Source: Ensifer adhaerens
Lineage (GTDB): Bacteria; Pseudomonadota; Alphaproteobacteria; Rhizobiales; Rhizobiaceae
Length of the DNA: 64,000 nt
NCBI RefSeq assembly: GCF_028993555.1
Contig: NZ_CP118611.1
Span: forward strand, 986,001 to 1,050,000
Direction of reading: 5' to 3'
The notes under the pieces are model-generated. The model searched no databases and was not told the origin of the DNA. It saw only the letters and a list, made by a program, of their open reading frames with translations. The translations under genes were made by a program, and so were the position numbers. Each line of letters begins with the position of its first letter. Within the stretch, counting starts at the first letter, position 1. Shown here piece after piece: positions 1 to 64,000 of the stretch.

Positions 1-1051
1 CGGACTTCTCCTTGCGCAGCGACACTGCCTGGGGATGGTCGGCACTGAAGCTCTGCGTGACTTCCTGTTCGCGCTTGCTGACCGCAAGGTAGCGGGTGCG
101 CAGCTCTCGGATGACGGAGTTGTCGCCCTCCTTGGCCGAAATCGTGGCGTTCTTGACCGCGGTTTCGGGCCCCTGGTCGACGATCGCCTGGAACTGCTTG
201 AAGCGCGCCGATGCGCTAGCCGTGTCGGCTTGTGCGATGATGAGCTGGCTATTGAGGTCCGCCAGTTGTTGTTCGGACATGAGTTCGCCGCGGGCAAGCG
301 TCAGGCCGTTCTCGCTGCGGTATTTCTCGACCTCAAGCGAAGCGGCCTGCGAGCGTTGCTTGAGATCGGCAAGCCGCTCCTGCAGCCAGACGGAGGCGCG
401 CTCCGTTGCATCGAAATTGGCGTTCAGCTGATCGTTGAGATAGGCATCCGCATAGCCGCGCACGATGGCTGCGGCGAGTTGAGGGTCGCTTGAGCGGTAA
501 GCAAGCGAAATGACGGAGCTTCTGTTGACGCGCTCGACGGCCAGCCCCTGCTGGATAAGTGCGGCCGCCTTCTGGCGCCGGCCGTTGCGCGCAGCCTCCT
601 CCGAGATCTCTGAGCCGAATGAAAAAATGCCGGTCACGGACCTCAGCCAATCCTTCACGACCCCGAAGGGCGATCGCGGCGGATTGAGGACCGTGTCGTT
701 GTCGTCGAGCTTCATCTTGTCGACGACCCGCAAGGCAAGTTCACCGGATTTCAGGATCTCGACGGCGCTCGCCATCTGGGTGTCGAGCAGCTGGCTGTTT
801 TGCGGCGTCGCCTGCTCCTCGGCGTACTTCGAGAGGTTCTCGTCGAGGAGAACCTGCGTCATCGACGTATAAAACGGCGTCGCAAACACGAGATAGACTG
901 CGCCAAGCGCAAGGAACAGCACGACGAACGCGCCAACCAGCCTGGCGCGGCGGACAATGACCGAGAAAAGCCGATCAAGGTCGATGAATTTATCGGGCTC
1001 CTCCATTTCCCGCGGCACGACGCTGTTGAAGGGGAGACTTCTTTGATTCAT
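1..1051 (-). CDS. exoP: Succinoglycan chain-length/transport protein ExoP (Wzc-like), 5' part only
   Basis: The frame starts at the ATG at 1051 and stays open to the window edge, so about 350 N-terminal residues are present and the C-terminal part is missing. The protein begins MNQRSLPFNSV, has a membrane segment near residues 37-58 (VGAFVVLFLALGAVYLVF) followed by a periplasmic Wzz-type region, and carries an alpha-helical, coiled-coil-like stretch from about residue 200. This is the layout of polysaccharide co-polymerases. In S. meliloti ExoP is an inner-membrane protein with a C-terminal tyrosine autokinase domain and sets succinoglycan chain length with ExoQ and ExoT. The kinase domain lies outside this window and cannot be checked. 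It follows exoN at the 3' end of the exoHKLAMONP run, which supports the name. Confidence 0.9.
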   Translation of the reverse strand, partial: MNQRSLPFNSVVPREMEEPDKFIDLDRLFSVIVRRARLVGAFVVLFLALGAVYLVFATPFYTSMTQVLLDENLSKYAEEQATPQNSQLLDTQMASAVEILKSGELALRVVDKMKLDDNDTVLNPPRSPFGVVKDWLRSVTGIFSFGSEISEEAARNGRRQKAAALIQQGLAVERVNRSSVISLAYRSSDPQLAAAIVRGYADAYLNDQLNANFDATERASVWLQERLADLKQRSQAASLEVEKYRSENGLTLARGELMSEQQLADLNSQLIIAQADTASASARFKQFQAIVDQGPETAVKNATISAKEGDNSVIRELRTRYLAVSKREQEVTQSFSADHPQAVSLRKEKS

Positions 1052-1090
1052 TGGGTCGCTCTGTCCGTTTCCCTTTTTTGGTTCGACGGC

Positions 1091-1116
1091 TGGCGCCTCT
1101 TTCGAAAGAGGCGCCA
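1091..1116. other. 26-bp perfect palindrome between exoN and exoP
   Basis: TGGCGCCTCTTTC is followed directly by its reverse complement. It sits 9 bp after the exoN stop codon and 40 bp before the exoP start. In RNA it would form a strong hairpin, but no T-run follows on the minus strand, so it is more likely an attenuating, processing or stabilising structure than a full intrinsic terminator. Confidence 0.6.
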
Positions 1117-1124
1117 AACCAGCT

Positions 1125-2030
1125 CTATGCCGCGCGGATGCGGCCTTCATGAGACAGAACCATGTCCTTGACCGAGGCATAGACCGTGTCGCCGAGATCT
1201 GCGCGCGCGAGCGCAAAGGCGACATTGGCAGCGATAAAGCCTTCCTTTGAGCCGCAGTCGAAGGTGCGCCCTTCATAGGGATGGGCGTGAAACGATTGAT
1301 TTTGCGAGAGTTTCAGCATCCCGTCGGTCAACTGGATTTCGTTCCCGGCACCGCGTTGCTGATGGGCGAGAATGTCGAAGATCTCCGGTTGAAGAATGTA
1401 GCGTCCGTTCAGATAAAAATTTGACGGTGCTTCGCCGGCACGTGGTTTTTCGACCATTTTCGTGACTTTGAAACCGTAGGGAACGGTCGCACCCTTACCG
1501 ACGATGCCATATTTCGAGGCATCTTCCGGGGCGCATTGTTCGACGCCAACGACGTTACCGCCAGTCTGATGGTAGAGATCGACCAGACCAGCCATGCAGC
1601 CACGCTGGCCGTGACACAGCATATCGGGCAGGAGCAGCGCGAAGGGTTCGTCGCCGATCACGTCGCGCGCACACCAGACAGCATGGCCGAGACCAAGCGG
1701 TGCCTGCTGTCGCGTAAAGCTGACCGAGCCGGCGCGCGGCAGCATCTCCTCCAACTCGGAAACCTGGGCATCCTTGCCGGAACGGGTCAGCGACGAGATG
1801 AGTTCCGGCGTGTCGTCGAAGTGGTCCTCGATTGCCTGCTTGTTGCGGCTGGTAACGAAAACGATGTGCTCGATGCCCGCCTGGCGGGCTTCATCGACCG
1901 CATATTGCACGACCGGACGATCGACGATCGTCAACATCTCCTTGGGTATCGCCTTTGTCGCGGGGAGGAACCGGGTTCCATTGCCGGCGACCGGGATCAC
2001 AGCTTTCCTGACGGTCCTGATACGGTCCAT
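1125..2030 (-). CDS. exoN: UTP-glucose-1-phosphate uridylyltransferase ExoN
   Basis: A 301-residue GalU-family nucleotidyltransferase that makes UDP-glucose from UTP and glucose 1-phosphate in the cytoplasm, the glucosyl donor for succinoglycan. The N-terminal signature [17 protein letters not shown] is at residues 16-32, matching the family's GxGTRxLPxTK nucleotide-binding loop. The length is normal for GalU. It lies 4 bp downstream of exoO in the same transcription unit and just before exoP, the S. meliloti order. A housekeeping galU elsewhere is likely, so this copy is probably dedicated to exopolysaccharide. Confidence 0.95.
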
Positions 2031-2034
2031 AGCT

Positions 2035-3051
2035 TTATCCTTTACGTGCGTGAGGGCTATTGCCCGAGGTGGATCGTTCAGCCGCCACCGTCGAAGTGGC
2101 GGACTTCAATCGTGCGGATGGCGTAAGCAAACGGCGCAGCCGCACGGCGATCGGCATCCTGAGGTGCCGAAGCGCTCGGGGGTTGGAGAGAGCCACTAGG
2201 GTGGCCCCAACCAACGATCTGGATTTCAGATGATCGACGAGACGCACAAAGGCATGCGCCTCGCGCAGGCTCCTGTCGCGGCGACGCTGCATAGTCATCG
2301 CTTCGGGATCGATCGAGTGATTTGCGAGGAAGACCCTGTCGGCTGCGATCATCGCCTCGATGTGGCAACGTTCGAGCACGCGGGAGATCGAACCCTCGCG
2401 AATGTGGTAGCAATAGCCGGCCGAGGGATCGACGATGCAACGTCCGCCATGCGCGAGCGCAGACGCCAGCAAGATGTAGTCTTCACCGATCCGGATGGTT
2501 TCCTCGAAGCGAAGGAGATGCTTCTCCAGGAAACGGCGCTCGAAAATCGGCTTCATGTAGCCAAAATTGTAAGTCGAGCGGAAAAGCACATTGGATTGTA
2601 TGAAGGCTGCAAGCGTCAGCATCCGGTGGTGTTCGAGCAGGGCTTCGGGAAACATCCGCTCGATGCGCCCGTCGAGGTTCGCGACGTCGATGTTGTCGAC
2701 GGCAATCTCAGCGCTCGCCGACGACGCCAGCTCGATCATGCGGGAGAGCCGTCGGGGGCTCATCGTATCGTCGGCATCGAGAATGGCGACCCAGTCGCCA
2801 CGTGCGGCTTCAAGCCCGGCATTGCGCGCTCCGCCGGGCCCACGGTTTTTCGCAAGCCGCAACAGCCGCACGCGCGGATCATCGATCTCTTCGACCACGG
2901 CACAAGTGTCGTCTGTGGAGCAATCGTCGACGACGATCACTTCCAGATCGACATTCTCCTGGGCCAGCGCGCTCTCGATAGCGCGCCGGATCGTGTCCGC
3001 GGCGTTATAGGCTGCGACGACAAAGCTGACCTTGGGTGCGGGGAGCGTCAT
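2035..3051 (-). CDS. exoO: Succinoglycan glucosyltransferase ExoO
   Basis: A 338-residue GT-A family 2 glycosyltransferase. The start at 3051 ([16 protein letters not shown]) overlaps the exoM stop as ATGA; the same frame is open further upstream but there it is antisense-like read-through inside exoM. The donor-binding region reads [18 protein letters not shown] and the metal-binding motif is LDADD near residue 100. In S. meliloti ExoO adds the fourth glucose in a beta-1,6 link that starts the side chain. The length is close to the S. meliloti protein. Assignment among the similar GT2 enzymes rests mainly on gene order (exoL, A, M, O, N). Confidence 0.9.
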
Positions 3052-3977
3052 CAGGCGGTCGCAGCCCCGTATTGCTGGAGTTCGCGCACGCCCAAAAGGC
3101 CACTGGCGACGCCTGCATGCATGATGGCGCGCAGCGCGTAGCGCGAGCGGGCGACGGTCGATCCAAGAAGAAGCAGGCTGGCAGCAGCGCAATACCCGGA
3201 CTTGGCCATCGCGCGGGCGATTTCCACCATCTGCCTGCCGGGTTGGCCGCTTGCACTCAACAGGCGCCCATGGGTCTGACCGGAGCGGAAGCGACGCTTG
3301 GCGAGCCAGGCAAGGCGCGCGCGCCTTTCGGGAACCGTCTCGAAGACCAGCGCATCGGCGGCATAGGCGAGGCGTCCGCCGGCCGCATGCATATGGCGGA
3401 AGAACTCCGTGTCCTCGCCGCCGGTTTGGCCGAGCGCCAGGTTGAAGCGCCTGCCGAAGAGGACTGGGCGGGTGAGATCGAGCAGGACATTGCAGGTGTA
3501 GCCGGTGCGGATTTCGCCATCGACCCACACCGGCCGGGTCGAATGAAAGTCGCCGCGCCGCATCCAGTTCGGCGCCGATAGTGCGTATTCGGCGTGAACC
3601 GGGCCCAGCACGACGTCGGCCCCGGTCGTAAGAGCCGTATCGAGCAATTGCAGAAGCCAAGTTCTCGACACGGTCTCGTCGTCATCGACGAAGGCGAGAT
3701 AGTGGCCGGCGCTGTTGTCGAGGCAGGCATTGCGCGCGATCGAGATGTTCGACGCCGGGCAATGCACGTAGAGGATTTCGAAGGGCATGGTCGGGCGCAT
3801 CTGGTTGACCAGCGCCTCGGCACTCGGGGTCGTATCGTTGTCGGCAACGATGACGCGGATGTCGACGTCGGCGGGTACCGTGATGAGCGCCAGCGAATGC
3901 AGCGTTTCGGCAAGTTCGGGACGGCGGAAGGTGCACACCGCTATATCGATATGTTTTCGAAGGAGCGTTTCGGTCAT
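3051..3977 (-). CDS. exoM: Succinoglycan glucosyltransferase ExoM
   Basis: A 308-residue GT2 enzyme starting MTETLLRKHIDIAVCTFRRP at 3977, with its start overlapping the end of exoA by 4 bp and its stop overlapping the exoO start. The DxD-type motif is in LAFVDDDETVS, preceded by IARNACLDNS, which positions the acceptor loop. ExoM adds the third glucose of the repeat unit (beta-1,4) in S. meliloti. The tight overlaps suggest translational coupling through exoA-exoM-exoO. Name assigned by order and length. Confidence 0.9.
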   Translation of the reverse strand: MTETLLRKHIDIAVCTFRRPELAETLHSLALITVPADVDIRVIVADNDTTPSAEALVNQMRPTMPFEILYVHCPASNISIARNACLDNSAGHYLAFVDDDETVSRTWLLQLLDTALTTGADVVLGPVHAEYALSAPNWMRRGDFHSTRPVWVDGEIRTGYTCNVLLDLTRPVLFGRRFNLALGQTGGEDTEFFRHMHAAGGRLAYAADALVFETVPERRARLAWLAKRRFRSGQTHGRLLSASGQPGRQMVEIARAMAKSGYCAAASLLLLGSTVARSRYALRAIMHAGVASGLLGVRELQQYGAATA

Positions 3978-4972
3978 GGCGTCACCCTCCGATTTCGCAA
4001 GGCAAGCAGCTCGCGCCAGAAGCCGGCCGACCAGGCGAAATGCATCACCATGGCCGAAAGGGCTGCAAGCGGGCCGTAGGGGTTCCGCTGCCCGAGGGCC
4101 ATCCACATGCCGTAGCCGATGCAGGCCGCGGCCCAGAGCGCCACCGGCACGACGGCGAGCCAGTTGATGACAGCGAGCAGGGCGCCAATCGCGACGGGTG
4201 CCACGGCGAGCGGCAGAAGCTGCCGCAGGTCCGGCCAGGCGCGATGTTTCAGGACATTGCGCGCGCGCCCGCGTCCATAGCCGAAGTATTGGCGAAAAAG
4301 TGGGCCGACCTTGGCGCGTGGATAGTAGACCATGCTCGTCCGATCGGTCATCCAGATGCGATAGCCGGCCTGGCGGAAGCGGTAGTCGAACTCGGCGTCC
4401 TCGTTGTGGCTGAAGATTTCGTCATAGCCGCCGATCGCCTGAAAGGCGGAGATGCGCATCAGCGCGTGATGCCCATGATCAGCCCAATGGCTCGTGGCGC
4501 CCAGCCGATGTTTGGCGCCGCCATTGCCGAGCTTGGAATTCTGGGCGTAGGCCGTCGCCTTCTGGAAGGGCGTGAAGCCGACCGTCTGCATCGCGACGAC
4601 GACGGAGTCCGCATCGGTATCGAGCGCCTCTTCGACAAGGCGCTCGCAGTAATCGTCGGGATAGGTCCCGTGCGCGTCGATGCGGATCAGGTAATTAAAC
4701 GATGCTCCGTGTTCGGCGACGGCAAGATTGATCGCTGCGCTCTGGATTCGCCTGGGATTGTCGAGGGCAAGAATCGGGGCATTCGCCTTGACGAGGCGGG
4801 CAGCAATCTCGCGCGTGCCATCCGTGCTGCCGCCATCGACGATCAGAATGGCGCCGTTGAGACGCGCCGCTGCCGGCAGTAGTCCTTCAACCAGACCCTC
4901 TAGGTGCTCGGCCTCGTTGAGGCAGGGAATGACGATAAGGGTTCGTGTCGAAGCCAGCCTGTTTTCGGTCAT
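3974..4972 (-). CDS. exoA: Succinoglycan glucosyltransferase ExoA
   Basis: A 332-residue GT2 enzyme. It starts MTENRLASTRTLIVIPCLNE and has the donor-site sequence ILIVDGGSTDGT and RIDAHGTY in place of a plain DxD. Two or three hydrophobic segments in the last 90 residues (LLPLAVAPVAIGALLAVI and following) indicate membrane attachment. In S. meliloti ExoA adds the first glucose (beta-1,3) to the lipid-linked galactose. It overlaps exoL by 4 bp upstream and exoM by 4 bp downstream. Confidence 0.92.
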   Translation of the reverse strand: MTENRLASTRTLIVIPCLNEAEHLEGLVEGLLPAAARLNGAILIVDGGSTDGTREIAARLVKANAPILALDNPRRIQSAAINLAVAEHGASFNYLIRIDAHGTYPDDYCERLVEEALDTDADSVVVAMQTVGFTPFQKATAYAQNSKLGNGGAKHRLGATSHWADHGHHALMRISAFQAIGGYDEIFSHNEDAEFDYRFRQAGYRIWMTDRTSMVYYPRAKVGPLFRQYFGYGRGRARNVLKHRAWPDLRQLLPLAVAPVAIGALLAVINWLAVVPVALWAAACIGYGMWMALGQRNPYGPLAALSAMVMHFAWSAGFWRELLALRNRRVTP

Positions 4973-6174
4973 GACAATCCGCCTTCCTTCTGGGGAGTTG
5001 GGGAAAGGTTCGGCGCGATCCGCGGCGGAGCCGCCGACGTGACCGCCGATAGTCGGCGCACAAGGTTTTCGCAGTCGTTGCGGTTGAAAATCCAGGTATC
5101 AGCCGCGCAAGTCGCGATCCGTCCCGATGCCTCGAGATAGCGCTCGGGTTCGATCGAGCCGAGCAGGGCGCCGAGAGCCTCCGGCGCCGCTTCCTCGAGC
5201 AGCATGCCGAGGCCACGGATGGCCAGGAAGCGGGCCGTCTCGGTACCGCGCAGCGCGATCGGAACCCGACCGAAGCGGCAGCCTTCATAGAGCCGGTTCG
5301 GCAACAACCATTTCGAGTTCTGGCCTTCCTCGAAGAAATCGATCGCCCAGGTGAAGTGCACGTCGGAATAGATGGCGCCAAGATCTTCGGGGCTGCGATA
5401 GGGCCCATGGAACTGCATGAAGGGTTCGTTGCGCACGAAGCCTTCGAAGTCGTCGAACTCGGAATAGGCGGGCCGGCCGCGCATTACGATTTCGAAGCGT
5501 CCTTCCATCCTGCGGGAAAACGCCGACAGAAGTGCCAGTGACTTGCGGCAGCGCAGTGCCCCGAACCAGCCGATCCGCCACGGGCCATCCTCTGGAGGCG
5601 TTGCGCCCGGAACCAGCGGTCGAGCCGTGGTCTCGTCGAGTTCGAGAACCTTGTTTTCCAGCATCATGGTCGGCGCCGAGATGCCGGACAGGGGCCGAAA
5701 GTAGTGCTCGACGAAGGCAGGAGAACTGGTGATCAGTAGCCGGGCATCACGCCCGAGAAACGCCTCGCTTGCCCGCAACGTCTTGCCCGCGATGTCGGGG
5801 CGCAATAGCAGGCGGTGAATGTCGAGGCATTCGTAAACGATCGGTACGTCACCGCCGAAGACACTGAGAGCCTTCCTGGCGATCGCGAGCATGTCGAGGT
5901 TGCGCGCAATGATCACGTCCGGGCGCTCGACATGGCGCAGCGCCTGCCTGAGTGAAAAGCATCCCCTGGCAATCGCGCCGATCCTTTGGGCGAAACGCCC
6001 GTCATGTGTCGTGCCGAGCTCAATGGGCTCGATGCCCTCGATCGCCGCCAGCGGGTTGGCGTTGCGCCGGAACCCGGCAAGCTTGACCCTTGCGCCCCCG
6101 GCAAGGAGCATCAGGACGCGCCGGCGAACGGCGGGGTCGGCAAGATCCTGTGCGAAATAGAGTACCTGCAGCAT
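4969..6174 (-). CDS. exoL: Succinoglycan glucosyltransferase ExoL
   Basis: A 401-residue protein read from MLQVLYFAQDLADPAVRRR at 6174; a start at 6219 (MFSMLGFG) in the same frame is possible. It has a GT-B-like look: an N-terminal half with IIARNLDMLAIAR and VYECLDIHRLLL, and a C-terminal half with GPWRIGWFGALRCRKSL and YEGCRFGRVPIALRGTETARF. These resemble the donor-binding half of GT4-like enzymes. In S. meliloti ExoL adds the second glucose (beta-1,4). Its stop overlaps the exoA start. Confidence 0.9.
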   Translation of the reverse strand: MLQVLYFAQDLADPAVRRRVLMLLAGGARVKLAGFRRNANPLAAIEGIEPIELGTTHDGRFAQRIGAIARGCFSLRQALRHVERPDVIIARNLDMLAIARKALSVFGGDVPIVYECLDIHRLLLRPDIAGKTLRASEAFLGRDARLLITSSPAFVEHYFRPLSGISAPTMMLENKVLELDETTARPLVPGATPPEDGPWRIGWFGALRCRKSLALLSAFSRRMEGRFEIVMRGRPAYSEFDDFEGFVRNEPFMQFHGPYRSPEDLGAIYSDVHFTWAIDFFEEGQNSKWLLPNRLYEGCRFGRVPIALRGTETARFLAIRGLGMLLEEAAPEALGALLGSIEPERYLEASGRIATCAADTWIFNRNDCENLVRRLSAVTSAAPPRIAPNLSPTPQKEGGLS

Positions 6175-6271
6175 GAATACCCGGTTTTCTGCCCGGCCGA
6201 AGCCGAGCATGGAGAACATTGCGTTTCGTGGTTTGAATGCGTCGCCTATGGATGCGGCTTCGGAGTGCCGC

Positions 6272-7054
6272 TTAGTTCGTTCGGCAGGCGACCGACTCGG
6301 CAAACTGGCATTTGTCTCCCGGCGCGGTGAAAGCGATCCGGTCGATCTGCATTGTCGATGGTCCCTTGTAGGAGAAGGCGCCCATCCAATCCGAAAGCGT
6401 GTCGGTTCCCCAAAGGCTGAAGAAGATCTTCTGCGGGTTGGTTGGGATCTTTGCGGGATCGGTCACTTCGTGGACAAGTTCGCCGTTGACGTAGTAGCGG
6501 ATACGTTCCTTCTCCCAGACAAAGGCGTAGTCGTTGAAGCCCTGGTTGGCGCCGCCGGGCACGTCGGCAAGCTTTTCGTTGCCGCCCTTGGCAGAGACAT
6601 ATTGGTTGATCTGAACCTTTGCAGGGTTCTTGCCGAGGACTTCGAAATCGATCTCGTCATGCGGCTTCTTGTCGGCCGGGCCGATATAGGTGAAGAACGC
6701 CGAGTTCAGCCCGGAACCGTCAGCCGTCTTGATACGGGCCTCGTAGGTCCCGTAGCTGAAGCGCTTGCGTGTCTGGATTTCGCCGCAGGCGTAGTTGCGC
6801 TCGCCAAGCTTTCCTTCCGTGAAAGAGAGGTGCGCTATGCCGTTCTCGACCTTCACCTGCTTCTTGGACCAGGTACAGTTCTGATGGGCGCCATTGTTCC
6901 AGCCGTCAGAGACGTACCAGATACTGGTGTCGAGGGTGTCGAAGTTGTCGATGAAGGACGTTGCCTCTGCTGTAGCCTCGGCCTTTACTGGCCCGGCAAG
7001 GCCAATAGCGAGGAGGCTCAACAGGGCGAGGCAGTGAGGTCCAGAAGATCTCAT
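6272..7054 (-). CDS. exoK: Secreted endo-beta-1,3-1,4-glycanase ExoK (GH16)
   Basis: A 260-residue protein with a clear signal peptide (MRSSGPHCLALLSLLAIGLAGPVKA) and a glycoside hydrolase family 16 domain. The catalytic signature EIDFE is in KPHDEIDFEVLGKNP, providing the nucleophile and acid/base glutamates; other family motifs are SAFFTYIG and DYAFVWEKERIRYYVNG. In S. meliloti the enzyme cleaves nascent succinoglycan outside the cell to give low-molecular-weight forms. It is 2 bp after exoH and 97 bp before exoL. The frame is open upstream to 7522 inside exoH, but the signal peptide fixes the start at 7054. Confidence 0.95.
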   Translation of the reverse strand: MRSSGPHCLALLSLLAIGLAGPVKAEATAEATSFIDNFDTLDTSIWYVSDGWNNGAHQNCTWSKKQVKVENGIAHLSFTEGKLGERNYACGEIQTRKRFSYGTYEARIKTADGSGLNSAFFTYIGPADKKPHDEIDFEVLGKNPAKVQINQYVSAKGGNEKLADVPGGANQGFNDYAFVWEKERIRYYVNGELVHEVTDPAKIPTNPQKIFFSLWGTDTLSDWMGAFSYKGPSTMQIDRIAFTAPGDKCQFAESVACRTN

Positions 7055-7056
7055 GG

Positions 7057-8190
7057 TCAGGTCCTTTGCTGTGATGAAAGTTCGGCGCGCGCTTCCGCCG
7101 GCCGCGCAATTGCGCCGCGGGCGGCGGAAGCGCGGCTGCCGGTCAGGATTGCGGTCAGGTTCGGAAGCCTGCGACCGGCAAGGCCGTAGGCGGCGACAAG
7201 GATTGCGATCGTGATGAACGGAACCGTGTAGTAAAAGGCGGGGTAGTATCCAAAGCCCGTGCGGTTCCAGATCATCCAGAAAAGAACAAGCAGCGGATAG
7301 TGGGTACAGAAGATCCAGAAGCTGAGCCCGCCGCCGCGCGCAAGAGATGCGCCGAAGCGCGTGCGAACCAGCAGTTCGGAAACGGCCCAGGAGCCGAGGA
7401 TGCCGGACAGCGCAGTCAGGCTGCGCAGCATGTCGACCCAGACCGGGAAGTCGGGTCCATATTGATAGAGCACGACCGAAAGCAGCAGGGAGGCGCCAAA
7501 GACTGCAATCGTGATCGCCCACGAAAAGCGATCGAGGCTGCGAACGTCAACGCGATGCAGGCTCATATAGATGCCGGCGCTGAAGCCGAAGAGGATCGAC
7601 TTCTTCAGGAAGATGCCGTTTGGCAGCGGCAGCACGGCATAGGCGAACAGTACTGCGAGCGTCGGCATTGGATAGCGCTTGATCAGCCAAGCCAAGACAG
7701 GTGAGAGCACGATGCAAAGCAGCAGGTCGCGCAGGAAGTAGAGCGGAACGTTGATTGGCAGATCCTCAAGCGCCACGGCGAGGTTCAGCCATTCGCGAAC
7801 GTTTGCGTCCACGACATCCGGCAAGTAGCCGAAGCCGATACCCTTTTTTTGCGCAATGAAGGCCAACGCGAGAAAAGCGATATTCCAAAGGAGGAAGGGC
7901 AACAGGACGGTTCTGGCCTTGGTCTTGAGCGTCTTGCCGTAGTCGAAGCTGTCGATGCCACGGCGAAACAAGAGATAGCCGGAGATCGCGCTGAGGCACG
8001 GGACGCCGACACGAAAGAGGCTGTCGCCAAGAAAGACGCGCAGCCAGTCGAGCGCCCCATAGGTACCGACATACGGGCTCGTGGCCGGATCATGCGGCAC
8101 ATGCACAAAGACGATGCCGGAGATCAGCACGATGCGCATCAGATTGATCCGCGACGAGATGTTCGCGTTCACATCCACGATGTCCGTCAC
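7057..8190 (-). CDS. exoH: Succinoglycan succinyltransferase ExoH
   Basis: A membrane acyltransferase of the acyltransferase-3 family, about 377 residues with some ten hydrophobic segments, the first being MRIVLISGIVFVHVPHD with the family's conserved His. In S. meliloti ExoH transfers succinate to the side chain of succinoglycan, a modification needed for ExoK cleavage and symbiotic function. I chose the GTG at 8190 (VTDIVDVNANISSRINL) because the residues upstream look non-coding in character; an ATG at 8250 would add 20 residues. It is the likely first gene of the exoHKLAMONP run. Confidence 0.88.
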   Translation of the reverse strand: MTDIVDVNANISSRINLMRIVLISGIVFVHVPHDPATSPYVGTYGALDWLRVFLGDSLFRVGVPCLSAISGYLLFRRGIDSFDYGKTLKTKARTVLLPFLLWNIAFLALAFIAQKKGIGFGYLPDVVDANVREWLNLAVALEDLPINVPLYFLRDLLLCIVLSPVLAWLIKRYPMPTLAVLFAYAVLPLPNGIFLKKSILFGFSAGIYMSLHRVDVRSLDRFSWAITIAVFGASLLLSVVLYQYGPDFPVWVDMLRSLTALSGILGSWAVSELLVRTRFGASLARGGGLSFWIFCTHYPLLVLFWMIWNRTGFGYYPAFYYTVPFITIAILVAAYGLAGRRLPNLTAILTGSRASAARGAIARPAEARAELSSQQRT

Positions 8191-8587
8191 CCCTATCTGC
8201 CAGCGCCATTTCCAGGCGACCGTTTCAACAGAGCAGACCAGAGCCCGCATTCATTGTGCTAAAGGCTAGGCCCGGGCACGGATGAAAATATGGCGCCGCA
8301 ACAAACGAATCGGTCGCACTTTGTTGCGACGCAACATTCAGCTTCCCCCGTATTCTAGGAATGTTTGCCCATTTGTGCGCCGATGCCGGGCAAAAAAGCC
8401 TATGCCATCGGCGCTTGCGGAATATTATCAGCTACTTATTTGCTGATGCTTTTACTTGTGTCTCGCGCTATGGCTCGCGGCAAAATTGTTCTATTTTTCT
8501 CTTTTGTCATGCGACAAACGGCCAACACAGGCGCCAGCCGCCCCGAAATGCGGCGAGGGTGAGGCAGTTTTCGGCCGCTAAAATCGG
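8191..8587. other. exoT-exoH intergenic region; exoI not found
   Basis: About 400 bp without a convincing gene. S. meliloti carries exoI, a nuclease-like secreted protein gene, between exoH and exoT; no frame here encodes such a protein. The stretch is more AT-rich than its surroundings near 8400-8520 and should hold the exoH promoter. It also holds the inverted repeat at 8297-8328. Confidence 0.7.
8297..8328. promoter_or_regulatory. 9-bp inverted repeat upstream of exoH
   Basis: CGCAACAAA (8297-8305) is repeated inverted as TTTGTTGCG (8320-8328), with 14 bp between. Lying about 100-140 bp upstream of the exoH start on the transcribed side, it could be an operator or an RNA hairpin. No T-run follows it, so it is not a typical terminator. 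Confidence 0.4.
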
Positions 8588-10072
8588 TCATTCTGCTGCC
8601 GCGGGCGCGGCTCGAGCGGCACCGTGGTTGCGGATCATGCCGTAGAGTTTCGCCAACAACGGGCGCTCAATGAGCAACATCAACAAGAGATAGATCGACC
8701 CACCGATTGCCGTGCCAATCAGCACCTGGAGAACAGCGCTCGGCACAAGCGCGCCGTAAAAGTCCAGCAAGAGCCTGACGGCGACAGCCATGGCGAATGC
8801 CGCGATCATCGGCCTGATCGAGATCAGGAAGCCGCGCAGGAACGGCAGGCGATCGGCCCGAAACACCACCCAGGAATATCCGATCAGCGTCGCCAGGTTG
8901 ACGATGCAGAGTGCAATCATCGCTTCCACGAGCGAACCGCCGATTGCCCCGTAGGCGACAGCCGCGGTCGTCATCGCGGCGCGGATGATAGCCCACCAGA
9001 AGAGGATGGTCCCCTGGCCGATCCCCTTCAGGTAGGGGACGTAGGTGCTGCAGGGCGTCAGAAGCCCCTTTGACAACGCAAGCAGCCCAAGAACCGGCCA
9101 GGCCGCTGCCCATTGTCGGCCGAAGAGCACGAGCATCGCAGGTTCCGCGAGCGCCCAGAGGCCAAACATCATCGGTGCCAACAGCACGGTCGTGACCTGC
9201 GTGCTCACCATCAGCGCTTGTGATCGCCGCTGGCGATCTTCGCCCATATGACTGAAGGCGGGAAACAGCACCCCCATGACGGCTGAAAGAACGATCTGGT
9301 TCGGAATGCTGGAGAAGCGGTTCGCGGCCGAATAGGCGCCCGCGTCGGAGAGCCCAAGGTACCGGCTGATCACAACCATGGGCGATTGGAAGGTGACGAA
9401 ATTGGCAATCTCCGATCCCATCATGCCGAAACTGAACCGGCTCAGCGTAAGAACGCGGCGTGGGGAAAAGACGAGCCGGGGCAGATAGCCGGATACCGCA
9501 TAGAGGCCGGCAAGCCGGATGAAAGCAGAGACGAAAAGCTGCGCCAACAAGGACCAGACGCCGAAGCCGAGAAGGGCGGCGACGACGGCAACAAGCGCCC
9601 CGACGGTTTCGGAGAGCATGGTCCAGACCGCGTCCTTGCTGAAATTCATCCTCCGGGCGAGAAGTGAATAGGCGACGTCTCCACCGAGCTGAAGCGGGAT
9701 CAAAAGGCTCATAATCCGGAGCAGATAACCCGCTTCGGGTGCCCCGAGCAGGCTCGCAAGCGGATCGGCGAAGACGAAAAGTGCCAGCGCCATCAAAAGC
9801 GCAACAGCGAGATTGGCCCAGAAAGCGGAGTGGATGAGCTCCATGTCTTCGTCGCGCTGAACGATCAATGCAGAGGCGAGACCGGCACCGCCAATCATCG
9901 CCAGAAACTGCACGACGGTCAGCGCAACAGCCACCGTCCCGAACTCTTCCGGCGTCAGGATACGCGCCAGAATTGGCACGGTGACAAATTTCAGCCCGAA
10001 AGTACCTGTCTTTGAAAGGACGCTCCAGCCGACATTCCGTGTCACGGATCTGGCATTTACGGTTGAGGGCAT
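8588..10072 (-). CDS. exoT: Succinoglycan flippase/transport protein ExoT (Wzx-like)
   Basis: A 494-residue polytopic membrane protein of the MOP/PST family with about 12-14 hydrophobic segments, from MPSTVNARSVTRNVGWSVLSK at 10072. PILARILTPEEFGTVAVAL near residue 35 is the hallmark N-terminal region of polysaccharide transport flippases. In S. meliloti ExoT works with ExoP and ExoQ in export and polymerisation, particularly of low-molecular-weight succinoglycan; its length matches the S. meliloti protein as I recall it. It is divergent from exoW and separated from exoH by the region where exoI would be expected. Confidence 0.93.
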   Translation of the reverse strand: MPSTVNARSVTRNVGWSVLSKTGTFGLKFVTVPILARILTPEEFGTVAVALTVVQFLAMIGGAGLASALIVQRDEDMELIHSAFWANLAVALLMALALFVFADPLASLLGAPEAGYLLRIMSLLIPLQLGGDVAYSLLARRMNFSKDAVWTMLSETVGALVAVVAALLGFGVWSLLAQLFVSAFIRLAGLYAVSGYLPRLVFSPRRVLTLSRFSFGMMGSEIANFVTFQSPMVVISRYLGLSDAGAYSAANRFSSIPNQIVLSAVMGVLFPAFSHMGEDRQRRSQALMVSTQVTTVLLAPMMFGLWALAEPAMLVLFGRQWAAAWPVLGLLALSKGLLTPCSTYVPYLKGIGQGTILFWWAIIRAAMTTAAVAYGAIGGSLVEAMIALCIVNLATLIGYSWVVFRADRLPFLRGFLISIRPMIAAFAMAVAVRLLLDFYGALVPSAVLQVLIGTAIGGSIYLLLMLLIERPLLAKLYGMIRNHGAARAAPAAAE

Positions 10073-10194
10073 AGCGAGCATCCTATGATGCCTTTGAAGG
10101 ATTTCCGACAAAGGAGTAGGGCTAGATCTAAGGCCGCGACCCAGTGGGAGGAGACCACGCAAGACCCTATTAGAGAAACCGCAGGGGCGAAAAG
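10073..10194. promoter_or_regulatory. exoT/exoW divergent promoter region
   Basis: The 122 bp between two divergent starts must contain both promoters. No convincing -35/-10 pair or palindrome could be singled out by eye. The exoW start is preceded by GCAGGGGCGAAAAG, containing a GGGG stretch usable as a ribosome site. Confidence 0.6.
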
Positions 10195-11160
10195 ATGGCG
10201 AAGCTGACTGTTATTATTCCTTACTATCAGAAGGAGCCGGGTATTCTTCGGCGGGCACTTGCCTCCGTCTTTGCCCAGACGTTTCAGGACTTCCACGTTC
10301 TGGTGATAGACGATTGCTCCCCCTATTCCATCGATGAGGAGTTGAAGCCGTTAAGTGCGGATGATCGGGCCCGTTTGACCGTGATTCGCCAGCCCAACAA
10401 GGGGCCTGGCGGCGCGCGCAACACCGGACTGGACCATGTTTCCGACGATGCCGAGTTCGTCGCATTCCTTGATTCCGACGATGAATGGACCCCGGATCAT
10501 CTGAAGAATGCCTATGAAAGCATGAGCCGCTTCGGCGCTGACTGCTATTGGGCATCGATCACCGGTGGCGAGGCGTTCTACTACCATTTCGATGTTGCCG
10601 AACTTACGGAAAGCCACAGTGTCGTCAGGTTGCAAGAGGCGCCGCTGGTCGTCGAAATTCCCGACATTTCCAGTGTCATGCTCAGAAACTGGAGCTTCCT
10701 GCATCTCTCTTGCATGGTGATCGGGCGCAACCTTTTTCAGAGGATCCGCTTCGATGCGGCGTTGAGATTGGCGGCGGAGGACGTCCTGTTCTTCTGCGAT
10801 TGCATTCTTGCCGCCAAACGTGTCGTGCTTTGCGACGAAGCGGGCGCCGAGCGCGGCGAGGGCATCAACATCTTCCATTCAATCGACAACGATTCACCGC
10901 AGTTTCTGCAGCAGCAATTCAATACCCTTGTTGCTCTGGAAACGCTCGAGGGCCGGTTCTCACGCAAACCGACGGCAATCGCCTCGATCCGCTCCTATCA
11001 ACATACGGCGCGGCGCCAGGCTCTGTGGAGCCAGGCGCGTCGGCTCAAGCGACGCAAGTCGCCGCAGTTCCGTTTGCTGGCGCGGTGGGTCCTGCGTGAT
11101 CCAAGGCTCCTGCAAAGCGCGTTGGAACTCGCCGTCGGCAAACTTTCACGCGCGCGTTGA
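10195..11160 (+). CDS. exoW: Succinoglycan glucosyltransferase ExoW
   Basis: A 321-residue GT2 enzyme starting MAKLTVIIPYYQKEPGILRR. The fold motifs are DFHVLVIDDCSPYSID, NKGPGGARNTGLDH and the metal-binding LDSDDEWT near residue 96. In S. meliloti ExoW adds the sixth glucose, and perhaps the seventh, of the repeat unit (beta-1,3). It is the first gene of exoW-exoV; an 88-bp spacer with an AGGAGGAAG stretch separates it from exoV. Assignment to ExoW among the GT2 enzymes relies on position. Confidence 0.9.
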   Translation: MAKLTVIIPYYQKEPGILRRALASVFAQTFQDFHVLVIDDCSPYSIDEELKPLSADDRARLTVIRQPNKGPGGARNTGLDHVSDDAEFVAFLDSDDEWTPDHLKNAYESMSRFGADCYWASITGGEAFYYHFDVAELTESHSVVRLQEAPLVVEIPDISSVMLRNWSFLHLSCMVIGRNLFQRIRFDAALRLAAEDVLFFCDCILAAKRVVLCDEAGAERGEGINIFHSIDNDSPQFLQQQFNTLVALETLEGRFSRKPTAIASIRSYQHTARRQALWSQARRLKRRKSPQFRLLARWVLRDPRLLQSALELAVGKLSRAR

Positions 11161-11248
11161 TCAACAGAGGTGCTCCTTCGAGGAGGAAGAAAAAGGCCGC
11201 CTGGCGCGGCATCCGGACATATTCAGCATTTGAAAGAAGGGACTGCCC

Positions 11249-12193
11249 ATGAAACCCTATTACTGGGAATCTCAACACGGCAATTTCGGTGACGACCTCA
11301 ATCTTTGGCTTTGGGATTTCCTGCTGCCGGGGTTTCGCGACGTTCGCGCGGAAATTCTGCTGGTCGGGGTCGGCACCGTGCTCAACCGGGCACTTTTGCC
11401 CGACGGCGTCAGGAAGCTCGTGATCGGTAGCGGGTTTGGCTATGGCACTTTGCCAGACATGAGCGACCCGAACGAGTGGGACATCCGCTGTGTTCGGGGA
11501 CCGCTGACGGCGGAGAAGATCGGCATCGCGCCTGGACTGGGCATCGTCGATCCCGCCGTGATGGTCGCTGAGATGCCGGGGTTCCAGAACCTGCCGAAGC
11601 TTCACAAACGCAGCTTCGTGCCGCATTGGGAAAGTGCCATAGCCGGCATGTGGCCGATCACCTGCGGTACAGTTGGCCTGAACTACATCGACCCGCGCGG
11701 CGATGCCAAAAGCGTAATCCGCGAGATTGCCCAGTCGGAACTCATCATCGCCGAATCGATGCATGGCGCGATACTCGCGGACGCGTTTCGCGTGCCGTGG
11801 GTGGCCGTGACGACGTCCGAGAGCATCAACAGTTTCAAGTGGAACGACTGGGCAAGCACTGTCGGCGTCCACTACAAGCCTCGCCACGTGCCGGTTTCGA
11901 GCCGCGCCGAAGCCATGATCAAGGGCGAGCGTTTCTGGGGTATGGGCTTCGAGGCGCAGACGGTGGCTGAGACCCCGCACCTGCGGCCCGTCGATCACGA
12001 TGTTATGGTGGCGGCAGAGCCGAGACAGACCTTCTTGCGCAGCGCCGCCAAGCAGGTTTTAGCCGCCCCTTCGACGCTCGCACTGTGGCAGGCACTTCGA
12101 GCGACGCCGCAATTGAGCAACGACGACCGACTTGCCGAGCGCAAGGACCGTTTTCAAGAGGTTCTGGCGGCCGTGCGTCGGGCGTACTTCTGA
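11249..12193 (+). CDS. exoV: Succinoglycan pyruvyltransferase ExoV
   Basis: A 314-residue protein of the polysaccharide pyruvyl transferase family. Visible family features are NFGDDLNLWLWDFLLPG at the start, VRGPLTAEKIG, and SELIIAESMHGAILADAFRVPWVAV with the conserved SMHG near residue 170. It adds the terminal 4,6-pyruvate ketal, using phosphoenolpyruvate, to the last side-chain glucose in S. meliloti, a step tied to export and polymerisation. It is preceded by GAAAGAAGGGACTGCCC, with a good ribosome site, and ends in the hairpin shared with exoU. Confidence 0.94.
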   Translation: MKPYYWESQHGNFGDDLNLWLWDFLLPGFRDVRAEILLVGVGTVLNRALLPDGVRKLVIGSGFGYGTLPDMSDPNEWDIRCVRGPLTAEKIGIAPGLGIVDPAVMVAEMPGFQNLPKLHKRSFVPHWESAIAGMWPITCGTVGLNYIDPRGDAKSVIREIAQSELIIAESMHGAILADAFRVPWVAVTTSESINSFKWNDWASTVGVHYKPRHVPVSSRAEAMIKGERFWGMGFEAQTVAETPHLRPVDHDVMVAAEPRQTFLRSAAKQVLAAPSTLALWQALRATPQLSNDDRLAERKDRFQEVLAAVRRAYF

Positions 12194-12200
12194 CGATATC

Positions 12201-12227
12201 GCCACGGCACGGAAACCGTGCCGTGGC
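12201..12227. terminator. Bidirectional hairpin between convergent exoV and exoU
   Basis: GCCACGGCACGG and CCGTGCCGTGGC form a perfect 12-bp stem with an AAA loop, starting 8 bp after the exoV stop and ending 9 bp before the exoU stop. There is no clear T-run, so termination strength is uncertain, but the position between convergent genes fits a shared terminator. Confidence 0.65.
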
Positions 12228-12235
12228 ACGAAAGG

Positions 12236-13246
12236 TTACCCGCGGCCGTCCGCAGTTGCGGGAAGGAGATAACGCAGTCCGCCGGCGCCGCCGAGCGCGG
12301 CCGGTGCATCCGCGCGCGGCTGTTTGAAGCGCTCGGTCTTGTCGGAAAGGATGCCGATGGTGACGGCGGGGAGCGCATTGGGTCGTTGCAGCAGGTAGCC
12401 GACCGCGGCCAGCGCACCGCATTCCCGTTTCAGATCTAGAAAGTGCCGGTGCTGATAGCGGCCCTTGATGTGCCGCTCATGCCTTCGGATCGCGGCGGCA
12501 GCCTCCCTCTCCAGTGTGTTTGTCGTCAGGATCATCCGGTCGGCCTCGTAGAGGCGCTTGAGATCCTCGGTGCGGTGGCTCCCGCTCAATGAGTTGCTGC
12601 GCACGATCGCCGCATAGCCACAACTCCGGATGACCTTGTAGCGTGCGCCCTTTGCCAAGGCGCGCAGATAGAGATCGTAGTCTTCGCCCAATCGGAGCGT
12701 TTCCCGGTAGCTGAGCCGGTGCTTCTCCAGGAAGTCGCGGCGCATCAGCGGCTTTAGGAAGCCGACCTCGCCGCGTTTCGCACCGCGTCGGGAGATGTTG
12801 CCTTCGACGAAGTCGATAAGCCCGAGGAAGCTGGGGCGCGGCTCGAAGTCTGCGATCTTCCGGGCGACGTCGGTCGCTGCGGCCTCGTCCATGAAGGCAA
12901 TATTGTCGGCGATAAAGTCCCAATCATCCTCCGCGAGCAACCGGCCCAGGCGACCCGGCAGGAAGAAATCGTCCGCGTCGAGGATTGCAAGCACCGGTGA
13001 ACGGCTGATCGAAATGGCGTGGTTGCGGGCAGCTGATGGTCCGCGATTACCCTCGAAGCGCACGATCGTCAGGCGCCCACTTAGATCGTCAGCGGAACGC
13101 GCGGCGGCCTCGGTGTGGTCCGTCGAGCCGTCGTCGATCACGACTACCTCGGCGCTTTCGGGTTCCGCCAAGGCGGACGCAACGGCTCGTGCAATGGTTG
13201 CTTTGGCATTCTTCGCGGCGATGATGACGCAGACGTCTGTGGTCAT
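12236..13246 (-). CDS. exoU: Succinoglycan glucosyltransferase ExoU
   Basis: A 336-residue GT2 enzyme read from MTTDVCVIIAAKNAKATIAR at 13246, with GGAGGCCCCC just upstream as ribosome site. Motifs are ESAEVVVIDDGSTDHTE, NRGPSAARNHAI and the metal-binding LDADDFFL near residue 92. In S. meliloti ExoU adds the fifth glucose (beta-1,6). It is convergent to exoV and followed upstream by a 224-bp gap to exoX in which I see no gene. Confidence 0.9.
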   Translation of the reverse strand: MTTDVCVIIAAKNAKATIARAVASALAEPESAEVVVIDDGSTDHTEAAARSADDLSGRLTIVRFEGNRGPSAARNHAISISRSPVLAILDADDFFLPGRLGRLLAEDDWDFIADNIAFMDEAAATDVARKIADFEPRPSFLGLIDFVEGNISRRGAKRGEVGFLKPLMRRDFLEKHRLSYRETLRLGEDYDLYLRALAKGARYKVIRSCGYAAIVRSNSLSGSHRTEDLKRLYEADRMILTTNTLEREAAAAIRRHERHIKGRYQHRHFLDLKRECGALAAVGYLLQRPNALPAVTIGILSDKTERFKQPRADAPAALGGAGGLRYLLPATADGRG

Positions 13247-13470
13247 GGGGGCCTCCAGCATCGTGTCTCACGGGCAGCGCGCTATTCTTTTGTGAGCGCT
13301 GCGGCGTTTCAGTTTCAGCGTGGCGCCGCTTCCTGGGTTAGCCGTGGCCACGCAACGTCGCCAGGGCGGCGACGGCCGGACCATGCAGGGCGATCGTGTC
13401 GCAAACGCGTCAAATCTGAGATTTTATCGGGTGCTCGGTGTGGCCCGCCGAGCGGAAAGATCAGTCGTGA

Positions 13471-13755
13471 TCAGCGATTGAAATGTCCGGGGCGCTGGAG
13501 AGGGCGGGGCGCGGCATTTCCGGCTGTCTTGTCGTCTCCTGCCAATTTCGCCATCTCGGAGGCCTGTTTTTCCTTTTCCCGCGCCTTCTTCCACACAAGG
13601 TAAAGCACGGCGAGAAAATAGCCGACCTGCATCAGGACGGCGCATATCAGGGTCTGGATAAGCGTCGACGCCAGCGATCCGTTTAGGAAATAGGTAACGA
13701 TCGCAAACACGGCCAAGGCGCCGAGCATGCTCACAAGAGCGCGCGGTGCGTACAT
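13471..13755 (-). CDS. exoX: Exopolysaccharide production repressor ExoX
   Basis: A 94-residue protein with two hydrophobic segments (VSMLGALAVFAIVTYFL and TLIQTLICAVLMQVGYFLAVLYLV) and a charged cytoplasmic tail. Small inner-membrane proteins of this size and position, divergent from exoY, are ExoX/PsiA-type inhibitors. In rhizobia the ExoX:ExoY ratio controls succinoglycan output after transcription, probably by acting on the ExoY glycosyltransferase. The start ATG at 13755 has GAGGTAGCACC upstream. Its divergence from exoY over a long intergenic region is as in S. meliloti. Confidence 0.9.
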   Translation of the reverse strand: MYAPRALVSMLGALAVFAIVTYFLNGSLASTLIQTLICAVLMQVGYFLAVLYLVWKKAREKEKQASEMAKLAGDDKTAGNAAPRPLQRPGHFNR

Positions 13756-14491
13756 GGTGCTACCTCGAACCCGGTTCTGTCGTCGGTGTTGTCATCGGAG
13801 TTCGGCCTTTCCTCCTCAGAGTTCCAATATATTGGCAGCGCCGTTTCGCTTCAACCGTCAAACGCCGCGCCCTGCGGCAACTGTGCCGTCAAAGTCTTTA
13901 TGTCGTGTTTAGGACACCGGCATGTGATCCAAATTGATCACCTTTCTACTTCACCCGATTCGGGCCTCGGGTTTGCGCTGCAATTCGACGGCATTTCCTC
14001 CACCTCTCGGCGCGCCATCATGGCCACGCCACTGTTGGTTGCTGCCCGGGTAACTATTGAGATCACCTTTTGTTACGAAATTAATTTTTGGTGTCCCGCC
14101 CTGCGTGCGGCGCAAAAGCTTGCCGCAATGCAGCATTTCGCTGGAAAGACTGACGCCTGTCAATTTTCATCGGGGCCAAGACTCGCGCTTGCAGATGAAG
14201 CCAAACATAACAGATAGCAAGATATATTCGCTTTACGGCAATGAAATTGCGAGCCGTCGATGCAATACACGAAAGCTCCAAACGTAAGACTTTGCCGTCT
14301 GATAATATATCGGTCCGCGGGACGGTAATATTACATATCAGAGATCAGTGATATTCGTCCGTTGGGCGCATACTGGGTACCCGCCATTATTTTGCCCCCA
14401 AAAGACAAATTCTCACCACACACTCTTTCTTGAATATGAGTGTTCCCTTTCGAGGGACCGACCATTCGCCAACGTAAATGGAGTTATCTCT
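13756..14491. promoter_or_regulatory. Long exoX-exoY divergent control region
   Basis: 736 bp with no supported gene. It becomes notably AT-rich from about 14050 onward. It contains several perfect short palindromes: CCAATATATTGG (13824-13835), GTGATC-CAAATT-GATCAC (13924-13941) and GTAATATTAC (14325-14334), the last near the imperfect GTCC-GCG-GGAC. AT-rich DNA with TA steps is the kind of target known for MucR/Ros-type regulators of rhizobial exo genes; which factor binds here is inference. The exoY ribosome site is GGAG at 14480-14483. Confidence 0.7.
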
Positions 14492-15172
14492 ATGAAGTCT
14501 GCGACTCGATCGGCCAGTTCGCCGTTTTTCAGTGCCGCAGAGACTGCAGCGCTCCCGCCCGTGGGTGGCATAACGAAGCGTGGCTTCGATATCTTTGCCG
14601 CCTCACTGGCGCTCGTCTTTCTGAGCCCGCTCTTTTTGATGCTGGTTGCGCTTGTTAAGTTCTCCGACGGCGGCAGCATCTTTTATGGCCATCGCCGTAT
14701 CGGTCATAACGGGAAGTCTTTCCGTTGCCTGAAGTTTCGTACGATGCGGACGGACGGTGATCGGATTCTGCAAGAGCATCTCAGAAACAGTCCTACCGCA
14801 TATGAGGAGTGGCGCGCGTCGCGCAAGTTGCAAGATGACCCCAGGGTCACCGTCGTCGGCAGCGTCTTGCGCAAGCTGAGCCTCGACGAGCTGCCGCAGC
14901 TCATCAACATTATCAGGGGTGAAATGAGCATCGTCGGCCCCCGGCCGGTGGTTCAGGACGAGCTGGAGCTCTACGACCAGGCTGCCGTCTACTATCTGCA
15001 GTCGCGCCCCGGTCTTACCGGCCTGTGGCAGATCAGCGGGCGCAACGACGTTTCCTATGCGGCGCGCGTCGCGTTCGATACCCACTATGTCCAGAACTGG
15101 TCCATGCTGCGCGACTTCTCCATCGTCGCGAAGACCATTCCTGCCGTTTGCTTCTCACGCGGCAGCTACTGA
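14492..15172 (+). CDS. exoY: Undecaprenyl-phosphate galactosephosphotransferase ExoY
   Basis: A 226-residue bacterial sugar transferase, with start MKSATRSASSPFF at 14492; the frame is open to 14348 but this start has a ribosome site and matches the S. meliloti N terminus as I remember it. After an N-terminal hydrophobic segment (IFAASLALVFLSPLFLMLVAL) come the catalytic motifs GKSFRCLKFRTM, VTVVGSVLRKLSLDELPQL and MSIVGPRPV. It transfers galactose 1-phosphate from UDP-galactose to the lipid carrier, the first step of succinoglycan synthesis, and is the target of ExoX. exoF follows after 73 bp. Confidence 0.97.
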   Translation: MKSATRSASSPFFSAAETAALPPVGGITKRGFDIFAASLALVFLSPLFLMLVALVKFSDGGSIFYGHRRIGHNGKSFRCLKFRTMRTDGDRILQEHLRNSPTAYEEWRASRKLQDDPRVTVVGSVLRKLSLDELPQLINIIRGEMSIVGPRPVVQDELELYDQAAVYYLQSRPGLTGLWQISGRNDVSYAARVAFDTHYVQNWSMLRDFSIVAKTIPAVCFSRGSY

Positions 15173-15245
15173 CGGATCAGCGCCCTCGCACCCGCGCGGC
15201 CGAAAGGTCGACTGCGGGATCGGCGTCTTTTAACGGGAAGCTCAA

Positions 15246-16517
15246 ATGAACAACCACGCTCCGACTGGGAAATCCCGGATTTCCCGCAAGGTGTCTCGTT
15301 TCCTTCACCACACGGCCCTGGTTGCCGCGGTGGTCCTCGGCGCAGCTCAAGCGCGCGCCGAGGAATATCAGCTTGGCACCATGGACAAGCTCAAGATTCG
15401 CGTCGCCGAGTGGCAAACCGCCGAAGGCTCGGTGCGCGATTGGTCGGTTGTGACCGGCGAGTATACCGTCGGGCCGTCCGGCGCGCTTTCGTTGCCGTTC
15501 ATTGGTGATCTGCCGGCGGCGGGCAAGACGACCACCGAGGTCGGAGAAGCGATCAGCGAGAAGATGCAGACCCTGTTTGGTTTGCGCGACCGCCCGTCCG
15601 CCTCGGTAGAACTCGCGCAATACCGTCCGCTTTATCTCTCCGGAGAGGTCGAAAAGCCTGGCGAATATCCCTTCGCGCCCAATCTGACCGTGCTGAAGGC
15701 GATAAGCCTCGGCGGCGGATTGCGTCGCTCCGAAAGCGGCCAACGTTTCGCGCGCGACTACATCAACGCCCACGGCGATTCGAGCGTTCAGACCGCCGAA
15801 CGCAACAGGCTGCTGATCCGGCGCGCCCGCCTCCAGGCCGAGATGGCCGAAAAGCAGGGCGTCGAGTTGCCGAAGGATCTGCAGGGCGTTCCTGGCATCG
15901 ACAAGCTTCTGGCGAATGAAACGGCCCTGATGGCCTCACGCGACCGGAAGCAGAAGCTGCAATTGAAATCGCTCGCCGATTTGAAGGCACTGCTGGAGAG
16001 CGAAATCCAGTCGCTGGCAAAGAAGTCGGAAACGCAGAACCGCCAGATGGAGCTCGCGGCGGAAGACCGTCAGAAGGTCGAGAGCCTGGCAGAAAAGGGG
16101 TTGGCGCTCAGCCAGCGCAAGCTCTCGCTGGAGCAGCGCGTGGCAGAATTGCAATCTGCTCTGCTTGACATCGACACGGCTTCGCTGAAGGCGAAGCAGG
16201 ACGTTAGCAAGGCGGCGCAGGACGAAACCAATCTTCGCAACGATTGGGATGCCCAGCTTGCGCAGGATCTCCAGAACACCGAAGCGGAACTCGACACCCT
16301 CCAGATCAAGCTCGGCACCAGCCGCGATCTGATGGCCGAAGCTCTGCTGCAATCGGCCGATGCGGCACAATCGAAGGACAATACGGCGGACGCCGTCATT
16401 GCCTATTCGATCATCCGCGAGCGTGACGGTAAACCGACCGAGATTGCTGCGGATGAAAACACGCCTGTCTTGCCTGGCGACCTGATCAAGGTCCACGCCA
16501 ACCTCGCGACACAGTAG
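15246..16517 (+). CDS. exoF: Outer-membrane/periplasmic polysaccharide export protein ExoF
   Basis: 423 residues with a signal peptide (HHTALVAAVVLGAAQARA), a poly-export domain (residues about 38-120, TMDKLKIRVAEW to VELAQYRPLYLSGEV), a ligand-binding-like loop (VEKPGEYPFAPNLTVLKAISLGGG) and a long coiled coil from about 190 to 370. In S. meliloti ExoF is needed with ExoY for the first lipid-linked step and is thought to form the export path. The ending PVLPGDLIKVHANLATQ resembles other ExoF proteins. It is followed after 8 bp by exoQ. Confidence 0.95.
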   Translation: MNNHAPTGKSRISRKVSRFLHHTALVAAVVLGAAQARAEEYQLGTMDKLKIRVAEWQTAEGSVRDWSVVTGEYTVGPSGALSLPFIGDLPAAGKTTTEVGEAISEKMQTLFGLRDRPSASVELAQYRPLYLSGEVEKPGEYPFAPNLTVLKAISLGGGLRRSESGQRFARDYINAHGDSSVQTAERNRLLIRRARLQAEMAEKQGVELPKDLQGVPGIDKLLANETALMASRDRKQKLQLKSLADLKALLESEIQSLAKKSETQNRQMELAAEDRQKVESLAEKGLALSQRKLSLEQRVAELQSALLDIDTASLKAKQDVSKAAQDETNLRNDWDAQLAQDLQNTEAELDTLQIKLGTSRDLMAEALLQSADAAQSKDNTADAVIAYSIIRERDGKPTEIAADENTPVLPGDLIKVHANLATQ

Positions 16518-16525
16518 GATCGAGC

Positions 16526-17809
16526 GTGAGAATTGCGAAGTCGAGCTTGATATCGCCTGACCGTAATGGTGCCTATGGCACCGTTGCGGTCGCGTTGTCG
16601 TTCTTCGTCTTTGCCTATTCGTCTCGTTTCGGGCAGGCGTCGATCCTGCTCTATTACGCACTGTGGCTGCCGCTGGTGCTCGTCGATTACCGTCGCGTGC
16701 TCGGCAATTATGGTAAGCGTCTGTGGATTCTCGGCTTTGCCGTCTTTGCCTGCCTGTCGGTCTTCTGGTCGGCAGCACCCTCGATGACGGCGCGCACCGG
16801 GATCCAGTATCTGTCGCATGTCGTCTGTGCCCTGATCGCCATGAGGCTCATCGACATCAGAACGCTGACGCGCGGTGGGATCGCAGGCATCGGGATCGTG
16901 CTCGTCTATTCCCTGCTCTTTGGTGTCTACCATCTCGATCCGCTTGACGGCACATACAGTTTTGTCGGGGCATTCGCCTCCAAGAACCAGTTGGGCTTCT
17001 ACGCCTCGCTCGGCATCTACTTCGCCTTCATTGCCCCTGTAGCTCTTGGCGAGCGGCGCACGTGGCTCTTGGCATCCGGCGCGGTCGGGCTGCTTGCGGC
17101 CTATTCGCTGTTCGCTTCGCAATCGGCCACATCCGTGTTGACCACGGCCGTGATCATCGGCCTCTGGCTTGGCATGCGGATCGTTGGTCTGCTCTCGCCC
17201 GGCCACCGCAAGGGTCTGTTTCTTGCCGCCGTCATCTGCGGCGCATTGGTTGCAGTCGCCGGCATCTATGGCGGCGGCGTCGATCTGGTGCTTGGGCTTT
17301 TCGGCAAGGATTCGACGCTGACCGGGCGCACGTATCTCTGGCAGCAGGGCATAGAAGCAGCCATGGCCTCGCCGGTGGTGGGCGTCGGCTACCAGGCCTA
17401 TTGGGTTCAGGGCTTCTCGGAGGCCGAACGCCTCTGGGAAGAATTCTTCATCTCGACGCGCTCGGGTTTCCACTTCCACAACACGTTCATCGAGGCGATC
17501 GTCGAAACGGGTGCGATCGGGCTTGTCCTGCTATCGGGCATCCTGCTTGCGACCGTTCTCGGCCATATCAAGCGCCTCTTGACGGAGGACCACGACATCC
17601 AGTCCTCGGTGCTCTTTGGTATCGCGATGCTGCTGCTGGTGCGGTCTTTCGTCGAGATCGACATCATGAATCCCTACCATGTCGGGTCTTTCCTGCTCTA
17701 TTTCGCCGCTGGCAAGCTGACCTTGCCGCAAACCCGACCGGAAGCGCGCCTAGCTGAGGTCCACAGGGCGCGGATCGTGCCTGAGAGCATGGCACAGCTG
17801 AGGTACTGA
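16526..17809 (+). CDS. exoQ: Succinoglycan polymerase ExoQ (Wzy-like)
   Basis: 427 residues with about 10-12 hydrophobic segments in the layout of the O-antigen ligase/polymerase family; the conserved large loop is at GRTYLWQQGIEAAMASPVVGVGYQAYW, followed by the GFHFHNTFIEAIVETGAIG signature with its His and Asn. Translation appears to start at a GTG (16526) 8 bp after the exoF stop. In S. meliloti ExoQ is required for high-molecular-weight succinoglycan. The stop codon overlaps the exoZ start. Confidence 0.94.
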   Translation: MRIAKSSLISPDRNGAYGTVAVALSFFVFAYSSRFGQASILLYYALWLPLVLVDYRRVLGNYGKRLWILGFAVFACLSVFWSAAPSMTARTGIQYLSHVVCALIAMRLIDIRTLTRGGIAGIGIVLVYSLLFGVYHLDPLDGTYSFVGAFASKNQLGFYASLGIYFAFIAPVALGERRTWLLASGAVGLLAAYSLFASQSATSVLTTAVIIGLWLGMRIVGLLSPGHRKGLFLAAVICGALVAVAGIYGGGVDLVLGLFGKDSTLTGRTYLWQQGIEAAMASPVVGVGYQAYWVQGFSEAERLWEEFFISTRSGFHFHNTFIEAIVETGAIGLVLLSGILLATVLGHIKRLLTEDHDIQSSVLFGIAMLLLVRSFVEIDIMNPYHVGSFLLYFAAGKLTLPQTRPEARLAEVHRARIVPESMAQLRY

Positions 17810-18834
17810 TGGATCGGACCAACGCAGGCTCGTTGACCACAATCTACGGGATCCAGTACCTGCGTGCTGTAGCCGCGCTCGGCGTCGTCGTCTTTCATGC
17901 GGCCGAGCGCACCGGGCATCATTTCGCGATTGGCGCTGCCGGCGTCGATATCTTCTTTGTCATCAGCGGTTTCATCATGTGGGTGCTCAGCGAGCGTCGG
18001 CCGATGTCGCCGGTCTCTTTCCTGCGCGACCGCGTTCAAAGGATCGCGCCGGTCTATTGGTTGGCGACTGCCGTCATGGTTCTTGGCGGCCTTGCCGGGC
18101 TTTTCCCCAACCTCGTGCTCACCCCCGGCCATGTGGTGGCGTCGCTCGTGTTCGTCCCGATGCCATCCCCCAGCACCGGTGAGGTCTGGCCAGTGCTCGT
18201 CCAGGGCTGGACGCTGAACTACGAAATGTTCTTCTACGCCGTCTTCGCATTGACCCTGCTGCTGCCGCGCTCGCGGCGGCTGTTGGCGATCACCTCCTGC
18301 TTCCTGCTTTTGGTGGGGTTGGGCTTTGCTATCGACAGTAACAATGCGCTGTTTGCAACTTATACCCGGCCGATCATTCTCGAATTCGTGGCCGGTATGA
18401 TCATTGCCGCGCTCTGGCTGCGGGGCAGGGTGCCGGGAAGCAATTGCGGCCTGTTGCTCGTCGCAATCGCGATTTCAGGCCTTTCGGCGCTAGCCGTGTT
18501 TCGGTTGCCTTTCGACGAGTTCGTGCTTGGGCCCTTGGCCGTCATCCTTGTCGTCGGCACCTTGGCCGTCGAAGGTCGTGGATGGTTCCGCCCGCGTGGA
18601 CTGCCGATGCTTCTCGGCGATGCGTCCTATTCCATTTATCTCTGGCACACCTTCGCCATATCGGTTGTGGTGAAGGCCTGTGCCATGGCGGGTGTGGACC
18701 CCACCCCATCGGCGTTTGTCGCCGTCGTAGCGGGGACGACCTTGGGCGTCGCCGCCTATCTGCTTCTCGAAAAACCGCTGACGCGACGTTTGCGGTCTCG
18801 GATCGTAACGAAGCCACTGCAGCAGGCGGCTTAA
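17809..18834 (+). CDS. exoZ: Succinoglycan acetyltransferase ExoZ
   Basis: 341 residues of the acyltransferase-3 family with about ten hydrophobic segments. The conserved N-terminal motif is IQYLRAVAALGVVVFHA, including the His of the family's active region, followed by GVDIFFVISGFIM. In S. meliloti ExoZ adds the acetyl group to the third glucose of the repeat unit. The start overlaps the exoQ stop, so translation is probably coupled, and the gene closes the exoYFQZ operon. Confidence 0.93.
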   Translation: MDRTNAGSLTTIYGIQYLRAVAALGVVVFHAAERTGHHFAIGAAGVDIFFVISGFIMWVLSERRPMSPVSFLRDRVQRIAPVYWLATAVMVLGGLAGLFPNLVLTPGHVVASLVFVPMPSPSTGEVWPVLVQGWTLNYEMFFYAVFALTLLLPRSRRLLAITSCFLLLVGLGFAIDSNNALFATYTRPIILEFVAGMIIAALWLRGRVPGSNCGLLLVAIAISGLSALAVFRLPFDEFVLGPLAVILVVGTLAVEGRGWFRPRGLPMLLGDASYSIYLWHTFAISVVVKACAMAGVDPTPSAFVAVVAGTTLGVAAYLLLEKPLTRRLRSRIVTKPLQQAA

Positions 18835-18842
18835 GGCTTTTC

Positions 18843-18867
18843 GGTGCGGCGCTTGAAACGCCGCACC
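18843..18867. terminator. Hairpin between convergent exoZ and exoB
   Basis: GGTGCGGCG and CGCCGCACC form a 9-bp stem with a 7-nt loop, 8 bp after the exoZ stop and 8 bp before the exoB stop. T-runs are weak on both sides, so it may act with a factor or only stabilise the 3' ends. Confidence 0.55.
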
Positions 18868-18875
18868 TAAACGCA

Positions 18876-19862
18876 TCAGGCGCCCTGGTTACGACGCGAA
18901 TGCCAGTTCCAGGCCGTCCGGGTGATATCCTGCAGATCGTATTGCGGAACCCAGCCGAGAATGTCGCGGGCCTTGTCGTTGTTGGCGACAAGGGTGGTGG
19001 AATCGCCCTCGCGACGTTCGACCAAATCGATATTGAACTCGCGGCCGGAGACGTCGGCGATCGCAGTCAGAAGCTCCTTGACGGTCGTGCCCGTACCAGT
19101 GCCAAGATTGAGCTCGACGCTGTCACCGCCGGCAAGCAGATATTCGACGGCGCGTACATGCGCATCGGCCAGATCAAGCACGTGGATATAGTCGCGCACG
19201 CAGGTTCCGTCGCGCGTGTCGTAGTCCGTGCCGAAGATCTTGAAACTTTGGCGGCGGCCAAGGGCCGCGTCGATAGCAAGCGGGATCGCGTGCGTCTCGG
19301 GTTCATGCCACTCGCCGATGCGGCCCTCCGGATCGGCGCCGGCCGCGTTGAAGTAGCGAAGGATCACCGAACGCAGGCCCTTGTACTGGCCATAGTCCTT
19401 CAGTGCCTGCTCGCACACCCATTTTGTCCGGCCATAGGGGTTGATTGGCGCTTGGCGGTGCTGTTCGTCGATCGGCACGCTTTCCGGCAGGCCGTAGGTG
19501 GCGCACGTCGACGAAAAGACGAAGGCCTCGACACCGGCGGCAAGTGCTGCTGAAAGCAGGGTCAGGGTACCAATCACGTTGTTGTCGTAAAAGGAGACCG
19601 GGTCCTTGACCGATTCACCGACTTCGATCATCGCCGCAAAATGCAGGATGGCGCGCGGCTTGTGGCGGGCAAGCACCTCGTCGAGCCGCTTGCGGTCGCG
19701 GATATCACCCTTTTCGAGCACGCCCCATTTGACGAATTCCTCGTGACCGTTCGACAGGTTGTCGTAGACGACGGGTTCGAACCCCTTGTTGGCAAGTTCG
19801 AGGCAGGTGTGCGAGCCGATATAGCCGGCACCGCCGACGACGAGAACTTTGTTGCTTTCCAT
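18876..19862 (-). CDS. exoB: UDP-glucose 4-epimerase ExoB
   Basis: A 328-residue short-chain-dehydrogenase-type epimerase that interconverts UDP-glucose and UDP-galactose, supplying galactose to ExoY and to lipopolysaccharide. The NAD-binding GGAGYIGSH is at residues 10-18; the catalytic serine/threonine is in SSTCATYG (about 117-124) and the catalytic Tyr-x3-Lys in INPYGRTKW (about 140-148). The length is typical of GalE. It converges on exoZ as in S. meliloti. Confidence 0.96.
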   Translation of the reverse strand: MESNKVLVVGGAGYIGSHTCLELANKGFEPVVYDNLSNGHEEFVKWGVLEKGDIRDRKRLDEVLARHKPRAILHFAAMIEVGESVKDPVSFYDNNVIGTLTLLSAALAAGVEAFVFSSTCATYGLPESVPIDEQHRQAPINPYGRTKWVCEQALKDYGQYKGLRSVILRYFNAAGADPEGRIGEWHEPETHAIPLAIDAALGRRQSFKIFGTDYDTRDGTCVRDYIHVLDLADAHVRAVEYLLAGGDSVELNLGTGTGTTVKELLTAIADVSGREFNIDLVERREGDSTTLVANNDKARDILGWVPQYDLQDITRTAWNWHSRRNQGA

Positions 19863-20197
19863 GATGCTTTTCGATCCCTGGGAGGTTCAAAGAAATTGCC
19901 GAGTTTTTTCAACGGATAATGACGGGGTTGTCAATGCCGGCTGCAATCAAACACGTATCCATGTCGCGTGTGTGGCGGGTGGGCGTGGAGCCCATTTTTC
20001 CACAAACGTGATGCGCGCGGCCGCAGGTCGATATCGACGTGAAAATCCGCATCGGGGACAATTATCTCAGGCTTGCCTGCGAGCGAGATGCTTCTTTCCC
20101 ATCCGGCAGAACATATAGCATATTAATTTACTAGATTTAATTGATAATGGCGGTGACAGTCGTACGATTGCCTTCGGATTTTTGAAGGAAGGCTCTC
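19863..20197. promoter_or_regulatory. exoB/transporter divergent intergenic region
   Basis: 335 bp with no supported gene. It holds both divergent promoters. An AT-rich stretch at about 20110-20150 (AGCATATTAATTTACTAG and following) lies 50-90 bp upstream of the transporter operon and is the best candidate promoter or operator; no perfect palindrome was found in it. The ribosome site GAAGGAAGG precedes 20198. Confidence 0.5.
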
Positions 20198-21838
20198 ATG
20201 ACGACGAAACTGAAACGGTTTGCGCTCACCCTCGCGACGCTCGCAGCGACTGGCCTGCCCCATGTCGGCGCTCGCGCCGAAGGCGCGACGGAGCCGGTCA
20301 AAGGCGGGACCCTGGTCTATCTGGAGCAGCAAGCCCACACCAATCTCTATCCCCCGGCAGGCGGCTTTTATCCGAACGGCGGTATCCTCAATCAGATCAC
20401 CGACAAGCTGACCTATCAGAACCCGAAGACGCTTGAGATCGAACCGTGGATCGCCGAATCCTGGACGGTCAACGCGGCCGCGACCGAATACACGTTCAAG
20501 ATCCGCCCCGGCGTCACCTTCTCCGATGGCACGCCTCTCGATGCGGCGGCTGTCGCCAAGAATTACGACGTCTTCGGTCTCGGCAACAAAGCGCTGAAGC
20601 ACCCGGTTTCCGAGGTGATCAACAACTACGAGCGTAGCGAAGTCATCGACCCCTTGACGGTGAAATTCTACTTCAAGAAGCCGTCGCCGGGCTTCCTGCA
20701 GGGAACATCGGTTATCGGCTCCGGTCTGGTGGCGGCGAGCACACTCGCGCTCCCCTTCGAAGAGCTTGGCGATGCGACCAGGATCATCGGCTCCGGTCCT
20801 TTCGTGGTCGAGAGCGAGACGATCGGCAAGGAACTGAGTCTCAAGGCGCGCGAGGAATACAACTGGGGACCGGTGAAGCTCGCGCATCAGGGCCGCGCCT
20901 ATCTCGACGGCATCACCTATATCGTCACCGGCGAAGACAGCGTGCGTATCGGCGCGCTGCTTGCCGGCCAGGCGGATTTCATCCGCCAGGTCCAGGCCTA
21001 TGACGAGAGCCAGGTCGAGGCGCAGGACTACCAGATCTATGCACCATCGACACGCGGCGTGAACAACAGCGTCGTTTTCAGGCCTGACAATCCGCTCGTG
21101 GCCGACGTGAAGGTGCGCCAGGCACTGCTGCATGCAACCGACGCCAAAGAAATCGTCACGACGCTGTTTTCGGCCAACTACCCGCAGGCGACCTCGATCA
21201 TCGCGTCCTCTGCGCTCGGCTACAAGGATATCTCGGCAAAGCTTGCCTTCGATCCGGAGAAAGCCAAGGCACTGCTTAGCGAGGCCGGGTGGTCAGTCGG
21301 TTCCAATGGCCTGCGCCAGAAGGACGGCAAGGAGCTTGTGTTGACGGCCTATGAATCCTTGCCGCAGCCACAGAACAAGGAGACGCTGCAGCTCGTTGCC
21401 CAGCAATGGGGCAAGGTGGGTGTAAAGCTCAATGTGCTCGCCGGGGATAGCGGCAGCAGGACTGTCGATGATCTCGATCCCTTGAAGACGCCGGTTTCGC
21501 CGGCGATGGTCGGCCGCGCCGATCCCGACGTGATCAAGAGCCAATACTATCCGAAGAACCGCGACGTGCTGCGCCAGAAGGGCGGGCTCAGCGATAAGGT
21601 CCAGAGCTTCGTCGACGACAAGCTGAACGGCCTGCTTGAGGCTCTGGCCTCCGAGCCGGACCGTGCGAAGCGCCTCGCCATCGCCGGCGAGATCCAGGAC
21701 TACGTCGTCGACCAGGCGTATGCCATCCCGATTTTTGAAGAGCCGCAGGCTTACGCCGGCGCACCTTATGTCCAGGGCGTTGCCTTCGAGGCAGTCGGTC
21801 GCCCGAGCTTCTACAGCACCTGGCTCGCCGAGCATTGA
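20198..21838 (+). CDS. ABC transporter substrate-binding protein, peptide type (KPN_01854-like)
   Basis: A 546-residue periplasmic protein of the SBP_bac_5 family. It has a signal peptide (MTTKLKRFALTLATLAATGLPHVGARA) followed by GGTLVYLEQQAHTNLYPPAGGFYPNG, the opening expected of peptide/nickel-type binding proteins, and later the conserved LEIEPWIAESWTVN and TFKIRPGVTFSDGTPLDAAAV. With the downstream luciferase-like and CMD genes it matches the arrangement described for the TIGRFAM family named after KPN_01854. The ligand is unknown. It heads a seven-gene run to 27720 with short gaps or overlaps. Confidence 0.88.
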   Translation: MTTKLKRFALTLATLAATGLPHVGARAEGATEPVKGGTLVYLEQQAHTNLYPPAGGFYPNGGILNQITDKLTYQNPKTLEIEPWIAESWTVNAAATEYTFKIRPGVTFSDGTPLDAAAVAKNYDVFGLGNKALKHPVSEVINNYERSEVIDPLTVKFYFKKPSPGFLQGTSVIGSGLVAASTLALPFEELGDATRIIGSGPFVVESETIGKELSLKAREEYNWGPVKLAHQGRAYLDGITYIVTGEDSVRIGALLAGQADFIRQVQAYDESQVEAQDYQIYAPSTRGVNNSVVFRPDNPLVADVKVRQALLHATDAKEIVTTLFSANYPQATSIIASSALGYKDISAKLAFDPEKAKALLSEAGWSVGSNGLRQKDGKELVLTAYESLPQPQNKETLQLVAQQWGKVGVKLNVLAGDSGSRTVDDLDPLKTPVSPAMVGRADPDVIKSQYYPKNRDVLRQKGGLSDKVQSFVDDKLNGLLEALASEPDRAKRLAIAGEIQDYVVDQAYAIPIFEEPQAYAGAPYVQGVAFEAVGRPSFYSTWLAEH

Positions 21839-21846
21839 TCGACACT

Positions 21847-21870
21847 CGGCCACCGCGCCTGCGGTGGCCG
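21847..21870. other. Stem-loop after substrate-binding gene
   Basis: CGGCCACCGC and GCGGTGGCCG form a 10-bp stem with a GCCT loop, 8 bp after the binding-protein stop and 35 bp before the first permease gene. There is no T-run. Such hairpins commonly protect the upstream mRNA so the binding protein is made in excess of the membrane parts; here that is inference. Confidence 0.6.
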
Positions 21871-21905
21871 CTACTCCCCGAAATTCGCATGCAGAGGAAT
21901 GGATC

Positions 21906-22850
21906 ATGTCCGCCTATTTGCTTAATCGCGTCGGACAGGCGCTCTTCGTCCTGTGGGCCGCATTCACGATCTCCTTCGTGTTGCTGCAGGCGATGCCCGG
22001 CGACGCGATCCTCATCAAGTTCCAAAACCCCGATCTCGGACTGACGGCGCAACAGGTTGCCGAGATCCGTTCATCCTATGCCGCCGATAGCCCCGTTCTC
22101 GTTCAGTACGTGCAGACGATTGGCAAATTCCTGACCGGCAACTTCGGATACTCCGTTCAGGCCGGCGTTCCGGTCAGCACCCTGCTTGCAGCCCATCTGC
22201 CGGCAACCTTGAAGCTTGCCACGCTTGGCTTCCTGCTCGCCTCCGTGCTGGCGGTCGTGATCGCATTCCTCTCCAGCCTGACGCCGTTCACCTGGCTGCG
22301 CGGCGCGCTGCAATCCGTCCCTTCTCTCTTCATCTCGATCCCCACCTTCTGGCTTGGGATCATGTTGATCCAGATCTTTTCCTTCCGCTTGAAGCTCGTT
22401 CCGGTCATCAATCCCGGGCCCTGGCAGGAACTGATCCTGCCCGTCGTCACGCTCGCGGTGCCAATTTCTGCACCACTCGCCCAGGTACTTGTTCGCACTA
22501 TCGACGAGGTGATGACGCGGCCCTTCGTCGGCGTCGCTCGCGCCAAGGGTGCCAATCGCCATTGGATCCTCTGGCGGCATGTGGCGAAGAATGCGCTCCT
22601 TCCGACACTAACCATTGCGGGCGTGCTTTTCGGTGAACTGATCGCCGGGGCCGTGGTGACGGAAACCGTCTTCGGACTCAACGGCATCGGTGGCCTCACC
22701 GAGCGCGCCGTCGGCAGCCAGGATGCTGCCGTCCTTCAGGCCATCGTCGTTCTCTCGGCGCTCGCCTTCGTGATCATCAATCTCGCTGTGGATCTGCTCT
22801 ATCCCGTGCTCGATCCGCGCCTCAGGACAAAAGTCGGAGTTGCCGCATGA
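21906..22850 (+). CDS. ABC transporter permease (DppB-like)
   Basis: A 314-residue inner-membrane permease of the BPD_transp_1 family, read from MSAYLLNRVGQALFVLWAAF at 21906 after an AGAGGAAT ribosome site. About six hydrophobic segments are present. The cytoplasmic coupling loop, the EAA motif, is TRPFVGVARAKGANRHWILWRH near residues 204-225. The N-terminal MPGD with a following loop is standard for DppB-type subunits. The stop overlaps the next permease start by 4 bp. Confidence 0.92.
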   Translation: MSAYLLNRVGQALFVLWAAFTISFVLLQAMPGDAILIKFQNPDLGLTAQQVAEIRSSYAADSPVLVQYVQTIGKFLTGNFGYSVQAGVPVSTLLAAHLPATLKLATLGFLLASVLAVVIAFLSSLTPFTWLRGALQSVPSLFISIPTFWLGIMLIQIFSFRLKLVPVINPGPWQELILPVVTLAVPISAPLAQVLVRTIDEVMTRPFVGVARAKGANRHWILWRHVAKNALLPTLTIAGVLFGELIAGAVVTETVFGLNGIGGLTERAVGSQDAAVLQAIVVLSALAFVIINLAVDLLYPVLDPRLRTKVGVAA

Positions 22851-23731
22851 CCACCTTCGATACGCTTCGCGACGACATTGCTGCGGATGCAAGGCGGCAG
22901 ACCCAAGGACTGCACTCTCGCACGATCGCCGCACTGCGCCGCGTGCCTCCGGGGCTGGCCCTTTCCTGGCTCATCCTGGCGACGGTTTTCTTCTGGGCGG
23001 TCGCTCCGTCGCTCTTTACAGGCTACAACCCGCTCGAAGGTGTGGGCGGCGCGCAGTTGAAGCGCCCCAATGCCGAACATCTGCTCGGGACCGATGCTCT
23101 TGGACGTGACCTCTACGCGCGCATCGTCCATGGTGCCGTACATTCGCTGACGGGTGCCTTCGTGGCCGTTGGGCTCGGCCTTGTCGTCGGCACCGGGCTC
23201 GGTGTGGTTGCTGGCTCCGTGCGGCGGCGTTTTGACGATGCGATCATGCGACTTGTCGATGTCTTCCTGTCGGTCCCGCCGTTGCTGCTTTCGCTCAGCA
23301 TTATCATCCTGCTCGGCTTCGGCACGGTGAATGCGGCTATTGCCGTCGGGGTCACCTCGGTCGCGGGTTTCGCCAGATTGGCCCGGGCCGAAGTCGTGCG
23401 CGTGCGGCGCAGCGACTATGTCGAGGCAGCCTTCGGCAGTGGCGGCACCTTTGCATCGGTGCTCTGGCGCCACATTCTGCCGAACTCGCTCACGTCGGTT
23501 CTCGCTTTCGCATCGCTGCAGTTCGGCTCGGCCGTGCTGCAAATCTCGACACTCGGATTTCTCGGCTATGGCGCGCCACCGCCGACCCCCGAATGGGGTC
23601 TGTTGATCGCAGAGGGCCGGAACTACATTTCGACGGCCTGGTGGCTGACCACCGCGCCCGGCGTCGTGGTGGTCCTCGTCGTCTTGGCTGCCAACCGGGT
23701 CAGCCAGTCCTTTGGAAAGGCCGCAGCATGA
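22847..23731 (+). CDS. ABC transporter permease (DppC-like)
   Basis: A 294-residue second permease, with the DppC-type N-terminal layout: a cytoplasmic stretch, one membrane helix (LALSWLILATVFFWAVAPSL), then HLLGTDALGRDLYARIVHG, a strongly conserved sequence of this subunit. The coupling loop is RSDYVEAAFGSGGTFASVLWRH. It pairs with the preceding permease and overlaps both neighbours by 4 bp, indicating a translationally coupled operon. Confidence 0.92.
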   Translation: MTTFDTLRDDIAADARRQTQGLHSRTIAALRRVPPGLALSWLILATVFFWAVAPSLFTGYNPLEGVGGAQLKRPNAEHLLGTDALGRDLYARIVHGAVHSLTGAFVAVGLGLVVGTGLGVVAGSVRRRFDDAIMRLVDVFLSVPPLLLSLSIIILLGFGTVNAAIAVGVTSVAGFARLARAEVVRVRRSDYVEAAFGSGGTFASVLWRHILPNSLTSVLAFASLQFGSAVLQISTLGFLGYGAPPPTPEWGLLIAEGRNYISTAWWLTTAPGVVVVLVVLAANRVSQSFGKAAA

Positions 23732-25371
23732 CCGTGATCCCTCAGCAGGTGCCGCCCGTCCTCGAAGTCGACGGTCTATGCATCGCCTATGGCGATGGAA
23801 CTGCGGAACGACGGGCCGTCCACGATGTTACCTTCAGCATCAACCCGGGTGAAGTCGTTGCCCTTGTCGGCGAATCCGGTTCTGGCAAGACCACTACGGC
23901 GCAGTCAATCATCGGGCTCCTTGCCGCGAACGGTCGCTTGGAACGCGGTAGTATCAAGCTCAACGGCACCGACATAGCCCGGTGGACCGATCGGCAACTG
24001 GAAACAGTACGTGGCGCCAGGATCAGCCTCGTGCCGCAGGATCCGGGAAACTCTCTCAATCCGGTCAAGACCATCGGCGCGCAGGTGGGCGAGATTTTCC
24101 GGATTCACGGGGCGCTGCGGCCAGATGAAATCGACGACCGCGTCATCTCGCTCCTCACCCGCGTGGGCCTGAGCGAGCCGGCATTGCGGGCGCGGCAGTA
24201 TCCACACGAACTATCGGGCGGCATGCGCCAGCGCGTGTTGATCGCGATCGCCATCGCCTTGAGACCGCAATTGATCATCGCCGATGAGCCGACAAGCGCG
24301 CTGGATGTCACTGTCCAGAGGCGAATACTCGATCTGATCGATGAACTGCGAGCCGAGTATGGCACCGCGGTTCTGCTCGTGACCCACGACCTTGGCGTTG
24401 CGGCCGACCGCGCTGACCGGATCGTCGTTCTCCAGAACGGGCGCATTCAGGAGCAAGGCACAGCCAGCGTCGTTCTCGCAGCCCCGCGCAGCCCTTACAC
24501 ACGGCAACTGCTTGCGGCCGCACCGTCTTTTGCGGGACCTGTCCCCAGGTCCGCGCCGAAGGCCCGTTCGGGCGCGGCGGGCATTCACGACGATATCGTC
24601 GTCGTGGACGGTCTTGTTCGAGAATTTGCGGGTGAGGGCAAAAGCCGGTTCCGCGCAGTCGACGATCTGAGCTTTCGTGTCCGTCGCGGGTCGACCCATG
24701 CGATCGTCGGAGAGTCCGGTTCAGGAAAGACGACGACCATCAGAAGTATCGTTGGCTTCGACAAACCGACCGCAGGACGGATCGAAATCGACGGTACGGA
24801 TCTTTCACGCCTTGTCGGAGAGGAGCTCCGGCAATTTCGACGCAAGATCCAGCTCGTCTATCAAAACCCCTACGGATCGCTCGATCCGCGCCAAAGCATC
24901 CTGCAAATCGTGGCGGAGCCACTGCTTAATTTCGACCGGCTGAAGCGCACCGATCGCGAAGAGAAGGCAAGGGCGATTCTCTCCCGGGTCGGATTGCCCG
25001 AAGACGCGTTTGCACGACGGCCGCACGCGCTTTCCGGTGGTCAGCGTCAGCGGGTCGCCATCGCCAGGGCGCTTGTGCTCGATCCTCAAGTGGTGGTGCT
25101 GGACGAGGCCGTGTCCGCTCTCGATGTAAGCGTCCAGGCGCGCATTCTCGCCCTGCTCCAGGAGTTGCAGAGCGATCTCGGCCTTACCTACCTCTTTGTG
25201 TCCCACGATCTCGCCGTGGTGCGCCAGATATCCGACACCGTCTCCGTTCTGAAGGATGGACAGATCGTCGACGGTGGTGCGGTTTCAGAGGTCTTCGAAC
25301 ATCCAAGCAGCGACTACACCCGTGAACTGATCAGCGCCATTCCCGGGCAAAGTCGCCGGGCCGCAGCCTGA
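23728..25371 (+). CDS. Fused double ABC ATPase (DppD-DppF type)
   Basis: A 547-residue cytoplasmic protein made of two complete nucleotide-binding domains, where many importers have two proteins. Domain 1: Walker A GESGSGKTT near residue 49, signature LSGGMRQRV near 166, Walker [13 protein letters not shown] near 185. Domain 2: Walker A GESGSGKTT near 328, signature [15 protein letters not shown] near 435, Walker B VVVLDEAVSALD near 453. The start at 23728 overlaps the upstream stop; the frame is open earlier inside the permease gene but that part is a shadow. Confidence 0.93.
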   Translation: MTVIPQQVPPVLEVDGLCIAYGDGTAERRAVHDVTFSINPGEVVALVGESGSGKTTTAQSIIGLLAANGRLERGSIKLNGTDIARWTDRQLETVRGARISLVPQDPGNSLNPVKTIGAQVGEIFRIHGALRPDEIDDRVISLLTRVGLSEPALRARQYPHELSGGMRQRVLIAIAIALRPQLIIADEPTSALDVTVQRRILDLIDELRAEYGTAVLLVTHDLGVAADRADRIVVLQNGRIQEQGTASVVLAAPRSPYTRQLLAAAPSFAGPVPRSAPKARSGAAGIHDDIVVVDGLVREFAGEGKSRFRAVDDLSFRVRRGSTHAIVGESGSGKTTTIRSIVGFDKPTAGRIEIDGTDLSRLVGEELRQFRRKIQLVYQNPYGSLDPRQSILQIVAEPLLNFDRLKRTDREEKARAILSRVGLPEDAFARRPHALSGGQRQRVAIARALVLDPQVVVLDEAVSALDVSVQARILALLQELQSDLGLTYLFVSHDLAVVRQISDTVSVLKDGQIVDGGAVSEVFEHPSSDYTRELISAIPGQSRRAAA

Positions 25372-25399
25372 CGCGGTGACACCACAGATAGGACTGACC

Positions 25400-26446
25400 A
25401 TGACAGAGACGACCCCACGCAAGCGCCTTGGCTTTTTCACGCGCCTGCTCGACGACGTTCCCGCCGGCACCCGCTATTACTACGCCAAGGAGCAGATCGT
25501 GACGGCCGAGCGCTTCGGCTTTGATACCGCTTGGGTGGCGCAACATCATTTCCACGCCGATGAGGGCGGCTTGCCGGCGCCGCTGGTCTTCCTCGCTCAT
25601 GTGGCTGCAGAGACGACGCGCATCCGCCTCGGCACGGGCGTTATCACCTTGCCGCTCGAAAACCCGATCCGGGTGGCGGAAGATGCAGCGGTTTTCGATC
25701 TGCTTTCCGGGGGCCGGCTCGACGTCGGCTTCGGAACAGGTGGAACGCCGTCGTCCTTCACGGCCTTCGGCCTTGAAAGCGCGGAGCGTGGTGCGGTTTT
25801 CGCTCGGCATCTGCAAACCGTACTTGATGCCTGGGCCGGTCGCGCGCTTGGCGGCGGGGATCGTCTCTATCCCGCAGCGCCGCAACTGCTCGATCGCATC
25901 TGGCAAGCGACCTTTTCCGTCGCCGGCGGCGAGCGCGCCGGTCGCGCTGGCGACGGCCTGATGCTTTCACGCACGCAGCCACGGCCACAGGACAACCCGA
26001 ACGCCACTTTGGCAGAACTGCAGAACCCGATCATCGACGCCTATCTGCACGCGCTTCCCGCCGGTCGCGCGCCCCGCATTCTCGGCTCCCGCAGCCTTTT
26101 TGTCGCCGATAGCCGTGCGGAAGCGTTGCGTCTGGCAGAGATTGGCCTGAACCGCGGCGCAGAACGCTTGATTGCCGCTGGACACAAGGTAGCCGGCAAC
26201 TCCCTTGCCGATCTGATCGCCGCATTCGACGTCCATGTCGGATCAGTGGACGATGTCATCGAAAGCCTCAGCCGCGACGAAACGCTCGAGCGTGTGACCG
26301 ACCTTGTGTTCCAGGTTCACTCCGTTGATCCGCCGCACCCATTGATCCTGCGTTCGATCGAGTTGATCGCAACCAAGGTGGCGCCGGCGCTCGGCTGGGC
26401 GCCGCAAGAGAAGTTCCACGCGCGCCGCTTTGGTGCCGTTGGCTGA
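25400..26446 (+). CDS. Luciferase-like FMN-dependent monooxygenase (KPN_01858-like)
   Basis: A 348-residue protein of the bacterial luciferase fold, starting MTETTPRKRLGFFTRLLDD at 25400 with AGGA 6 bp upstream. Family features are WVAQHHFHADEGGLPAPLVFLAHVAAETTRIRLGTGV split over residues 49-85, and the later LSGGRLDVGFGTGGTP. Such enzymes oxidise small organic molecules with reduced FMN and oxygen. The position after a peptide-type importer and before two CMD-domain proteins matches a cassette known from Klebsiella and Agrobacterium vitis, whose substrate is not established. No flavin reductase gene is in the cassette. Confidence 0.85.
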   Translation: MTETTPRKRLGFFTRLLDDVPAGTRYYYAKEQIVTAERFGFDTAWVAQHHFHADEGGLPAPLVFLAHVAAETTRIRLGTGVITLPLENPIRVAEDAAVFDLLSGGRLDVGFGTGGTPSSFTAFGLESAERGAVFARHLQTVLDAWAGRALGGGDRLYPAAPQLLDRIWQATFSVAGGERAGRAGDGLMLSRTQPRPQDNPNATLAELQNPIIDAYLHALPAGRAPRILGSRSLFVADSRAEALRLAEIGLNRGAERLIAAGHKVAGNSLADLIAAFDVHVGSVDDVIESLSRDETLERVTDLVFQVHSVDPPHPLILRSIELIATKVAPALGWAPQEKFHARRFGAVG

Positions 26447-26477
26447 GAGCGATATCCCCCGCAAAGGAGACCAATAC

Positions 26478-27095
26478 ATGACCCAAGTGCAGCCAGACAT
26501 TATCGATCTGCTCGCCGGCATCACGCCGGGATCGAACCTTGACCGCATACGCGCTCAGCGACCGGAGACGCGTGAACAGGCGCAGCAGAGCTACCTTGCC
26601 CTGTTTCAACCCAGGACTGTCGACGAAGTCTCCCTGGTCGAGCGGCAGGCGATCGCAGGTTTCGTCGCCGGACTGCACCGCCAGCCGGATATCTACGAAT
26701 TCTACGTCAACCCGCTCGAGGAAGGTGCTGCGGGCCGTTGGCTTGTCGAAATATTGAAGGCCGAGATTGGGGCAGGTCAAGCCACAGGTCCCTATGGCAA
26801 CTATCCCGAGGGGCCACTGAGCGGCGAGAACAAAGCAGGTCTGCTTTACCGTGTCTCGGAGACAAACCGTGACGTGCTGGGCGAAAAGCTCTCTGCCGCG
26901 TTTGAACATGCGCATCTGCTCGTTTTCCGGCTACGCGACGCCAGTCCGCAAGCGTTACAGGTGCTGCTCGATGCCGGCTGGACGACGGACGGCATCGTCA
27001 CGCTGTCGCAACTCGTATCGTTTGTCGCGTTCCAGATCCGGGTGATCGCCGGGCTCAGCCTGCTTTCCGCCGTATCGAAGCGTGCAGCCGCATAG
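26478..27095 (+). CDS. CMD-domain protein (Avi_7170-like)
   Basis: A 205-residue protein beginning MTQVQPDIIDLLAGITPGSNLD after an AAAGGAG ribosome site. It has the helical carboxymuconolactone-decarboxylase/AhpD-like layout (FQPRTVDEVSLVERQAIAGFVAGLH) but lacks the CxxC pair of true AhpD peroxidases, so it is probably a partner or structural paralogue of the next gene. It corresponds to the family named after Avi_7170. Function unknown. Confidence 0.8.
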   Translation: MTQVQPDIIDLLAGITPGSNLDRIRAQRPETREQAQQSYLALFQPRTVDEVSLVERQAIAGFVAGLHRQPDIYEFYVNPLEEGAAGRWLVEILKAEIGAGQATGPYGNYPEGPLSGENKAGLLYRVSETNRDVLGEKLSAAFEHAHLLVFRLRDASPQALQVLLDAGWTTDGIVTLSQLVSFVAFQIRVIAGLSLLSAVSKRAAA

Positions 27096-27117
27096 GACAT
27101 TGAGAGGAACCGCGACA

Positions 27118-27720
27118 ATGACCGAACTTGCCATCATCCCGGGTGTAGAAAATCCTCCCGTAACATTCACTCAGGCCGAGATTGGCTGGACACCGTGGCT
27201 CCAACCCTTGGCGGAGGACGATCTGACCGAGCGACATCTCCACGGCCTTGTCGAGGCGGCGCGCGCCAAGTCTCCCTATTTTCGTCTGCTGGTACGCAAT
27301 CCGGAAGTGCTGGGGGCACGCACGAAGACGGACAAGGACATCTTCTACAATACCCGCACGGGCCTGCCGCGGGCCGAACGCGAACTTGCGGCCACGGCCG
27401 CCTCGCGTTCCAACGGCTGCATCTTCTGCGCCTCCGTCCATTCGCGTTTCGCGTCTCACCATTCGAAACGTGGCGACGATGTGCAGAAGCTGCTGGATGA
27501 GGGTGTCGGCGCTGATCTTGGCGAACGCTGGAATGCGATTGTTGCTGCTTCCGTCGCGCTGACTGCGACGCCTCCGGCCTTCGGCGATGAGCATATCGCA
27601 CGGCTGGCTGCGGCAGGCCTTGAGGAGTTGGAAATCGCCGATGTGATCCACGGCGCCGCCTTCTTCAACTGGGCGAACCGTCTGATGCTTTCACTGGGCG
27701 AGCCGACACCAGCCAATTGA
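27118..27720 (+). CDS. Alkylhydroperoxidase-domain protein (Avi_7169-like)
   Basis: A 200-residue protein starting MTELAIIPGVENPPVTFTQAE. It retains the AhpD redox site: SNGCIFCASVHSRFASH near residues 99-115, with C102, C105 and a His four residues on. It therefore probably has thiol peroxidase or related activity, perhaps removing peroxide made by the flavin monooxygenase two genes upstream; that link is inference. It is the last gene of the operon and is followed by a strong terminator. Confidence 0.83.
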   Translation: MTELAIIPGVENPPVTFTQAEIGWTPWLQPLAEDDLTERHLHGLVEAARAKSPYFRLLVRNPEVLGARTKTDKDIFYNTRTGLPRAERELAATAASRSNGCIFCASVHSRFASHHSKRGDDVQKLLDEGVGADLGERWNAIVAASVALTATPPAFGDEHIARLAAAGLEELEIADVIHGAAFFNWANRLMLSLGEPTPAN

Positions 27721-27766
27721 CCAGCCCACTGAATCCGGCGCTGACGTCCATCTGCAGCAATGAGAA

Positions 27767-27796
27767 AGCCCGCAACCTCGCTCGAGGTTGCGGGCT
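27767..27796. terminator. Strong bidirectional terminator
   Basis: AGCCCGCAACCTCG and CGAGGTTGCGGGCT are perfect inverted copies separated by 2 nt, giving a 12-bp stem with a 6-nt loop in practice, flanked by GAAA before and CTTTC after. It lies between the AhpD-like gene and the convergent DUF983 gene. Confidence 0.85.
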
Positions 27797-27861
27797 CTTT
27801 CACCAGATGGTGTCGGACTAGAAGTTGCGCTGCAGGCGGACGAGGCGCGGTCCCGGCAGTG

Positions 27862-28272
27862 CTACCGGGGTGTCGCAACCGGCGTCTCCGCGCCGCGCCT
27901 GACGACCTTGCCCTCTTCGGCCTTGTAGAAGAACTGGCTTGAGACAAGCCATCCCTTCAAAGGTCGAAGCGGTGGAATGCATGTCAGCAGCATGAACGGG
28001 CCGGTGACCAGCAAGTGCACCCAAAGCGGAGCGCTATACTGAACCTCGAGCCAGACGCCGAGAAGCACGCTTGGCACACAGGCGAAACAGATGACGAAGA
28101 AGGCGGGGCCGTCGGCCGGGTCCGCGAAAGAATAGTCGAGACCGCAGACTTCGCACTCCTTGCGCATCTTCAGGAACCCTTCGAAAAGGTGTCCTTGTCC
28201 GCAGCGCGGGCAACGGCCGCGCAGACCGGTCTGCATGGGCGGGATGGGTGGCCACTCGTGATCCGAAGACAT
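27862..28272 (-). CDS. DUF983 family membrane protein
   Basis: A 136-residue protein. Its N-terminal part has two CxxC pairs (RGRCPRCGQGHLF and KECEVCGLDYSF), a likely zinc-binding or rubredoxin-like knuckle, followed by two membrane segments (PAFFVICFACVPSVLLGVWLEV and LLVTGPFMLLTCIPPLRPL). This is the DUF983 pattern, whose function is unknown. I start at 28272 (MSSDHEWPP), with GAAAGGAAC upstream; the frame is open to 28305. It converges on the AhpD-like gene across a terminator. Confidence 0.88.
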   Translation of the reverse strand: MSSDHEWPPIPPMQTGLRGRCPRCGQGHLFEGFLKMRKECEVCGLDYSFADPADGPAFFVICFACVPSVLLGVWLEVQYSAPLWVHLLVTGPFMLLTCIPPLRPLKGWLVSSQFFYKAEEGKVVRRGAETPVATPR

Positions 28273-28456
28273 TGTCGTTCCTTTCGGGCGTCTCGTCCGG
28301 CGCATACTGGTGTTGCGCCGATGTTGCCTGGTATGCGGCCAGCCATTCCTGGGCGCCGCCTCAGGCTCCAGACGATTAAGCGCCTGAAAGCATACATTGT
28401 CAATTTATTGTATGCATACATTGCTGCGACAATTTCGCCCGGTAGCGCTTTTGTTC

Positions 28457-29854
28457 CTAGATCACGAGGCTGGATGCGGCGGGGGATTGGCCGAGAAGAT
28501 CAGCGATGGTCAAGAGGCTGCGGCGCAGTTCTTCATGCGTGGCTGCCGCGCCCAGCCCCAGGCGGACGGCTTCTGGGGCCGGGCCGATCGCAAAGGCGTC
28601 ACTTGGAACGACCGCGATGCCTGCTGCCTGCAGCCGCCCGCTGAACTCGCCGCGCGTCCACGGCGGCGGCAGACGCAGCCAGACATGAAAGGCACGAGGG
28701 TCGGTGGCGGCCGTACCTCTTGGAAGGCAGCTTTTGGCAATCTCCAGCCGAGCGGCCGTTTCGGCTCGGATCGCGGCAAGGACAGCATCTGCCGTGCCAT
28801 CCTCGATCCAGCGGGTGGCGATAGCGGCGGTGAGGGGTGAGGCCAGGCCCGCGGTTGCCCGGATGACGCCCTCGATCCGGACCGAACTGCGGCTATCCGG
28901 CACGACGAGGTAGGCAATGCGGAGCGCAGGTGAAAGGCATTTCGCCAGGCCGCCGATGTAATAGACAAGATCTGGCGCGAGCGCGGCAAGCGCCGGTGGC
29001 GGCGCCACCGGAAGGGCGCCATAGGCGTCGTCTTCAATGATTGGGACGCCGTATCGCCTGGCGATGGCGACGATCGCCTCCCGGCGCTCCAGCGGCAGTG
29101 TGGCGGTCGTCGGATTGTGAAGCGTCGGATTGCAATAGAGGGCCTTTAACGTATGTGTTGAGCAGAGCTCCTCAAAGGCCTCAGGAATAAGGCCTTTGTC
29201 ATCGATCGCGACGCCCAGCAGCGTGATGCCGAGATGGGCAGTAAGCGCCCGAAGGCCAGGATAAGCAATGGACTCGGCACATATGGCTTCACCTGCCTTG
29301 GCCAAGCTGCTGAGCGCGGCAAGCAGCGCCCCTTGCGCGCCAGGGCAGATCAGCATGCGCTCGATTGGCACCGCGCCGAGGCGCGGTTGCAGCCAGGCAG
29401 CACCGGCGGCCCTGTTGTGCACAGTGCCGGCAGGCGCCTGGTAGCGCATCAAGAGGTCGAGCCCATGCTCGGCCTGAAGCGCTGCCATGTCCGCCCAGAG
29501 CTTTGCAGCAAGCACTTCATCGTCAAAGAGCGGCGGCAGGTTCATGCTCATGTCGACTATGCCGCTGGTCACGGGTCGGGCGATCCTCGCTCGCCGAGCC
29601 TTGACATAAGTGCCCTGGCCGACGCGACCTTCCACGAGGCCACGGTGCCTCGCTTCGTTGTAGGCGCGGCTAACAGTGGTAAAGTCGATACCAAGCGCTT
29701 CTGCCAGCACACGCTGCGGCGGCAGTCGCATCCCGTCCGCAAGCCGCCCATCGGCAATATCCGCGGCAATCGCATCCGCGATCGCGAGATAGAGAGGGCC
29801 ATCAGCCTTGCGAATGGTGGGGCTCCACGGGATCTGCGAGCGTTCGTCGTTCAT
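28457..29854 (-). CDS. MocR-type transcription regulator (GntR + aminotransferase domain)
   Basis: About 465 residues from MNDERSQIPWSP at 29854 (an upstream start at 29914 is possible). Residues about 15-85 form a GntR winged helix (MRLPPQRVLAEALGIDFTTVSRAYNEARHRGLVEGRVGQGTYV). The rest is a class I aminotransferase domain with GGLAKCLSPALRIAY, in which the Lys would bind pyridoxal phosphate. MocR regulators sense amino-acid- or vitamin-related ligands through PLP. It lies 114 bp downstream of the LysE-type exporter gene on the same strand and may be cotranscribed or regulate it. Confidence 0.9.
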   Translation of the reverse strand: MNDERSQIPWSPTIRKADGPLYLAIADAIAADIADGRLADGMRLPPQRVLAEALGIDFTTVSRAYNEARHRGLVEGRVGQGTYVKARRARIARPVTSGIVDMSMNLPPLFDDEVLAAKLWADMAALQAEHGLDLLMRYQAPAGTVHNRAAGAAWLQPRLGAVPIERMLICPGAQGALLAALSSLAKAGEAICAESIAYPGLRALTAHLGITLLGVAIDDKGLIPEAFEELCSTHTLKALYCNPTLHNPTTATLPLERREAIVAIARRYGVPIIEDDAYGALPVAPPPALAALAPDLVYYIGGLAKCLSPALRIAYLVVPDSRSSVRIEGVIRATAGLASPLTAAIATRWIEDGTADAVLAAIRAETAARLEIAKSCLPRGTAATDPRAFHVWLRLPPPWTRGEFSGRLQAAGIAVVPSDAFAIGPAPEAVRLGLGAAATHEELRRSLLTIADLLGQSPAASSLVI

Positions 29855-29968
29855 CACTACAATATCCGGCCTTGATAATTGTATGGATATTGCATGTTTG
29901 TTCGTTTCGAGCAAGGCTGATGGCTGATCAATGGTCCGAGACGGACGCCTATCAGAGGTTCGACACAG

Positions 29969-30589
29969 TTAGGGTCTGGTGATGCTAGTCGTTGCCAGGA
30001 TAAGGCCGAAGCCCACCAGCAAGGTGCCGCAGACGCGATCGATCCAGTGCCGCAAGCGAAGAAGGCGAAGACGCACGACATCGGACGAGAAGAACAAGGC
30101 AACCAAGGCAAACCAGACGATGTGTGCGGCTGCGATGAAGCCACCATAGCCGACTTGCAAAAGGAGCGGTGTCGTCGGCTCGACGACCTGCATGAAGAGG
30201 CTGACAATAAAGACCGTCGTCTTCGGATTGAGCGCATTGGTGAAAAAACCAGTGCGCAGAGCACCGAGATCGGAAAGTGTCGGGATTTCGAGCTTTTCTA
30301 GGGGGTCGCCTGGCTTGGTGCGCAACATCTTGAAACCGAGCCAGATCAGGTAGGCGGCCCCGCCAAACTTCAGGATGCTGAAGAGAAGGATCGATTGCCG
30401 GATGACAAGCCCGACACCCAGGATGGTATAGGCAACGTGAACGCAGACACCGGCGCCGATACCGAGCGCTGTCAAGACGCCGGCCCGTCGGGACAGTAAA
30501 AGACTGTTGCGCGTAACCATCGCGAAATCGGGGCCGGGGCTGATGACAGCCAGGATCGTAATGGTGACTACCGCTAACAGTTCCGTCAT
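29969..30589 (-). CDS. LysE/RhtB family amino-acid exporter
   Basis: A 206-residue protein with about six hydrophobic segments and the family opening LLAVVTITILAVISPGPDFAMVTRNSL, which has the conserved SPGP motif. Such proteins export amino acids or derivatives such as threonine, homoserine lactone and cysteine. The start at 30589 faces the LysR gene at 30656, 66 bp away, the classic exporter/LysR divergent pair. The exact substrate cannot be read from the sequence. Confidence 0.9.
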   Translation of the reverse strand: MTELLAVVTITILAVISPGPDFAMVTRNSLLLSRRAGVLTALGIGAGVCVHVAYTILGVGLVIRQSILLFSILKFGGAAYLIWLGFKMLRTKPGDPLEKLEIPTLSDLGALRTGFFTNALNPKTTVFIVSLFMQVVEPTTPLLLQVGYGGFIAAAHIVWFALVALFFSSDVVRLRLLRLRHWIDRVCGTLLVGFGLILATTSITRP

Positions 30590-30655
30590 TGCATTTCTCG
30601 CTCATTCCTTCGATGCTGGCGCAGCAATAGCCAACAAACGGTTCGGCGACTAACG

Positions 30656-31585
30656 ATGAATTCTGACGATATTGGTGAACCTGGATCACAGATCAAAGCC
30701 GTTCGTCTGCCGCCCATGGCAGCGCTTCGCTGTTTCGATGCGGCGGCAAGGCTCGAAAGCTTCAGTCGTGCTGCGGACGCATTGCATCTGACCCATGGCG
30801 CAATCAGCCGGGCAGTCCGTCTCGTCGAGGACGAGTTGGGCGTGGCGCTGTTTGAAAGGCGAAGCCGGCGCGTTTTCCTCACAGATGCAGGCCGCAAGCT
30901 CGCTACTGCCGTGCGGAAGGGCTTTGGCCTCGTCGAGGCGGCCGTCCGGGAGATCAGGCAAGAGGTCAGGGTGCCGGCCCTCGTGGTTTCCTGCGAGCCG
31001 ACGCTTCTGATGCGCTGGCTCATCCCGCGGTTGCCGGATTTTCAAGGGCGGCATCCGGATGTCCCGGTGCATCTCGTTGCCGGTGGCGGTCCCGTAGCAC
31101 TCGGGCGCGGCATCGATCTCGCTGTCCGGCGAAACGATTTCGTGCAGGCGGACGCGGTCCATGCAACCCCGCTGTTTCGCGAACGGACCGGCCCGGTCTG
31201 CCGTGTCGACAAGTTAGAGTCTTTCTTCGAACGGTCTGAGACAGGCAGCCGACCAGAGCTCAGCGCCGATGCCGTTCTCCTGCATTCCCGCAGCCGCCCG
31301 GATGCGTGGGAAACCTGGGCAGGGCACGCCGATTGCCACATGTTCGGACGGCGCTCACAGAGTTTCGAGCATTTCTACATAAGCCTTCAGGCCGCTGTCG
31401 CCGGCATCGGTGTCGCGATCGGGCCTTGGCAGCTTGTTCGCGATGACATCGACAGCGGCATTCTGACGGCGCCGATGGGATTTAACGAGGACGGAACGGC
31501 CTACCAACTGCTCGCACCGGCACCCATTGTCGAGGGTAGCCCTCAGGCCAAACTGCGTGACTGGCTGTTGGAAGCCGCTATCTGA
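30656..31585 (+). CDS. LysR-family regulator, GcvA-like
   Basis: 309 residues. The winged-helix domain reads LPPMAALRCFDAAARLESFSRAAD...LTHGAISRAVRLVEDELG, which is the GcvA-like subgroup. The effector domain follows from about residue 100. It is divergent from the LysE-type exporter, which it most likely controls from the shared 66-bp region. It is not obviously linked to the genes downstream. Confidence 0.9.
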   Translation: MNSDDIGEPGSQIKAVRLPPMAALRCFDAAARLESFSRAADALHLTHGAISRAVRLVEDELGVALFERRSRRVFLTDAGRKLATAVRKGFGLVEAAVREIRQEVRVPALVVSCEPTLLMRWLIPRLPDFQGRHPDVPVHLVAGGGPVALGRGIDLAVRRNDFVQADAVHATPLFRERTGPVCRVDKLESFFERSETGSRPELSADAVLLHSRSRPDAWETWAGHADCHMFGRRSQSFEHFYISLQAAVAGIGVAIGPWQLVRDDIDSGILTAPMGFNEDGTAYQLLAPAPIVEGSPQAKLRDWLLEAAI

Positions 31586-31821
31586 AACGAAGCGTTTTCA
31601 TTTCTGTTATTTGCATAAAGGGCAACAACGTCATACGTTTACGAGCGAAGCACGCACAGCCGGTGATGCCGATCATCCAAAGGGTGTGCATGCCATCTGA
31701 AATGCAAACGATTCGACCCCGCGGGTCCCGGAGCGGCGCCATGACTATCCTCAAAACCGATCTCGACCACGGGTGCGGCGCGTTGCGCCAGTCCATTGCA
31801 TCAAACCGAAAAGCGCTGAGA

Positions 31822-32529
31822 ATGACTGTGCGCACAGTGAAAAGCCTGCTCGCGCCAGCCGTCACCGCTTGCCTTGTTGCGCTTGCGGCGCCGACTGCGG
31901 GTCATGCCGCGAGTTGCAAGGATTCGGCAGCACCCGGCGCCGATTGGACCGACTGCAACAAGAAGGCGCTCATGCTCGGCGGCAGCGATCTTCAGGGCGC
32001 CAATCTGGTCAATACGGATTTCACCTTGACGGATCTGCGGGGCGCCAACCTGACTGGCGCCAACCTGGAGAAGGCGACACTGGTACGCTCATCGGTAGCC
32101 GGCGCGCTGGCCGGAGGGGCGAATTTTTCCAAGATCGAAGCCTATCGCTGCAATTTCGCGGGTATCGCCGCCGAAAAGGCATCTTTCGTCAACTCCGAAC
32201 TGCAGCGCGCCAATTTCAGCGGCGCACGATTGACAGGGACGAGCTTCGAGAAAGCCGAGCTCGGACGTGCCAATTTCGACCGCGCGGAACTGACTGGAAC
32301 CCGCTTCTCACACGCCAACCTGTCGCGCGCCAGCTTCAGCAACGCGAGCTTCACGGGACCGATCGACTTCGATGGCGCCTTCATGTTTCTGACGCGGATC
32401 GAGGGCGTAAATCTTTCCGAGGCGACAGGGCTCGAACAGGAGCAGGTCGACATGACCTGCGGCGACAGCTCGACTAAGTTGCCGGCCGGTCTGAACACGC
32501 CGGCGGCCTGGCCCTGCGCCTCCGACTAG
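31822..32529 (+). CDS. Secreted pentapeptide-repeat protein
   Basis: 235 residues from MTVRTVKSLLAPAVTACLVALAAPTAGHA, a clear signal peptide ending near residue 29; upstream in-frame starts at 31663 and 31741 would bury it. From about residue 50 there are roughly 28 pentapeptide units of A(D/N)LxX type (LQGANLVNTDFTLTDLRGAN, FSGARLTGTSFEKAELGRAN and so on), predicted to fold as a right-handed beta-helix. Four Cys (SCKDS, DCNKK, YRCNF and late DMTCGD/PCASD) suggest a periplasmic or outer location. Function unknown. Confidence 0.85.
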   Translation: MTVRTVKSLLAPAVTACLVALAAPTAGHAASCKDSAAPGADWTDCNKKALMLGGSDLQGANLVNTDFTLTDLRGANLTGANLEKATLVRSSVAGALAGGANFSKIEAYRCNFAGIAAEKASFVNSELQRANFSGARLTGTSFEKAELGRANFDRAELTGTRFSHANLSRASFSNASFTGPIDFDGAFMFLTRIEGVNLSEATGLEQEQVDMTCGDSSTKLPAGLNTPAAWPCASD

Positions 32530-32630
32530 AGCGGCTTGCGTTCAAGTGAACGCACAAAGGACGCTCTCGTACTTTGTATCCAGAGCATCTTTCCGCCTGC
32601 AGTGGTTCCTCGAGAGCGGGATGCTCTAGC
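32526..32630. repeat. Intergenic palindromic repeat element
   Basis: Directly after the pentapeptide gene: TGCGTTCA-AG-TGAACGCA is a perfect hairpin (32537-32554), and AGAGCATC (32582-32589) pairs with GATGCTCT (32620-32627). The opening CTAGAGCGG also occurs at 57838-57846 upstream of the methyltransferase gene. Palindromic intergenic elements with this look are common in rhizobial genomes; the exact family cannot be named without a search. Confidence 0.55.
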
Positions 32631-32667
32631 TCTCGCTGTCTCGACGGTCAGCGCTCCAACCGTAACT

Positions 32668-33243
32668 CTACGCCAGGTGCCGCCTTGCGGCCACGGCCAG
32701 GCATTCCTTGAAGGCCTCGAGATCGGTGAGGCGATCAGCTTCAGGCACTTCGCGCTTGATCAGCCCTCCCTCGCGGCGAAGGATGCCGCCGTCCAGCATG
32801 AGATTGTCGGCCATGTCGAAATCTTCGATGCTGAGGCCGTCGGGTCCGGCCATGCGTCCGTCTGGGCGCAGTGCAGCGTTGCCTTGGTAATGATCGTTCA
32901 GGATACGTTCGTAGTAGCTACGCGAAGTGTTGGTGTAGGCATAGACATGCTTGCCGCGGCCACACATGAAGCCGAGTTCGAACACCGTGCCGACATCGGC
33001 ACTGATGCCGCGAAACGGCGTCAGATTGGCGATGATCATATCAGAGGCGAGCATCATGCTTTCATCGACAGCGTAGATCGCAAGGCCACGGTCGTGCTTG
33101 GTGGGGGCTGGCGGAATTTCGAGATCGCCCGGCACCAGCGGCGTGAAGCCGGCCGCCCGCGCCAGAGCCGCCTTCTCCTTCTGGATCTCGGCCGCATTGG
33201 ACAGAAAAACTTCCGGGCCAGCGAGATAGACTTTCACGCGCAT
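32668..33243 (-). CDS. Nucleoside 2-deoxyribosyltransferase-like protein
   Basis: 191 residues of the NDT/DNPH1-like fold. YLAGPEVF at residues 6-13 is the substrate-binding loop, and ADVGTVFELGFMCGRG at about 82-97 contains the catalytic Glu. DMIIANLTPFRG between them is also conserved. Members transfer or hydrolyse deoxyribose on purine and pyrimidine nucleosides in nucleotide salvage. A nearby role in the nitrogen-heterocycle genes is possible but not shown. It stands alone on the minus strand. Confidence 0.88.
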   Translation of the reverse strand: MRVKVYLAGPEVFLSNAAEIQKEKAALARAAGFTPLVPGDLEIPPAPTKHDRGLAIYAVDESMMLASDMIIANLTPFRGISADVGTVFELGFMCGRGKHVYAYTNTSRSYYERILNDHYQGNAALRPDGRMAGPDGLSIEDFDMADNLMLDGGILRREGGLIKREVPEADRLTDLEAFKECLAVAARRHLA

Positions 33244-33459
33244 TCCTCCTCACATCTCAAAGTGGTCAATCTAGGAGAGCAACGCGTCCGCGCCTAGCCA
33301 TGGACCGAAACATGCGTGCTTACCCACGGATTCTTCTCACCTTTTGCCAAACCAGTGTGCACGGGTCGCCGCTATGACGTTGCTCCGGATCGCCATGGAC
33401 AGATGCGCCAGGCGTCGGCTATGTCTTGCGACCGATCCTAGGCAACGATCGAGGTGCCC

Positions 33460-33903
33460 ATGTCCATCCACGCTTTGACAACCCATGTCGGCGTCGCTCA
33501 TCCATGGATGTGCGACACGATGGGACACATGAACGTGCGCCACTACGCTGCAATGTTCGACGATGCGAGCTTCCAGCTTCTCGGCCATATCGCCGGCGTG
33601 GAGACGGAATCGGGCAGGGGGTGGGCGGACGTGCGCTCCGAGGTCGAATACAAACACGAAACCAAGGCTGGCGCCCTGATCACCATCCGTTCGCGCGTCA
33701 TCAAGCTCGGCCGTTCGTCGGTCACCTTCGAGCAGGTCATGTCGGGCACGCTCGACGGTGTCGTCCATGCCGTCAACAGGACCACGACCGTGCGCTTCGA
33801 TCTCGAAGCGCGCGCTGCCATCGCACTGGAGCCGGAGGCGCGGATGCGGGCCGAAGCGCTGTTGCCGGATGACGTGGCAAGGCCTCGCGATCAGTCGGTG
33901 TAG
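33460..33903 (+). CDS. 4HBT-type acyl-CoA thioesterase
   Basis: 147 residues from MSIHALTTHVGVAHPWMCDTM at 33460, with GAGG 5 bp upstream (a GTG start at 33454 is possible). The hot-dog fold is recognisable: DTMGHMNVRHYAAMFDDA carries the family's catalytic Asp/His/Asn region, followed by EVEYKHETKAGALITIRSRV. Such enzymes release free acids from acyl-CoA; related ones serve beta-keto acid cleavage products (betainyl-CoA thioesterase in carnitine degradation). A BKACE enzyme lies 7 kb away in the same locus. The last 13 bp overlap the convergent LysR gene. Confidence 0.85.
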   Translation: MSIHALTTHVGVAHPWMCDTMGHMNVRHYAAMFDDASFQLLGHIAGVETESGRGWADVRSEVEYKHETKAGALITIRSRVIKLGRSSVTFEQVMSGTLDGVVHAVNRTTTVRFDLEARAAIALEPEARMRAEALLPDDVARPRDQSV

Positions 33904-34850
33904 ACGCGCTCTTCTACCGGCGTTTCTGCAATTAGCGCCTGCAAGCCAGCGATCAGCGCCTTCTCGGCGCGGTTGATCGCCTTCTCCGGGTTCGTCAGCA
34001 TGAAGATGTCGATGGCGGGCGGATTGTCATAGGGCGGCAAGCGCCAGAGAAGTCCGTCGGCGACATCTCGGCGTGCGACATGCAATGGCAGCGAGCCAAC
34101 GCCGAGACCAGCAAGCGTCATTCGCCGTACTTCCTCGAGACTGGACGACACGCCGACGACATTGGCATTGAGCTTGGCTTCGCTGCGAAGCAGCGCCACA
34201 GGCCGCAGCGCATCGGCGATGTGGTCGGTGTGGAAGGAAACCGACGTCTCGCCCTTGAGGTCGGCAAGCTTCAACCCTTCGCGACCAAACAGCCGGTGGT
34301 GCGGGCCGCAGAAGAAGCCGAAAAACTCACGGAAGACCATCAGATAATCGAGCGCCGGATCCCGGACGCTGACAAGGCAAAGACCGAAGGAGGCGCGCTT
34401 CTCCCGCACCTGGCGCGTGACCTCACCGCTCGGCCCGACGTTGATCGTCAACGTCGCACGCGGGTAGCTGCGGTGGAATTCCATCAGCGCGCGGTCGAAG
34501 AGCGGCGAGACCACGTGGCTTGCAACCGCGATCGTGACGTGGCCAGTGACGTCGTCACTGACACCGCGCACGAGTTGAGGCAGTTGCGAAATTGTGCCGA
34601 AGACTTCGACGCTCTGCTCATAGAGCAGTTGTCCCACCTCGGTGAGATCGAATCGCGTCGCGTCGCGTTCGACCAGACGACGACCGACACGGTCCTCAAG
34701 CCGGCGGAGCGCATTGCTGACGCTCGGCTGCTTGAGGTTCAGCCGCTCGGCAGCGCGCGTGATGCTTTTCACCTCGGCGATCACCACGAAGGTGCGCAGC
34801 AGGTTCCAGTCAAGCTCCCAGACGAGCCGTTCCAATCGCGGTGAAGCCAT
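33891..34850 (-). CDS. LysR-family regulator
   Basis: 319 residues. The HTH domain is LDWNLLRTFVVIAEVKSITRAAERLNLKQPSVSNALRRLEDRVG; an effector-binding domain follows from about 100. It is divergent from the polar amino-acid importer operon (start 34991) across 140 bp, so it is probably that operon's regulator. Its stop overlaps the 3' end of the thioesterase gene, which it may also control. Confidence 0.9.
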   Translation of the reverse strand: MASPRLERLVWELDWNLLRTFVVIAEVKSITRAAERLNLKQPSVSNALRRLEDRVGRRLVERDATRFDLTEVGQLLYEQSVEVFGTISQLPQLVRGVSDDVTGHVTIAVASHVVSPLFDRALMEFHRSYPRATLTINVGPSGEVTRQVREKRASFGLCLVSVRDPALDYLMVFREFFGFFCGPHHRLFGREGLKLADLKGETSVSFHTDHIADALRPVALLRSEAKLNANVVGVSSSLEEVRRMTLAGLGVGSLPLHVARRDVADGLLWRLPPYDNPPAIDIFMLTNPEKAINRAEKALIAGLQALIAETPVEERVYTD

Positions 34851-34990
34851 TCCTGAAATCTATGCCCTCTATTTCCATTATCTATTTGCGCAATGCTAAC
34901 GCAGAAGCAATCATGAAATTCGGAAGGCGCCGTTTGCCAAGTCCCAAGCGCACAAGAAGGCGCCCCGTCCAGAGGAACAAGGAACATTTG

Positions 34991-35773
34991 ATGAAGACCC
35001 TATTCTCCGGCCTTCTGGTCGCGACGCTCACCATTGCTGCGACCTTTTCCGCCGTTTCGGCCCGGGCTGACGACCTCGAGAACGTCAAGTCCGCCGGCGA
35101 GCTGAAGATTGCCATGTCGGGCCAGTACCCGCCGTTCAATTTCGTCAACGAAGAAAACCAGGTCGTTGGTTTCGACGCCTCGATCGGCCAGGCGATCGCC
35201 GAGCGCGTCGGCGTCAAGGGTACCTTGGTGACGACCGCCTGGGACGGCATCATCGCCGGCCTGCTTGCCAACAAGTACGACACGATCGTCGGTTCGATGA
35301 CGATCACGCCTGAGCGCGAGAAGGTGGTCGATTTCGTCGGTCCCTACTACCACGCGGGCCGTGCGGTCTTCGTCAGCGAAGAGTCGACCGTTCAAAAGCT
35401 CGACGAGCTCAAGGGAAAGACACTCGGCGTCACGCTTGGCGAGACCCACGAGAAATGGGCGCGTGAACAGGGCGGCTGGGATGTCCGCACCTACAAGGGC
35501 CTGCCGGAGCTGCTGATGGAACTGAAGAGCGGCCGTGTCGATGCGATCGTCGTCGACAACATCCCGGTCATGGTTGCCGTCAAGGAAACCGGTGAAAAAG
35601 TCCGCCGTCTCGAAACGCCCGACATCGAAGGCGGCAGCGTCGCGATCGGCATTGCAATCCGCAAGAACAATCCGGAATTGAAGGCGGCCATGCAGAAGGC
35701 GCTCGAGGATATGCTGGCAGACGGCTCCTACGAGAAGATCGCCATGCAATGGGTCGGTAGCGACATCCGCTGA
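34991..35773 (+). CDS. Polar amino-acid ABC transporter substrate-binding protein
   Basis: 260 residues of the SBP_bac_3 family. The signal peptide is MKTLFSGLLVATLTIAATFSAVSARA; the frame runs further upstream but this start has a consistent leader and a GGAACA stretch upstream. Family motifs: SGQYPPFNFVNEENQVVGFDASIGQAIAER and ITPEREKVVDFVGPYY. It binds amino acids or related amines in the periplasm. It opens an operon reaching to about 43541 that includes transport and catabolic genes, so its ligand is probably the substrate of those enzymes. Confidence 0.9.
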   Translation: MKTLFSGLLVATLTIAATFSAVSARADDLENVKSAGELKIAMSGQYPPFNFVNEENQVVGFDASIGQAIAERVGVKGTLVTTAWDGIIAGLLANKYDTIVGSMTITPEREKVVDFVGPYYHAGRAVFVSEESTVQKLDELKGKTLGVTLGETHEKWAREQGGWDVRTYKGLPELLMELKSGRVDAIVVDNIPVMVAVKETGEKVRRLETPDIEGGSVAIGIAIRKNNPELKAAMQKALEDMLADGSYEKIAMQWVGSDIR

Positions 35774-35791
35774 CACCACACTCTCCATCTC

Positions 35792-35819
35792 TCCGGCCGA
35801 CGCGTGAGCCGCGGCCGGA
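35792..35819. other. Stem-loop after substrate-binding gene
   Basis: TCCGGCCG and CGGCCGGA form an 8-bp stem with a 12-nt loop, 18 bp after the stop of the binding-protein gene and 29 bp before the first permease. No T-run follows. It is likely a 3'-end stabiliser. Confidence 0.55.
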
Positions 35820-35848
35820 AGTCATGAATTGCCTTCCGGAGTTTCTCA

Positions 35849-36496
35849 ATGGACGTTTCGCTGGTGCAGCGCGTCTTCCCGTTTTTCGTGGAAGCGGCGT
35901 GGATCACGATCGAGATCTCGGTACTCGCCCTTGCGCTCGGTCTCGTCGTGGCCTTCCTGATCGCCTCTGCGAAGATGTCGCGCTCGTTCCTGCTGCGCGC
36001 CCTCGGCACTGCCTATGTCAGCCTGTTTCGCGGCACACCCTGCCTGATCCAGCTCTTCGTGCTCTATTTCGGTGGCCCGCAGATCGGCATCAATCTTGAT
36101 CCCTTCGCGGCCGGCGTCATCGGCCTCGGTTTGAACATCGGCGCCTACATGGCCGAGTCCATTCGAGGCGCCATCCTGTCGGTCGACCGCGGCCAGACTG
36201 AAGCCGCCCGCTCCATCGGCTTCAGCCGGCTCCAGACCATGCGCAAGGTGGTACTGCCGCAAGCAGCCCGCCTGATGATCCGGCCGCTCGGCGTCAATGC
36301 CGTGGCGCTCGTCAAGGGATCGGCGCTGGTCTCGACGATCTCGGTGGTCGAACTCACCTACACCGCCCAGCGCTATATCGGTTCGACCTACAAACCGTTC
36401 GAGATCTTCGGCGTCGCCGCCGTCCTCTACATGCTCATCGTCTATGTCGTCGCCCGGATCGTCGATCTGCTTGACCGACGTTACGCCATAGCCTGA
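35849..36496 (+). CDS. Polar amino-acid ABC permease (HisQ/GlnP type)
   Basis: 215 residues with five hydrophobic segments. The coupling loop GQTEAARSIGFSRLQTMRKVVLPQAARL is at about residues 112-139, the EAA motif of the HEQRO family. SLFRGTPCLIQLFVLYF is also a signature of this family. It partners the next permease, 13 bp downstream. Confidence 0.92.
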   Translation: MDVSLVQRVFPFFVEAAWITIEISVLALALGLVVAFLIASAKMSRSFLLRALGTAYVSLFRGTPCLIQLFVLYFGGPQIGINLDPFAAGVIGLGLNIGAYMAESIRGAILSVDRGQTEAARSIGFSRLQTMRKVVLPQAARLMIRPLGVNAVALVKGSALVSTISVVELTYTAQRYIGSTYKPFEIFGVAAVLYMLIVYVVARIVDLLDRRYAIA

Positions 36497-36509
36497 GGGG
36501 GAACGCCAC

Positions 36510-37169
36510 ATGCAAGGTCTCGATTTCAGCGTCGTTCCGCCCTATGCCGACATCCTCTGGATGGGCGTCTGGTGGACGGTCGTCCTGACGATCTCCGCAG
36601 CCGCGATCAGCTTCGTCTTCGGCATCGTCTTCGCCCTTGTCGTGCTCTATGCCCCGAAATCCGTCGCCCTTCCGGTGCGCGGTTTCATGTGGCTGTTCAT
36701 GGGCACGCCGCTACTTCTGCAGCTGTTCCTGATCTACTACGGCCTGGGTCAGCTTGGCTTCAAGATCCCGGCGCTGATCGCCGGCATCATCGGCCTCGGC
36801 CTGCACTTTGCCGTCTACAACGCCGACATCCTTCGCGCCGGGATCGTCGCCGTCGACGCCGGCCAGACGGAGGGTGCCCGCAGCCTCGGCTTCGGCCGGA
36901 TGCAGACCCTGCGCTACTTCATCGTGCCGCAGGCGATCCGCAACACCATACCTGCCATGGGCAACAACCTGATCGTGCTTCTGAAGGAATCGTCGCTGGT
37001 CTCGATCATCGGCATTGCCGAACTGGTGCACGCCGCCCAGCTTGCGATCAGCGAGACCTTCCGGCCGTTCGAGTTCTACATCACGGTCGCCGCTCTCTAT
37101 TACATCCTCAATCTCGTCCTCGAAGCGGGTCTGCGCCAGGTCGAAAAGAACGTGGAGGTCTCCCGATGA
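36510..37169 (+). CDS. Polar amino-acid ABC permease (HisM type)
   Basis: 219 residues with five hydrophobic segments and the coupling loop [46 protein letters not shown] is the second conserved block. The stop overlaps the ATPase start as ATGA. Two distinct permeases plus one ATPase are usual for this importer class. Confidence 0.92.
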
Positions 37170-37930
37170 CCGCTCTGAAACCCATGGTCGAAGTCAAGGG
37201 CGCCCGCAAGAATTATGGCGCGCTGGAAGTGCTGAAGGGCATCGACCTCTCCGTTGCCCGCGGGCAGATCGTCGCGATCATCGGCCCGAGCGGGTCGGGC
37301 AAGAGCACGCTGCTCAGGTCGATCAACCACTTGGAAACGCTGAACGGCGGCGAGGTCTGGCTCGACGGCATAAAGGTCAACCAGGACCTGAAGGGACAGG
37401 CGTTTGAACGGCACATCAATGCGGTGCGCCAGCAGATGGGTATGGTGTTCCAGCACTTCAATCTGTTTCCGCATCTGACTGTGCTTGAGAATATCACCAT
37501 GGGACCGATCATCCTTAAGGGCATGAACAAGGCTGCGGCCCGTGAACTCGCGATCGAACTTCTGTCGAAAGTGGGGCTGGCGGATAAGGTCGAAGCCTTT
37601 CCGTCACGGCTCTCCGGCGGCCAGAAGCAGCGCGTCGCGATCGCCCGCGCACTGGCGATGCAGCCGAAAGTGATGCTTTTCGATGAGGCAACCTCGGCAC
37701 TCGACCCGGAGCTGGTCGATGAGGTGAACGCTGTGATGAAGCAGCTCGCGGCCGAGCACATGACCATGCTGATCGTCACCCACGAAATGCGCTTTGCGGG
37801 CGAGGTCGCCGATCGCGTGCTGTTCATGGATGGCGGCGTGGTTGTCGAGCAGGGGGCGCCCAGCGAAATCTTCCGCCAGCCGACGCAGGAGCGCACCCGC
37901 GCCTTCCTCAAGAAGTACCTGGCAGCGTGA
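37166..37930 (+). CDS. Polar amino-acid ABC ATPase (HisP/GlnQ type)
   Basis: 254 residues from [20 protein letters not shown] at 37166; the frame is open upstream inside the permease gene, which is a shadow. Walker [10 protein letters not shown] near residue 39, signature [17 protein letters not shown] near 149, Walker [15 protein letters not shown] near 169, and the H-loop IVTHEMRFA near 202, all intact. Its stop overlaps the next gene's start, tying the enzyme genes to the importer. Confidence 0.94.
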
Positions 37931-39576
37931 TGGGTGCCTCGATGGAAAGAAGCAATCAGTACCCCGATTTCGGCCTGACGCCGGAACAGCGCCGTGAGGC
38001 GGTGCTCGGTCACTACTACGAATATCCCGGCATGGATGGTGAGCGCGGTGAGATCTGGTGCTACACCGACGCCTATGCCTATCCGCCCGGCGCCACCGTG
38101 CGGCTGCAGGTGAGTTCAACAGCGCCTCGCTTCTCGCTTGAAATCGTGCGTGATGGAGCAACGGAGGCGACGGTCTTCAAGCGCGATGGGCTTGCCGCGC
38201 GCTGGCAGGAAACGCCGGACCAGTGCTCTGTCATCGGCTGCGGTTGGGAAACGAGCTTCGAATTCAAGGTTGGCGACGACTGGCCCTCCGGAGCCTATCG
38301 CATCACATTGCGAGCCGAGGGCAGGGACGGCAAGCCGATCCATTGCCACCATCTCTTCATCGTGCGGCCACTTGCCGACCGAAAGCCGGGCCGCGTGCTG
38401 CAGGTCGCCGCCACCGGCTCCTGGACCTCCTACAATACCTGGGGCGGCTCCAACCACTACCAGGGGATCACCGGCCCCAACCGGGACCAGTATGCGACGA
38501 CGGTCAGTATCGAACGTCCGTTTTGCCGCGGCTTCGTCGTGTTGCCTGCGGATGCCCCGCGCGTGCCTTTGGAAATCTATGCGCCGATGGCTGTCGCGCC
38601 GCGCTATCCGCATATGGAATGGGCCTATGCCAATGGCTATTCCAAGAAGTACGCGTCGTCCGGCTGGGCGAGCTACGACAGCCACTTCTTCCGTTGGGCG
38701 GAACGGCAAGGCTATGCGGTCGATCTCATGAGCCAGCACGAGTTGCAGTTCAATCCGGAAATCCTCGACGGCTACGATTGCGTCGTCTTCGTCGGTCACG
38801 ACGAGTACTGGACCTGGGAAATGCGCGATGCGGTCGACAGCTATGTCGAGCGTGGCGGCCGGGCGGCGCGCTTTGCCGGCAACTTCATGTGGCAGACCCG
38901 CCTCGAAGACGGGGGCAAGCGCCAAGTTTGCTACAAGTACCGCTCAAGAGCCGAGGACCCGGCCTATCGTTCGGCGGACCCCACGCGCACCAGTGGTTCT
39001 TGGGAAGCAGCCGAGATCGGTCGCCCCGGGGCGGCAACGTTCGGGCTTAATGCCACGCGGGGGCTCTATGTCGGCTGGGGCGGTTGCGCCCCGCGCGGCG
39101 CCCGCGGCTTCCCGGTCTACCGACCCGAACATTGGGCCTTTGCCGGAACAGGCATCTACTACGGCGACATCCTCGGTTCCGAGGGACATGCCTTCGGCTA
39201 TGAGGTCGATGGGCTCGACTACATCATCCGGGGTGGATTGCCCGAGCCGACGGAAGACAGCGGCGCGCCGGAGGGCCTCGAAATCCTCGCGCTCGGCATG
39301 TCGTCGCTGAAGGAAGAAAGCGCCGACATTCCCGCCGACGACCAGTTTCTTTCGGACGCCGACGCAAAATTCGTCGCCGAGACCCTGATCGGTGACAGCG
39401 CCGCCAAGACCGTCGAGCGCGTCAAACGCGGCTGTGGCATGGTCGTCAATTTCCCGCGCGGCAAGGGCGAGGTGTTCCACGCTGGCAGTTGCGAATGGGT
39501 TGCGGCCCTGAAGCGCGGCGACGCGATGGTCGAGCGCGTCACCGCCAATGTTCTCAATCATTATCTCAATCGCTGA
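37930..39576 (+). CDS. N,N-dimethylformamidase beta-subunit-like amidase
   Basis: About 548 residues, read from the ATG at 37930, which overlaps the importer ATPase stop by one base (GTG at 37927 or ATG at 37942 are alternatives). It resembles the C-terminal large-subunit domain of N,N-dimethylformamidase: GSWTSYNTWGGSNHYQG, then DCVVFVGHDEYWTWEMRDAV and RAARFAGNFMWQTRL. The N-terminal part resembles a beta-sandwich (PPGATVRLQVSSTAPRF). DMFase hydrolyses amide bonds with a mononuclear iron site; here it may deacylate the imported compound. No small subunit gene is adjacent. Substrate unknown. Confidence 0.75.
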   Translation: MGASMERSNQYPDFGLTPEQRREAVLGHYYEYPGMDGERGEIWCYTDAYAYPPGATVRLQVSSTAPRFSLEIVRDGATEATVFKRDGLAARWQETPDQCSVIGCGWETSFEFKVGDDWPSGAYRITLRAEGRDGKPIHCHHLFIVRPLADRKPGRVLQVAATGSWTSYNTWGGSNHYQGITGPNRDQYATTVSIERPFCRGFVVLPADAPRVPLEIYAPMAVAPRYPHMEWAYANGYSKKYASSGWASYDSHFFRWAERQGYAVDLMSQHELQFNPEILDGYDCVVFVGHDEYWTWEMRDAVDSYVERGGRAARFAGNFMWQTRLEDGGKRQVCYKYRSRAEDPAYRSADPTRTSGSWEAAEIGRPGAATFGLNATRGLYVGWGGCAPRGARGFPVYRPEHWAFAGTGIYYGDILGSEGHAFGYEVDGLDYIIRGGLPEPTEDSGAPEGLEILALGMSSLKEESADIPADDQFLSDADAKFVAETLIGDSAAKTVERVKRGCGMVVNFPRGKGEVFHAGSCEWVAALKRGDAMVERVTANVLNHYLNR

Positions 39577-39588
39577 GAGAGATTTTCC

Positions 39589-40956
39589 ATGCTGAAGACG
39601 ACAAATTCCAACGAACGCCCAGCCTCGTATCTCTTCTACCAGTCGCGCCTGCGCCGGCCGCTGGTCGACCGGGCCGAAGGCATCTATCTATTTGACCAGG
39701 ACGGACGCCGTGTGATCGACGGCTCAAGCGGCGCCATGGTGGTCAATATCGGTCACGGGAACCGCAACGTGCTCGATGCGATGAAGCGCCAGATGGATCG
39801 CGTGACCTTCGCCTACCGGCTGCATTTCGAAAACGAGCCGGCGGAAGACCTGGCGCGCCGGGCCGCTGAAAAGCTGCCTGACGGCATGGACAGGATCTTC
39901 TTCGTTTCCGGCGGCTCGGAGGCGGTCGAATCCTGCCTGAAGCTCGCGCGGCAATGGGCTGTCGCCACCGGCCAGAAGGATCGCTGGAAGGTGATCTCGC
40001 GCTTTCCTTCCTATCACGGCGGGACGCTCGGCGCTTTGGCTGTCACCGGCTATGCCGCGCTCTCCGAGCCATTCTCGCCGATGATGCGCGAAATGCCGAA
40101 GGTGCCGGCGCCGACGGCCTATCTCGACCGGGACAACCTGACGATGGAACAGCGCGGTATCAAATATGCCGATATGCTGGAGGAGCGAATTCAGGCGGAA
40201 GGCCCGGAAAGCGTACTCGCCTTCATCATGGAGCCGATCGGCGGGGCATCCACCGGGGCGCTCGTGGCACCCGACAGCTACTATCCGCGCATTCGCGAGA
40301 TCTGCGACAAGTACGGCATCCTGCTCATCCATGACGAGGTGATGAGTGGTGCCGGACGCACCGGAAAGTTTCTTGGGGGCGATCACTGGAACTGCCGGCC
40401 GGATCTGATCGCGCTCTCCAAAGGCTTTGCCTCAGGCTATTGCCCGCTTGGCGCCATGGCCGCACCGTCGCGGATCGTCCAGCCGGTGCTCGATGCCGGC
40501 GGCTTCCAGCATGGTTTCACCTATGCTGGTAATCCGCTTGCCTGCGCTGCTGGTCTGGCAGTGCTTGACGAGATCGATCGTCTTGGCCTGATCGACAATG
40601 CAGCGGCCATGGGCGAGGTGCTGAAGGCCGAACTCGTAGCGCTTTCCAATCGCTTCCCCTTCATTGGCGACGTGCGCGGCAAGGGGCTGCTGCTGGCAGC
40701 CGAGTTCGTCTCCGATCGCGAGACCATGAAGCCCTTGCCGAAGGAATTGAATGCCCATCAGCGCATGGTCGACCTCGCCTATGAGCGTGGCCTGATCATC
40801 TATTCCCGGCGCACGCGCGGTGGCGTCGAGGGCGACCACTTCCTCGTCTGCCCGCCGATGATCATCACCCGCGAGCAGATCGGCGAGATCGTCGCCATCC
40901 TCGGCGACGCGCTCGAGGTGCTTGCCGAAGAACTGAACCTCCCCGTCAACCGCTGA
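39589..40956 (+). CDS. Class III (omega) PLP aminotransferase
   Basis: 455 residues with fold-type I features: GAMVVNIGHGNRNVLDAM, FFVSGGSEAVESCLKLAR near residues 104-121, SYHGGTLGAL, HDEVMSGAGRTGK near 248-260 with D249 to hold the PLP nitrogen, and the catalytic Lys K278 in LIALSKGFASGY. Class III enzymes act on omega- and beta-amino groups of diamines and beta-amino acids. Twelve bp after the amidase and 10 bp before the BKACE gene, it could produce the beta-keto acid which that enzyme cleaves. Confidence 0.9.
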   Translation: MLKTTNSNERPASYLFYQSRLRRPLVDRAEGIYLFDQDGRRVIDGSSGAMVVNIGHGNRNVLDAMKRQMDRVTFAYRLHFENEPAEDLARRAAEKLPDGMDRIFFVSGGSEAVESCLKLARQWAVATGQKDRWKVISRFPSYHGGTLGALAVTGYAALSEPFSPMMREMPKVPAPTAYLDRDNLTMEQRGIKYADMLEERIQAEGPESVLAFIMEPIGGASTGALVAPDSYYPRIREICDKYGILLIHDEVMSGAGRTGKFLGGDHWNCRPDLIALSKGFASGYCPLGAMAAPSRIVQPVLDAGGFQHGFTYAGNPLACAAGLAVLDEIDRLGLIDNAAAMGEVLKAELVALSNRFPFIGDVRGKGLLLAAEFVSDRETMKPLPKELNAHQRMVDLAYERGLIIYSRRTRGGVEGDHFLVCPPMIITREQIGEIVAILGDALEVLAEELNLPVNR

Positions 40957-40966
40957 GGGCGTGACC

Positions 40967-41911
40967 ATGACCAAAGCCAAAACATCGCGCAAAGTGATCA
41001 TCACCTGCGCGGTGACGGGATCGGTGCACACGCCGACCATGTCGCCCTATCTGCCGATCACCCCTGACCAGATCGCGTCTGAAGCAATCGCGGCAGCCGA
41101 GGCGGGTGCGTCCATCCTGCATTTGCATGCGCGAAACCCGGAGGACGGCCGTCCGTCCGCTGATCCGGCGCTGTTCATGCAGTTCCTGCCACGCATCAAG
41201 CAATCGACCGATGCCGTGATCAACATCTCCACCGGCGGTTCGTCGCTGATGGCGCTGGAGGACCGGCTTGCCGCTTCCCTGCGTGCCGAACCCGAGATGT
41301 GTTCGCTGAACATGGGCTCGATGAACTTCGCGCTGTTTCCGGCGCTCGACAAACCGCAAGAATGGAAGCACGAATGGGAGCCGCAGCTTCTTGAAGCAAC
41401 GCGCAGTTCGATCTTCAAGAACACCTTCGCCGATATGGAGTTCATCCTGACGCGGCTTGGCCAGGGCTGCGGCACCTGCTTCGAGTTCGAATGCTACGAC
41501 GTCGGCCATCTCTATTCGCTGGCGCACTTCCGCGATCGCGGCCTGGTGTCGGGTCACCTCTTCATCCAGTTCGTCTTCGGCATTCTCGGCGGTATTGGCG
41601 CGGACCCGGAGAACCTCACCCACATGAAGCGCATCGCCGACAAGCTTTTCGGCGACGACTACTCGTTCTCGGTGCTGGCCGCCGGCCGCCATCAAATGCC
41701 GATGATCACCATGGCCGCGGCCATGGGTGGAAACGTTCGCGTCGGGTTGGAAGACAGTCTCTACAACGGCCGCGGGACGCTGGCAGTAAGCAATGCCGAG
41801 CAGGTCCACCGGATCCGCACAGTTCTCGACGCCTTGTCACTGGAGGTTGCAACCCCTAAGGAGGTGCGCGCGCTTCTTGGCCTCAAGGGCGCAGATCAGG
41901 TGGCATTCTGA
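40967..41911 (+). CDS. Beta-keto acid cleavage enzyme (BKACE, DUF849)
   Basis: 314 residues from MTKAKTSRKVIITCAVTGSVH, with GAGGG 8 bp upstream of 40967 (a GTG at 40961 adds two residues). The TIM-barrel family's features are CAVTG near residues 14-18, the zinc-binding HLHARNPEDG at 52-61 (H52 and H54) and the Glu in VRVGLEDSLYNGRG. The family condenses a beta-keto acid with acetyl-CoA to give acetoacetate and a new acyl-CoA; 3-keto-5-aminohexanoate and dehydrocarnitine are known substrates. It directly follows the transaminase, suggesting a beta-amino acid as pathway substrate. Confidence 0.93.
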   Translation: MTKAKTSRKVIITCAVTGSVHTPTMSPYLPITPDQIASEAIAAAEAGASILHLHARNPEDGRPSADPALFMQFLPRIKQSTDAVINISTGGSSLMALEDRLAASLRAEPEMCSLNMGSMNFALFPALDKPQEWKHEWEPQLLEATRSSIFKNTFADMEFILTRLGQGCGTCFEFECYDVGHLYSLAHFRDRGLVSGHLFIQFVFGILGGIGADPENLTHMKRIADKLFGDDYSFSVLAAGRHQMPMITMAAAMGGNVRVGLEDSLYNGRGTLAVSNAEQVHRIRTVLDALSLEVATPKEVRALLGLKGADQVAF

Positions 41912-41974
41912 GGCCGGCGACAAGGGGCATGGTTCGACTTGAGCCTTTGCCTGCTGGCAGTGAAAGGGAAAACA

Positions 41975-42487
41975 GTGACGACGATGCAGCACTCAACGGC
42001 AGATGTCCGAATTCGCGCAGGCGAACCAGGGGATGCCGACACGATACATAGCGCGATCCTGGCTATGGGGCGTGGGCTCGAAATGGCGGACAAGGTCACC
42101 TGCACGGTCGATGACTACCGCCGCTTCGGCTTCGGTCCGAACGCCGCCTTCCACAGCCTGATCGCCGAGGCGGGTGCAGATCTTGCCGGTCTTTGCCTGT
42201 TCTTCCCGATTTTTTCGACCTGGCGCGGGCGCCCAGGCGTCTTCGTACAGGACCTCTTCGTTGAAGGTCGTTTCCGTGGCCTCGGTATCGGCGAAGCCCT
42301 CATGCGCGAAGTCGCCGCATGGTCGAGGGCAAGGGGCGGCGACTACCTTCGGCTGGAGGTCGACGTGGACAATCTGCCGGCGCAGCGCCTTTACGAACGG
42401 CTCGGCATTACCTGGCAGATGAAGGATCGCTCCCATGCCGCCTATGACGAGGCCTTCATGGCTCTCGCCGGCGGGCGGAAGATTTGA
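41975..42487 (+). CDS. GNAT-family N-acetyltransferase
   Basis: About 170 residues. The start is unsettled: GTG at 41975 has AAGGGAA at good spacing; ATG at 41984 is an alternative. DVRIRAGEPGDADTIHSAIL opens the fold; the acetyl-CoA binding loop is VEGRFRGLGIGEALMREVAAWSRARG, followed by DVDNLPAQRLYERLGI, the classic motif B. It resembles small-molecule (diamine) acetyltransferases. The next gene encodes a polyamine-type deacetylase, so the pair may cycle acetylation of one amine. Confidence 0.85.
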   Translation: MTTMQHSTADVRIRAGEPGDADTIHSAILAMGRGLEMADKVTCTVDDYRRFGFGPNAAFHSLIAEAGADLAGLCLFFPIFSTWRGRPGVFVQDLFVEGRFRGLGIGEALMREVAAWSRARGGDYLRLEVDVDNLPAQRLYERLGITWQMKDRSHAAYDEAFMALAGGRKI

Positions 42488-42509
42488 AGACGAAGGACCT
42501 GGAGAGAAC

Positions 42510-43541
42510 ATGAAAGCCTTCTATGCACTGGAACAGAAGCGACACAATCCGAAGGCTTTCCTTTCGAGCGGCGCACCGCAGCCCAACCCGGAGCAGCCGG
42601 AACGGGTCGAGCGCCTTCTGACTGGGGCGCGCGCTGCGGGCTGCGAGATCCTGCGCCCCCGTGAACACGGGCTCGGTTCGATCGCCGCGGTGCATACGCC
42701 CGAATATCTCGATTTCCTCGAACATATCTACGCGCGGTGGCAACGCATTCCCGAGGCTTCGGAGGAGGTGATCCCGAACATTCATCCGCTAGCGCGAGGT
42801 GGCCGCTACCCAGCCTCTGCCGTCGGGCAGGCGGGATACCACATGGCCGATACCGCGTGCCCGATATCCTCGGACACCTGGGAGAGCGTCCTCTGGAGCG
42901 CCTGGAGCGCAGTCGACGCTGCTGACGCCGTAATGGCCGGCGACCGGGCGGCCTATGCGCTCTGCCGGCCGCCGGGCCACCACGCCTTTGCCGATGTCGC
43001 CGGCGGCTTCTGCTTCGTCAACAACTCGGCCGTGGCCGCGCAACGTTTCCTCTCAAACGCTGCCCGCGTCGTGATCCTCGACATCGACCTGCACCATGGC
43101 AACGGCACCCAAGGCATCTTCTATCACCGTGCCGACGTGCTCACGATCTCGATCCACGCTGACCCCGTGCGCTTTTACCCGTTCTTCTGGGGGCATGCGG
43201 ATGAACGCGGCGAGGGCCCGGGCCTCGGCTACAATCTCAACCTGCCGCTCGAGCGCAAATCCGGCGACGCCGAATTCCTGGCGGCGCTCGACGTCGCCTT
43301 CCGCCGCATCCGTGCTTATGCTCCCGACGCGCTGGTCGTGGCGCTCGGTCTCGATGCCTTCGAAGGCGATCCCTTCGGCGGCCTGTCGGTCTCGACGCCA
43401 GGTTTTTCGCGCATTGGCGAAGCGATCGCGGGTCTCGGGCTTCCGACGGCGATCGTGCAGGAGGGCGGCTATCTCTGCGATGCGCTGTCCGACAATCTGA
43501 CGGCGTTCCTCACCGGATTTGGTGGCGCGGCCACACGCTGA
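42510..43541 (+). CDS. Acetylpolyamine-amidohydrolase-like (HDAC family) deacetylase
   Basis: 343 residues, start at 42510 after GGAGAGAAC. It has every active-site element of acetylpolyamine amidohydrolase at nearly the same spacing as the Mycoplana ramosa enzyme: CRPPGHHAF with H157/H158, DIDLHHGNGTQ with D193 and H195, ALGLDAFEGDP with D282 (zinc ligands), and EGGYL with Y321. The enzyme removes acetyl groups from acetylated polyamines or related amines. It ends the operon that begins with the amino-acid importer; 514 bp without a gene follow. Confidence 0.9.
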   Translation: MKAFYALEQKRHNPKAFLSSGAPQPNPEQPERVERLLTGARAAGCEILRPREHGLGSIAAVHTPEYLDFLEHIYARWQRIPEASEEVIPNIHPLARGGRYPASAVGQAGYHMADTACPISSDTWESVLWSAWSAVDAADAVMAGDRAAYALCRPPGHHAFADVAGGFCFVNNSAVAAQRFLSNAARVVILDIDLHHGNGTQGIFYHRADVLTISIHADPVRFYPFFWGHADERGEGPGLGYNLNLPLERKSGDAEFLAALDVAFRRIRAYAPDALVVALGLDAFEGDPFGGLSVSTPGFSRIGEAIAGLGLPTAIVQEGGYLCDALSDNLTAFLTGFGGAATR

Positions 43542-44055
43542 CTGACACCAACGGCCATGTCACTGCGTCTTCGGCCGGGCTCGCTCGAGATCGCGGGCAC
43601 CGTGTAGCGATCCCGGCAGCAGCGTGGCAAATGAACCTTCGCCATCGTCCGGTCGCAAGCTGGCTCGCGTTGTGCGCAGCATCGCCGCCCTATTTTGTGA
43701 AGCCGCTGAGCTCAACTGGGTATTCCAAAAGAGCTGACGCACCAAAGCACTGATAATCGGACAAATCGCGGTCGCCCGTCGGTGTCGAAAGATCCCGGCG
43801 GGCGAACCGTTTTAGGCGCTCCGACAGGCCCGATTCGCCTCACGGTTGCTGCTCGACCGGTGGCTTCACACTGTTTTTTCGGGGCGCGCATCCCCGTACT
43901 TTTCACACCGTATGCCATTTTAAACATTTATGCATACAAAATTGTCGACAAAATAGTTGACATTGTCGTCCACTGCTTCAAATCTAGCGTGGCTTGCTCA
44001 CGAGTGGGCGAGGGCGCCCGGACAGGGCGACTGACGAGAAAACAGAGGGAACGAC
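43542..44055. promoter_or_regulatory. Regulatory region upstream of second peptide importer operon
   Basis: 514 bp with no supported gene. The first 350 bp show no clear feature; the last 150 bp are AT-rich and contain the operator-like sequence at 43935-43954 and a run of TTGAC/TTGTC half sites after it. The ribosome site before 44056 is GAGGGAACG. Confidence 0.6.
43935..43954. promoter_or_regulatory. Predicted GntR operator, copy 1
   Basis: TACAAAATTGTCGACAAAAT is 18/20 identical to the reverse strand of 54182-54201 in front of the GntR gene. Its core ATTGT-CG-ACAAA is a near-palindrome of the GT-N2-AC type expected for FadR/GntR dimers. About 100 bp upstream of the importer operon. Confidence 0.7.
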
Positions 44056-45618
44056 ATGAAACTGAGAAAGCATCTCCTCGCGGGGTTGGCATTTACCTTC
44101 CTTGCATCCTCCGCATCCGCGGAAACGCTGCGCTGGGGAAGCCCGCGGGATATCTTCTCGCTCGACCCCTATTCCTACGGCAGCACCTCGAACCTCGCCT
44201 TTCTCAACCACGTCTATGAAGGCCTGACCCGCTATACCCCGGAGTTCAAGGTCGAGCCGGCGCTCGCCACCAGCTGGGAGATGGTTTCCGACAAGGTCTG
44301 GCGCTTCCATCTGCGCAAGGGCGTGAAGTTCCAGAACGGCGCCGATTTCAACGCTGACGACGTCGTCGCCTCCATGGCCCGCGTCAGCCACCCGACGTCA
44401 CCGCTGCGTGGCAACATCCCGGCCTACGTCTCGACCACCAAGGTGGACGACTATACGGTCGACATCGAAGTCAACTCGCCGAACCCGTTGTTCCTCAACG
44501 ACATGACCAACATCTTCATGTTCGACAAGGATTGGCTGATCGACAATAAGTCGGAGCTGCCGACGGACGTTGGCGCCAAGGTCGAAGGCTACGCCACCTA
44601 CAACACCAACGGTACTGGCCCGTTCAAGGTTGAGTCCCGTGTTCCCGACAGCAAGACCGTTCTCGTCAAGAACGACGGCTGGTGGGATACGCCGAAGCAC
44701 AATCTCGACCGCATCGAATTCATGCCGATCACCTCGGCAGCAACCCGCGTTGCAGCCCTGCTTTCGGGCGAAATCGACCTCACCGATGGCGCCCCGGTAC
44801 AGGATCTGGAGCGCCTGAAGAGCGCGCCAGAGATCAAGGTCATCGAGCGCACCGACCTGCGCACCGTGCATATGGTCTTCAACCGCCATGAAACCTTCGC
44901 CGATGGCCGCGAGAACTTCTTCAACAACATCAAGGTGCGTCAGGCGATCGACCATGCGATCGACCGTCAGCTCATCTTCAAGCGGGTGATGCGCGGCAAG
45001 TCACATGTCGCAGGCACCATGGTCGCGCCTGAGATCCCCGGCTACAGCGCCGAGCTCGACGTGCCGACCGCCTACGATCCGGAACTCTCCAAGAAGCTGC
45101 TCGAAGAGGCCGGCGCCGTCGGCAAGGAGTTCACGCTCGTCTGCATGAACGACGAAAGCGTCAACGAAGAAGATGTCTGCAGTGCGCTGGTCTCGATGCT
45201 GTCGCGCGTCGGTCTCAAGCCGACCCTCGATATCGGCCCACGTGCTGTGCAGGCGCCCAAGCGCGCCGGCGGCAAGTCCGATGCCTACATGATCGGCTGG
45301 GCCAACGAGCCGACGCTCGATGCCTATTCGATCCTGATTCAGGTTCTTTCGACCCGCGAAGGTGCGGCCGGTGTCGCCAACTACGGCGGCTGGTCCTACC
45401 CGGAACTCGACGCCATGGTGAAGAAGGCTGCGGTCGAGATGGATCACGACAAGCGTCTGGCGATCGAAACCGAAGCGCTGAAGTTCGCCAAGGACGAGGT
45501 CATCATGATCCCGCTTCACCAGCAGCCGATGGCCTGGGCGATGTCCAAGAACGCGACGGATGTGACCATCCGTGCCGACAACAAGCCGCGCCACTGGCTG
45601 ACGCGTATCGGCGATTGA
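44056..45618 (+). CDS. Oligopeptide/nickel-type ABC substrate-binding protein
   Basis: 520 residues of the SBP_bac_5 family. Signal peptide MKLRKHLLAGLAFTFLASSASA, then ETLRWGSPRDIFSLDPYSYGS, VYEGLTRYTPEFKVEPALATSWE and RFHLRKGVKFQNGADFNADDV, all family blocks. The ligand is not readable, but two amidohydrolases encoded in the same operon suggest a cyclic amide, heterocycle or peptide-like compound. Probably controlled by the GntR protein at 54281. Confidence 0.92.
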   Translation: MKLRKHLLAGLAFTFLASSASAETLRWGSPRDIFSLDPYSYGSTSNLAFLNHVYEGLTRYTPEFKVEPALATSWEMVSDKVWRFHLRKGVKFQNGADFNADDVVASMARVSHPTSPLRGNIPAYVSTTKVDDYTVDIEVNSPNPLFLNDMTNIFMFDKDWLIDNKSELPTDVGAKVEGYATYNTNGTGPFKVESRVPDSKTVLVKNDGWWDTPKHNLDRIEFMPITSAATRVAALLSGEIDLTDGAPVQDLERLKSAPEIKVIERTDLRTVHMVFNRHETFADGRENFFNNIKVRQAIDHAIDRQLIFKRVMRGKSHVAGTMVAPEIPGYSAELDVPTAYDPELSKKLLEEAGAVGKEFTLVCMNDESVNEEDVCSALVSMLSRVGLKPTLDIGPRAVQAPKRAGGKSDAYMIGWANEPTLDAYSILIQVLSTREGAAGVANYGGWSYPELDAMVKKAAVEMDHDKRLAIETEALKFAKDEVIMIPLHQQPMAWAMSKNATDVTIRADNKPRHWLTRIGD

Positions 45619-45626
45619 GTTTCCTT

Positions 45627-45654
45627 GCCCCGGCGGAGCGTGCTCTGCCGGGGC
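45627..45654. other. Stem-loop after substrate-binding gene
   Basis: GCCCCGGC and GCCGGGGC flank an inner GAGC/GCTC pair, making a 28-nt nested hairpin starting 8 bp after the binding-protein stop and ending 22 bp before the permease. Without a T-run it probably protects the upstream message. Confidence 0.65.
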
Positions 45655-45676
45655 TCCTCATTCTGCGAGAAACCCA

Positions 45677-46648
45677 ATGATTGTCTTTCTCATCAAGCGG
45701 CTGGCCAACGCCGTGCTGGTCATGCTCGCCGTAGCGCTGCTCGCTTTCTTGATCTTCCGCTTCGCCGGCGATCCGGTCGAGCTGATGGCCAACGAACAGA
45801 TGTCGCAGGCCGACCGCATCGAGCTGCGCGAAAAGCTTGGGCTGAACGATTCCTTCCTGACCCAGTTCAGCCGCTTCGTCGTCAACGCCGCACAGGGCGA
45901 TTTCGGTATCAGCTACCGCAACGGCCAGGACGTGATGAAGCTCATTGCCGAGCGTTTCCCGGCGACTATGGAGCTGGCGCTGGTCGCAACCGTGCTGTCG
46001 CTCCTGATCGGTATACCGCTTGGCGTCATCACCGCGATCAACCGAGGGCGATGGTACTCGGAGGGCCTGCAGTTCGTCAGCATTATCGGCGTCTCCTTGC
46101 CGAGCTTCGTCGTCGGTATCCTTTTGATCCTGGTCTTTGCCGTCACCTTGGGCCTCGTGCCGGCCTTCGGTCGCGGCGATGTCGTCCAGCTCGGCTGGTG
46201 GAGCACCGGCCTGTTGACCGCTTCCGGTCGCGCGTCGCTGCTTCTGCCGTCGCTTGCGCTCGCCCTTTACCAGATCACCCTGGTGATGCGCCTTGTGCGC
46301 GCCGAGATGATGGAGGTGCTGCGCTCCGACTTCGTCAAGTTCGCACGCGCCCGCGGCGTGCCGCGCTGGCGGATCTACTTCCGGCACGCGCTCAGAAACT
46401 GTCTGATGCCTGTCGTCACCATGACGGCGATGAACTTCGGCTCGCTGATCGCCTTTGCGCTGATCACCGAAACCGTCTTCCAGTGGCCAGGCATGGGCAT
46501 GCTTTTCATCCAGGCGGTGACCTTCCTCGATATGCCTGTCATGGCGGGGTATCTCTGCATCGTCTCCTTCATCTTCGTCACGCTCAACACGCTCGTCGAC
46601 ATCGCCTATGCGGTCATCGACCCGCGGCTGCGCGACGCCACCCGCTGA
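45677..46648 (+). CDS. ABC transporter permease (DppB-like)
   Basis: 323 residues, start MIVFLIKRLANAVLVMLAVALL. About six hydrophobic segments; the coupling loop is RSDFVKFARARGVPRWRIYFRH near residues 215-236. The RFAGDPVELM stretch stands where DppB proteins have their N-terminal periplasmic loop. Ten bp before the next permease. Confidence 0.92.
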   Translation: MIVFLIKRLANAVLVMLAVALLAFLIFRFAGDPVELMANEQMSQADRIELREKLGLNDSFLTQFSRFVVNAAQGDFGISYRNGQDVMKLIAERFPATMELALVATVLSLLIGIPLGVITAINRGRWYSEGLQFVSIIGVSLPSFVVGILLILVFAVTLGLVPAFGRGDVVQLGWWSTGLLTASGRASLLLPSLALALYQITLVMRLVRAEMMEVLRSDFVKFARARGVPRWRIYFRHALRNCLMPVVTMTAMNFGSLIAFALITETVFQWPGMGMLFIQAVTFLDMPVMAGYLCIVSFIFVTLNTLVDIAYAVIDPRLRDATR

Positions 46649-46658
46649 GGTCGCTGCC

Positions 46659-47609
46659 ATGACAGATCACGTCCAGCAATCCACACCACCGCGCCAGCCC
46701 TCCAGGCTAACCCGCTGGCGCCAGAGCGACCTGTGGTGGTCCTTCACCCACAAGCCTTCGGCAATCATTGGGGCGGTCATCCTCACCTTTCTGATCGTGA
46801 CCGCCTTTGCCGCACCGCTGATCGCGCCGCAAAATCCCTTCGATCCGGCCCAGCTCGAGCTCTGGAATTCAGAGCTGCCGCCAATCTGGGAAGCCGATGG
46901 CCAATGGCCCTATGTGCTTGGCACCGACACCCAAGGGCGCGACATGCTCTCGGCCATTCTTTATGGCTCGCGTATCTCGATCCTGATCGGCGTCGCTTCG
47001 GTCGTGCTGTCGCTCGCCGTGGGCCTCAGCCTCGGCCTCGTCGCCGGCTATTTCGGCCGGTTCATCGACAACTTGCTGATGCGTATCGGTGATGTGCTTC
47101 TGTCGATCCCGACCATCCTGATCGCCATCCTCGTCAGCGCGGTCGCCCGCCAGATGTTGCCGCCCGAACTTCGGGATGTCGGCTCGGCTGCGGTTCTGGT
47201 ACTGGCGATCACACTCAGCGCCTGGGTGCAATATGCCCGCACCGTGCGTGCCCAAACGATCGTCGAACGTGGCAAGGAATATGTGCAGGCGGCGCGTCTT
47301 TTGAAGACGCCGGCGCGACGCATCATGCTGAAGCACATCCTGCCGAACACGCTGACGCCGATCATGGTCGCCGCCACGCTGAACTTCGGCATGGCAATCC
47401 TGACGGAGGCGACGCTCTCCTTCCTCGGCATCGGCATGCCGCCGAGCCAGCCGAGCCTTGGAACGCTGATCCGCCTCGGCAACCAGTTCCTGTTCTCGGG
47501 CATCTGGTGGGTCGTGCTCTTCCCCGTCGTCCAGCTTTGCCTTCTCGTGGTCTCCGTCAACCTGCTCGGTGACTGGCTGCGCGATGCGCTCAATCCGAAA
47601 TTGAGGTGA
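46659..47609 (+). CDS. ABC transporter permease (DppC-like)
   Basis: 316 residues from MTDHVQQSTPPRQ at 46659. The first membrane helix (SAIIGAVILTFLIVTAFAAPLIAPQ) is followed by YVLGTDTQGRDMLSAILYGSR, the conserved DppC block, and the coupling loop is GKEYVQAARLLKTPARRIMLKH. Followed almost immediately by the first amidohydrolase gene. Confidence 0.92.
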   Translation: MTDHVQQSTPPRQPSRLTRWRQSDLWWSFTHKPSAIIGAVILTFLIVTAFAAPLIAPQNPFDPAQLELWNSELPPIWEADGQWPYVLGTDTQGRDMLSAILYGSRISILIGVASVVLSLAVGLSLGLVAGYFGRFIDNLLMRIGDVLLSIPTILIAILVSAVARQMLPPELRDVGSAAVLVLAITLSAWVQYARTVRAQTIVERGKEYVQAARLLKTPARRIMLKHILPNTLTPIMVAATLNFGMAILTEATLSFLGIGMPPSQPSLGTLIRLGNQFLFSGIWWVVLFPVVQLCLLVVSVNLLGDWLRDALNPKLR

Positions 47610-47612
47610 ATG

Positions 47613-48806
47613 ATGTCCAATCTCCTGATCCGTAACGTCAGGCCCAACGCCGGCAAAGCGACCGACGTTCTCGTGCGCAACGGCAAGATTGCAGCCTTCG
47701 GCAAGGGTCTCGTAGCCGATGGCGTGGCAACGGAAGACGGCAACGGCCATATCGTGATCTCCGGTCTTGTCGAGGCCCACACCCATCTCGACAAGTCCGT
47801 CTGGGGCATGCCCTGGCATGTGAACGCCAAGTCTGCGACGCTGCGCGAACGCATCGACTTCGAACGCGAGCAGCGGCTTGAAATCGGTATCGACCCGCAC
47901 CGCCAGTCCATGCGTCAGGCCGTCATGCTCGCCGCCAACGGTTCGAGCCACATCCGCAGCCACGTCGACATCGACACGACCCACGGCCTCAGGCTGATGG
48001 AAGGCATCCTCGAGACCCGCAGGGTGCTCAAAGATGTGATCGATATCGAGATCGTCGCCTTCCCGCAGTCGGGTCTCGTCACCCGCCCGGGAACGATCGA
48101 ACTGCTCGACCAGGCTCTGAGCAACGGCGCGGAAGTCCTTGGCGGCATTGATCCATGCGGCATCGACCGCGACCCGAAGGGGCACCTCGACGCGATCTTT
48201 GGCCTTGCCGGCAAACATGGAAAGCCGATCGACATTCATCTGCACGAGCAAGGGGAACTGGGCGCCTTCAGTATGGAAATGATGTTCGAGCGCATCCGCG
48301 CGCTCGGCATGCAGGGCAAGGTAGCGATCAGCCATGCTTTCGCGCTCGGAGCGCCGGACTACCTCCGTGTCGGCGGCCTGATCGAGCAGATCGCCGAACT
48401 TGACATTCGCATCATCACGACCGGTTCGCCGTCCTCGACCGTGCCGTCGATCCTTCGGTTGAAGGAAGCCGGCGTCAAGGTTGCCGCCGGCTGCGACGGT
48501 ATCCGCGACACCTGGGGCCCCTGGGGGCAGCCCGACATGATGGATCGTGTCCGCATCCTCGGCATGAAGAATGGCCTGCGCCGCGATGTCGATCTCGAAC
48601 ACGCGCTCTATGTCTGCTCCAAGGGCGGCGCCGATGTGATGGACATCGCCAACTACGGCCTTGAGATCGGCTGTGACGCCGATTTCACCCTGCTGACCGG
48701 CGAGACGCTGGCCCATGCCGTCGTCGATGTTGCGCCGCGGCCGCTGGTCGTGAAGCGCGGACGTGTGGTCGCCCGAAATGGAGTTGCGGAGGTAGCCATC
48801 CCATGA
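47613..48806 (+). CDS. Cytosine-deaminase-type amidohydrolase
   Basis: 397 residues from MSNLLIRNVRPNAG (ATG at 47613, with GAGG 6 bp upstream; the ATG at 47610 is too close). The TIM-barrel metal site is complete: HTH at 56-58 in VEAHTHLDKSVWG, the later His in IDIHLHEQGE and ISHAFALG, and the Asp in AGCDGIRDTWGPWG. The TWGPWG region resembles cytosine and creatinine deaminases and N-isopropylammelide hydrolase. It hydrolyses a C-N bond of a heterocycle, but the exact substrate is unknown. It lies inside the importer operon and overlaps the next gene by 4 bp. Confidence 0.88.
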   Translation: MSNLLIRNVRPNAGKATDVLVRNGKIAAFGKGLVADGVATEDGNGHIVISGLVEAHTHLDKSVWGMPWHVNAKSATLRERIDFEREQRLEIGIDPHRQSMRQAVMLAANGSSHIRSHVDIDTTHGLRLMEGILETRRVLKDVIDIEIVAFPQSGLVTRPGTIELLDQALSNGAEVLGGIDPCGIDRDPKGHLDAIFGLAGKHGKPIDIHLHEQGELGAFSMEMMFERIRALGMQGKVAISHAFALGAPDYLRVGGLIEQIAELDIRIITTGSPSSTVPSILRLKEAGVKVAAGCDGIRDTWGPWGQPDMMDRVRILGMKNGLRRDVDLEHALYVCSKGGADVMDIANYGLEIGCDADFTLLTGETLAHAVVDVAPRPLVVKRGRVVARNGVAEVAIP

Positions 48807-50287
48807 ACAGCATCAAGGAATTGAAGCTCGGCCAACGGGCCGAGGGGCGCACGCTCTTAACGGCCCAGTGGGTGCTCGGCCACCGCGACGGTTCGCACCG
48901 GCTGATCCCGAACGGTGAGGTCGTGATCGAGGGCGGCGCGCTGCTTTATGTCGGGCCGCGCTTCGAAGGCGAGGTAGCCCGGCGGATCGATCTCGGCGCG
49001 GCAATGATCAGCCCCGGCCTCATCGACCTCGATGCGCTCTCGGATCTCGACACTACCGTGCTGTCGATCGACCATCAGCCCGGCTGGGCCAAGGGTCGTG
49101 TCTGGCCGCGCTCCTATATCGAGCGCGGGCCGTACGAGATGTACACGCAGGAGGAACTGGCGTTCCAGAAGCGCTTTGCCTTCGCCCAGCTCCTCCTGAA
49201 CGGCATCACCACGGCCGCGCCGATCGCTTCGCTCTTCTATCGCGAGTGGGGCGAAACGGTCGCGGAATTCGCGGCCGCATCGGATGCGGCTGGCGATCTC
49301 GGGCTGCGCGTCTATCTGAGCCCGGCCTATCGCGCCGGCGGCATGATGGTCACGGCACCTGGCCAGCTCGAAGCAATCTTCGACGAGGCAAGGGGCCTGA
49401 AGGGTCTCGACGATGCCATCGGCTTCATTCGTGAGCACGAAGGGCGCCACGGTGGCCTGGTCAAGGGTCTCCTGGCACCGGACCGTGTGGAAACCTGCAC
49501 CGAGAAGCTGCTCGTCCGCACGGCAGATGCGGCCCGCGAGCTTGATTGCCCGATCCGCCTGCATGCCGCACAGGGCACGATGGAGGTCGATACCGTTCGC
49601 CGCCTTCATAACAAGACGGCGCCGGAATGGTTGGCGAGCTTCGGGTTCCTCAGCGATCGGCTGATCGCGCCGCACGCGACCCAGGCAACCGACAATGATC
49701 TGCGCCTCTATGCGCAGAACGGCGTCAGCATCGTCCACTGCCCGCTGGTCTCAGCCCGTGGCGGCAGTACGTTGAACTCGTTCCGCTCCGTCAAGGCCCG
49801 CGGCGTCAACATAGCGATGGGCACCGACACGACGCCGCCGGACATGCTGATGAACCTGCTGGTCGGCCTGATCACCTGCCGCGTCGTCGAAAGCGACGCC
49901 AGTGCTGTGAGTTGCGCCGATCTCTTCGATGCCGCGACCCTTGGCGGCGCCAAGGCCCTCGGCCGGTCGGACCTCGGCCGCCTGGAAGCGGGCGCCCGTG
50001 CCGACATCGCCGTCTTCGATCTCATGGACCACCACATGGCGCCGGCGATCGATCCGATCACCACTCTGGTGGTCGGTGGTTCTGGACGCGTCACCAAGGC
50101 GGTCTTCGTCGATGGCCATCTGTCGATGCGCGACGGTGAGGTCGCAGGTTTCGACATGAACGCGGCGCGCGCAAAGGCGCAGGTGCAGTTCGATGGCCTG
50201 ATCGCCAAATACCCCGAAAGAAGCTTCGGTCACCCGCCGGTCAGCGAGATCTTCCCGCCGAGCTACCCTCTGGAGGTACAGCGATGA
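48803..50287 (+). CDS. Atypical AtzB/SsnA-like amidohydrolase lacking the HxH motif
   Basis: 494 residues. The C-terminal three quarters match amidohydrolases: IRLHAAQGTMEV, SDRLIAPHATQATDNDL, IVHCPLVSARGGSTLNSF and IAMGTDTTPPDM, keeping the later His, His and Asp metal ligands. At the N-terminal position, where the family has xDxHxH, it reads ISPGLIDLDALSDLD (residues 69-83), with no histidine. It may bind a single metal, use other residues or be non-catalytic. It is encoded directly after a complete amidohydrolase and before two importer ATPases, with 4-bp overlaps on both sides. Confidence 0.85.
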   Translation: MNSIKELKLGQRAEGRTLLTAQWVLGHRDGSHRLIPNGEVVIEGGALLYVGPRFEGEVARRIDLGAAMISPGLIDLDALSDLDTTVLSIDHQPGWAKGRVWPRSYIERGPYEMYTQEELAFQKRFAFAQLLLNGITTAAPIASLFYREWGETVAEFAAASDAAGDLGLRVYLSPAYRAGGMMVTAPGQLEAIFDEARGLKGLDDAIGFIREHEGRHGGLVKGLLAPDRVETCTEKLLVRTADAARELDCPIRLHAAQGTMEVDTVRRLHNKTAPEWLASFGFLSDRLIAPHATQATDNDLRLYAQNGVSIVHCPLVSARGGSTLNSFRSVKARGVNIAMGTDTTPPDMLMNLLVGLITCRVVESDASAVSCADLFDAATLGGAKALGRSDLGRLEAGARADIAVFDLMDHHMAPAIDPITTLVVGGSGRVTKAVFVDGHLSMRDGEVAGFDMNAARAKAQVQFDGLIAKYPERSFGHPPVSEIFPPSYPLEVQR

Positions 50288-51270
50288 CGGAACATGCATC
50301 ATCGGCCGTGCTTGACGTGCGTGGCCTTTGCGTCGAATTCCCCGGGCGCCATGGAACAGTTCAGGCCCTTTCCGACGTCTCACTCAGCATCCGCCCGGGC
50401 GAGATCCTCGGCGTCGTTGGCGAGTCCGGCGCCGGCAAGTCGATGACCGGCCTTGCGGTTCAAGGGCTCCTGGAACCGCCGGGCCGCATCTCCGGCGGCG
50501 AGGTCTGGCTCGGCGAGCGCCGCATCGACCAGCTCGACGACAAGGCGATGCAGCATGTGCGTGGTCGGCAGATCGGCGCGATCTTCCAGGATCCGCTGAC
50601 CTCGCTCAACCCGCTCTTCACCATCGGGGCGCAGCTTGTCGAAACCATCCGACTTCACCTGAAGCTCTCCAGGGCCGATGCCAAGGCGCGCGCGATCCAG
50701 TTGTTGAAGGAGGTCGGCATTCCCGCCCCTGAGGCGCGCTACGATCACTACCCGCATCAGTTTTCGGGCGGCATGCGCCAGCGCGTCGTCATTGCGCTTG
50801 CGCTCGCCGCCGAGCCGAAGCTGATCATTGCAGACGAACCGACGACCGCGCTCGACGTCTCCATCCAGGCGCAGATCACCTCGCTGCTTCGCCGCCTTTG
50901 CGACGATCACGGTACCGCGGTCATGCTGGTCACCCACGATATGGGCGTCATCGCAGAGACGGCCGACCGTGTCGCGGTCATGTATGCCGGACGGCTGGTC
51001 GAGATCGGTCCGGTCGGCGATGTCATCAAGAATGCGCGCCACCCCTATACCCGCGGCCTGATGGGCTCGATCCCGGCACTCGGGCGTCGTGTCGAACGGC
51101 TGAACCAGATCGACGGCTCGATGCCGCGACTGAATGCGATCCCAGTCGGCTGCGCCTTCAACCCGCGTTGCCCGGAGGCGGGGCCGCGTTGCCGCAAGGA
51201 TCGTCCCGACCCGGCCCCGGTTGGCACTGGCGTCGCCGCTTGCTGGCTCAATGCAGGAGGAGTTCTATGA
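50284..51270 (+). CDS. ABC transporter ATPase (DppD/OppD-like)
   Basis: 328 residues. Walker [10 protein letters not shown] near residue 46, signature [16 protein letters not shown] near 161, Walker [13 protein letters not shown] near 180. The Walker A ends in Ser-Met rather than Ser-Thr, which is tolerated in OppD proteins. The C-terminal CxxxxxxxxC region ([16 protein letters not shown]) is the iron-sulfur/oligopeptide C-terminal motif of this subunit. Overlaps both neighbours by 4 bp. Confidence 0.92.
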
Positions 51271-52247
51271 GTGATGCCCTGACGGTCAACGACCTGACCT
51301 GCAACTTCGATGTTTCAGCGCCCTGGCTCAACCGTGTGATCGAACGCAAGCCGCAGCAGTTCCTGCGGGCGGTGGACGACATCAGCTTCAGTGTGCCGAT
51401 GGGCGGCTGTCTGAGCCTCGTCGGCGAATCCGGTTGCGGCAAGTCGACGGTCGCGCGGCTGGTCACCGGTCTCTATCGACCGAGCGAAGGCGAGGTGCGG
51501 TTTGCGCCGGGCAAGAACGGTGAGCCGCTTTCGGCTCAGATGATCTTTCAGGATCCCTATGCGAGCCTCAATCCGCGCTGGCGGGTGCGCAACATCATCG
51601 CCGAGCCGCTGCGCGAATTGAAGCTCCGCAATTCGGAAGCCGAAATCATGGAGCGTGTCGCCGACCTGCTGACCATCGTCGGCTTAGCACCTTCGGACGG
51701 CGCCAAGTTCCCGCACGAATTCTCCGGTGGCCAACGCCAGCGCATATCGATCGCGCGGGCGCTTGCCGGCGAGCCGGAGTTCCTCGTCTGCGACGAACCG
51801 ACCTCGGCACTCGACGTTTCGGTCCAGGCGCAGATCCTCAACCTCATGCGCAAACTGCAGGACGAGATGGGGCTGACCTATCTGTTCATCAGCCACGACA
51901 TGAGCGTGGTGCGTCATATGTCGGACCGTATCGCGGTGATGTATCTCGGCCGTATCGTCGAAGAGGCGGACACCGAAACGCTCTTTGCCAACCCGCGGCA
52001 TCCCTATACGCAACTGCTGCTGGAGACGATCCCCGACATTACCCATCCGAAGCGCGGGCGCAGCGTTGCCGCAAGCGAAGTGCCAAGCCCGCTGAACCCA
52101 CCATCTGGCTGCACCTTCCATCCACGCTGCCCCTTTGCCGACCAGCGCTGCAAGAGCGAGCGGCCCGAAATGCGCAATTTCGCCGATGGTTCACGTGCCG
52201 CCTGCCACCGTATCGAAGAAACGGTGAAGGCGATTCACGCCGCCTGA
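51267..52247 (+). CDS. ABC transporter ATPase (DppF/OppF-like)
   Basis: 326 residues from [15 protein letters not shown] at 51267, with AGGAGGAG upstream; the frame is open earlier inside the previous gene. Walker A GESGCGKST near residue 57, signature FSGGQRQRISIARALAG near 153, Walker B FLVCDEPTSALD near 173, and the C-terminal CTFHPRCPFADQRC. It ends the importer operon; an intrinsic terminator follows. Confidence 0.93.
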   Translation: MSDALTVNDLTCNFDVSAPWLNRVIERKPQQFLRAVDDISFSVPMGGCLSLVGESGCGKSTVARLVTGLYRPSEGEVRFAPGKNGEPLSAQMIFQDPYASLNPRWRVRNIIAEPLRELKLRNSEAEIMERVADLLTIVGLAPSDGAKFPHEFSGGQRQRISIARALAGEPEFLVCDEPTSALDVSVQAQILNLMRKLQDEMGLTYLFISHDMSVVRHMSDRIAVMYLGRIVEEADTETLFANPRHPYTQLLLETIPDITHPKRGRSVAASEVPSPLNPPSGCTFHPRCPFADQRCKSERPEMRNFADGSRAACHRIEETVKAIHAA

Positions 52248-52276
52248 TACATTTAACTTAGTTCCCTGAAGCCTTG

Positions 52277-52311
52277 GGCTCCGTGTCGTACCAGTCGCGG
52301 AGCCTCTTTTT
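52277..52311 (+). terminator. Intrinsic terminator of the importer operon
   Basis: GGCTCCG and CGGAGCC form a 7-bp stem with a 14-nt loop, followed by TCTTTTT. It lies 30 bp after the last ATPase stop. Confidence 0.8.
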
Positions 52312-52526
52312 CGGCCGCTGTTCAAGCGTGCCGTTTGGCGGACGAACGCGTTTCGCATCCCTGTCGTCAGGTGAATGCTACGGTGCTAACCGGAATTCAA
52401 CGAAATAGACCGATGACCATTTCCGGGCTTCGACACTCACGTTAGGGTAGGGAGCCGAATGCCGAGCTGCACTCCGTTTGTGGGCGCTCGGTTGGGATCG
52501 AATGCGTTGATTTGAAGAGTTGGCTT

Positions 52527-53177
52527 ATGAACACGACCTCCGACACCGATTTCCCCGTCCTCAATGCCGTTGAAGCCCGCATTCTCGGCTGCTTGATCGA
52601 GAAGAAGGAAACGACGCCCGACGTCTACCCGCTGACGCTCAATTCGGCACATGCGGCTGCCAATCAGAAGACGGCCCGTGATCCCGTGATGGCGGTCGAG
52701 CAGGTGGACGTTCACCGCGCGCTCTCGTCATTGGCGCAGAAGGGTTTGGTCCGCCAGGCGTTTGCGTCACGGGTCGAGCGCTACGAGCACCTGGCAGCCA
52801 ACCGTTTCTCGCTGACATCGCCGCAGATCGTCATGCTGGGCCTTCTGCTTCTTCGCGGTCCGCAAACGGCTTACGAGCTCTGGGCGCGCAGCGAGCGCAT
52901 GGCGCGGTTCTCCTCGATCGAGGAACTGAAGGACAATCTCGATCTGATGATGGGCCGCCGGCCGCCACTGATCGTTCAACTGAACCGGGGCGCCGGCCAG
53001 CGTGAAGACCGCTTCGCACATCTGCTGTGCGGCGAAGTCGAGCAGCCGACTGCCGAGAGAGTGGCGATGTCTTCGGCGCCGAGCGGCTCGGCGCTCTCCG
53101 CCCTCGAGGAACGACTGGAAGCGCTCGAGCAGAAGGTTGCAACGCTGCAGGAGCAGCTTGACGCCTTGTTGAACTGA
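52527..53177 (+). CDS. YceH/DUF480 family protein
   Basis: 216 residues from MNTTSDTDFPVLNAVEARILG (ATG 52527). It shows the two winged-helix-like repeats of the family: LGCLIEKKETTPDVYPLTLNSAHAAANQK near residues 20-48 and SPQIVMLGLLLLRGPQTAYELW near 100-121. A C-terminal coiled coil (ALEERLEALEQKVATLQEQLD) closes it. YceH proteins are widespread and of unknown function. It is probably unrelated to the importer genes. Confidence 0.9.
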   Translation: MNTTSDTDFPVLNAVEARILGCLIEKKETTPDVYPLTLNSAHAAANQKTARDPVMAVEQVDVHRALSSLAQKGLVRQAFASRVERYEHLAANRFSLTSPQIVMLGLLLLRGPQTAYELWARSERMARFSSIEELKDNLDLMMGRRPPLIVQLNRGAGQREDRFAHLLCGEVEQPTAERVAMSSAPSGSALSALEERLEALEQKVATLQEQLDALLN

Positions 53178-53243
53178 ACCAGTTGCCCCGCTTCATCGAG
53201 GCCCATCGGACGGGTTGCTCCCGGTGGCCGTTCGGCTTGAGAT

Positions 53244-53978
53244 CTAGCCGGCGACGTCAACCAGCCTGCAGGCTGGGCTTTCCTTGACGCGAGGATAATC
53301 ATAGGCGCCGACTTTCGACGTGGCATAACCGCCACCGACCAGCGCTTCGGCGAGCTTCACCGCCGCGGTCACGCCGTCGATGACCGGCATGCCGGTGCGT
53401 GCCTTCAGGCGATCGCAGAGCTCGGACATTCCGGCACAACCGAGGATGATCGCTTCGGCACCATCTTCCTGCCGTGCCTTGAGGATCTCCTCAACCAGCA
53501 TCTCCTCGGTATGGGCGAGGTCCTCTTCCAGCGCCAGCACCGGCATGTCCACCGAACGCACCTTGCGGCAGCGGTGGCCGGCACCATAGGCCTCGGCGAG
53601 ATCTTCAATGATCGGCACGGAGCGGGGCAGGGTAGTGATGATCGTAAAGCGGGTCGCGATGGTCATTGCCACCTGCACGGCCGCCTGACAGATGCCGATG
53701 ACCGGACCACGGGCGATCTCACGCGCAGCACCAAGGCCCGGGTCATCGAAGCAGGCGATGACATAGGCGTCGACGCCGCGCGCCTCGCCTTTCCGGATTT
53801 CTAAGAGCATCGCCGGTACGGCCATGGCTTCGTCGGCATGCCCTTCAATGCTGGCCGGGCTTGACGTTGGGTTAACGGACTCCAGTAACGTATGAGGGGC
53901 TGCGACGCGCTCGGCACTGCGATGCGCCTGTTCGGTCATGGAGCGGGTGGAATTCGGGTTGATGAGCAGGAGGCGCAT
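53244..53978 (-). CDS. Asp/Glu/hydantoin racemase family protein
   Basis: 244 residues of the hydantoin/allantoin racemase family. The two catalytic cysteines are C76 in VIACFDDPG and C181 in IILGCAGMSEL. MRLLLINPNST is the conserved opening. The family includes hydantoin racemase (HyuE) and allantoin racemase (HpxA). The latter would fit the ureidoglycine-aminohydrolase-like gene nearby. It is divergent from the GntR gene across about 300 bp that contain the predicted operator, so it is likely in the same regulon. Confidence 0.88.
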   Translation of the reverse strand: MRLLLINPNSTRSMTEQAHRSAERVAAPHTLLESVNPTSSPASIEGHADEAMAVPAMLLEIRKGEARGVDAYVIACFDDPGLGAAREIARGPVIGICQAAVQVAMTIATRFTIITTLPRSVPIIEDLAEAYGAGHRCRKVRSVDMPVLALEEDLAHTEEMLVEEILKARQEDGAEAIILGCAGMSELCDRLKARTGMPVIDGVTAAVKLAEALVGGGYATSKVGAYDYPRVKESPACRLVDVAG

Positions 53979-54280
53979 GGATCAGCTCGACTTCCGAAGG
54001 ACGGCTGTGAAGGGGGCATCGTCCGTGATGTCGGCGGCGCGCATCACGCTCCGCTCCTGGTCGGGCAGTTCAGTGAAATCAAGGTCCATCGGGGCTCTCA
54101 AGTGGCACGGCGCTCAGGCTTTGGGCCGGTCGCGCGGTGGTGTTTAAGCAGTTGCCATTACACATCAAGTTGCGGTACACAATATTGTCTACAATTTTGT
54201 AGTCAATATCAAACTGCTCCGAGTGGAATTGACTTTGAGCGCCGCAAGGCGAGAGTAAGTGAACGGCTAAGGGAGATTTC
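53979..54280. promoter_or_regulatory. Racemase/GntR divergent control region
   Basis: 302 bp with no supported gene. AT-rich from 54155 to 54240 and containing the operator-like sequence at 54182-54201. The GntR gene has GGGAGATTTC in front of its ATG. Confidence 0.6.
54182..54201. promoter_or_regulatory. Predicted GntR operator, copy 2
   Basis: ATATTGTCTACAATTTTGTA. Its reverse complement differs at only two positions from 43935-43954. The inner ATTGT-CT-ACAAT is a perfect inverted repeat with a 2-bp centre. It lies 80 bp upstream of the GntR gene. Confidence 0.7.
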
Positions 54281-54967
54281 ATGTACAACGCGGACGAAGC
54301 CGCCGGTGCTCCGACGGCGATCATTTGCGAGAAGATCTGGCTTGCGATTGCTGAACGGCGTCTGCGGCCGGGAACGCGATTGAAAGAGGAGCAGCTTGCC
54401 GAAATTTTCTCCGTCAGTAGAGCGCGAATTCGCCAGGCACTGACCGCGCTGGAACGCGACGGTCTGGTAACGATCATGCCGAACCGCGGCGCCTTCGTCT
54501 CCGAGCCCTCCGTCGATGAGGCGCGCGATGTCTTCGTTGCCCGCAGGGCAATCGAGCAGCGCGTTGTCGAGCGCTTGTGCGAACGCGCGAACCCCAAGGA
54601 CATCGTCCGGTTACGCGGCCATATCGAAGAAGAGCGTATTGCCGGGCGATCGGGCAACCTCTCTGATATCGTTCGGCTTTCGGGCGGTTTTCACCTGTTG
54701 CTCGCGGAACTTTCGGGCTCGGCCTTTCTCTTCGGCATCCTGCGCGACCTCGTCTCGCGCACATCCTTGATCACCGCAATGTACCGTTCGAACCACCTTC
54801 ACAATTGCGGGCCGGACGAACATCTGGCGGTGGTCGAACACATCGCCGCGCACGATGTGGCAAGCGCGATCAAGGAAATGGCTGAACACCTGAACCATGT
54901 GGAAGCGGAACTCGATCTGGACGAAGAGAAGGATCAGCCCCGCGATCTTCGCACCGCCTTGCTTTGA
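54281..54967 (+). CDS. GntR-family regulator, FadR/FCD subfamily
   Basis: 228 residues. The winged helix is at residues about 8-75 (IICEKIWLAIAERRLRPGTRLKEEQLAEIFSVSRARIRQALTALERDGLVTIMPNRGAFV), followed by an all-helical FCD ligand-binding domain with RRAIEQRVVERL and the metal-binding-like HLLLAEL and HLAVVEHIAAHD histidines. Proteins of this kind often repress purine-, allantoin- or organic-acid-use genes. Predicted to bind the 20-bp sites at 43935 and 54182 and thereby autoregulate and control the importer operon. Confidence 0.92.
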   Translation: MYNADEAAGAPTAIICEKIWLAIAERRLRPGTRLKEEQLAEIFSVSRARIRQALTALERDGLVTIMPNRGAFVSEPSVDEARDVFVARRAIEQRVVERLCERANPKDIVRLRGHIEEERIAGRSGNLSDIVRLSGGFHLLLAELSGSAFLFGILRDLVSRTSLITAMYRSNHLHNCGPDEHLAVVEHIAAHDVASAIKEMAEHLNHVEAELDLDEEKDQPRDLRTALL

Positions 54968-55036
54968 CGCTCGACACGAACCAATTGCGCCGCTTTTTAA
55001 GAGGAGGCGGTGCCTGCCAGCAGACTGAAGGAAGAT

Positions 55037-55864
55037 ATGACCAACCGTAGTTATTATGCGCCGCATGGCGGCAACCCGCCGCAAACCCAACTCCTTTCGG
55101 ATCGCGCGGTCTTCACCGAAGCCTACGCCGTGATTCCAAAGGGGACGATGATGGATATCGTCACCAGCTACCTGCCGTTCTGGGACAAGACCCGGCTGTG
55201 GATATTGTCGCGACCGCTCTCCGGTTTTGCTGAAACATTTTCACAATATATCATGGAAATCGCTCCGGGCGGCGGCAGCGACAAGCCCGAACTGGACGAG
55301 GGCGCCGAAGGAGCGATCTTCGTCGTCGAGGGTGAACTCACCGTTACGCTCGACGGCAAGGCGCACAAGATGCAGCCGGGCGGCTTCGCCTTCATTCCGC
55401 CGGCCAGCAACTGGACTGTACGCAACGGAAGCGAAGCGCCGGTTCGCTTCCACTGGGTGCGCAAGGCCTATGAGTACGTCGATGGCTTGCCCGTGCCGGA
55501 AGCCTTCTTCGCCAATGAAGCCGAAATCACCCCGTCGCCGATGCCTGGCACCGAAGGCAAGTGGGCAACGACTCGCTTCGTCGATCCGGCGGACCTGCGC
55601 CACGACATGCACATGACCATCGTCACCTTCGAGCCCGGCGCGATCATTCCCTTCGCCGAAACCCACGTCATGGAACACGGGCTCTACGTGCTCGAAGGCA
55701 AGGCGGTCTATCGGCTCAATCAGGATTGGGTCGAAGTGGAGGCCGGCGACTACATGTGGCTTCGCGCCTTCTGCCCGCAGGCCTGCTACGCCGGCGGCCC
55801 CGGCAAGTTCCGCTACCTGCTCTACAAGGACGTGAACCGTCATATGAAACTGCGGACACGCTAA
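55037..55864 (+). CDS. (S)-ureidoglycine aminohydrolase-like double cupin
   Basis: 275 residues of the bicupin family, start at 55037 after GAAGGAAG. First cupin: EGAIFVVEGELTVTLDGKAH. Second cupin: FAETHVMEHGLYVLEG and CPQACYAGGPG, in which E208, H210, H214 and Q248 have exactly the spacing of the manganese ligands known for plant ureidoglycine aminohydrolase (Glu-x-His-x3-His and a Gln 34 residues later). That enzyme releases ammonia from ureidoglycine in allantoin breakdown. No allantoinase or allantoate amidohydrolase of recognisable type was seen here; the two amidohydrolases of the importer operon might substitute. Confidence 0.9.
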   Translation: MTNRSYYAPHGGNPPQTQLLSDRAVFTEAYAVIPKGTMMDIVTSYLPFWDKTRLWILSRPLSGFAETFSQYIMEIAPGGGSDKPELDEGAEGAIFVVEGELTVTLDGKAHKMQPGGFAFIPPASNWTVRNGSEAPVRFHWVRKAYEYVDGLPVPEAFFANEAEITPSPMPGTEGKWATTRFVDPADLRHDMHMTIVTFEPGAIIPFAETHVMEHGLYVLEGKAVYRLNQDWVEVEAGDYMWLRAFCPQACYAGGPGKFRYLLYKDVNRHMKLRTR

Positions 55865-55890
55865 GGAAACTTAACGTTAGGTAAGGCAAA

Positions 55891-55917
55891 AACCGCGCAT
55901 TCATCGAATGCGCGGTT
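55891..55917. terminator. Bidirectional terminator
   Basis: AACCGCGCATTC and GAATGCGCGGTT form a perfect 12-bp stem with an ATC loop, with AAA before and CTCTATTTTCC after. It lies between the cupin gene and the convergent ABC gene. Confidence 0.85.
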
Positions 55918-55966
55918 CTCTATTTTCCACAATGCAGTACAGGCGCTTCCGAATGGCTTGCTTGCT

Positions 55967-57775
55967 TCAATCCACCAATTGCGGATCGGCGGGCTGAAGG
56001 CTCCTTGGCTGCAGCCGCCGCAGCGTACCGCCTGTCGGGTTCTTGTCGAGGTGGAGCACGCGGGTGAAGAAGTCATTGCCGCGTTCCGTGCGTCCGATAT
56101 TGACGATCGCGACACCCTTGAGCTCTTCATCCATGAACTTCAGAACGCGCTGGTAGGCGTCGTCCTCAAGCGTGTCGAGCGCCTCGTCGATGATCAGCCA
56201 CCGCGGCTTGTGCAAGCTGAGCCGTGCAATTGCCAGAAGGCGCTGTTCCGCTTCGCTGAGATTCATCTGCTTTCGCGCGTCCTGGTCAAGCCGGCCACTG
56301 AGGCGACCAAGCCCGACCTTGGAGAGTACCGCTGCAAGTTCACCCTTGCTGTAGCTATCGGATGGACCGGGGTAGGCGAGAACTTCGCCAAGGGTCCCTG
56401 GCGGGAAGTAAGGCGACTTCGGAACGAAGGCGAGGCCATCATCGACCGGCAATGCGATGCGACCGTGCCCCCAGGGCCAAAGGCCGGCGATTGCCCGGAA
56501 GAACGGCGCTTTCTCCACTTCGGGCGCACCGGTGACAAGTACCCGTTCGCCGGGATCAATCGTCACGCTCTGCTCCCGGAGCGTAATGCAGCCGGTCGGT
56601 GAGACGATTTCGATATTGTCGAAGCTCATCTGCGGCGTTTCCGACGTCTGGAAGGCGATACGCTTGTCGCCTTCGTGCCGTTCGTCGGTCATGAGCAATG
56701 CCGAACGGAAGGCTGCAACGCGCAGCAGCGTGGCTCGCCAGTCGGCGATCGCGCCGATGTTGTCGACGAACCAGCGCAACGACGCATGCACCTGGTTGAA
56801 GGCACCGACCGCCATCATCAGCCCGCCAAAACTGAGGTCACCGGCAAAATATACCGGCGCTGCAATGACGATCGGGGCAACGACCGTGATCCAGCCATAG
56901 CCGCCCGTCACCCAGGTCAGGCGTGTCACCGCGCGAAGCAGGCCATAGCTGATCTCGAGCACCGAGGCGAGATCACGCTGCAAGCGCTTCTTTTCATTGG
57001 CTTCACCTGAAGACAGAGACAGCGCCTCAATATGCTCGTTGACGCGCATCAGCGAGAAGCGCAGCGCCGCCTCGCGGGCATAGTGTTCACCGTTAAGCGC
57101 CACCAGCGGACGGCCGACCAGCCAGCTTAGCCAGGAGGCCGTGCCTGCGTAGAGAATGGCGGCCCAGACCATATAGCCGGGAATGGCGAAGGCGTAGCCG
57201 GCGACATGGAAGACGAAGCCGTCGGACAGAGACCACAACACGCCGATGAAGCTCACCAGCAAAATACCCGATTGGAAAAGGCCGATCGAAAGCCCGGCTG
57301 ACAGATCGGTCAGGTGGCGTGCATCCTCATGGATGCGTTGGTCCGGGTTGATACCGATCGCGCCGGCATTCGCCAGACGAAACGCGCGCGAGGGGCGCAT
57401 CCATTCGTTGATGAGATCTTCCGTCAAGCCCTCGCGCAAGCGCAGCTTGATGACCTGTCCGAGCCAGGTTTGCAGAACGTTGAGGACCAGAAGCACGCCG
57501 GCGATCTGGGCGAAGACGACAAGCTGATGAAGAAAGGCCGGCAGGTCGCGTCGCTCGAGCGTGTCGTAGAACGGTTTGTACCATCGATTGAGGATGATCT
57601 GGCCAAAGGCTGTCACAACGATGACAACGACGATGCTTATGCTGAGCCAGATGATCTTGTTGCGTAGCGGCGAGGCCATGAAGGCCCGATGCATCATCCG
57701 CAATTGATCACCGAGGGATTGTTCGTCGCTGGGCTCTAGCCGGCCGCTATTCTTGCCGTTCGTCCGGTTCGACAT
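55967..57775 (-). CDS. SbmA/BacA/YddA-type ABC membrane protein with degenerate nucleotide-binding domain
   Basis: 602 residues: an N-terminal membrane domain with about six hydrophobic segments and the SbmA/YddA motif FGQIILNRWYKPFYDTLERRD (about 57-77), then a C-terminal ATPase-like domain from about 385. There the Walker A reads GAPEVEKAP (416-424) rather than GxxGxGKS/T; the final Gly and Ser/Thr are lost. The signature is NLSEAEQ (505-511), Walker B LIIDEALDTLE (527-537) is kept, and the usual H-loop His is replaced in NIGRTERG (559-566). Nucleotide hydrolysis is doubtful. Such transporters are linked to peptide and fatty-acid import or to cell-envelope change. Confidence 0.82.
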   Translation of the reverse strand: MSNRTNGKNSGRLEPSDEQSLGDQLRMMHRAFMASPLRNKIIWLSISIVVVIVVTAFGQIILNRWYKPFYDTLERRDLPAFLHQLVVFAQIAGVLLVLNVLQTWLGQVIKLRLREGLTEDLINEWMRPSRAFRLANAGAIGINPDQRIHEDARHLTDLSAGLSIGLFQSGILLVSFIGVLWSLSDGFVFHVAGYAFAIPGYMVWAAILYAGTASWLSWLVGRPLVALNGEHYAREAALRFSLMRVNEHIEALSLSSGEANEKKRLQRDLASVLEISYGLLRAVTRLTWVTGGYGWITVVAPIVIAAPVYFAGDLSFGGLMMAVGAFNQVHASLRWFVDNIGAIADWRATLLRVAAFRSALLMTDERHEGDKRIAFQTSETPQMSFDNIEIVSPTGCITLREQSVTIDPGERVLVTGAPEVEKAPFFRAIAGLWPWGHGRIALPVDDGLAFVPKSPYFPPGTLGEVLAYPGPSDSYSKGELAAVLSKVGLGRLSGRLDQDARKQMNLSEAEQRLLAIARLSLHKPRWLIIDEALDTLEDDAYQRVLKFMDEELKGVAIVNIGRTERGNDFFTRVLHLDKNPTGGTLRRLQPRSLQPADPQLVD

Positions 57776-57979
57776 CGGTGCGAATCTCTCCTTCCCGGTA
57801 TCCTCTATTAGAATATAGCGTGCCTTACCCTCTCACCCTAGAGCGGATTGTCTCAGCCCACATGTAACCGCGGTCACAAAGGCCCTCGTATCCCGGTGCA
57901 AAATTGATTTGTACCACTCGGCAGCGGGTTCATAGTTTTGCAAGACGAGGTCGAAAAAGGCGCCAAGGGAGGAACCTTT

Positions 57980-58825
57980 ATGTCTGCGCATCTCGATCAA
58001 ATCCGCGATCAGCAAAGAGAAACCTGGGACCGCTTTTCCGCCGGCTGGAAGAAATGGGACGCTCTCGTCCTCGGCTGGCTTGCCCCCTTCGGCCACGCGA
58101 TGATTCGCCAGGCAGCGATCAAGGACGGTGACCAGGTGCTTGACGTGGCTGCCGGGACAGGCGAGCCGGGATTGACCGTGGCCGGGTCGATCCCCAACGG
58201 ACGTGTCACCGTGACGGATCTTTCGGAGCGAATGCTTCAGGTGGCCAGCGAGAACGCCACCAACCGTGGTTTGGCGAATTTTGAAACCAGGATCTGCGAC
58301 GCCGGCGCACTGCCTTTCGCGGACGTCACATTCGACGCCGTCCTTTGCCGGTTTGGGTTCATGTTCTTTCCCGACGTTGCCGCAGCCGCCGAACAATTGC
58401 GGCGGGTCGCGAAACCGGGTGCACGCGTTTGTGCCGCCGTCTGGGCCGCACCTGACAAGAATGCCTGGGCGACGACGATCATGTCGACCATTGCGCGCCA
58501 TGTGGAAATGCCGAAACCGCCGGCGGGCGCCCCCGGTCTGTTCCGCTGTGCGCCCGAGGGCATGATGGCGGCCGTCTTTGCCGATGCCGGGCTGCGTGAC
58601 ATCCGGGAAGAAGAGGTCACGACCACGATGGTGCACGACACGCCCGAAGGTTATTGGGCGTTCATGACGGATATTGCCGCACCCGTGGTCGCTGGGTTGG
58701 GCCAGGCCGATGTCGTGACACGGGAACGTATCAAGGCCGAAGTTCTGGATCTTGCCGGGAAGGCGGTGCGCGAGGGCAGGGTCGAATTGGGCGCCACCGC
58801 GACAGTCGTCTCCGGTACGCGTTAG
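57980..58825 (+). CDS. Class I SAM-dependent methyltransferase
   Basis: 281 residues from MSAHLDQIRDQQRETWDRFSAGWKKW, preceded by AGGGAGGAA; the frame is open further up to 57938 but this start has the ribosome site. Motif I VLDVAAGTGEPGL near residues 51-63 binds SAM, and ICDAGALPFADVTFDAVLCRFGFMFFPD is motif II/post II. It is similar to UbiE/COQ5-like small-molecule methyltransferases. Substrate unknown. It stands alone. Confidence 0.88.
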   Translation: MSAHLDQIRDQQRETWDRFSAGWKKWDALVLGWLAPFGHAMIRQAAIKDGDQVLDVAAGTGEPGLTVAGSIPNGRVTVTDLSERMLQVASENATNRGLANFETRICDAGALPFADVTFDAVLCRFGFMFFPDVAAAAEQLRRVAKPGARVCAAVWAAPDKNAWATTIMSTIARHVEMPKPPAGAPGLFRCAPEGMMAAVFADAGLRDIREEEVTTTMVHDTPEGYWAFMTDIAAPVVAGLGQADVVTRERIKAEVLDLAGKAVREGRVELGATATVVSGTR

Positions 58826-58884
58826 CGGCAAGGGCGCGCTTCAGAGGCAGGCTGCAGTGCGTCAAGTACCCCTGATTGACCGAC

Positions 58885-60189
58885 CTAGCGCGTGAACGCC
58901 GGATTAAGGGGTGCTCCCACCCGACCATTTTTACTGGAGGCGAGCATCCGAGCCATCTCGGTGACCGCGGCCTCCCGCTGCGGATCGTTTCCGGCGGCAT
59001 AAGCAAGCGGCGATACCACGGAAATATCCGGCTCGATGCCGACCCCTTCGAGCCTCAGGTCTTTTTCGATGACCGCGTCGGAAACCGCGATTTCGAGCAG
59101 GCTGTCATCGGGCAGAACATAGGCGCGGCCTGCGAGCAACGCGCCCGCCGTTCGTTGTCCAACGAGCGGTACGGCGTTTTGCCTGAGTGTGTAGGCGAAG
59201 AGCTCCAGGCCGCTGCGCGTGCCTTTATCGATCAACGCGATCACCGGTTTTCTCCAACGGAAATTCGCAAGCGTCGCTTCGCCCCGTCGCGGTATCAACC
59301 GGAACGAGGGTGTGTCGCCAACGAAAAGCTCGGCCGCATCGGCTGGGCCACCACCCCAGCGGCCGCGCAGATCGACGACGAGACCGTCCGCATCCTTGAG
59401 TGCTCCGTTCGCCAGGGCGTCTGCGACAATATCGAGGCCATTGCGCGTGGAGAGGGTCCACATCCGCACGTAGCCGATGCGATAGCCATCGCGTTCGCTG
59501 AGTGTCACGCTCTCGTCGATCGCCCGCTCGAACATCGGCAGCGGCCGCAAGCGTTCCACCTGGACCTTGATCGAAATAGGTTCGGCGCCGCGCTCGCGCC
59601 GTAAACGGATATAGACACTTCGACCAACCTTGCCCTCGAACGAGCCGATTTCCTGGTAGGGACGGCCGTCGACGGTGAGGATCTCGTCTCCGACGAGCAG
59701 GCCCGCCTTCTCCGCCGGGGATCCATCATAGACATCGATGACCAAACGAAGTCCATCCTCAACGACCGTCACCATGCCGATGCCGGGATACCGGACCTCG
59801 CTGTCCGGCGGAAACAGGCGGCGGATGTCGTCGCGGATTGCGAAACGGAAGATGTCAGAGAGTTCGAAATAGTCGATCGTATCGGGCTTGTAGCGTCCGG
59901 TATGCGAAACCCGAAGCGTGGCAAGCACGGAAGCGATTGCATCATCGACTTCGCCGACCGGGCTCGTCGCGGAGATTGGCGTCTTCCCAGGCTCGATTTT
60001 TGTCCGCACCGCCGCGTTAAAACGGTCAAGCGCCTTTCCATCGTAAAAGTTCGCGTTCACCAGTTCGACGACACGGTCGAACACCGGCTGACCGGAACGT
60101 GGCAGATCGTCTGCCGAGGACGCGGCCGATGCCGACAGAAAAAAAGACAGGGACAGCACCGCAACCGACAGTCCGGGGCCCATCGCCAA
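58885..60189 (-). CDS. S41-family serine protease with PDZ domain
   Basis: 434 residues. Signal peptide MAMGPGLSVAVLSLSFFLSASAASSA, PDZ-like region about 137-215 (IDVYDGSPAEKAGLLVGDEILTVDG) and the peptidase core VVDLRGRWGGGPADAAEL and IDKGTRSGLELFAYTL with the nucleophile S326. The Ser-Lys dyad lysine of tail-specific proteases is not visible in QRTAGALLAGR; instead H96 in LRVSHTGRY suggests the Ser-His arrangement of the tricorn/IRBP-type members. Periplasmic. Divergent from the giant surface protein. Confidence 0.85.
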   Translation of the reverse strand: MAMGPGLSVAVLSLSFFLSASAASSADDLPRSGQPVFDRVVELVNANFYDGKALDRFNAAVRTKIEPGKTPISATSPVGEVDDAIASVLATLRVSHTGRYKPDTIDYFELSDIFRFAIRDDIRRLFPPDSEVRYPGIGMVTVVEDGLRLVIDVYDGSPAEKAGLLVGDEILTVDGRPYQEIGSFEGKVGRSVYIRLRRERGAEPISIKVQVERLRPLPMFERAIDESVTLSERDGYRIGYVRMWTLSTRNGLDIVADALANGALKDADGLVVDLRGRWGGGPADAAELFVGDTPSFRLIPRRGEATLANFRWRKPVIALIDKGTRSGLELFAYTLRQNAVPLVGQRTAGALLAGRAYVLPDDSLLEIAVSDAVIEKDLRLEGVGIEPDISVVSPLAYAAGNDPQREAAVTEMARMLASSKNGRVGAPLNPAFTR

Positions 60190-60738
60190 CTCTCCCGATT
60201 TCCGATTGAACGATTATCGACGAAGTCTGCCGGCGATGTGTTCACCTGTCTGCAAAATCGCGTGATCTCGGAATGCGCCATCATCCGCCCTGCCTTTTCG
60301 GATCGGTTTTCAGGCTGGAGCTATGGAAGGCCGGCAAGACATCCCCATGATCGGGGCGGTCCTCTGAATACCCTTATAGATTGCATGCGCATCTTCTTTG
60401 AGCGCGGCGCGATAGGCCGGTGCCCTGAATGCCGGTCATGTGGTGTGCAAACAGGCGCTTTACAGATCGGGCCTCTTATCACTTTGGGTCATAAGAAACA
60501 GGCGGCTAACCTAGCTCGTAGGGGCTATAAAAACAATTCAAACCAATGCGTTACTGACGACCGCTCTATTATCACATTTATGTAATGCAGTTGTCATATG
60601 CTTTACGGTTTAAGTAAAAATCTAGCGGATTATGAAGATTTATCGACAGTGGAAGATTACGTCTTGTCTTTTCGCATTAGTGTTTGTTAACATTTGAATA
60701 TAGGGGTTTCATTTCAGCTTTGAACGCGGGAGAGTGGC
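60190..60738. promoter_or_regulatory. Protease/surface-protein divergent intergenic region
   Basis: 549 bp with no supported gene. The right half (60520-60720) is clearly AT-rich and should contain the surface-protein promoter; TTGTTAACATTTGAATATAG at 60684-60703 is a candidate. Nothing in the left half could be assigned. Confidence 0.5.
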
Positions 60739-63700
60739 ATGCCGCTGTCGTCGATGCTTGATTCCAAGATTTCCCGTCACCTCCGCCGCAAGTCAGCCGC
60801 CCAGGATGGACCTCCTCCCGGGGAAAAGGCGATGATCGAACGCCTTTTCCGCTGGTTTAGTGGCAGGAAGGCGCGAAGCTTCAAACCCCGCTCGGAGACC
60901 AGCCATCTGCCCGGGCTCGCGCTTGAGACGCTTGAGCCCCGCTACCTGCTGTCGGCCGATATCATGCCCTTTGCGGTGGACATGGTCGGCGATAGCGGCG
61001 CTGACTACAGCCTGCGCTATGACAACCTCATCCAGGCGGTCCAGATTTACGATAACCGGTCGAGCCTCATCGTTGCGCAGAGAAATGCTGCGGAAATCGA
61101 CTATATCCGGGTAACCGGCACTGCTGCGAACGATACGCTGACAATCGATTTTGGCGCGGATTTCCTTCAGGCGCTCGACATCGATTTTCAAGGCGGCGAC
61201 GGCGACAACAAGCTTTCGCTGGCCGGCGGCTTGTTCGATCTCGTCGAGTTCGCGGCCGATGGCGCGGGGTCCGGCGTGTTCACCGCCGTCGACGACCAGA
61301 TCAGCCATCGGATCGGTATCGGTGGCGTCTCGACCGTGACCGACGCGACGACTGCGCAGGAGCGGATCTTTGCCGATGTGACGGGCGAGGGGCAGGTTCT
61401 GCGCCTCAGCGATGCCGGCACGCCGGGAGATGGGTTCTCGACGCTCGACAGTATCAATGGCGACGCGCTGGTCTCCTACACCTTCGCCTCCCCCAATCTA
61501 AAGCTGACGATCGACACCGGCGCTGGCGACGACACCTTCGTCCACAATGGTTTCGACAACGCCATTTCGGGCAAGGTCCTGCTGAGCGGAGGGGCCGGCA
61601 GCGACGCAGTGATCGGACCTCCGGAAGACACCGATTGGAACATAACCGGGATGAACTCCGGCAACGTTTCAGGGGTGTCCTTCGTCGAGGTTGAGAATCT
61701 CAGAGGTTCTGCCGATAACGAGGACACCTTCTTCGTTTCGGCTGGTGGTGGACTGACTGGCGTCATGGATGGCGGCGCCGGCGGGTTCGACAGCCTCGTT
61801 CTCGATGGCGGTACTTTCCATTCTGTCACTTACGTTGCGACCGGTCCTGCATCCGGCACGATCACTCGGGACGGTCAGGTTCTGCGCTACGATGGCCTGG
61901 AGCCGATCACCGACAATACGGTCGTCGCCGATCGCGTTATCGCGACCAGTGATTTCGACGACGAAGCACGGTTGAAGGATAACGGCGACGGCACGCTTAC
62001 GCTCGAATCGCTGTCGCTGATCCCGACCTTCGAGAAGGTCACTTTCGCCAAGCCCACCAACAGCCTGACAATCAAACTTGGCGCCGACCTCGGCATCCCG
62101 CTCCTGTCAAAGGATGTCCTGACGGTGAGCGGCGTCAATCTCGGGGCTGCAAGCTTTACTGTTTTTGGCGAGAACGCTGCCGATACGGCCGGCGATGACG
62201 GCAAGGACGAAGTCCTCATCGAGGGGACGAACACGTTCGGTGCCATGGCGGTTCATGCCGAAAAGATCACGATTTCAGGCAATGTTTCGGCGACGACGGT
62301 TACCCTTGTAGCGCTCGCCGAAGACGACGGAAAAATCACCGGCGGCGCCTATTTCGCGACACCCGAGGCGATCATCGACCTCAGCGGCGCGACCATCACC
62401 GCCTCTGGGGCCGTGCAGATCTCGGCGACGGCGGATGCAACCGTATCGGCTTCGACAGCGGAGGTAGGACCGCTTCAAGGCGTCATCGTCACCGTTCTGC
62501 CGGAGGCGAGGATCAAATTCGACAACACTACTCTGACGGCAGCGAGCCTGACGGGCGGTAGTGTGGTCAGTGTTTCGCTGACTGCGGCCGACGAAGGCGA
62601 CGCAAGCGAGAACGACACGACCAAGGATGCGGCGGTTTCCGTGACGGTTGTTGTCAGCGATTCCATCACCGAAGTGCTGGGGGGCAGCTCCCTCAACGTA
62701 TCCGGCGCGGTCGCGCTGACCGCCGACACCCACCTGGCACTAACAACAACGGCGAATGGCGGCTCGGGCTCCAAGGGCGCAAGCGTTGCCGTTTCGGAAG
62801 TCAGCGCAACGACGCGCGCCTATATGGCGGGCAATTCGTCGCTCAACGCCAATGGCGGTAACCTGCCCGATACAGTTGCCTTCGGCGCGACGTTGACCAG
62901 CAATGTCTCCACCACTGCGATCTCCAGCGCAGGCGGTTCGAACCAGGGCGATGGCACAAGCGAATCCGAAAAGCGGCTCGCCGACCCGAACCAGGACAGC
63001 AATACCTCGGACAAGGCGGCGACCAGCGGGGGCGACATCACCTTCGCAGGTGCGGTCACGGTTTCCGATTACCGGACCACCACGGAAGCCTATATCGATA
63101 GCTCCATCCTTGTTTCAGCAAGCACGCTCGCCCTGACAGCGGCCTCCACCGAGAGCGTGACCGCAGCAGCCGACGGCTCGGCCACCGGCAGCGCCGGTAC
63201 CGGCGTTGGTGTGGCTGTCGCGCTCGGCATTGCTGATGTCACCACCCGCGCCTATGTCGCCGGTACGTCCGATCTGACGGCGAGCGCCGTAAACCTCAAT
63301 GCCACGCTGAACGCGGGCGACAGCTTCGTCGTGACGGCCGAAGCCGGGGCAGGCGGCGCCGAAACCAACGTCGCCGGGGCTCTCGCTATCAGCATCATCA
63401 TGACCGACGTCGAGGCCGTGATCGAGGCTGGTGCATCGGTCGATCTCAATGGTGCTGACCTGGCTCTGACTGCCTCCTCAACCACCCATGCCGAGACCGC
63501 AGCGACCCCGAACGGCGATGATCTCGGAGAGGCCGGCGAGACCGGCATCGGCGGTTCGGTGGCGCTCGCCATCATCGACAACAACACGAACGCGCTGATC
63601 GAAAACGGTGCGACGGTCACAGCCGCAGACGGCGTGACGCTTTCGGCAACCGGCAGCCATGAGTCCGAGACGGCAGCGGAAGCCGGCGGCACTGGCGGCA

Positions 63701-64000
63701 GCACCGGCATCGGCGGCGCGATCGCGATTGACGTGATCGACAATACCACCCGCGCCTCGCTCGGGACGGATGATGTCGAGCTCGATATAACCGGTACCTT
63801 CTCAGCAACAGCGACCCATCATGGGCTAAGCACGACCACTGCCGACGGCACCGCTATCGGATCGACAGCGGTCGGCGCGGCGATTGCGCTTGCCTTCGTC
63901 GACAATCGCGCGATCTCGACCACCAACCGGAATCTGCGCGCTGACGGCTCGGTCAGCCTGTCGGCATTGGGCGACGGCTCTAGCAAGGCGGAAGCCAAGG
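60739..64000 (+). CDS. Giant LEPR-XLL repeat surface protein, 5' part
   Basis: The ATG at 60739 (GGGAGAG 6 bp upstream) opens a frame that stays open to the window end, at least 1087 residues. The N terminus has a basic region and then LALETLEPRYLLSADI near residues 61-76, the LEPR-XLL motif of very large secreted proteins of proteobacteria and planctomycetes. Beyond it are acidic glycine- and threonine-rich beta repeats; from about residue 820 a unit of 54-60 residues recurs with a core like GIGGAIAIDVIDNTTRA (near 822, 877, 937, 991 and 1045). Ser/Thr/Ala/Gly-rich and Cys-free. Probably an adhesin or biofilm protein exported by a type I or similar system; the C terminus is not in the window. 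Confidence 0.85.
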   Translation, partial: MPLSSMLDSKISRHLRRKSAAQDGPPPGEKAMIERLFRWFSGRKARSFKPRSETSHLPGLALETLEPRYLLSADIMPFAVDMVGDSGADYSLRYDNLIQAVQIYDNRSSLIVAQRNAAEIDYIRVTGTAANDTLTIDFGADFLQALDIDFQGGDGDNKLSLAGGLFDLVEFAADGAGSGVFTAVDDQISHRIGIGGVSTVTDATTAQERIFADVTGEGQVLRLSDAGTPGDGFSTLDSINGDALVSYTFASPNLKLTIDTGAGDDTFVHNGFDNAISGKVLLSGGAGSDAVIGPPEDTDWNITGMNSGNVSGVSFVEVENLRGSADNEDTFFVSAGGGLTGVMDGGAGGFDSLVLDGGTFHSVTYVATGPASGTITRDGQVLRYDGLEPITDNTVVADRVIATSDFDDEARLKDNGDGTLTLESLSLIPTFEKVTFAKPTNSLTIKLGADLGIPLLSKDVLTVSGVNLGAASFTVFGENAADTAGDDGKDEVLIEGTNTFGAMAVHAEKITISGNVSATTVTLVALAEDDGKITGGAYFATPEAIIDLSGATITASGAVQISATADATVSASTAEVGPLQGVIVTVLPEARIKFDNTTLTAASLTGGSVVSVSLTAADEGDASENDTTKDAAVSVTVVVSDSITEVLGGSSLNVSGAVALTADTHLALTTTANGGSGSKGASVAVSEVSATTRAYMAGNSSLNANGGNLPDTVAFGATLTSNVSTTAISSAGGSNQGDGTSESEKRLADPNQDSNTSDKAATSGGDITFAGAVTVSDYRTTTEAYIDSSILVSASTLALTAASTESVTAAADGSATGSAGTGVGVAVALGIADVTTRAYVAGTSDLTASAVNLNATLNAGDSFVVTAEAGAGGAETNVAGALAISIIMTDVEAVIEAGASVDLNGADLALTASSTTHAETAATPNGDDLGEAGETGIGGSVALAIIDNNTNALIENGATVTAADGVTLSATGSHESETAAEAGGTGGSTGIGGAIAIDVIDNTTRASLGTDDVELDITGTFSATATHHGLSTTTADGTAIGSTAVGAAIALAFVDNRAISTTNRNLRADGSVSLSALGDGSSKAEAK

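What the first reader, a model, noticed from the sequence alone, without database searches (positions are those of the whole stretch)
33460..43541. Candidate undescribed route for an N-acylated beta-amino acid or polyamine-like compound
Within one locus are a polar amino-acid importer, a dimethylformamidase-like amidase, a class III transaminase (K278 intact), a beta-keto acid cleavage enzyme (HLH zinc site intact), a GNAT acetyltransferase and an acetylpolyamine-amidohydrolase-like enzyme with all catalytic residues; a 4HBT thioesterase and a LysR gene flank them. Class III transaminases convert beta-amino acids to beta-keto acids, and BKACE cleaves beta-keto acids with acetyl-CoA to acetoacetate plus an acyl-CoA, which a thioesterase can hydrolyse. 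Read in order: import, deacylate, transaminate, cleave, release. A beta-lysine-like compound (giving a 4-aminobutyryl-CoA) would fit the polyamine-type deacetylase, but this is only one guess.
Basis: partly seen in the sequence, partly recalled or inferred. Interest (0 to 1): 0.75.

Follow-up and report, generated by a model that had tools for sequence, protein, structure and literature searches.

The report
Operon degrading an acylated beta-amino acid
A soil bacterium related to Ensifer carries a gene set, shared by many relatives, that probably imports a beta-amino acid with an acylated second amine (perhaps acetyl-beta-lysine) and breaks it down by a route I found no description of.

Summary
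The genes are real, intact and linked far above chance. In 199 family genomes, 31 of 50 deacetylase genes at least 57% identical to this one lie within 5 kb of a BKACE gene; 0 of 100 listed paralogs do. Transaminase, BKACE and deacetylase, often with the GNAT, recur with or without the amidase and behind two unrelated importers or none, so they are the core and the rest is optional.

Two replacements fit the chemistry. In Rhodobacterales the same importer and transaminase go with either BKACE plus HDAC-type deacetylase, or CoA-transferase, thiolase and ArgE/DapE deacylase. Two Rhizobiaceae genomes have a CoA ligase and beta-ketothiolase instead of BKACE. The BKACE passes a model for an uncharged beta-keto acid.

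Best reading: catabolism of a beta-amino acid with an acylated second amine: transaminate, cleave to acetoacetate plus acyl-CoA, hydrolyse, deacylate. Acetyl-beta-lysine is the leading guess and is unproven. Against: 27 of 80 loci keep all but BKACE (all nine genes are dispensable somewhere). My ten paper searches found no description.

The parts
33454..33903 (+). 4HBT-type acyl-CoA thioesterase, proposed to hydrolyse the acyl-CoA made by BKACE; optional partner
   Evidence: PF13279 58.8 bits, cut-off 25.5; present in 29 of 80 loci; beside the importer in Pararhizobium, beside LysR in Shinella
33891..34850 (-). LysR-type regulator, divergent from the importer
   Evidence: 32 of 80 loci
34991..35773 (+). 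family 3 solute-binding protein of an amino-acid-type ABC importer
   Evidence: PF00497 136 bits; best NCBIfam models are cystine and Lys/Arg/Orn types, all below cut-off
35849..36496 (+). ABC permease 1
   Evidence: PF00528
36510..37169 (+). ABC permease 2
   Evidence: PF00528
37166..37930 (+). ABC ATPase
   Evidence: PF00005
37942..39576 (+). dimethylformamidase-like protein, proposed optional amide-opening entry step
   Evidence: PF20254 230.7 bits; Y168, H290, E292, N318 (numbering) invariant in 46 relatives and aligned to DMFase Y399 (weakly), H519, E521, N547
39589..40956 (+). class III aminotransferase (AT3), proposed beta-amino acid transaminase
   Evidence: PF00202 317 bits; best NCBIfam NF005685 453.5, below cut-off 485; K278
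40961..41911 (+). BKACE, beta-keto acid cleavage enzyme
   Evidence: PF05853 357 bits; NF053538 517.6 over cut-off 430; H54, H56, and E177/Y179 in the FECY motif
41984..42487 (+). GNAT acetyltransferase, proposed N-acetyl protection of the second amine
   Evidence: PF00583 60.2 bits; no NCBIfam model over cut-off, best streptothricin acetyltransferase 41.6 against 420
42510..43541 (+). HDAC/APAH-family deacetylase, proposed N-deacylation
   Evidence: PF00850 253.6 bits; nearest solved chain 3men, 336 bits; all six catalytic positions checked are conserved

Best explanation
A catabolic operon for an imported beta-amino acid that carries a second, acylated amine. AT3 turns the beta-amino group into a ketone. 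BKACE with acetyl-CoA splits the beta-keto acid into acetoacetate and an acyl-CoA two carbons shorter. The 4HBT enzyme frees the acid, and the HDAC-type enzyme removes the acyl group, leaving an ordinary amino acid. The GNAT acetylates incoming molecules whose second amine is free, which would stop the amino-ketone from closing to a cyclic imine. The dimethylformamidase-like enzyme is an optional entry step that frees the amino acid from an amide. Best single candidate (about 0.2 to 0.25): beta-lysine or N6-acetyl-beta-lysine, via 6-acetamido-3-oxohexanoate, 4-acetamidobutyryl-CoA and 4-acetamidobutyrate to GABA. Shown: genes, key residues, linkage, replacements. Inferred: substrate, order of steps, roles of GNAT, thioesterase and amidase.
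For: Linkage of deacetylase and BKACE, 31 of 50 against 0 of 100 paralogs. AT3, BKACE and APAH together in 48 of 80 named loci, in 12 of 15 fetched loci that have BKACE beside APAH and no DMFA, and in 6 of 20 loci from outside the family. Replacement of BKACE and deacetylase by CoA-transferase A/B, thiolase and ArgE/DapE deacylase beside the same importer type and AT3. CoA ligase plus BktB-type thiolase beside BKACE-less clusters. BKACE subgroup model for an uncharged substrate; canonical FECY catalytic residues. BKACE, a 4HBT and a class III aminotransferase together without APAH in L177. Importer in the same run of genes.
Against: BKACE is missing from 30 of 80 loci, 27 of them with exactly DMFA-AT3-GNAT-APAH, and those 27 genomes hold only BKACE paralogs of at most 62% identity. 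GNAT is absent by tblastn from 6 of the 15 DMFA-less loci. L157 and L158 have BKACE, GNAT and APAH without AT3 nearby. 4HBT is adjacent in only 29 of 80. Most of the 24 more distant deacetylase rows also lack the two glutamates, so that feature does not set this subfamily apart. No enzyme was assayed and no result names the substrate.
Confidence: 0.5

Rival explanations
1. One reading: an N-acyl beta-amino acid or its amide is imported and deacylated first (APAH or the amidase), then transaminated, cleaved by BKACE and released; the GNAT is a side activity.
For: Same genes and linkage. Five of the 15 DMFA-less loci with AT3, BKACE and APAH lack a GNAT (L159, L162, L163, L164, L166), as does L236, so acetylation is not always needed.
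Against: The BKACE passes a model for an uncharged substrate, not the one for an amino substrate. It leaves the frequent GNAT (74 of 80) unexplained.
Confidence: 0.2
2. Two pathways packed side by side: AT3-GNAT-APAH (with DMFA) handles acylated diamines, BKACE serves something else.
For: 27 of 80 loci have exactly DMFA-AT3-GNAT-APAH; Rhizobium sp. CB3171 has AT3-GNAT-HDAC with only a BKACE fragment.
Against: BKACE stays with AT3 and APAH in lineages that lack DMFA, and where it is missing other beta-keto acid cleaving enzymes appear in L132 and L137 and in L233 and L238.
Confidence: 0.15
3. Run in reverse as a biosynthetic route: BKACE joins acetoacetate and an acyl-CoA, AT3 aminates, the GNAT acetylates, giving a beta-amino acid solute.
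For: A DUF849 enzyme works in biosynthesis of flavophos (PMC12871164, passages); acetyl-beta-lysine is a known osmolyte in other organisms (listing and abstract lines).
Against: Importer, regulator, thioesterase and deacetylase fit uptake and breakdown; the flavophos enzyme does not do BKACE chemistry and lacks the catalytic Tyr that is kept here.
Confidence: 0.07

Closest known systems
[quoted passage not shown]
   Same: A beta-keto acid derived from beta-lysine is cleaved by a BKACE-family enzyme with acetyl-CoA
   Different: Kce model not reached (230 against 382); no KamA-family gene within 100 kb of the cluster in 37 genomes; here an aminotransferase, GNAT and deacetylase stand in the operon
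Triacetate lyase and BKACE15 (NF053538-type BKACE)
   Same: Same model above cut-off; BKACE15 (8rip) aligns over the whole length, 378.8 bits; FECY motif kept
   Different: Those are tied to phloroglucinol (PMC10470551, passages) or presumed aromatic degradation (PMC11961710, passages), without AT3, GNAT and deacetylase as far as those passages say
Bacillus subtilis kamA/yod genes
   Same: YodT's closest solved structure is 3I4J (PMC6522883, passages), also the best hit of AT3. From memory only: the group includes a GNAT, a deacetylase, CoA-transferase subunits and the aminotransferase
   Different: CoA-transferase instead of BKACE, other deacetylase family, KamA present (gene order and content recalled); function undetermined for KamA and YodT. 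The L233/L238 operons resemble it more than the window does
Acetylpolyamine amidohydrolase (M. ramosa APAH)
   Same: Fold family and catalytic residues
   Different: E106 and E117 replaced; linked to BKACE rather than to polyamine genes
Paracoccus dimethylformamidase
   Same: DMFA2_C domain and four aligned key residues
   Different: Distant (38.4 bits), about 545 against 775 residues; two further key residues not placed; substrate unknown

Membership tests
BKACE | Pfam PF05853 above cut-off | tested here: met
   357.2 against 24.8 bits
BKACE | zinc HxH and catalytic Glu/Tyr | tested here: met
   H54, H56, E177, Y179; Glu and Tyr roles
BKACE | acetyl-CoA-dependent cleavage activity | not testable with these tools
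   needs an enzyme assay
NF053538 (3,5-dioxohexanoate:acetyl-CoA) BKACE subgroup | curated cut-off | tested here: met
   517.6 against 430; L177 and L163 BKACEs pass too, so the model is wider than one substrate
Lysine-fermentation Kce | curated cut-off NF052387 | tested here: not met
   230 against 382
Lysine-fermentation Kce | Glu14 that binds the substrate amino group | not tested
   no alignment with 2Y7D was printed; role of Glu14
M. ramosa-type acetylpolyamine amidohydrolase | HDAC-family catalytic residues | tested here: met
   (one row has a gap at Y323)
M. ramosa-type acetylpolyamine amidohydrolase | polyamine-binding Glu106 and Glu117 (role recalled) | tested here: not met
   V and A in the window protein; no Glu in 136 of 136 rows
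Dimethylformamidase | PF20254 domain | tested here: met
   230.7 against 27
Dimethylformamidase | Fe ligands Y399, Y440, E521 and H519, N547, E657 | tested here: inconclusive
   H519, E521, N547 aligned at 30 bits, Y399 only in a 6-bit stretch; Y440 and E657 not aligned
Class III aminotransferase | PF00202 and PLP lysine | tested here: met
Acetyl-beta-lysine catabolism | activity on, or growth with, (acetyl-)beta-lysine | not testable with these tools
   needs assays and mutants

The most novel reading that the evidence does not exclude
An undescribed pathway, spread through several alphaproteobacterial families, that protects a diamino beta-acid by N-acetylation, transaminates it, cleaves it with BKACE and then deprotects the product with an HDAC-family enzyme: the acetyl-on, acetyl-off logic of arginine biosynthesis used in beta-amino acid breakdown, giving an HDAC subfamily a role on short acylamino acids.
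Probability: 0.3. Interest if true: 0.7.

Novelty: new variant of a known kind. Interest (0 to 1): 0.5.

Why it matters
If right, it offers substrates for three vaguely annotated groups: a BKACE subgroup, an HDAC-family subgroup annotated as 'histone deacetylase family protein', and a class III aminotransferase clade. It would show how soil and plant-associated bacteria feed on acylated beta-amino acids. The exchange of BKACE plus HDAC for CoA-transferase, thiolase and ArgE/DapE deacylase also suggests a testable function for the unexplained kamA and yodT genes of Bacillus subtilis.

Tried and rejected
Rejected readings. (a) Acyl-homoserine-lactone degradation (amidase frees a 3-oxo acid for BKACE): the BKACE core persists without the amidase and AT3, GNAT and APAH stay unexplained. 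(b) Ectoine-type catabolism: in L141 a DMFA homolog lies near an ectoine-hydrolase-like M24 protein (572.8 bits, below its cut-off of 613), but tblastn found no AT3, BKACE, GNAT or APAH there. (c) Kynurenine route: L123 has a 58% DMFA homolog with a tryptophan 2,3-dioxygenase, a benzoate-CoA-ligase-family protein and a class III aminotransferase; distant DMFA relatives may be formamidases, but these partners are not in the window cluster. (d) The dipeptide-type ABC importer and two amidohydrolases at 44056-50287 are a separate unit, next door in 3 of 80 loci (L035, L036, L039).

Dead ends. The AlphaFold model of the DMFA-like protein has mean pLDDT 53.9 and was not used. Gaps left by BKACE in Mesorhizobium show no clear remnant. 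My ORF picker sometimes chose wrong-strand ORFs, so absence of a gene is taken from tblastn tables only. In one search the column 'potA' came from a wrong-strand ORF and was ignored. Rows include overlapping genomes and are not independent. Gene labels used inside scripts (such as penta, NDT, amidohydB, matB, OCD, hemLlikeAT) are my own.

Full report
What is there. The window is part of a 7.77 Mb genome in four contigs whose nearest named relatives are Ensifer. Between 33454 and 43541 are a 4HBT thioesterase, a divergent LysR gene and nine genes in one direction: family 3 binding protein, two permeases, ABC ATPase, DMFA2_C protein, class III aminotransferase (AT3), BKACE, GNAT and an HDAC/APAH-type deacetylase. 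Key residues are present. A gap of 514 bp separates the deacetylase from the next gene, a dipeptide-type binding protein that starts another unit.

Is the grouping real? AT3 is present in 76, APAH in 76, GNAT in 74, BKACE in 50, importer genes in 31, LysR in 32 and 4HBT in 29; 26 have all eleven genes, 48 have AT3, BKACE and APAH together, 27 have exactly DMFA-AT3-GNAT-APAH, and 3 have DMFA alone, one of them on a 3.8 kb contig. An independent test used the deacetylase and BKACE in 199 genomes of the family (counted): 31 of 50 deacetylases at 57% identity or more lie within 5 kb of a BKACE (21 of 31 genera), against 0 of 100 listed more distant ones. Both lists have limits: BKACE matches only to E 1e-90, and the deacetylase list was cut by the tool. 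From the BKACE side, 21 of 22 at 72% or more, 6 of 28 at 66-72%, 4 of 67 at 60-66% and 0 of 30 at 50-60% lie beside such a deacetylase.

What is core and what is optional. Of 29 family genomes with DMFA at 65% or more, 16 have a BKACE at 72% or more, each within about 3.3 kb of it, and 13 do not. The reverse also occurs. Fifteen fetched loci have BKACE beside APAH and no DMFA (L153-L166, L176); AT3 is there in 12 and GNAT in 9. L153-L155 have the amino-acid-type importer. Of the others I checked one binding protein (L162, SBP_bac_8) and one ATPase (L176, polyamine model TIGR01187, 361.6 against 355.6). Outside the family, 6 of 20 loci fetched by deacetylase similarity carry AT3, BKACE and APAH. 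Named examples are Shinella sp. HZN7, Phyllobacterium zundukense, Parasedimentitalea marina and a record called Roseateles sp. XES5. In Pararhizobium qamdonense the window's locus exists as two units on one plasmid, about 36 kb apart: thioesterase-LysR-importer, and LysR-DMFA-AT3-BKACE-GNAT-HDAC.

Replacements as evidence for chemistry. Parasedimentitalea marina has importer, LysR, AT3 (63%), BKACE, HDAC-type protein, M20 hydrolase and alanine racemase. Alisedimentitalea scapharcae and Rhodobacteraceae bacterium M382 have the same importer type, AT3 (67%), hydrolase and racemase, but CoA-transferase A/B, an ArgE/DapE deacylase and an acetyl-CoA acyltransferase in place of BKACE and HDAC (families checked for the first). 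CoA-transferase plus thiolase does in two steps what BKACE does in one. L132 has a malonyl-CoA-synthase-type ligase, a BktB-type thiolase, a 4HBT and an enoyl-CoA hydratase beside BKACE-less DMFA-AT3-GNAT-APAH; L137 shows the same ORF clusters. L177 has BKACE, a 4HBT 60-62% identical to the window's, a HemL-like class III aminotransferase and an SBP_bac_8 protein, without APAH. These favour a beta-keto acid made by transamination and cleaved to an acyl-CoA, with removal of an acyl group as a further step.

Nature of the substrate. The BKACE passes NF053538 (517.6 against 430) and misses the Kce model (230 against 382). [quoted passage not shown] BKACE groups differ by charge of the substrate (PMC4922564, passages), and in Kce Glu14 binds the amino group (PMC10470551, passages). 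I infer an uncharged beta-keto acid, hence an acylated second amine at cleavage. A free amine three carbons from the ketone would close to a five-membered imine (textbook chemistry), which gives the GNAT a protecting role like that of acetylation in arginine biosynthesis (recalled). The deacetylase keeps the catalytic residues, but E106 and E117 of the M. ramosa enzyme are replaced in 136 of 136 related rows; most of 24 more distant rows lack them too. Acetyl-beta-lysine or beta-lysine would fit every step and end in GABA, but nothing here singles it out. A KamA-family gene is present in 16 of 37 cluster genomes; no match lies within 100 kb of the cluster on one contig, though several assemblies are drafts.

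The dimethylformamidase-like protein. Dimethylformamidase binds iron with Y399, Y440 and E521 and loses activity when H519, N547 or E657 is changed (PMC7686228, passages). H519, E521 and N547 have aligned counterparts, Y399 only in a very weak stretch; the four counterparts are invariant in 46 relatives, the lowest 74% identical. Y440 and E657 were not placed. A metal amidohydrolase is likely; its substrate is open.

Against. Thirty of 80 loci lack BKACE. The 27 genomes with DMFA-AT3-GNAT-APAH hold only paralogs of at most 62% and show no clear remnant in the gap; Rhizobium sp. CB3171 keeps a 133-residue N-terminal BKACE piece. L138 and L140 lack APAH and L127 lacks AT3. Class III aminotransferases are common: 21 matches at about 19 places in this genome, so AT3 alone is weak evidence.

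Literature. Ten answered searches of the held library showed no paper joining BKACE with an acetylpolyamine-type deacetylase or describing this operon. The library lacks most subscription journals, the original BKACE study among them as far as I saw, so absence from print is not established. From memory that study tested many beta-keto acids and may include an acetamido one. PMC6522883 (passages) gives the roles of B. subtilis YodT and KamA as open.

Noticed in passing
window 44056-50287: Separate unit: dipeptide-type ABC importer and two amidohydrolases (NF004636 528 bits and NF004801 754 bits, both over cut-off); next door in 3 of 80 loci.
   Followed up: partly
L123:7504-14283: A 58% DMFA homolog beside a class III aminotransferase, a benzoate-CoA-ligase-family protein and a tryptophan 2,3-dioxygenase: a hint that some DMFA relatives are N-formylkynurenine formamidases.
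   Followed up: partly
L177:4786-10529: BKACE, 4HBT, HemL-like class III aminotransferase and SBP_bac_8 importer together; by eye the aminotransferase recalls beta-phenylalanine aminotransferases.
   Followed up: partly
L169 and L170: A 72% identical deacetylase follows a CoA-ligase-like ORF and an ORF that by eye resembles ornithine cyclodeaminase; no family call was made.
   Followed up: no
L141:4024-11746: DMFA (72%) with an ectoine-hydrolase-like M24 protein, a family 3 binding protein and an M20 dipeptidase.
   Followed up: partly
L237:8354-8755: A 133-residue BKACE N-terminal piece between AT3 and GNAT in Rhizobium sp. CB3171: BKACE decay in place.
   Followed up: partly
L062:11746-12252: A 2-thiouracil desulfurase family gene (PF04463) sits between AT3 and GNAT; its ORF cluster has members in 9 of 80 loci.
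   Followed up: no
window 28457-30589: By eye a MocR-type regulator with an aminotransferase-like domain next to a LysE-type exporter; no family call was made.
   Followed up: no
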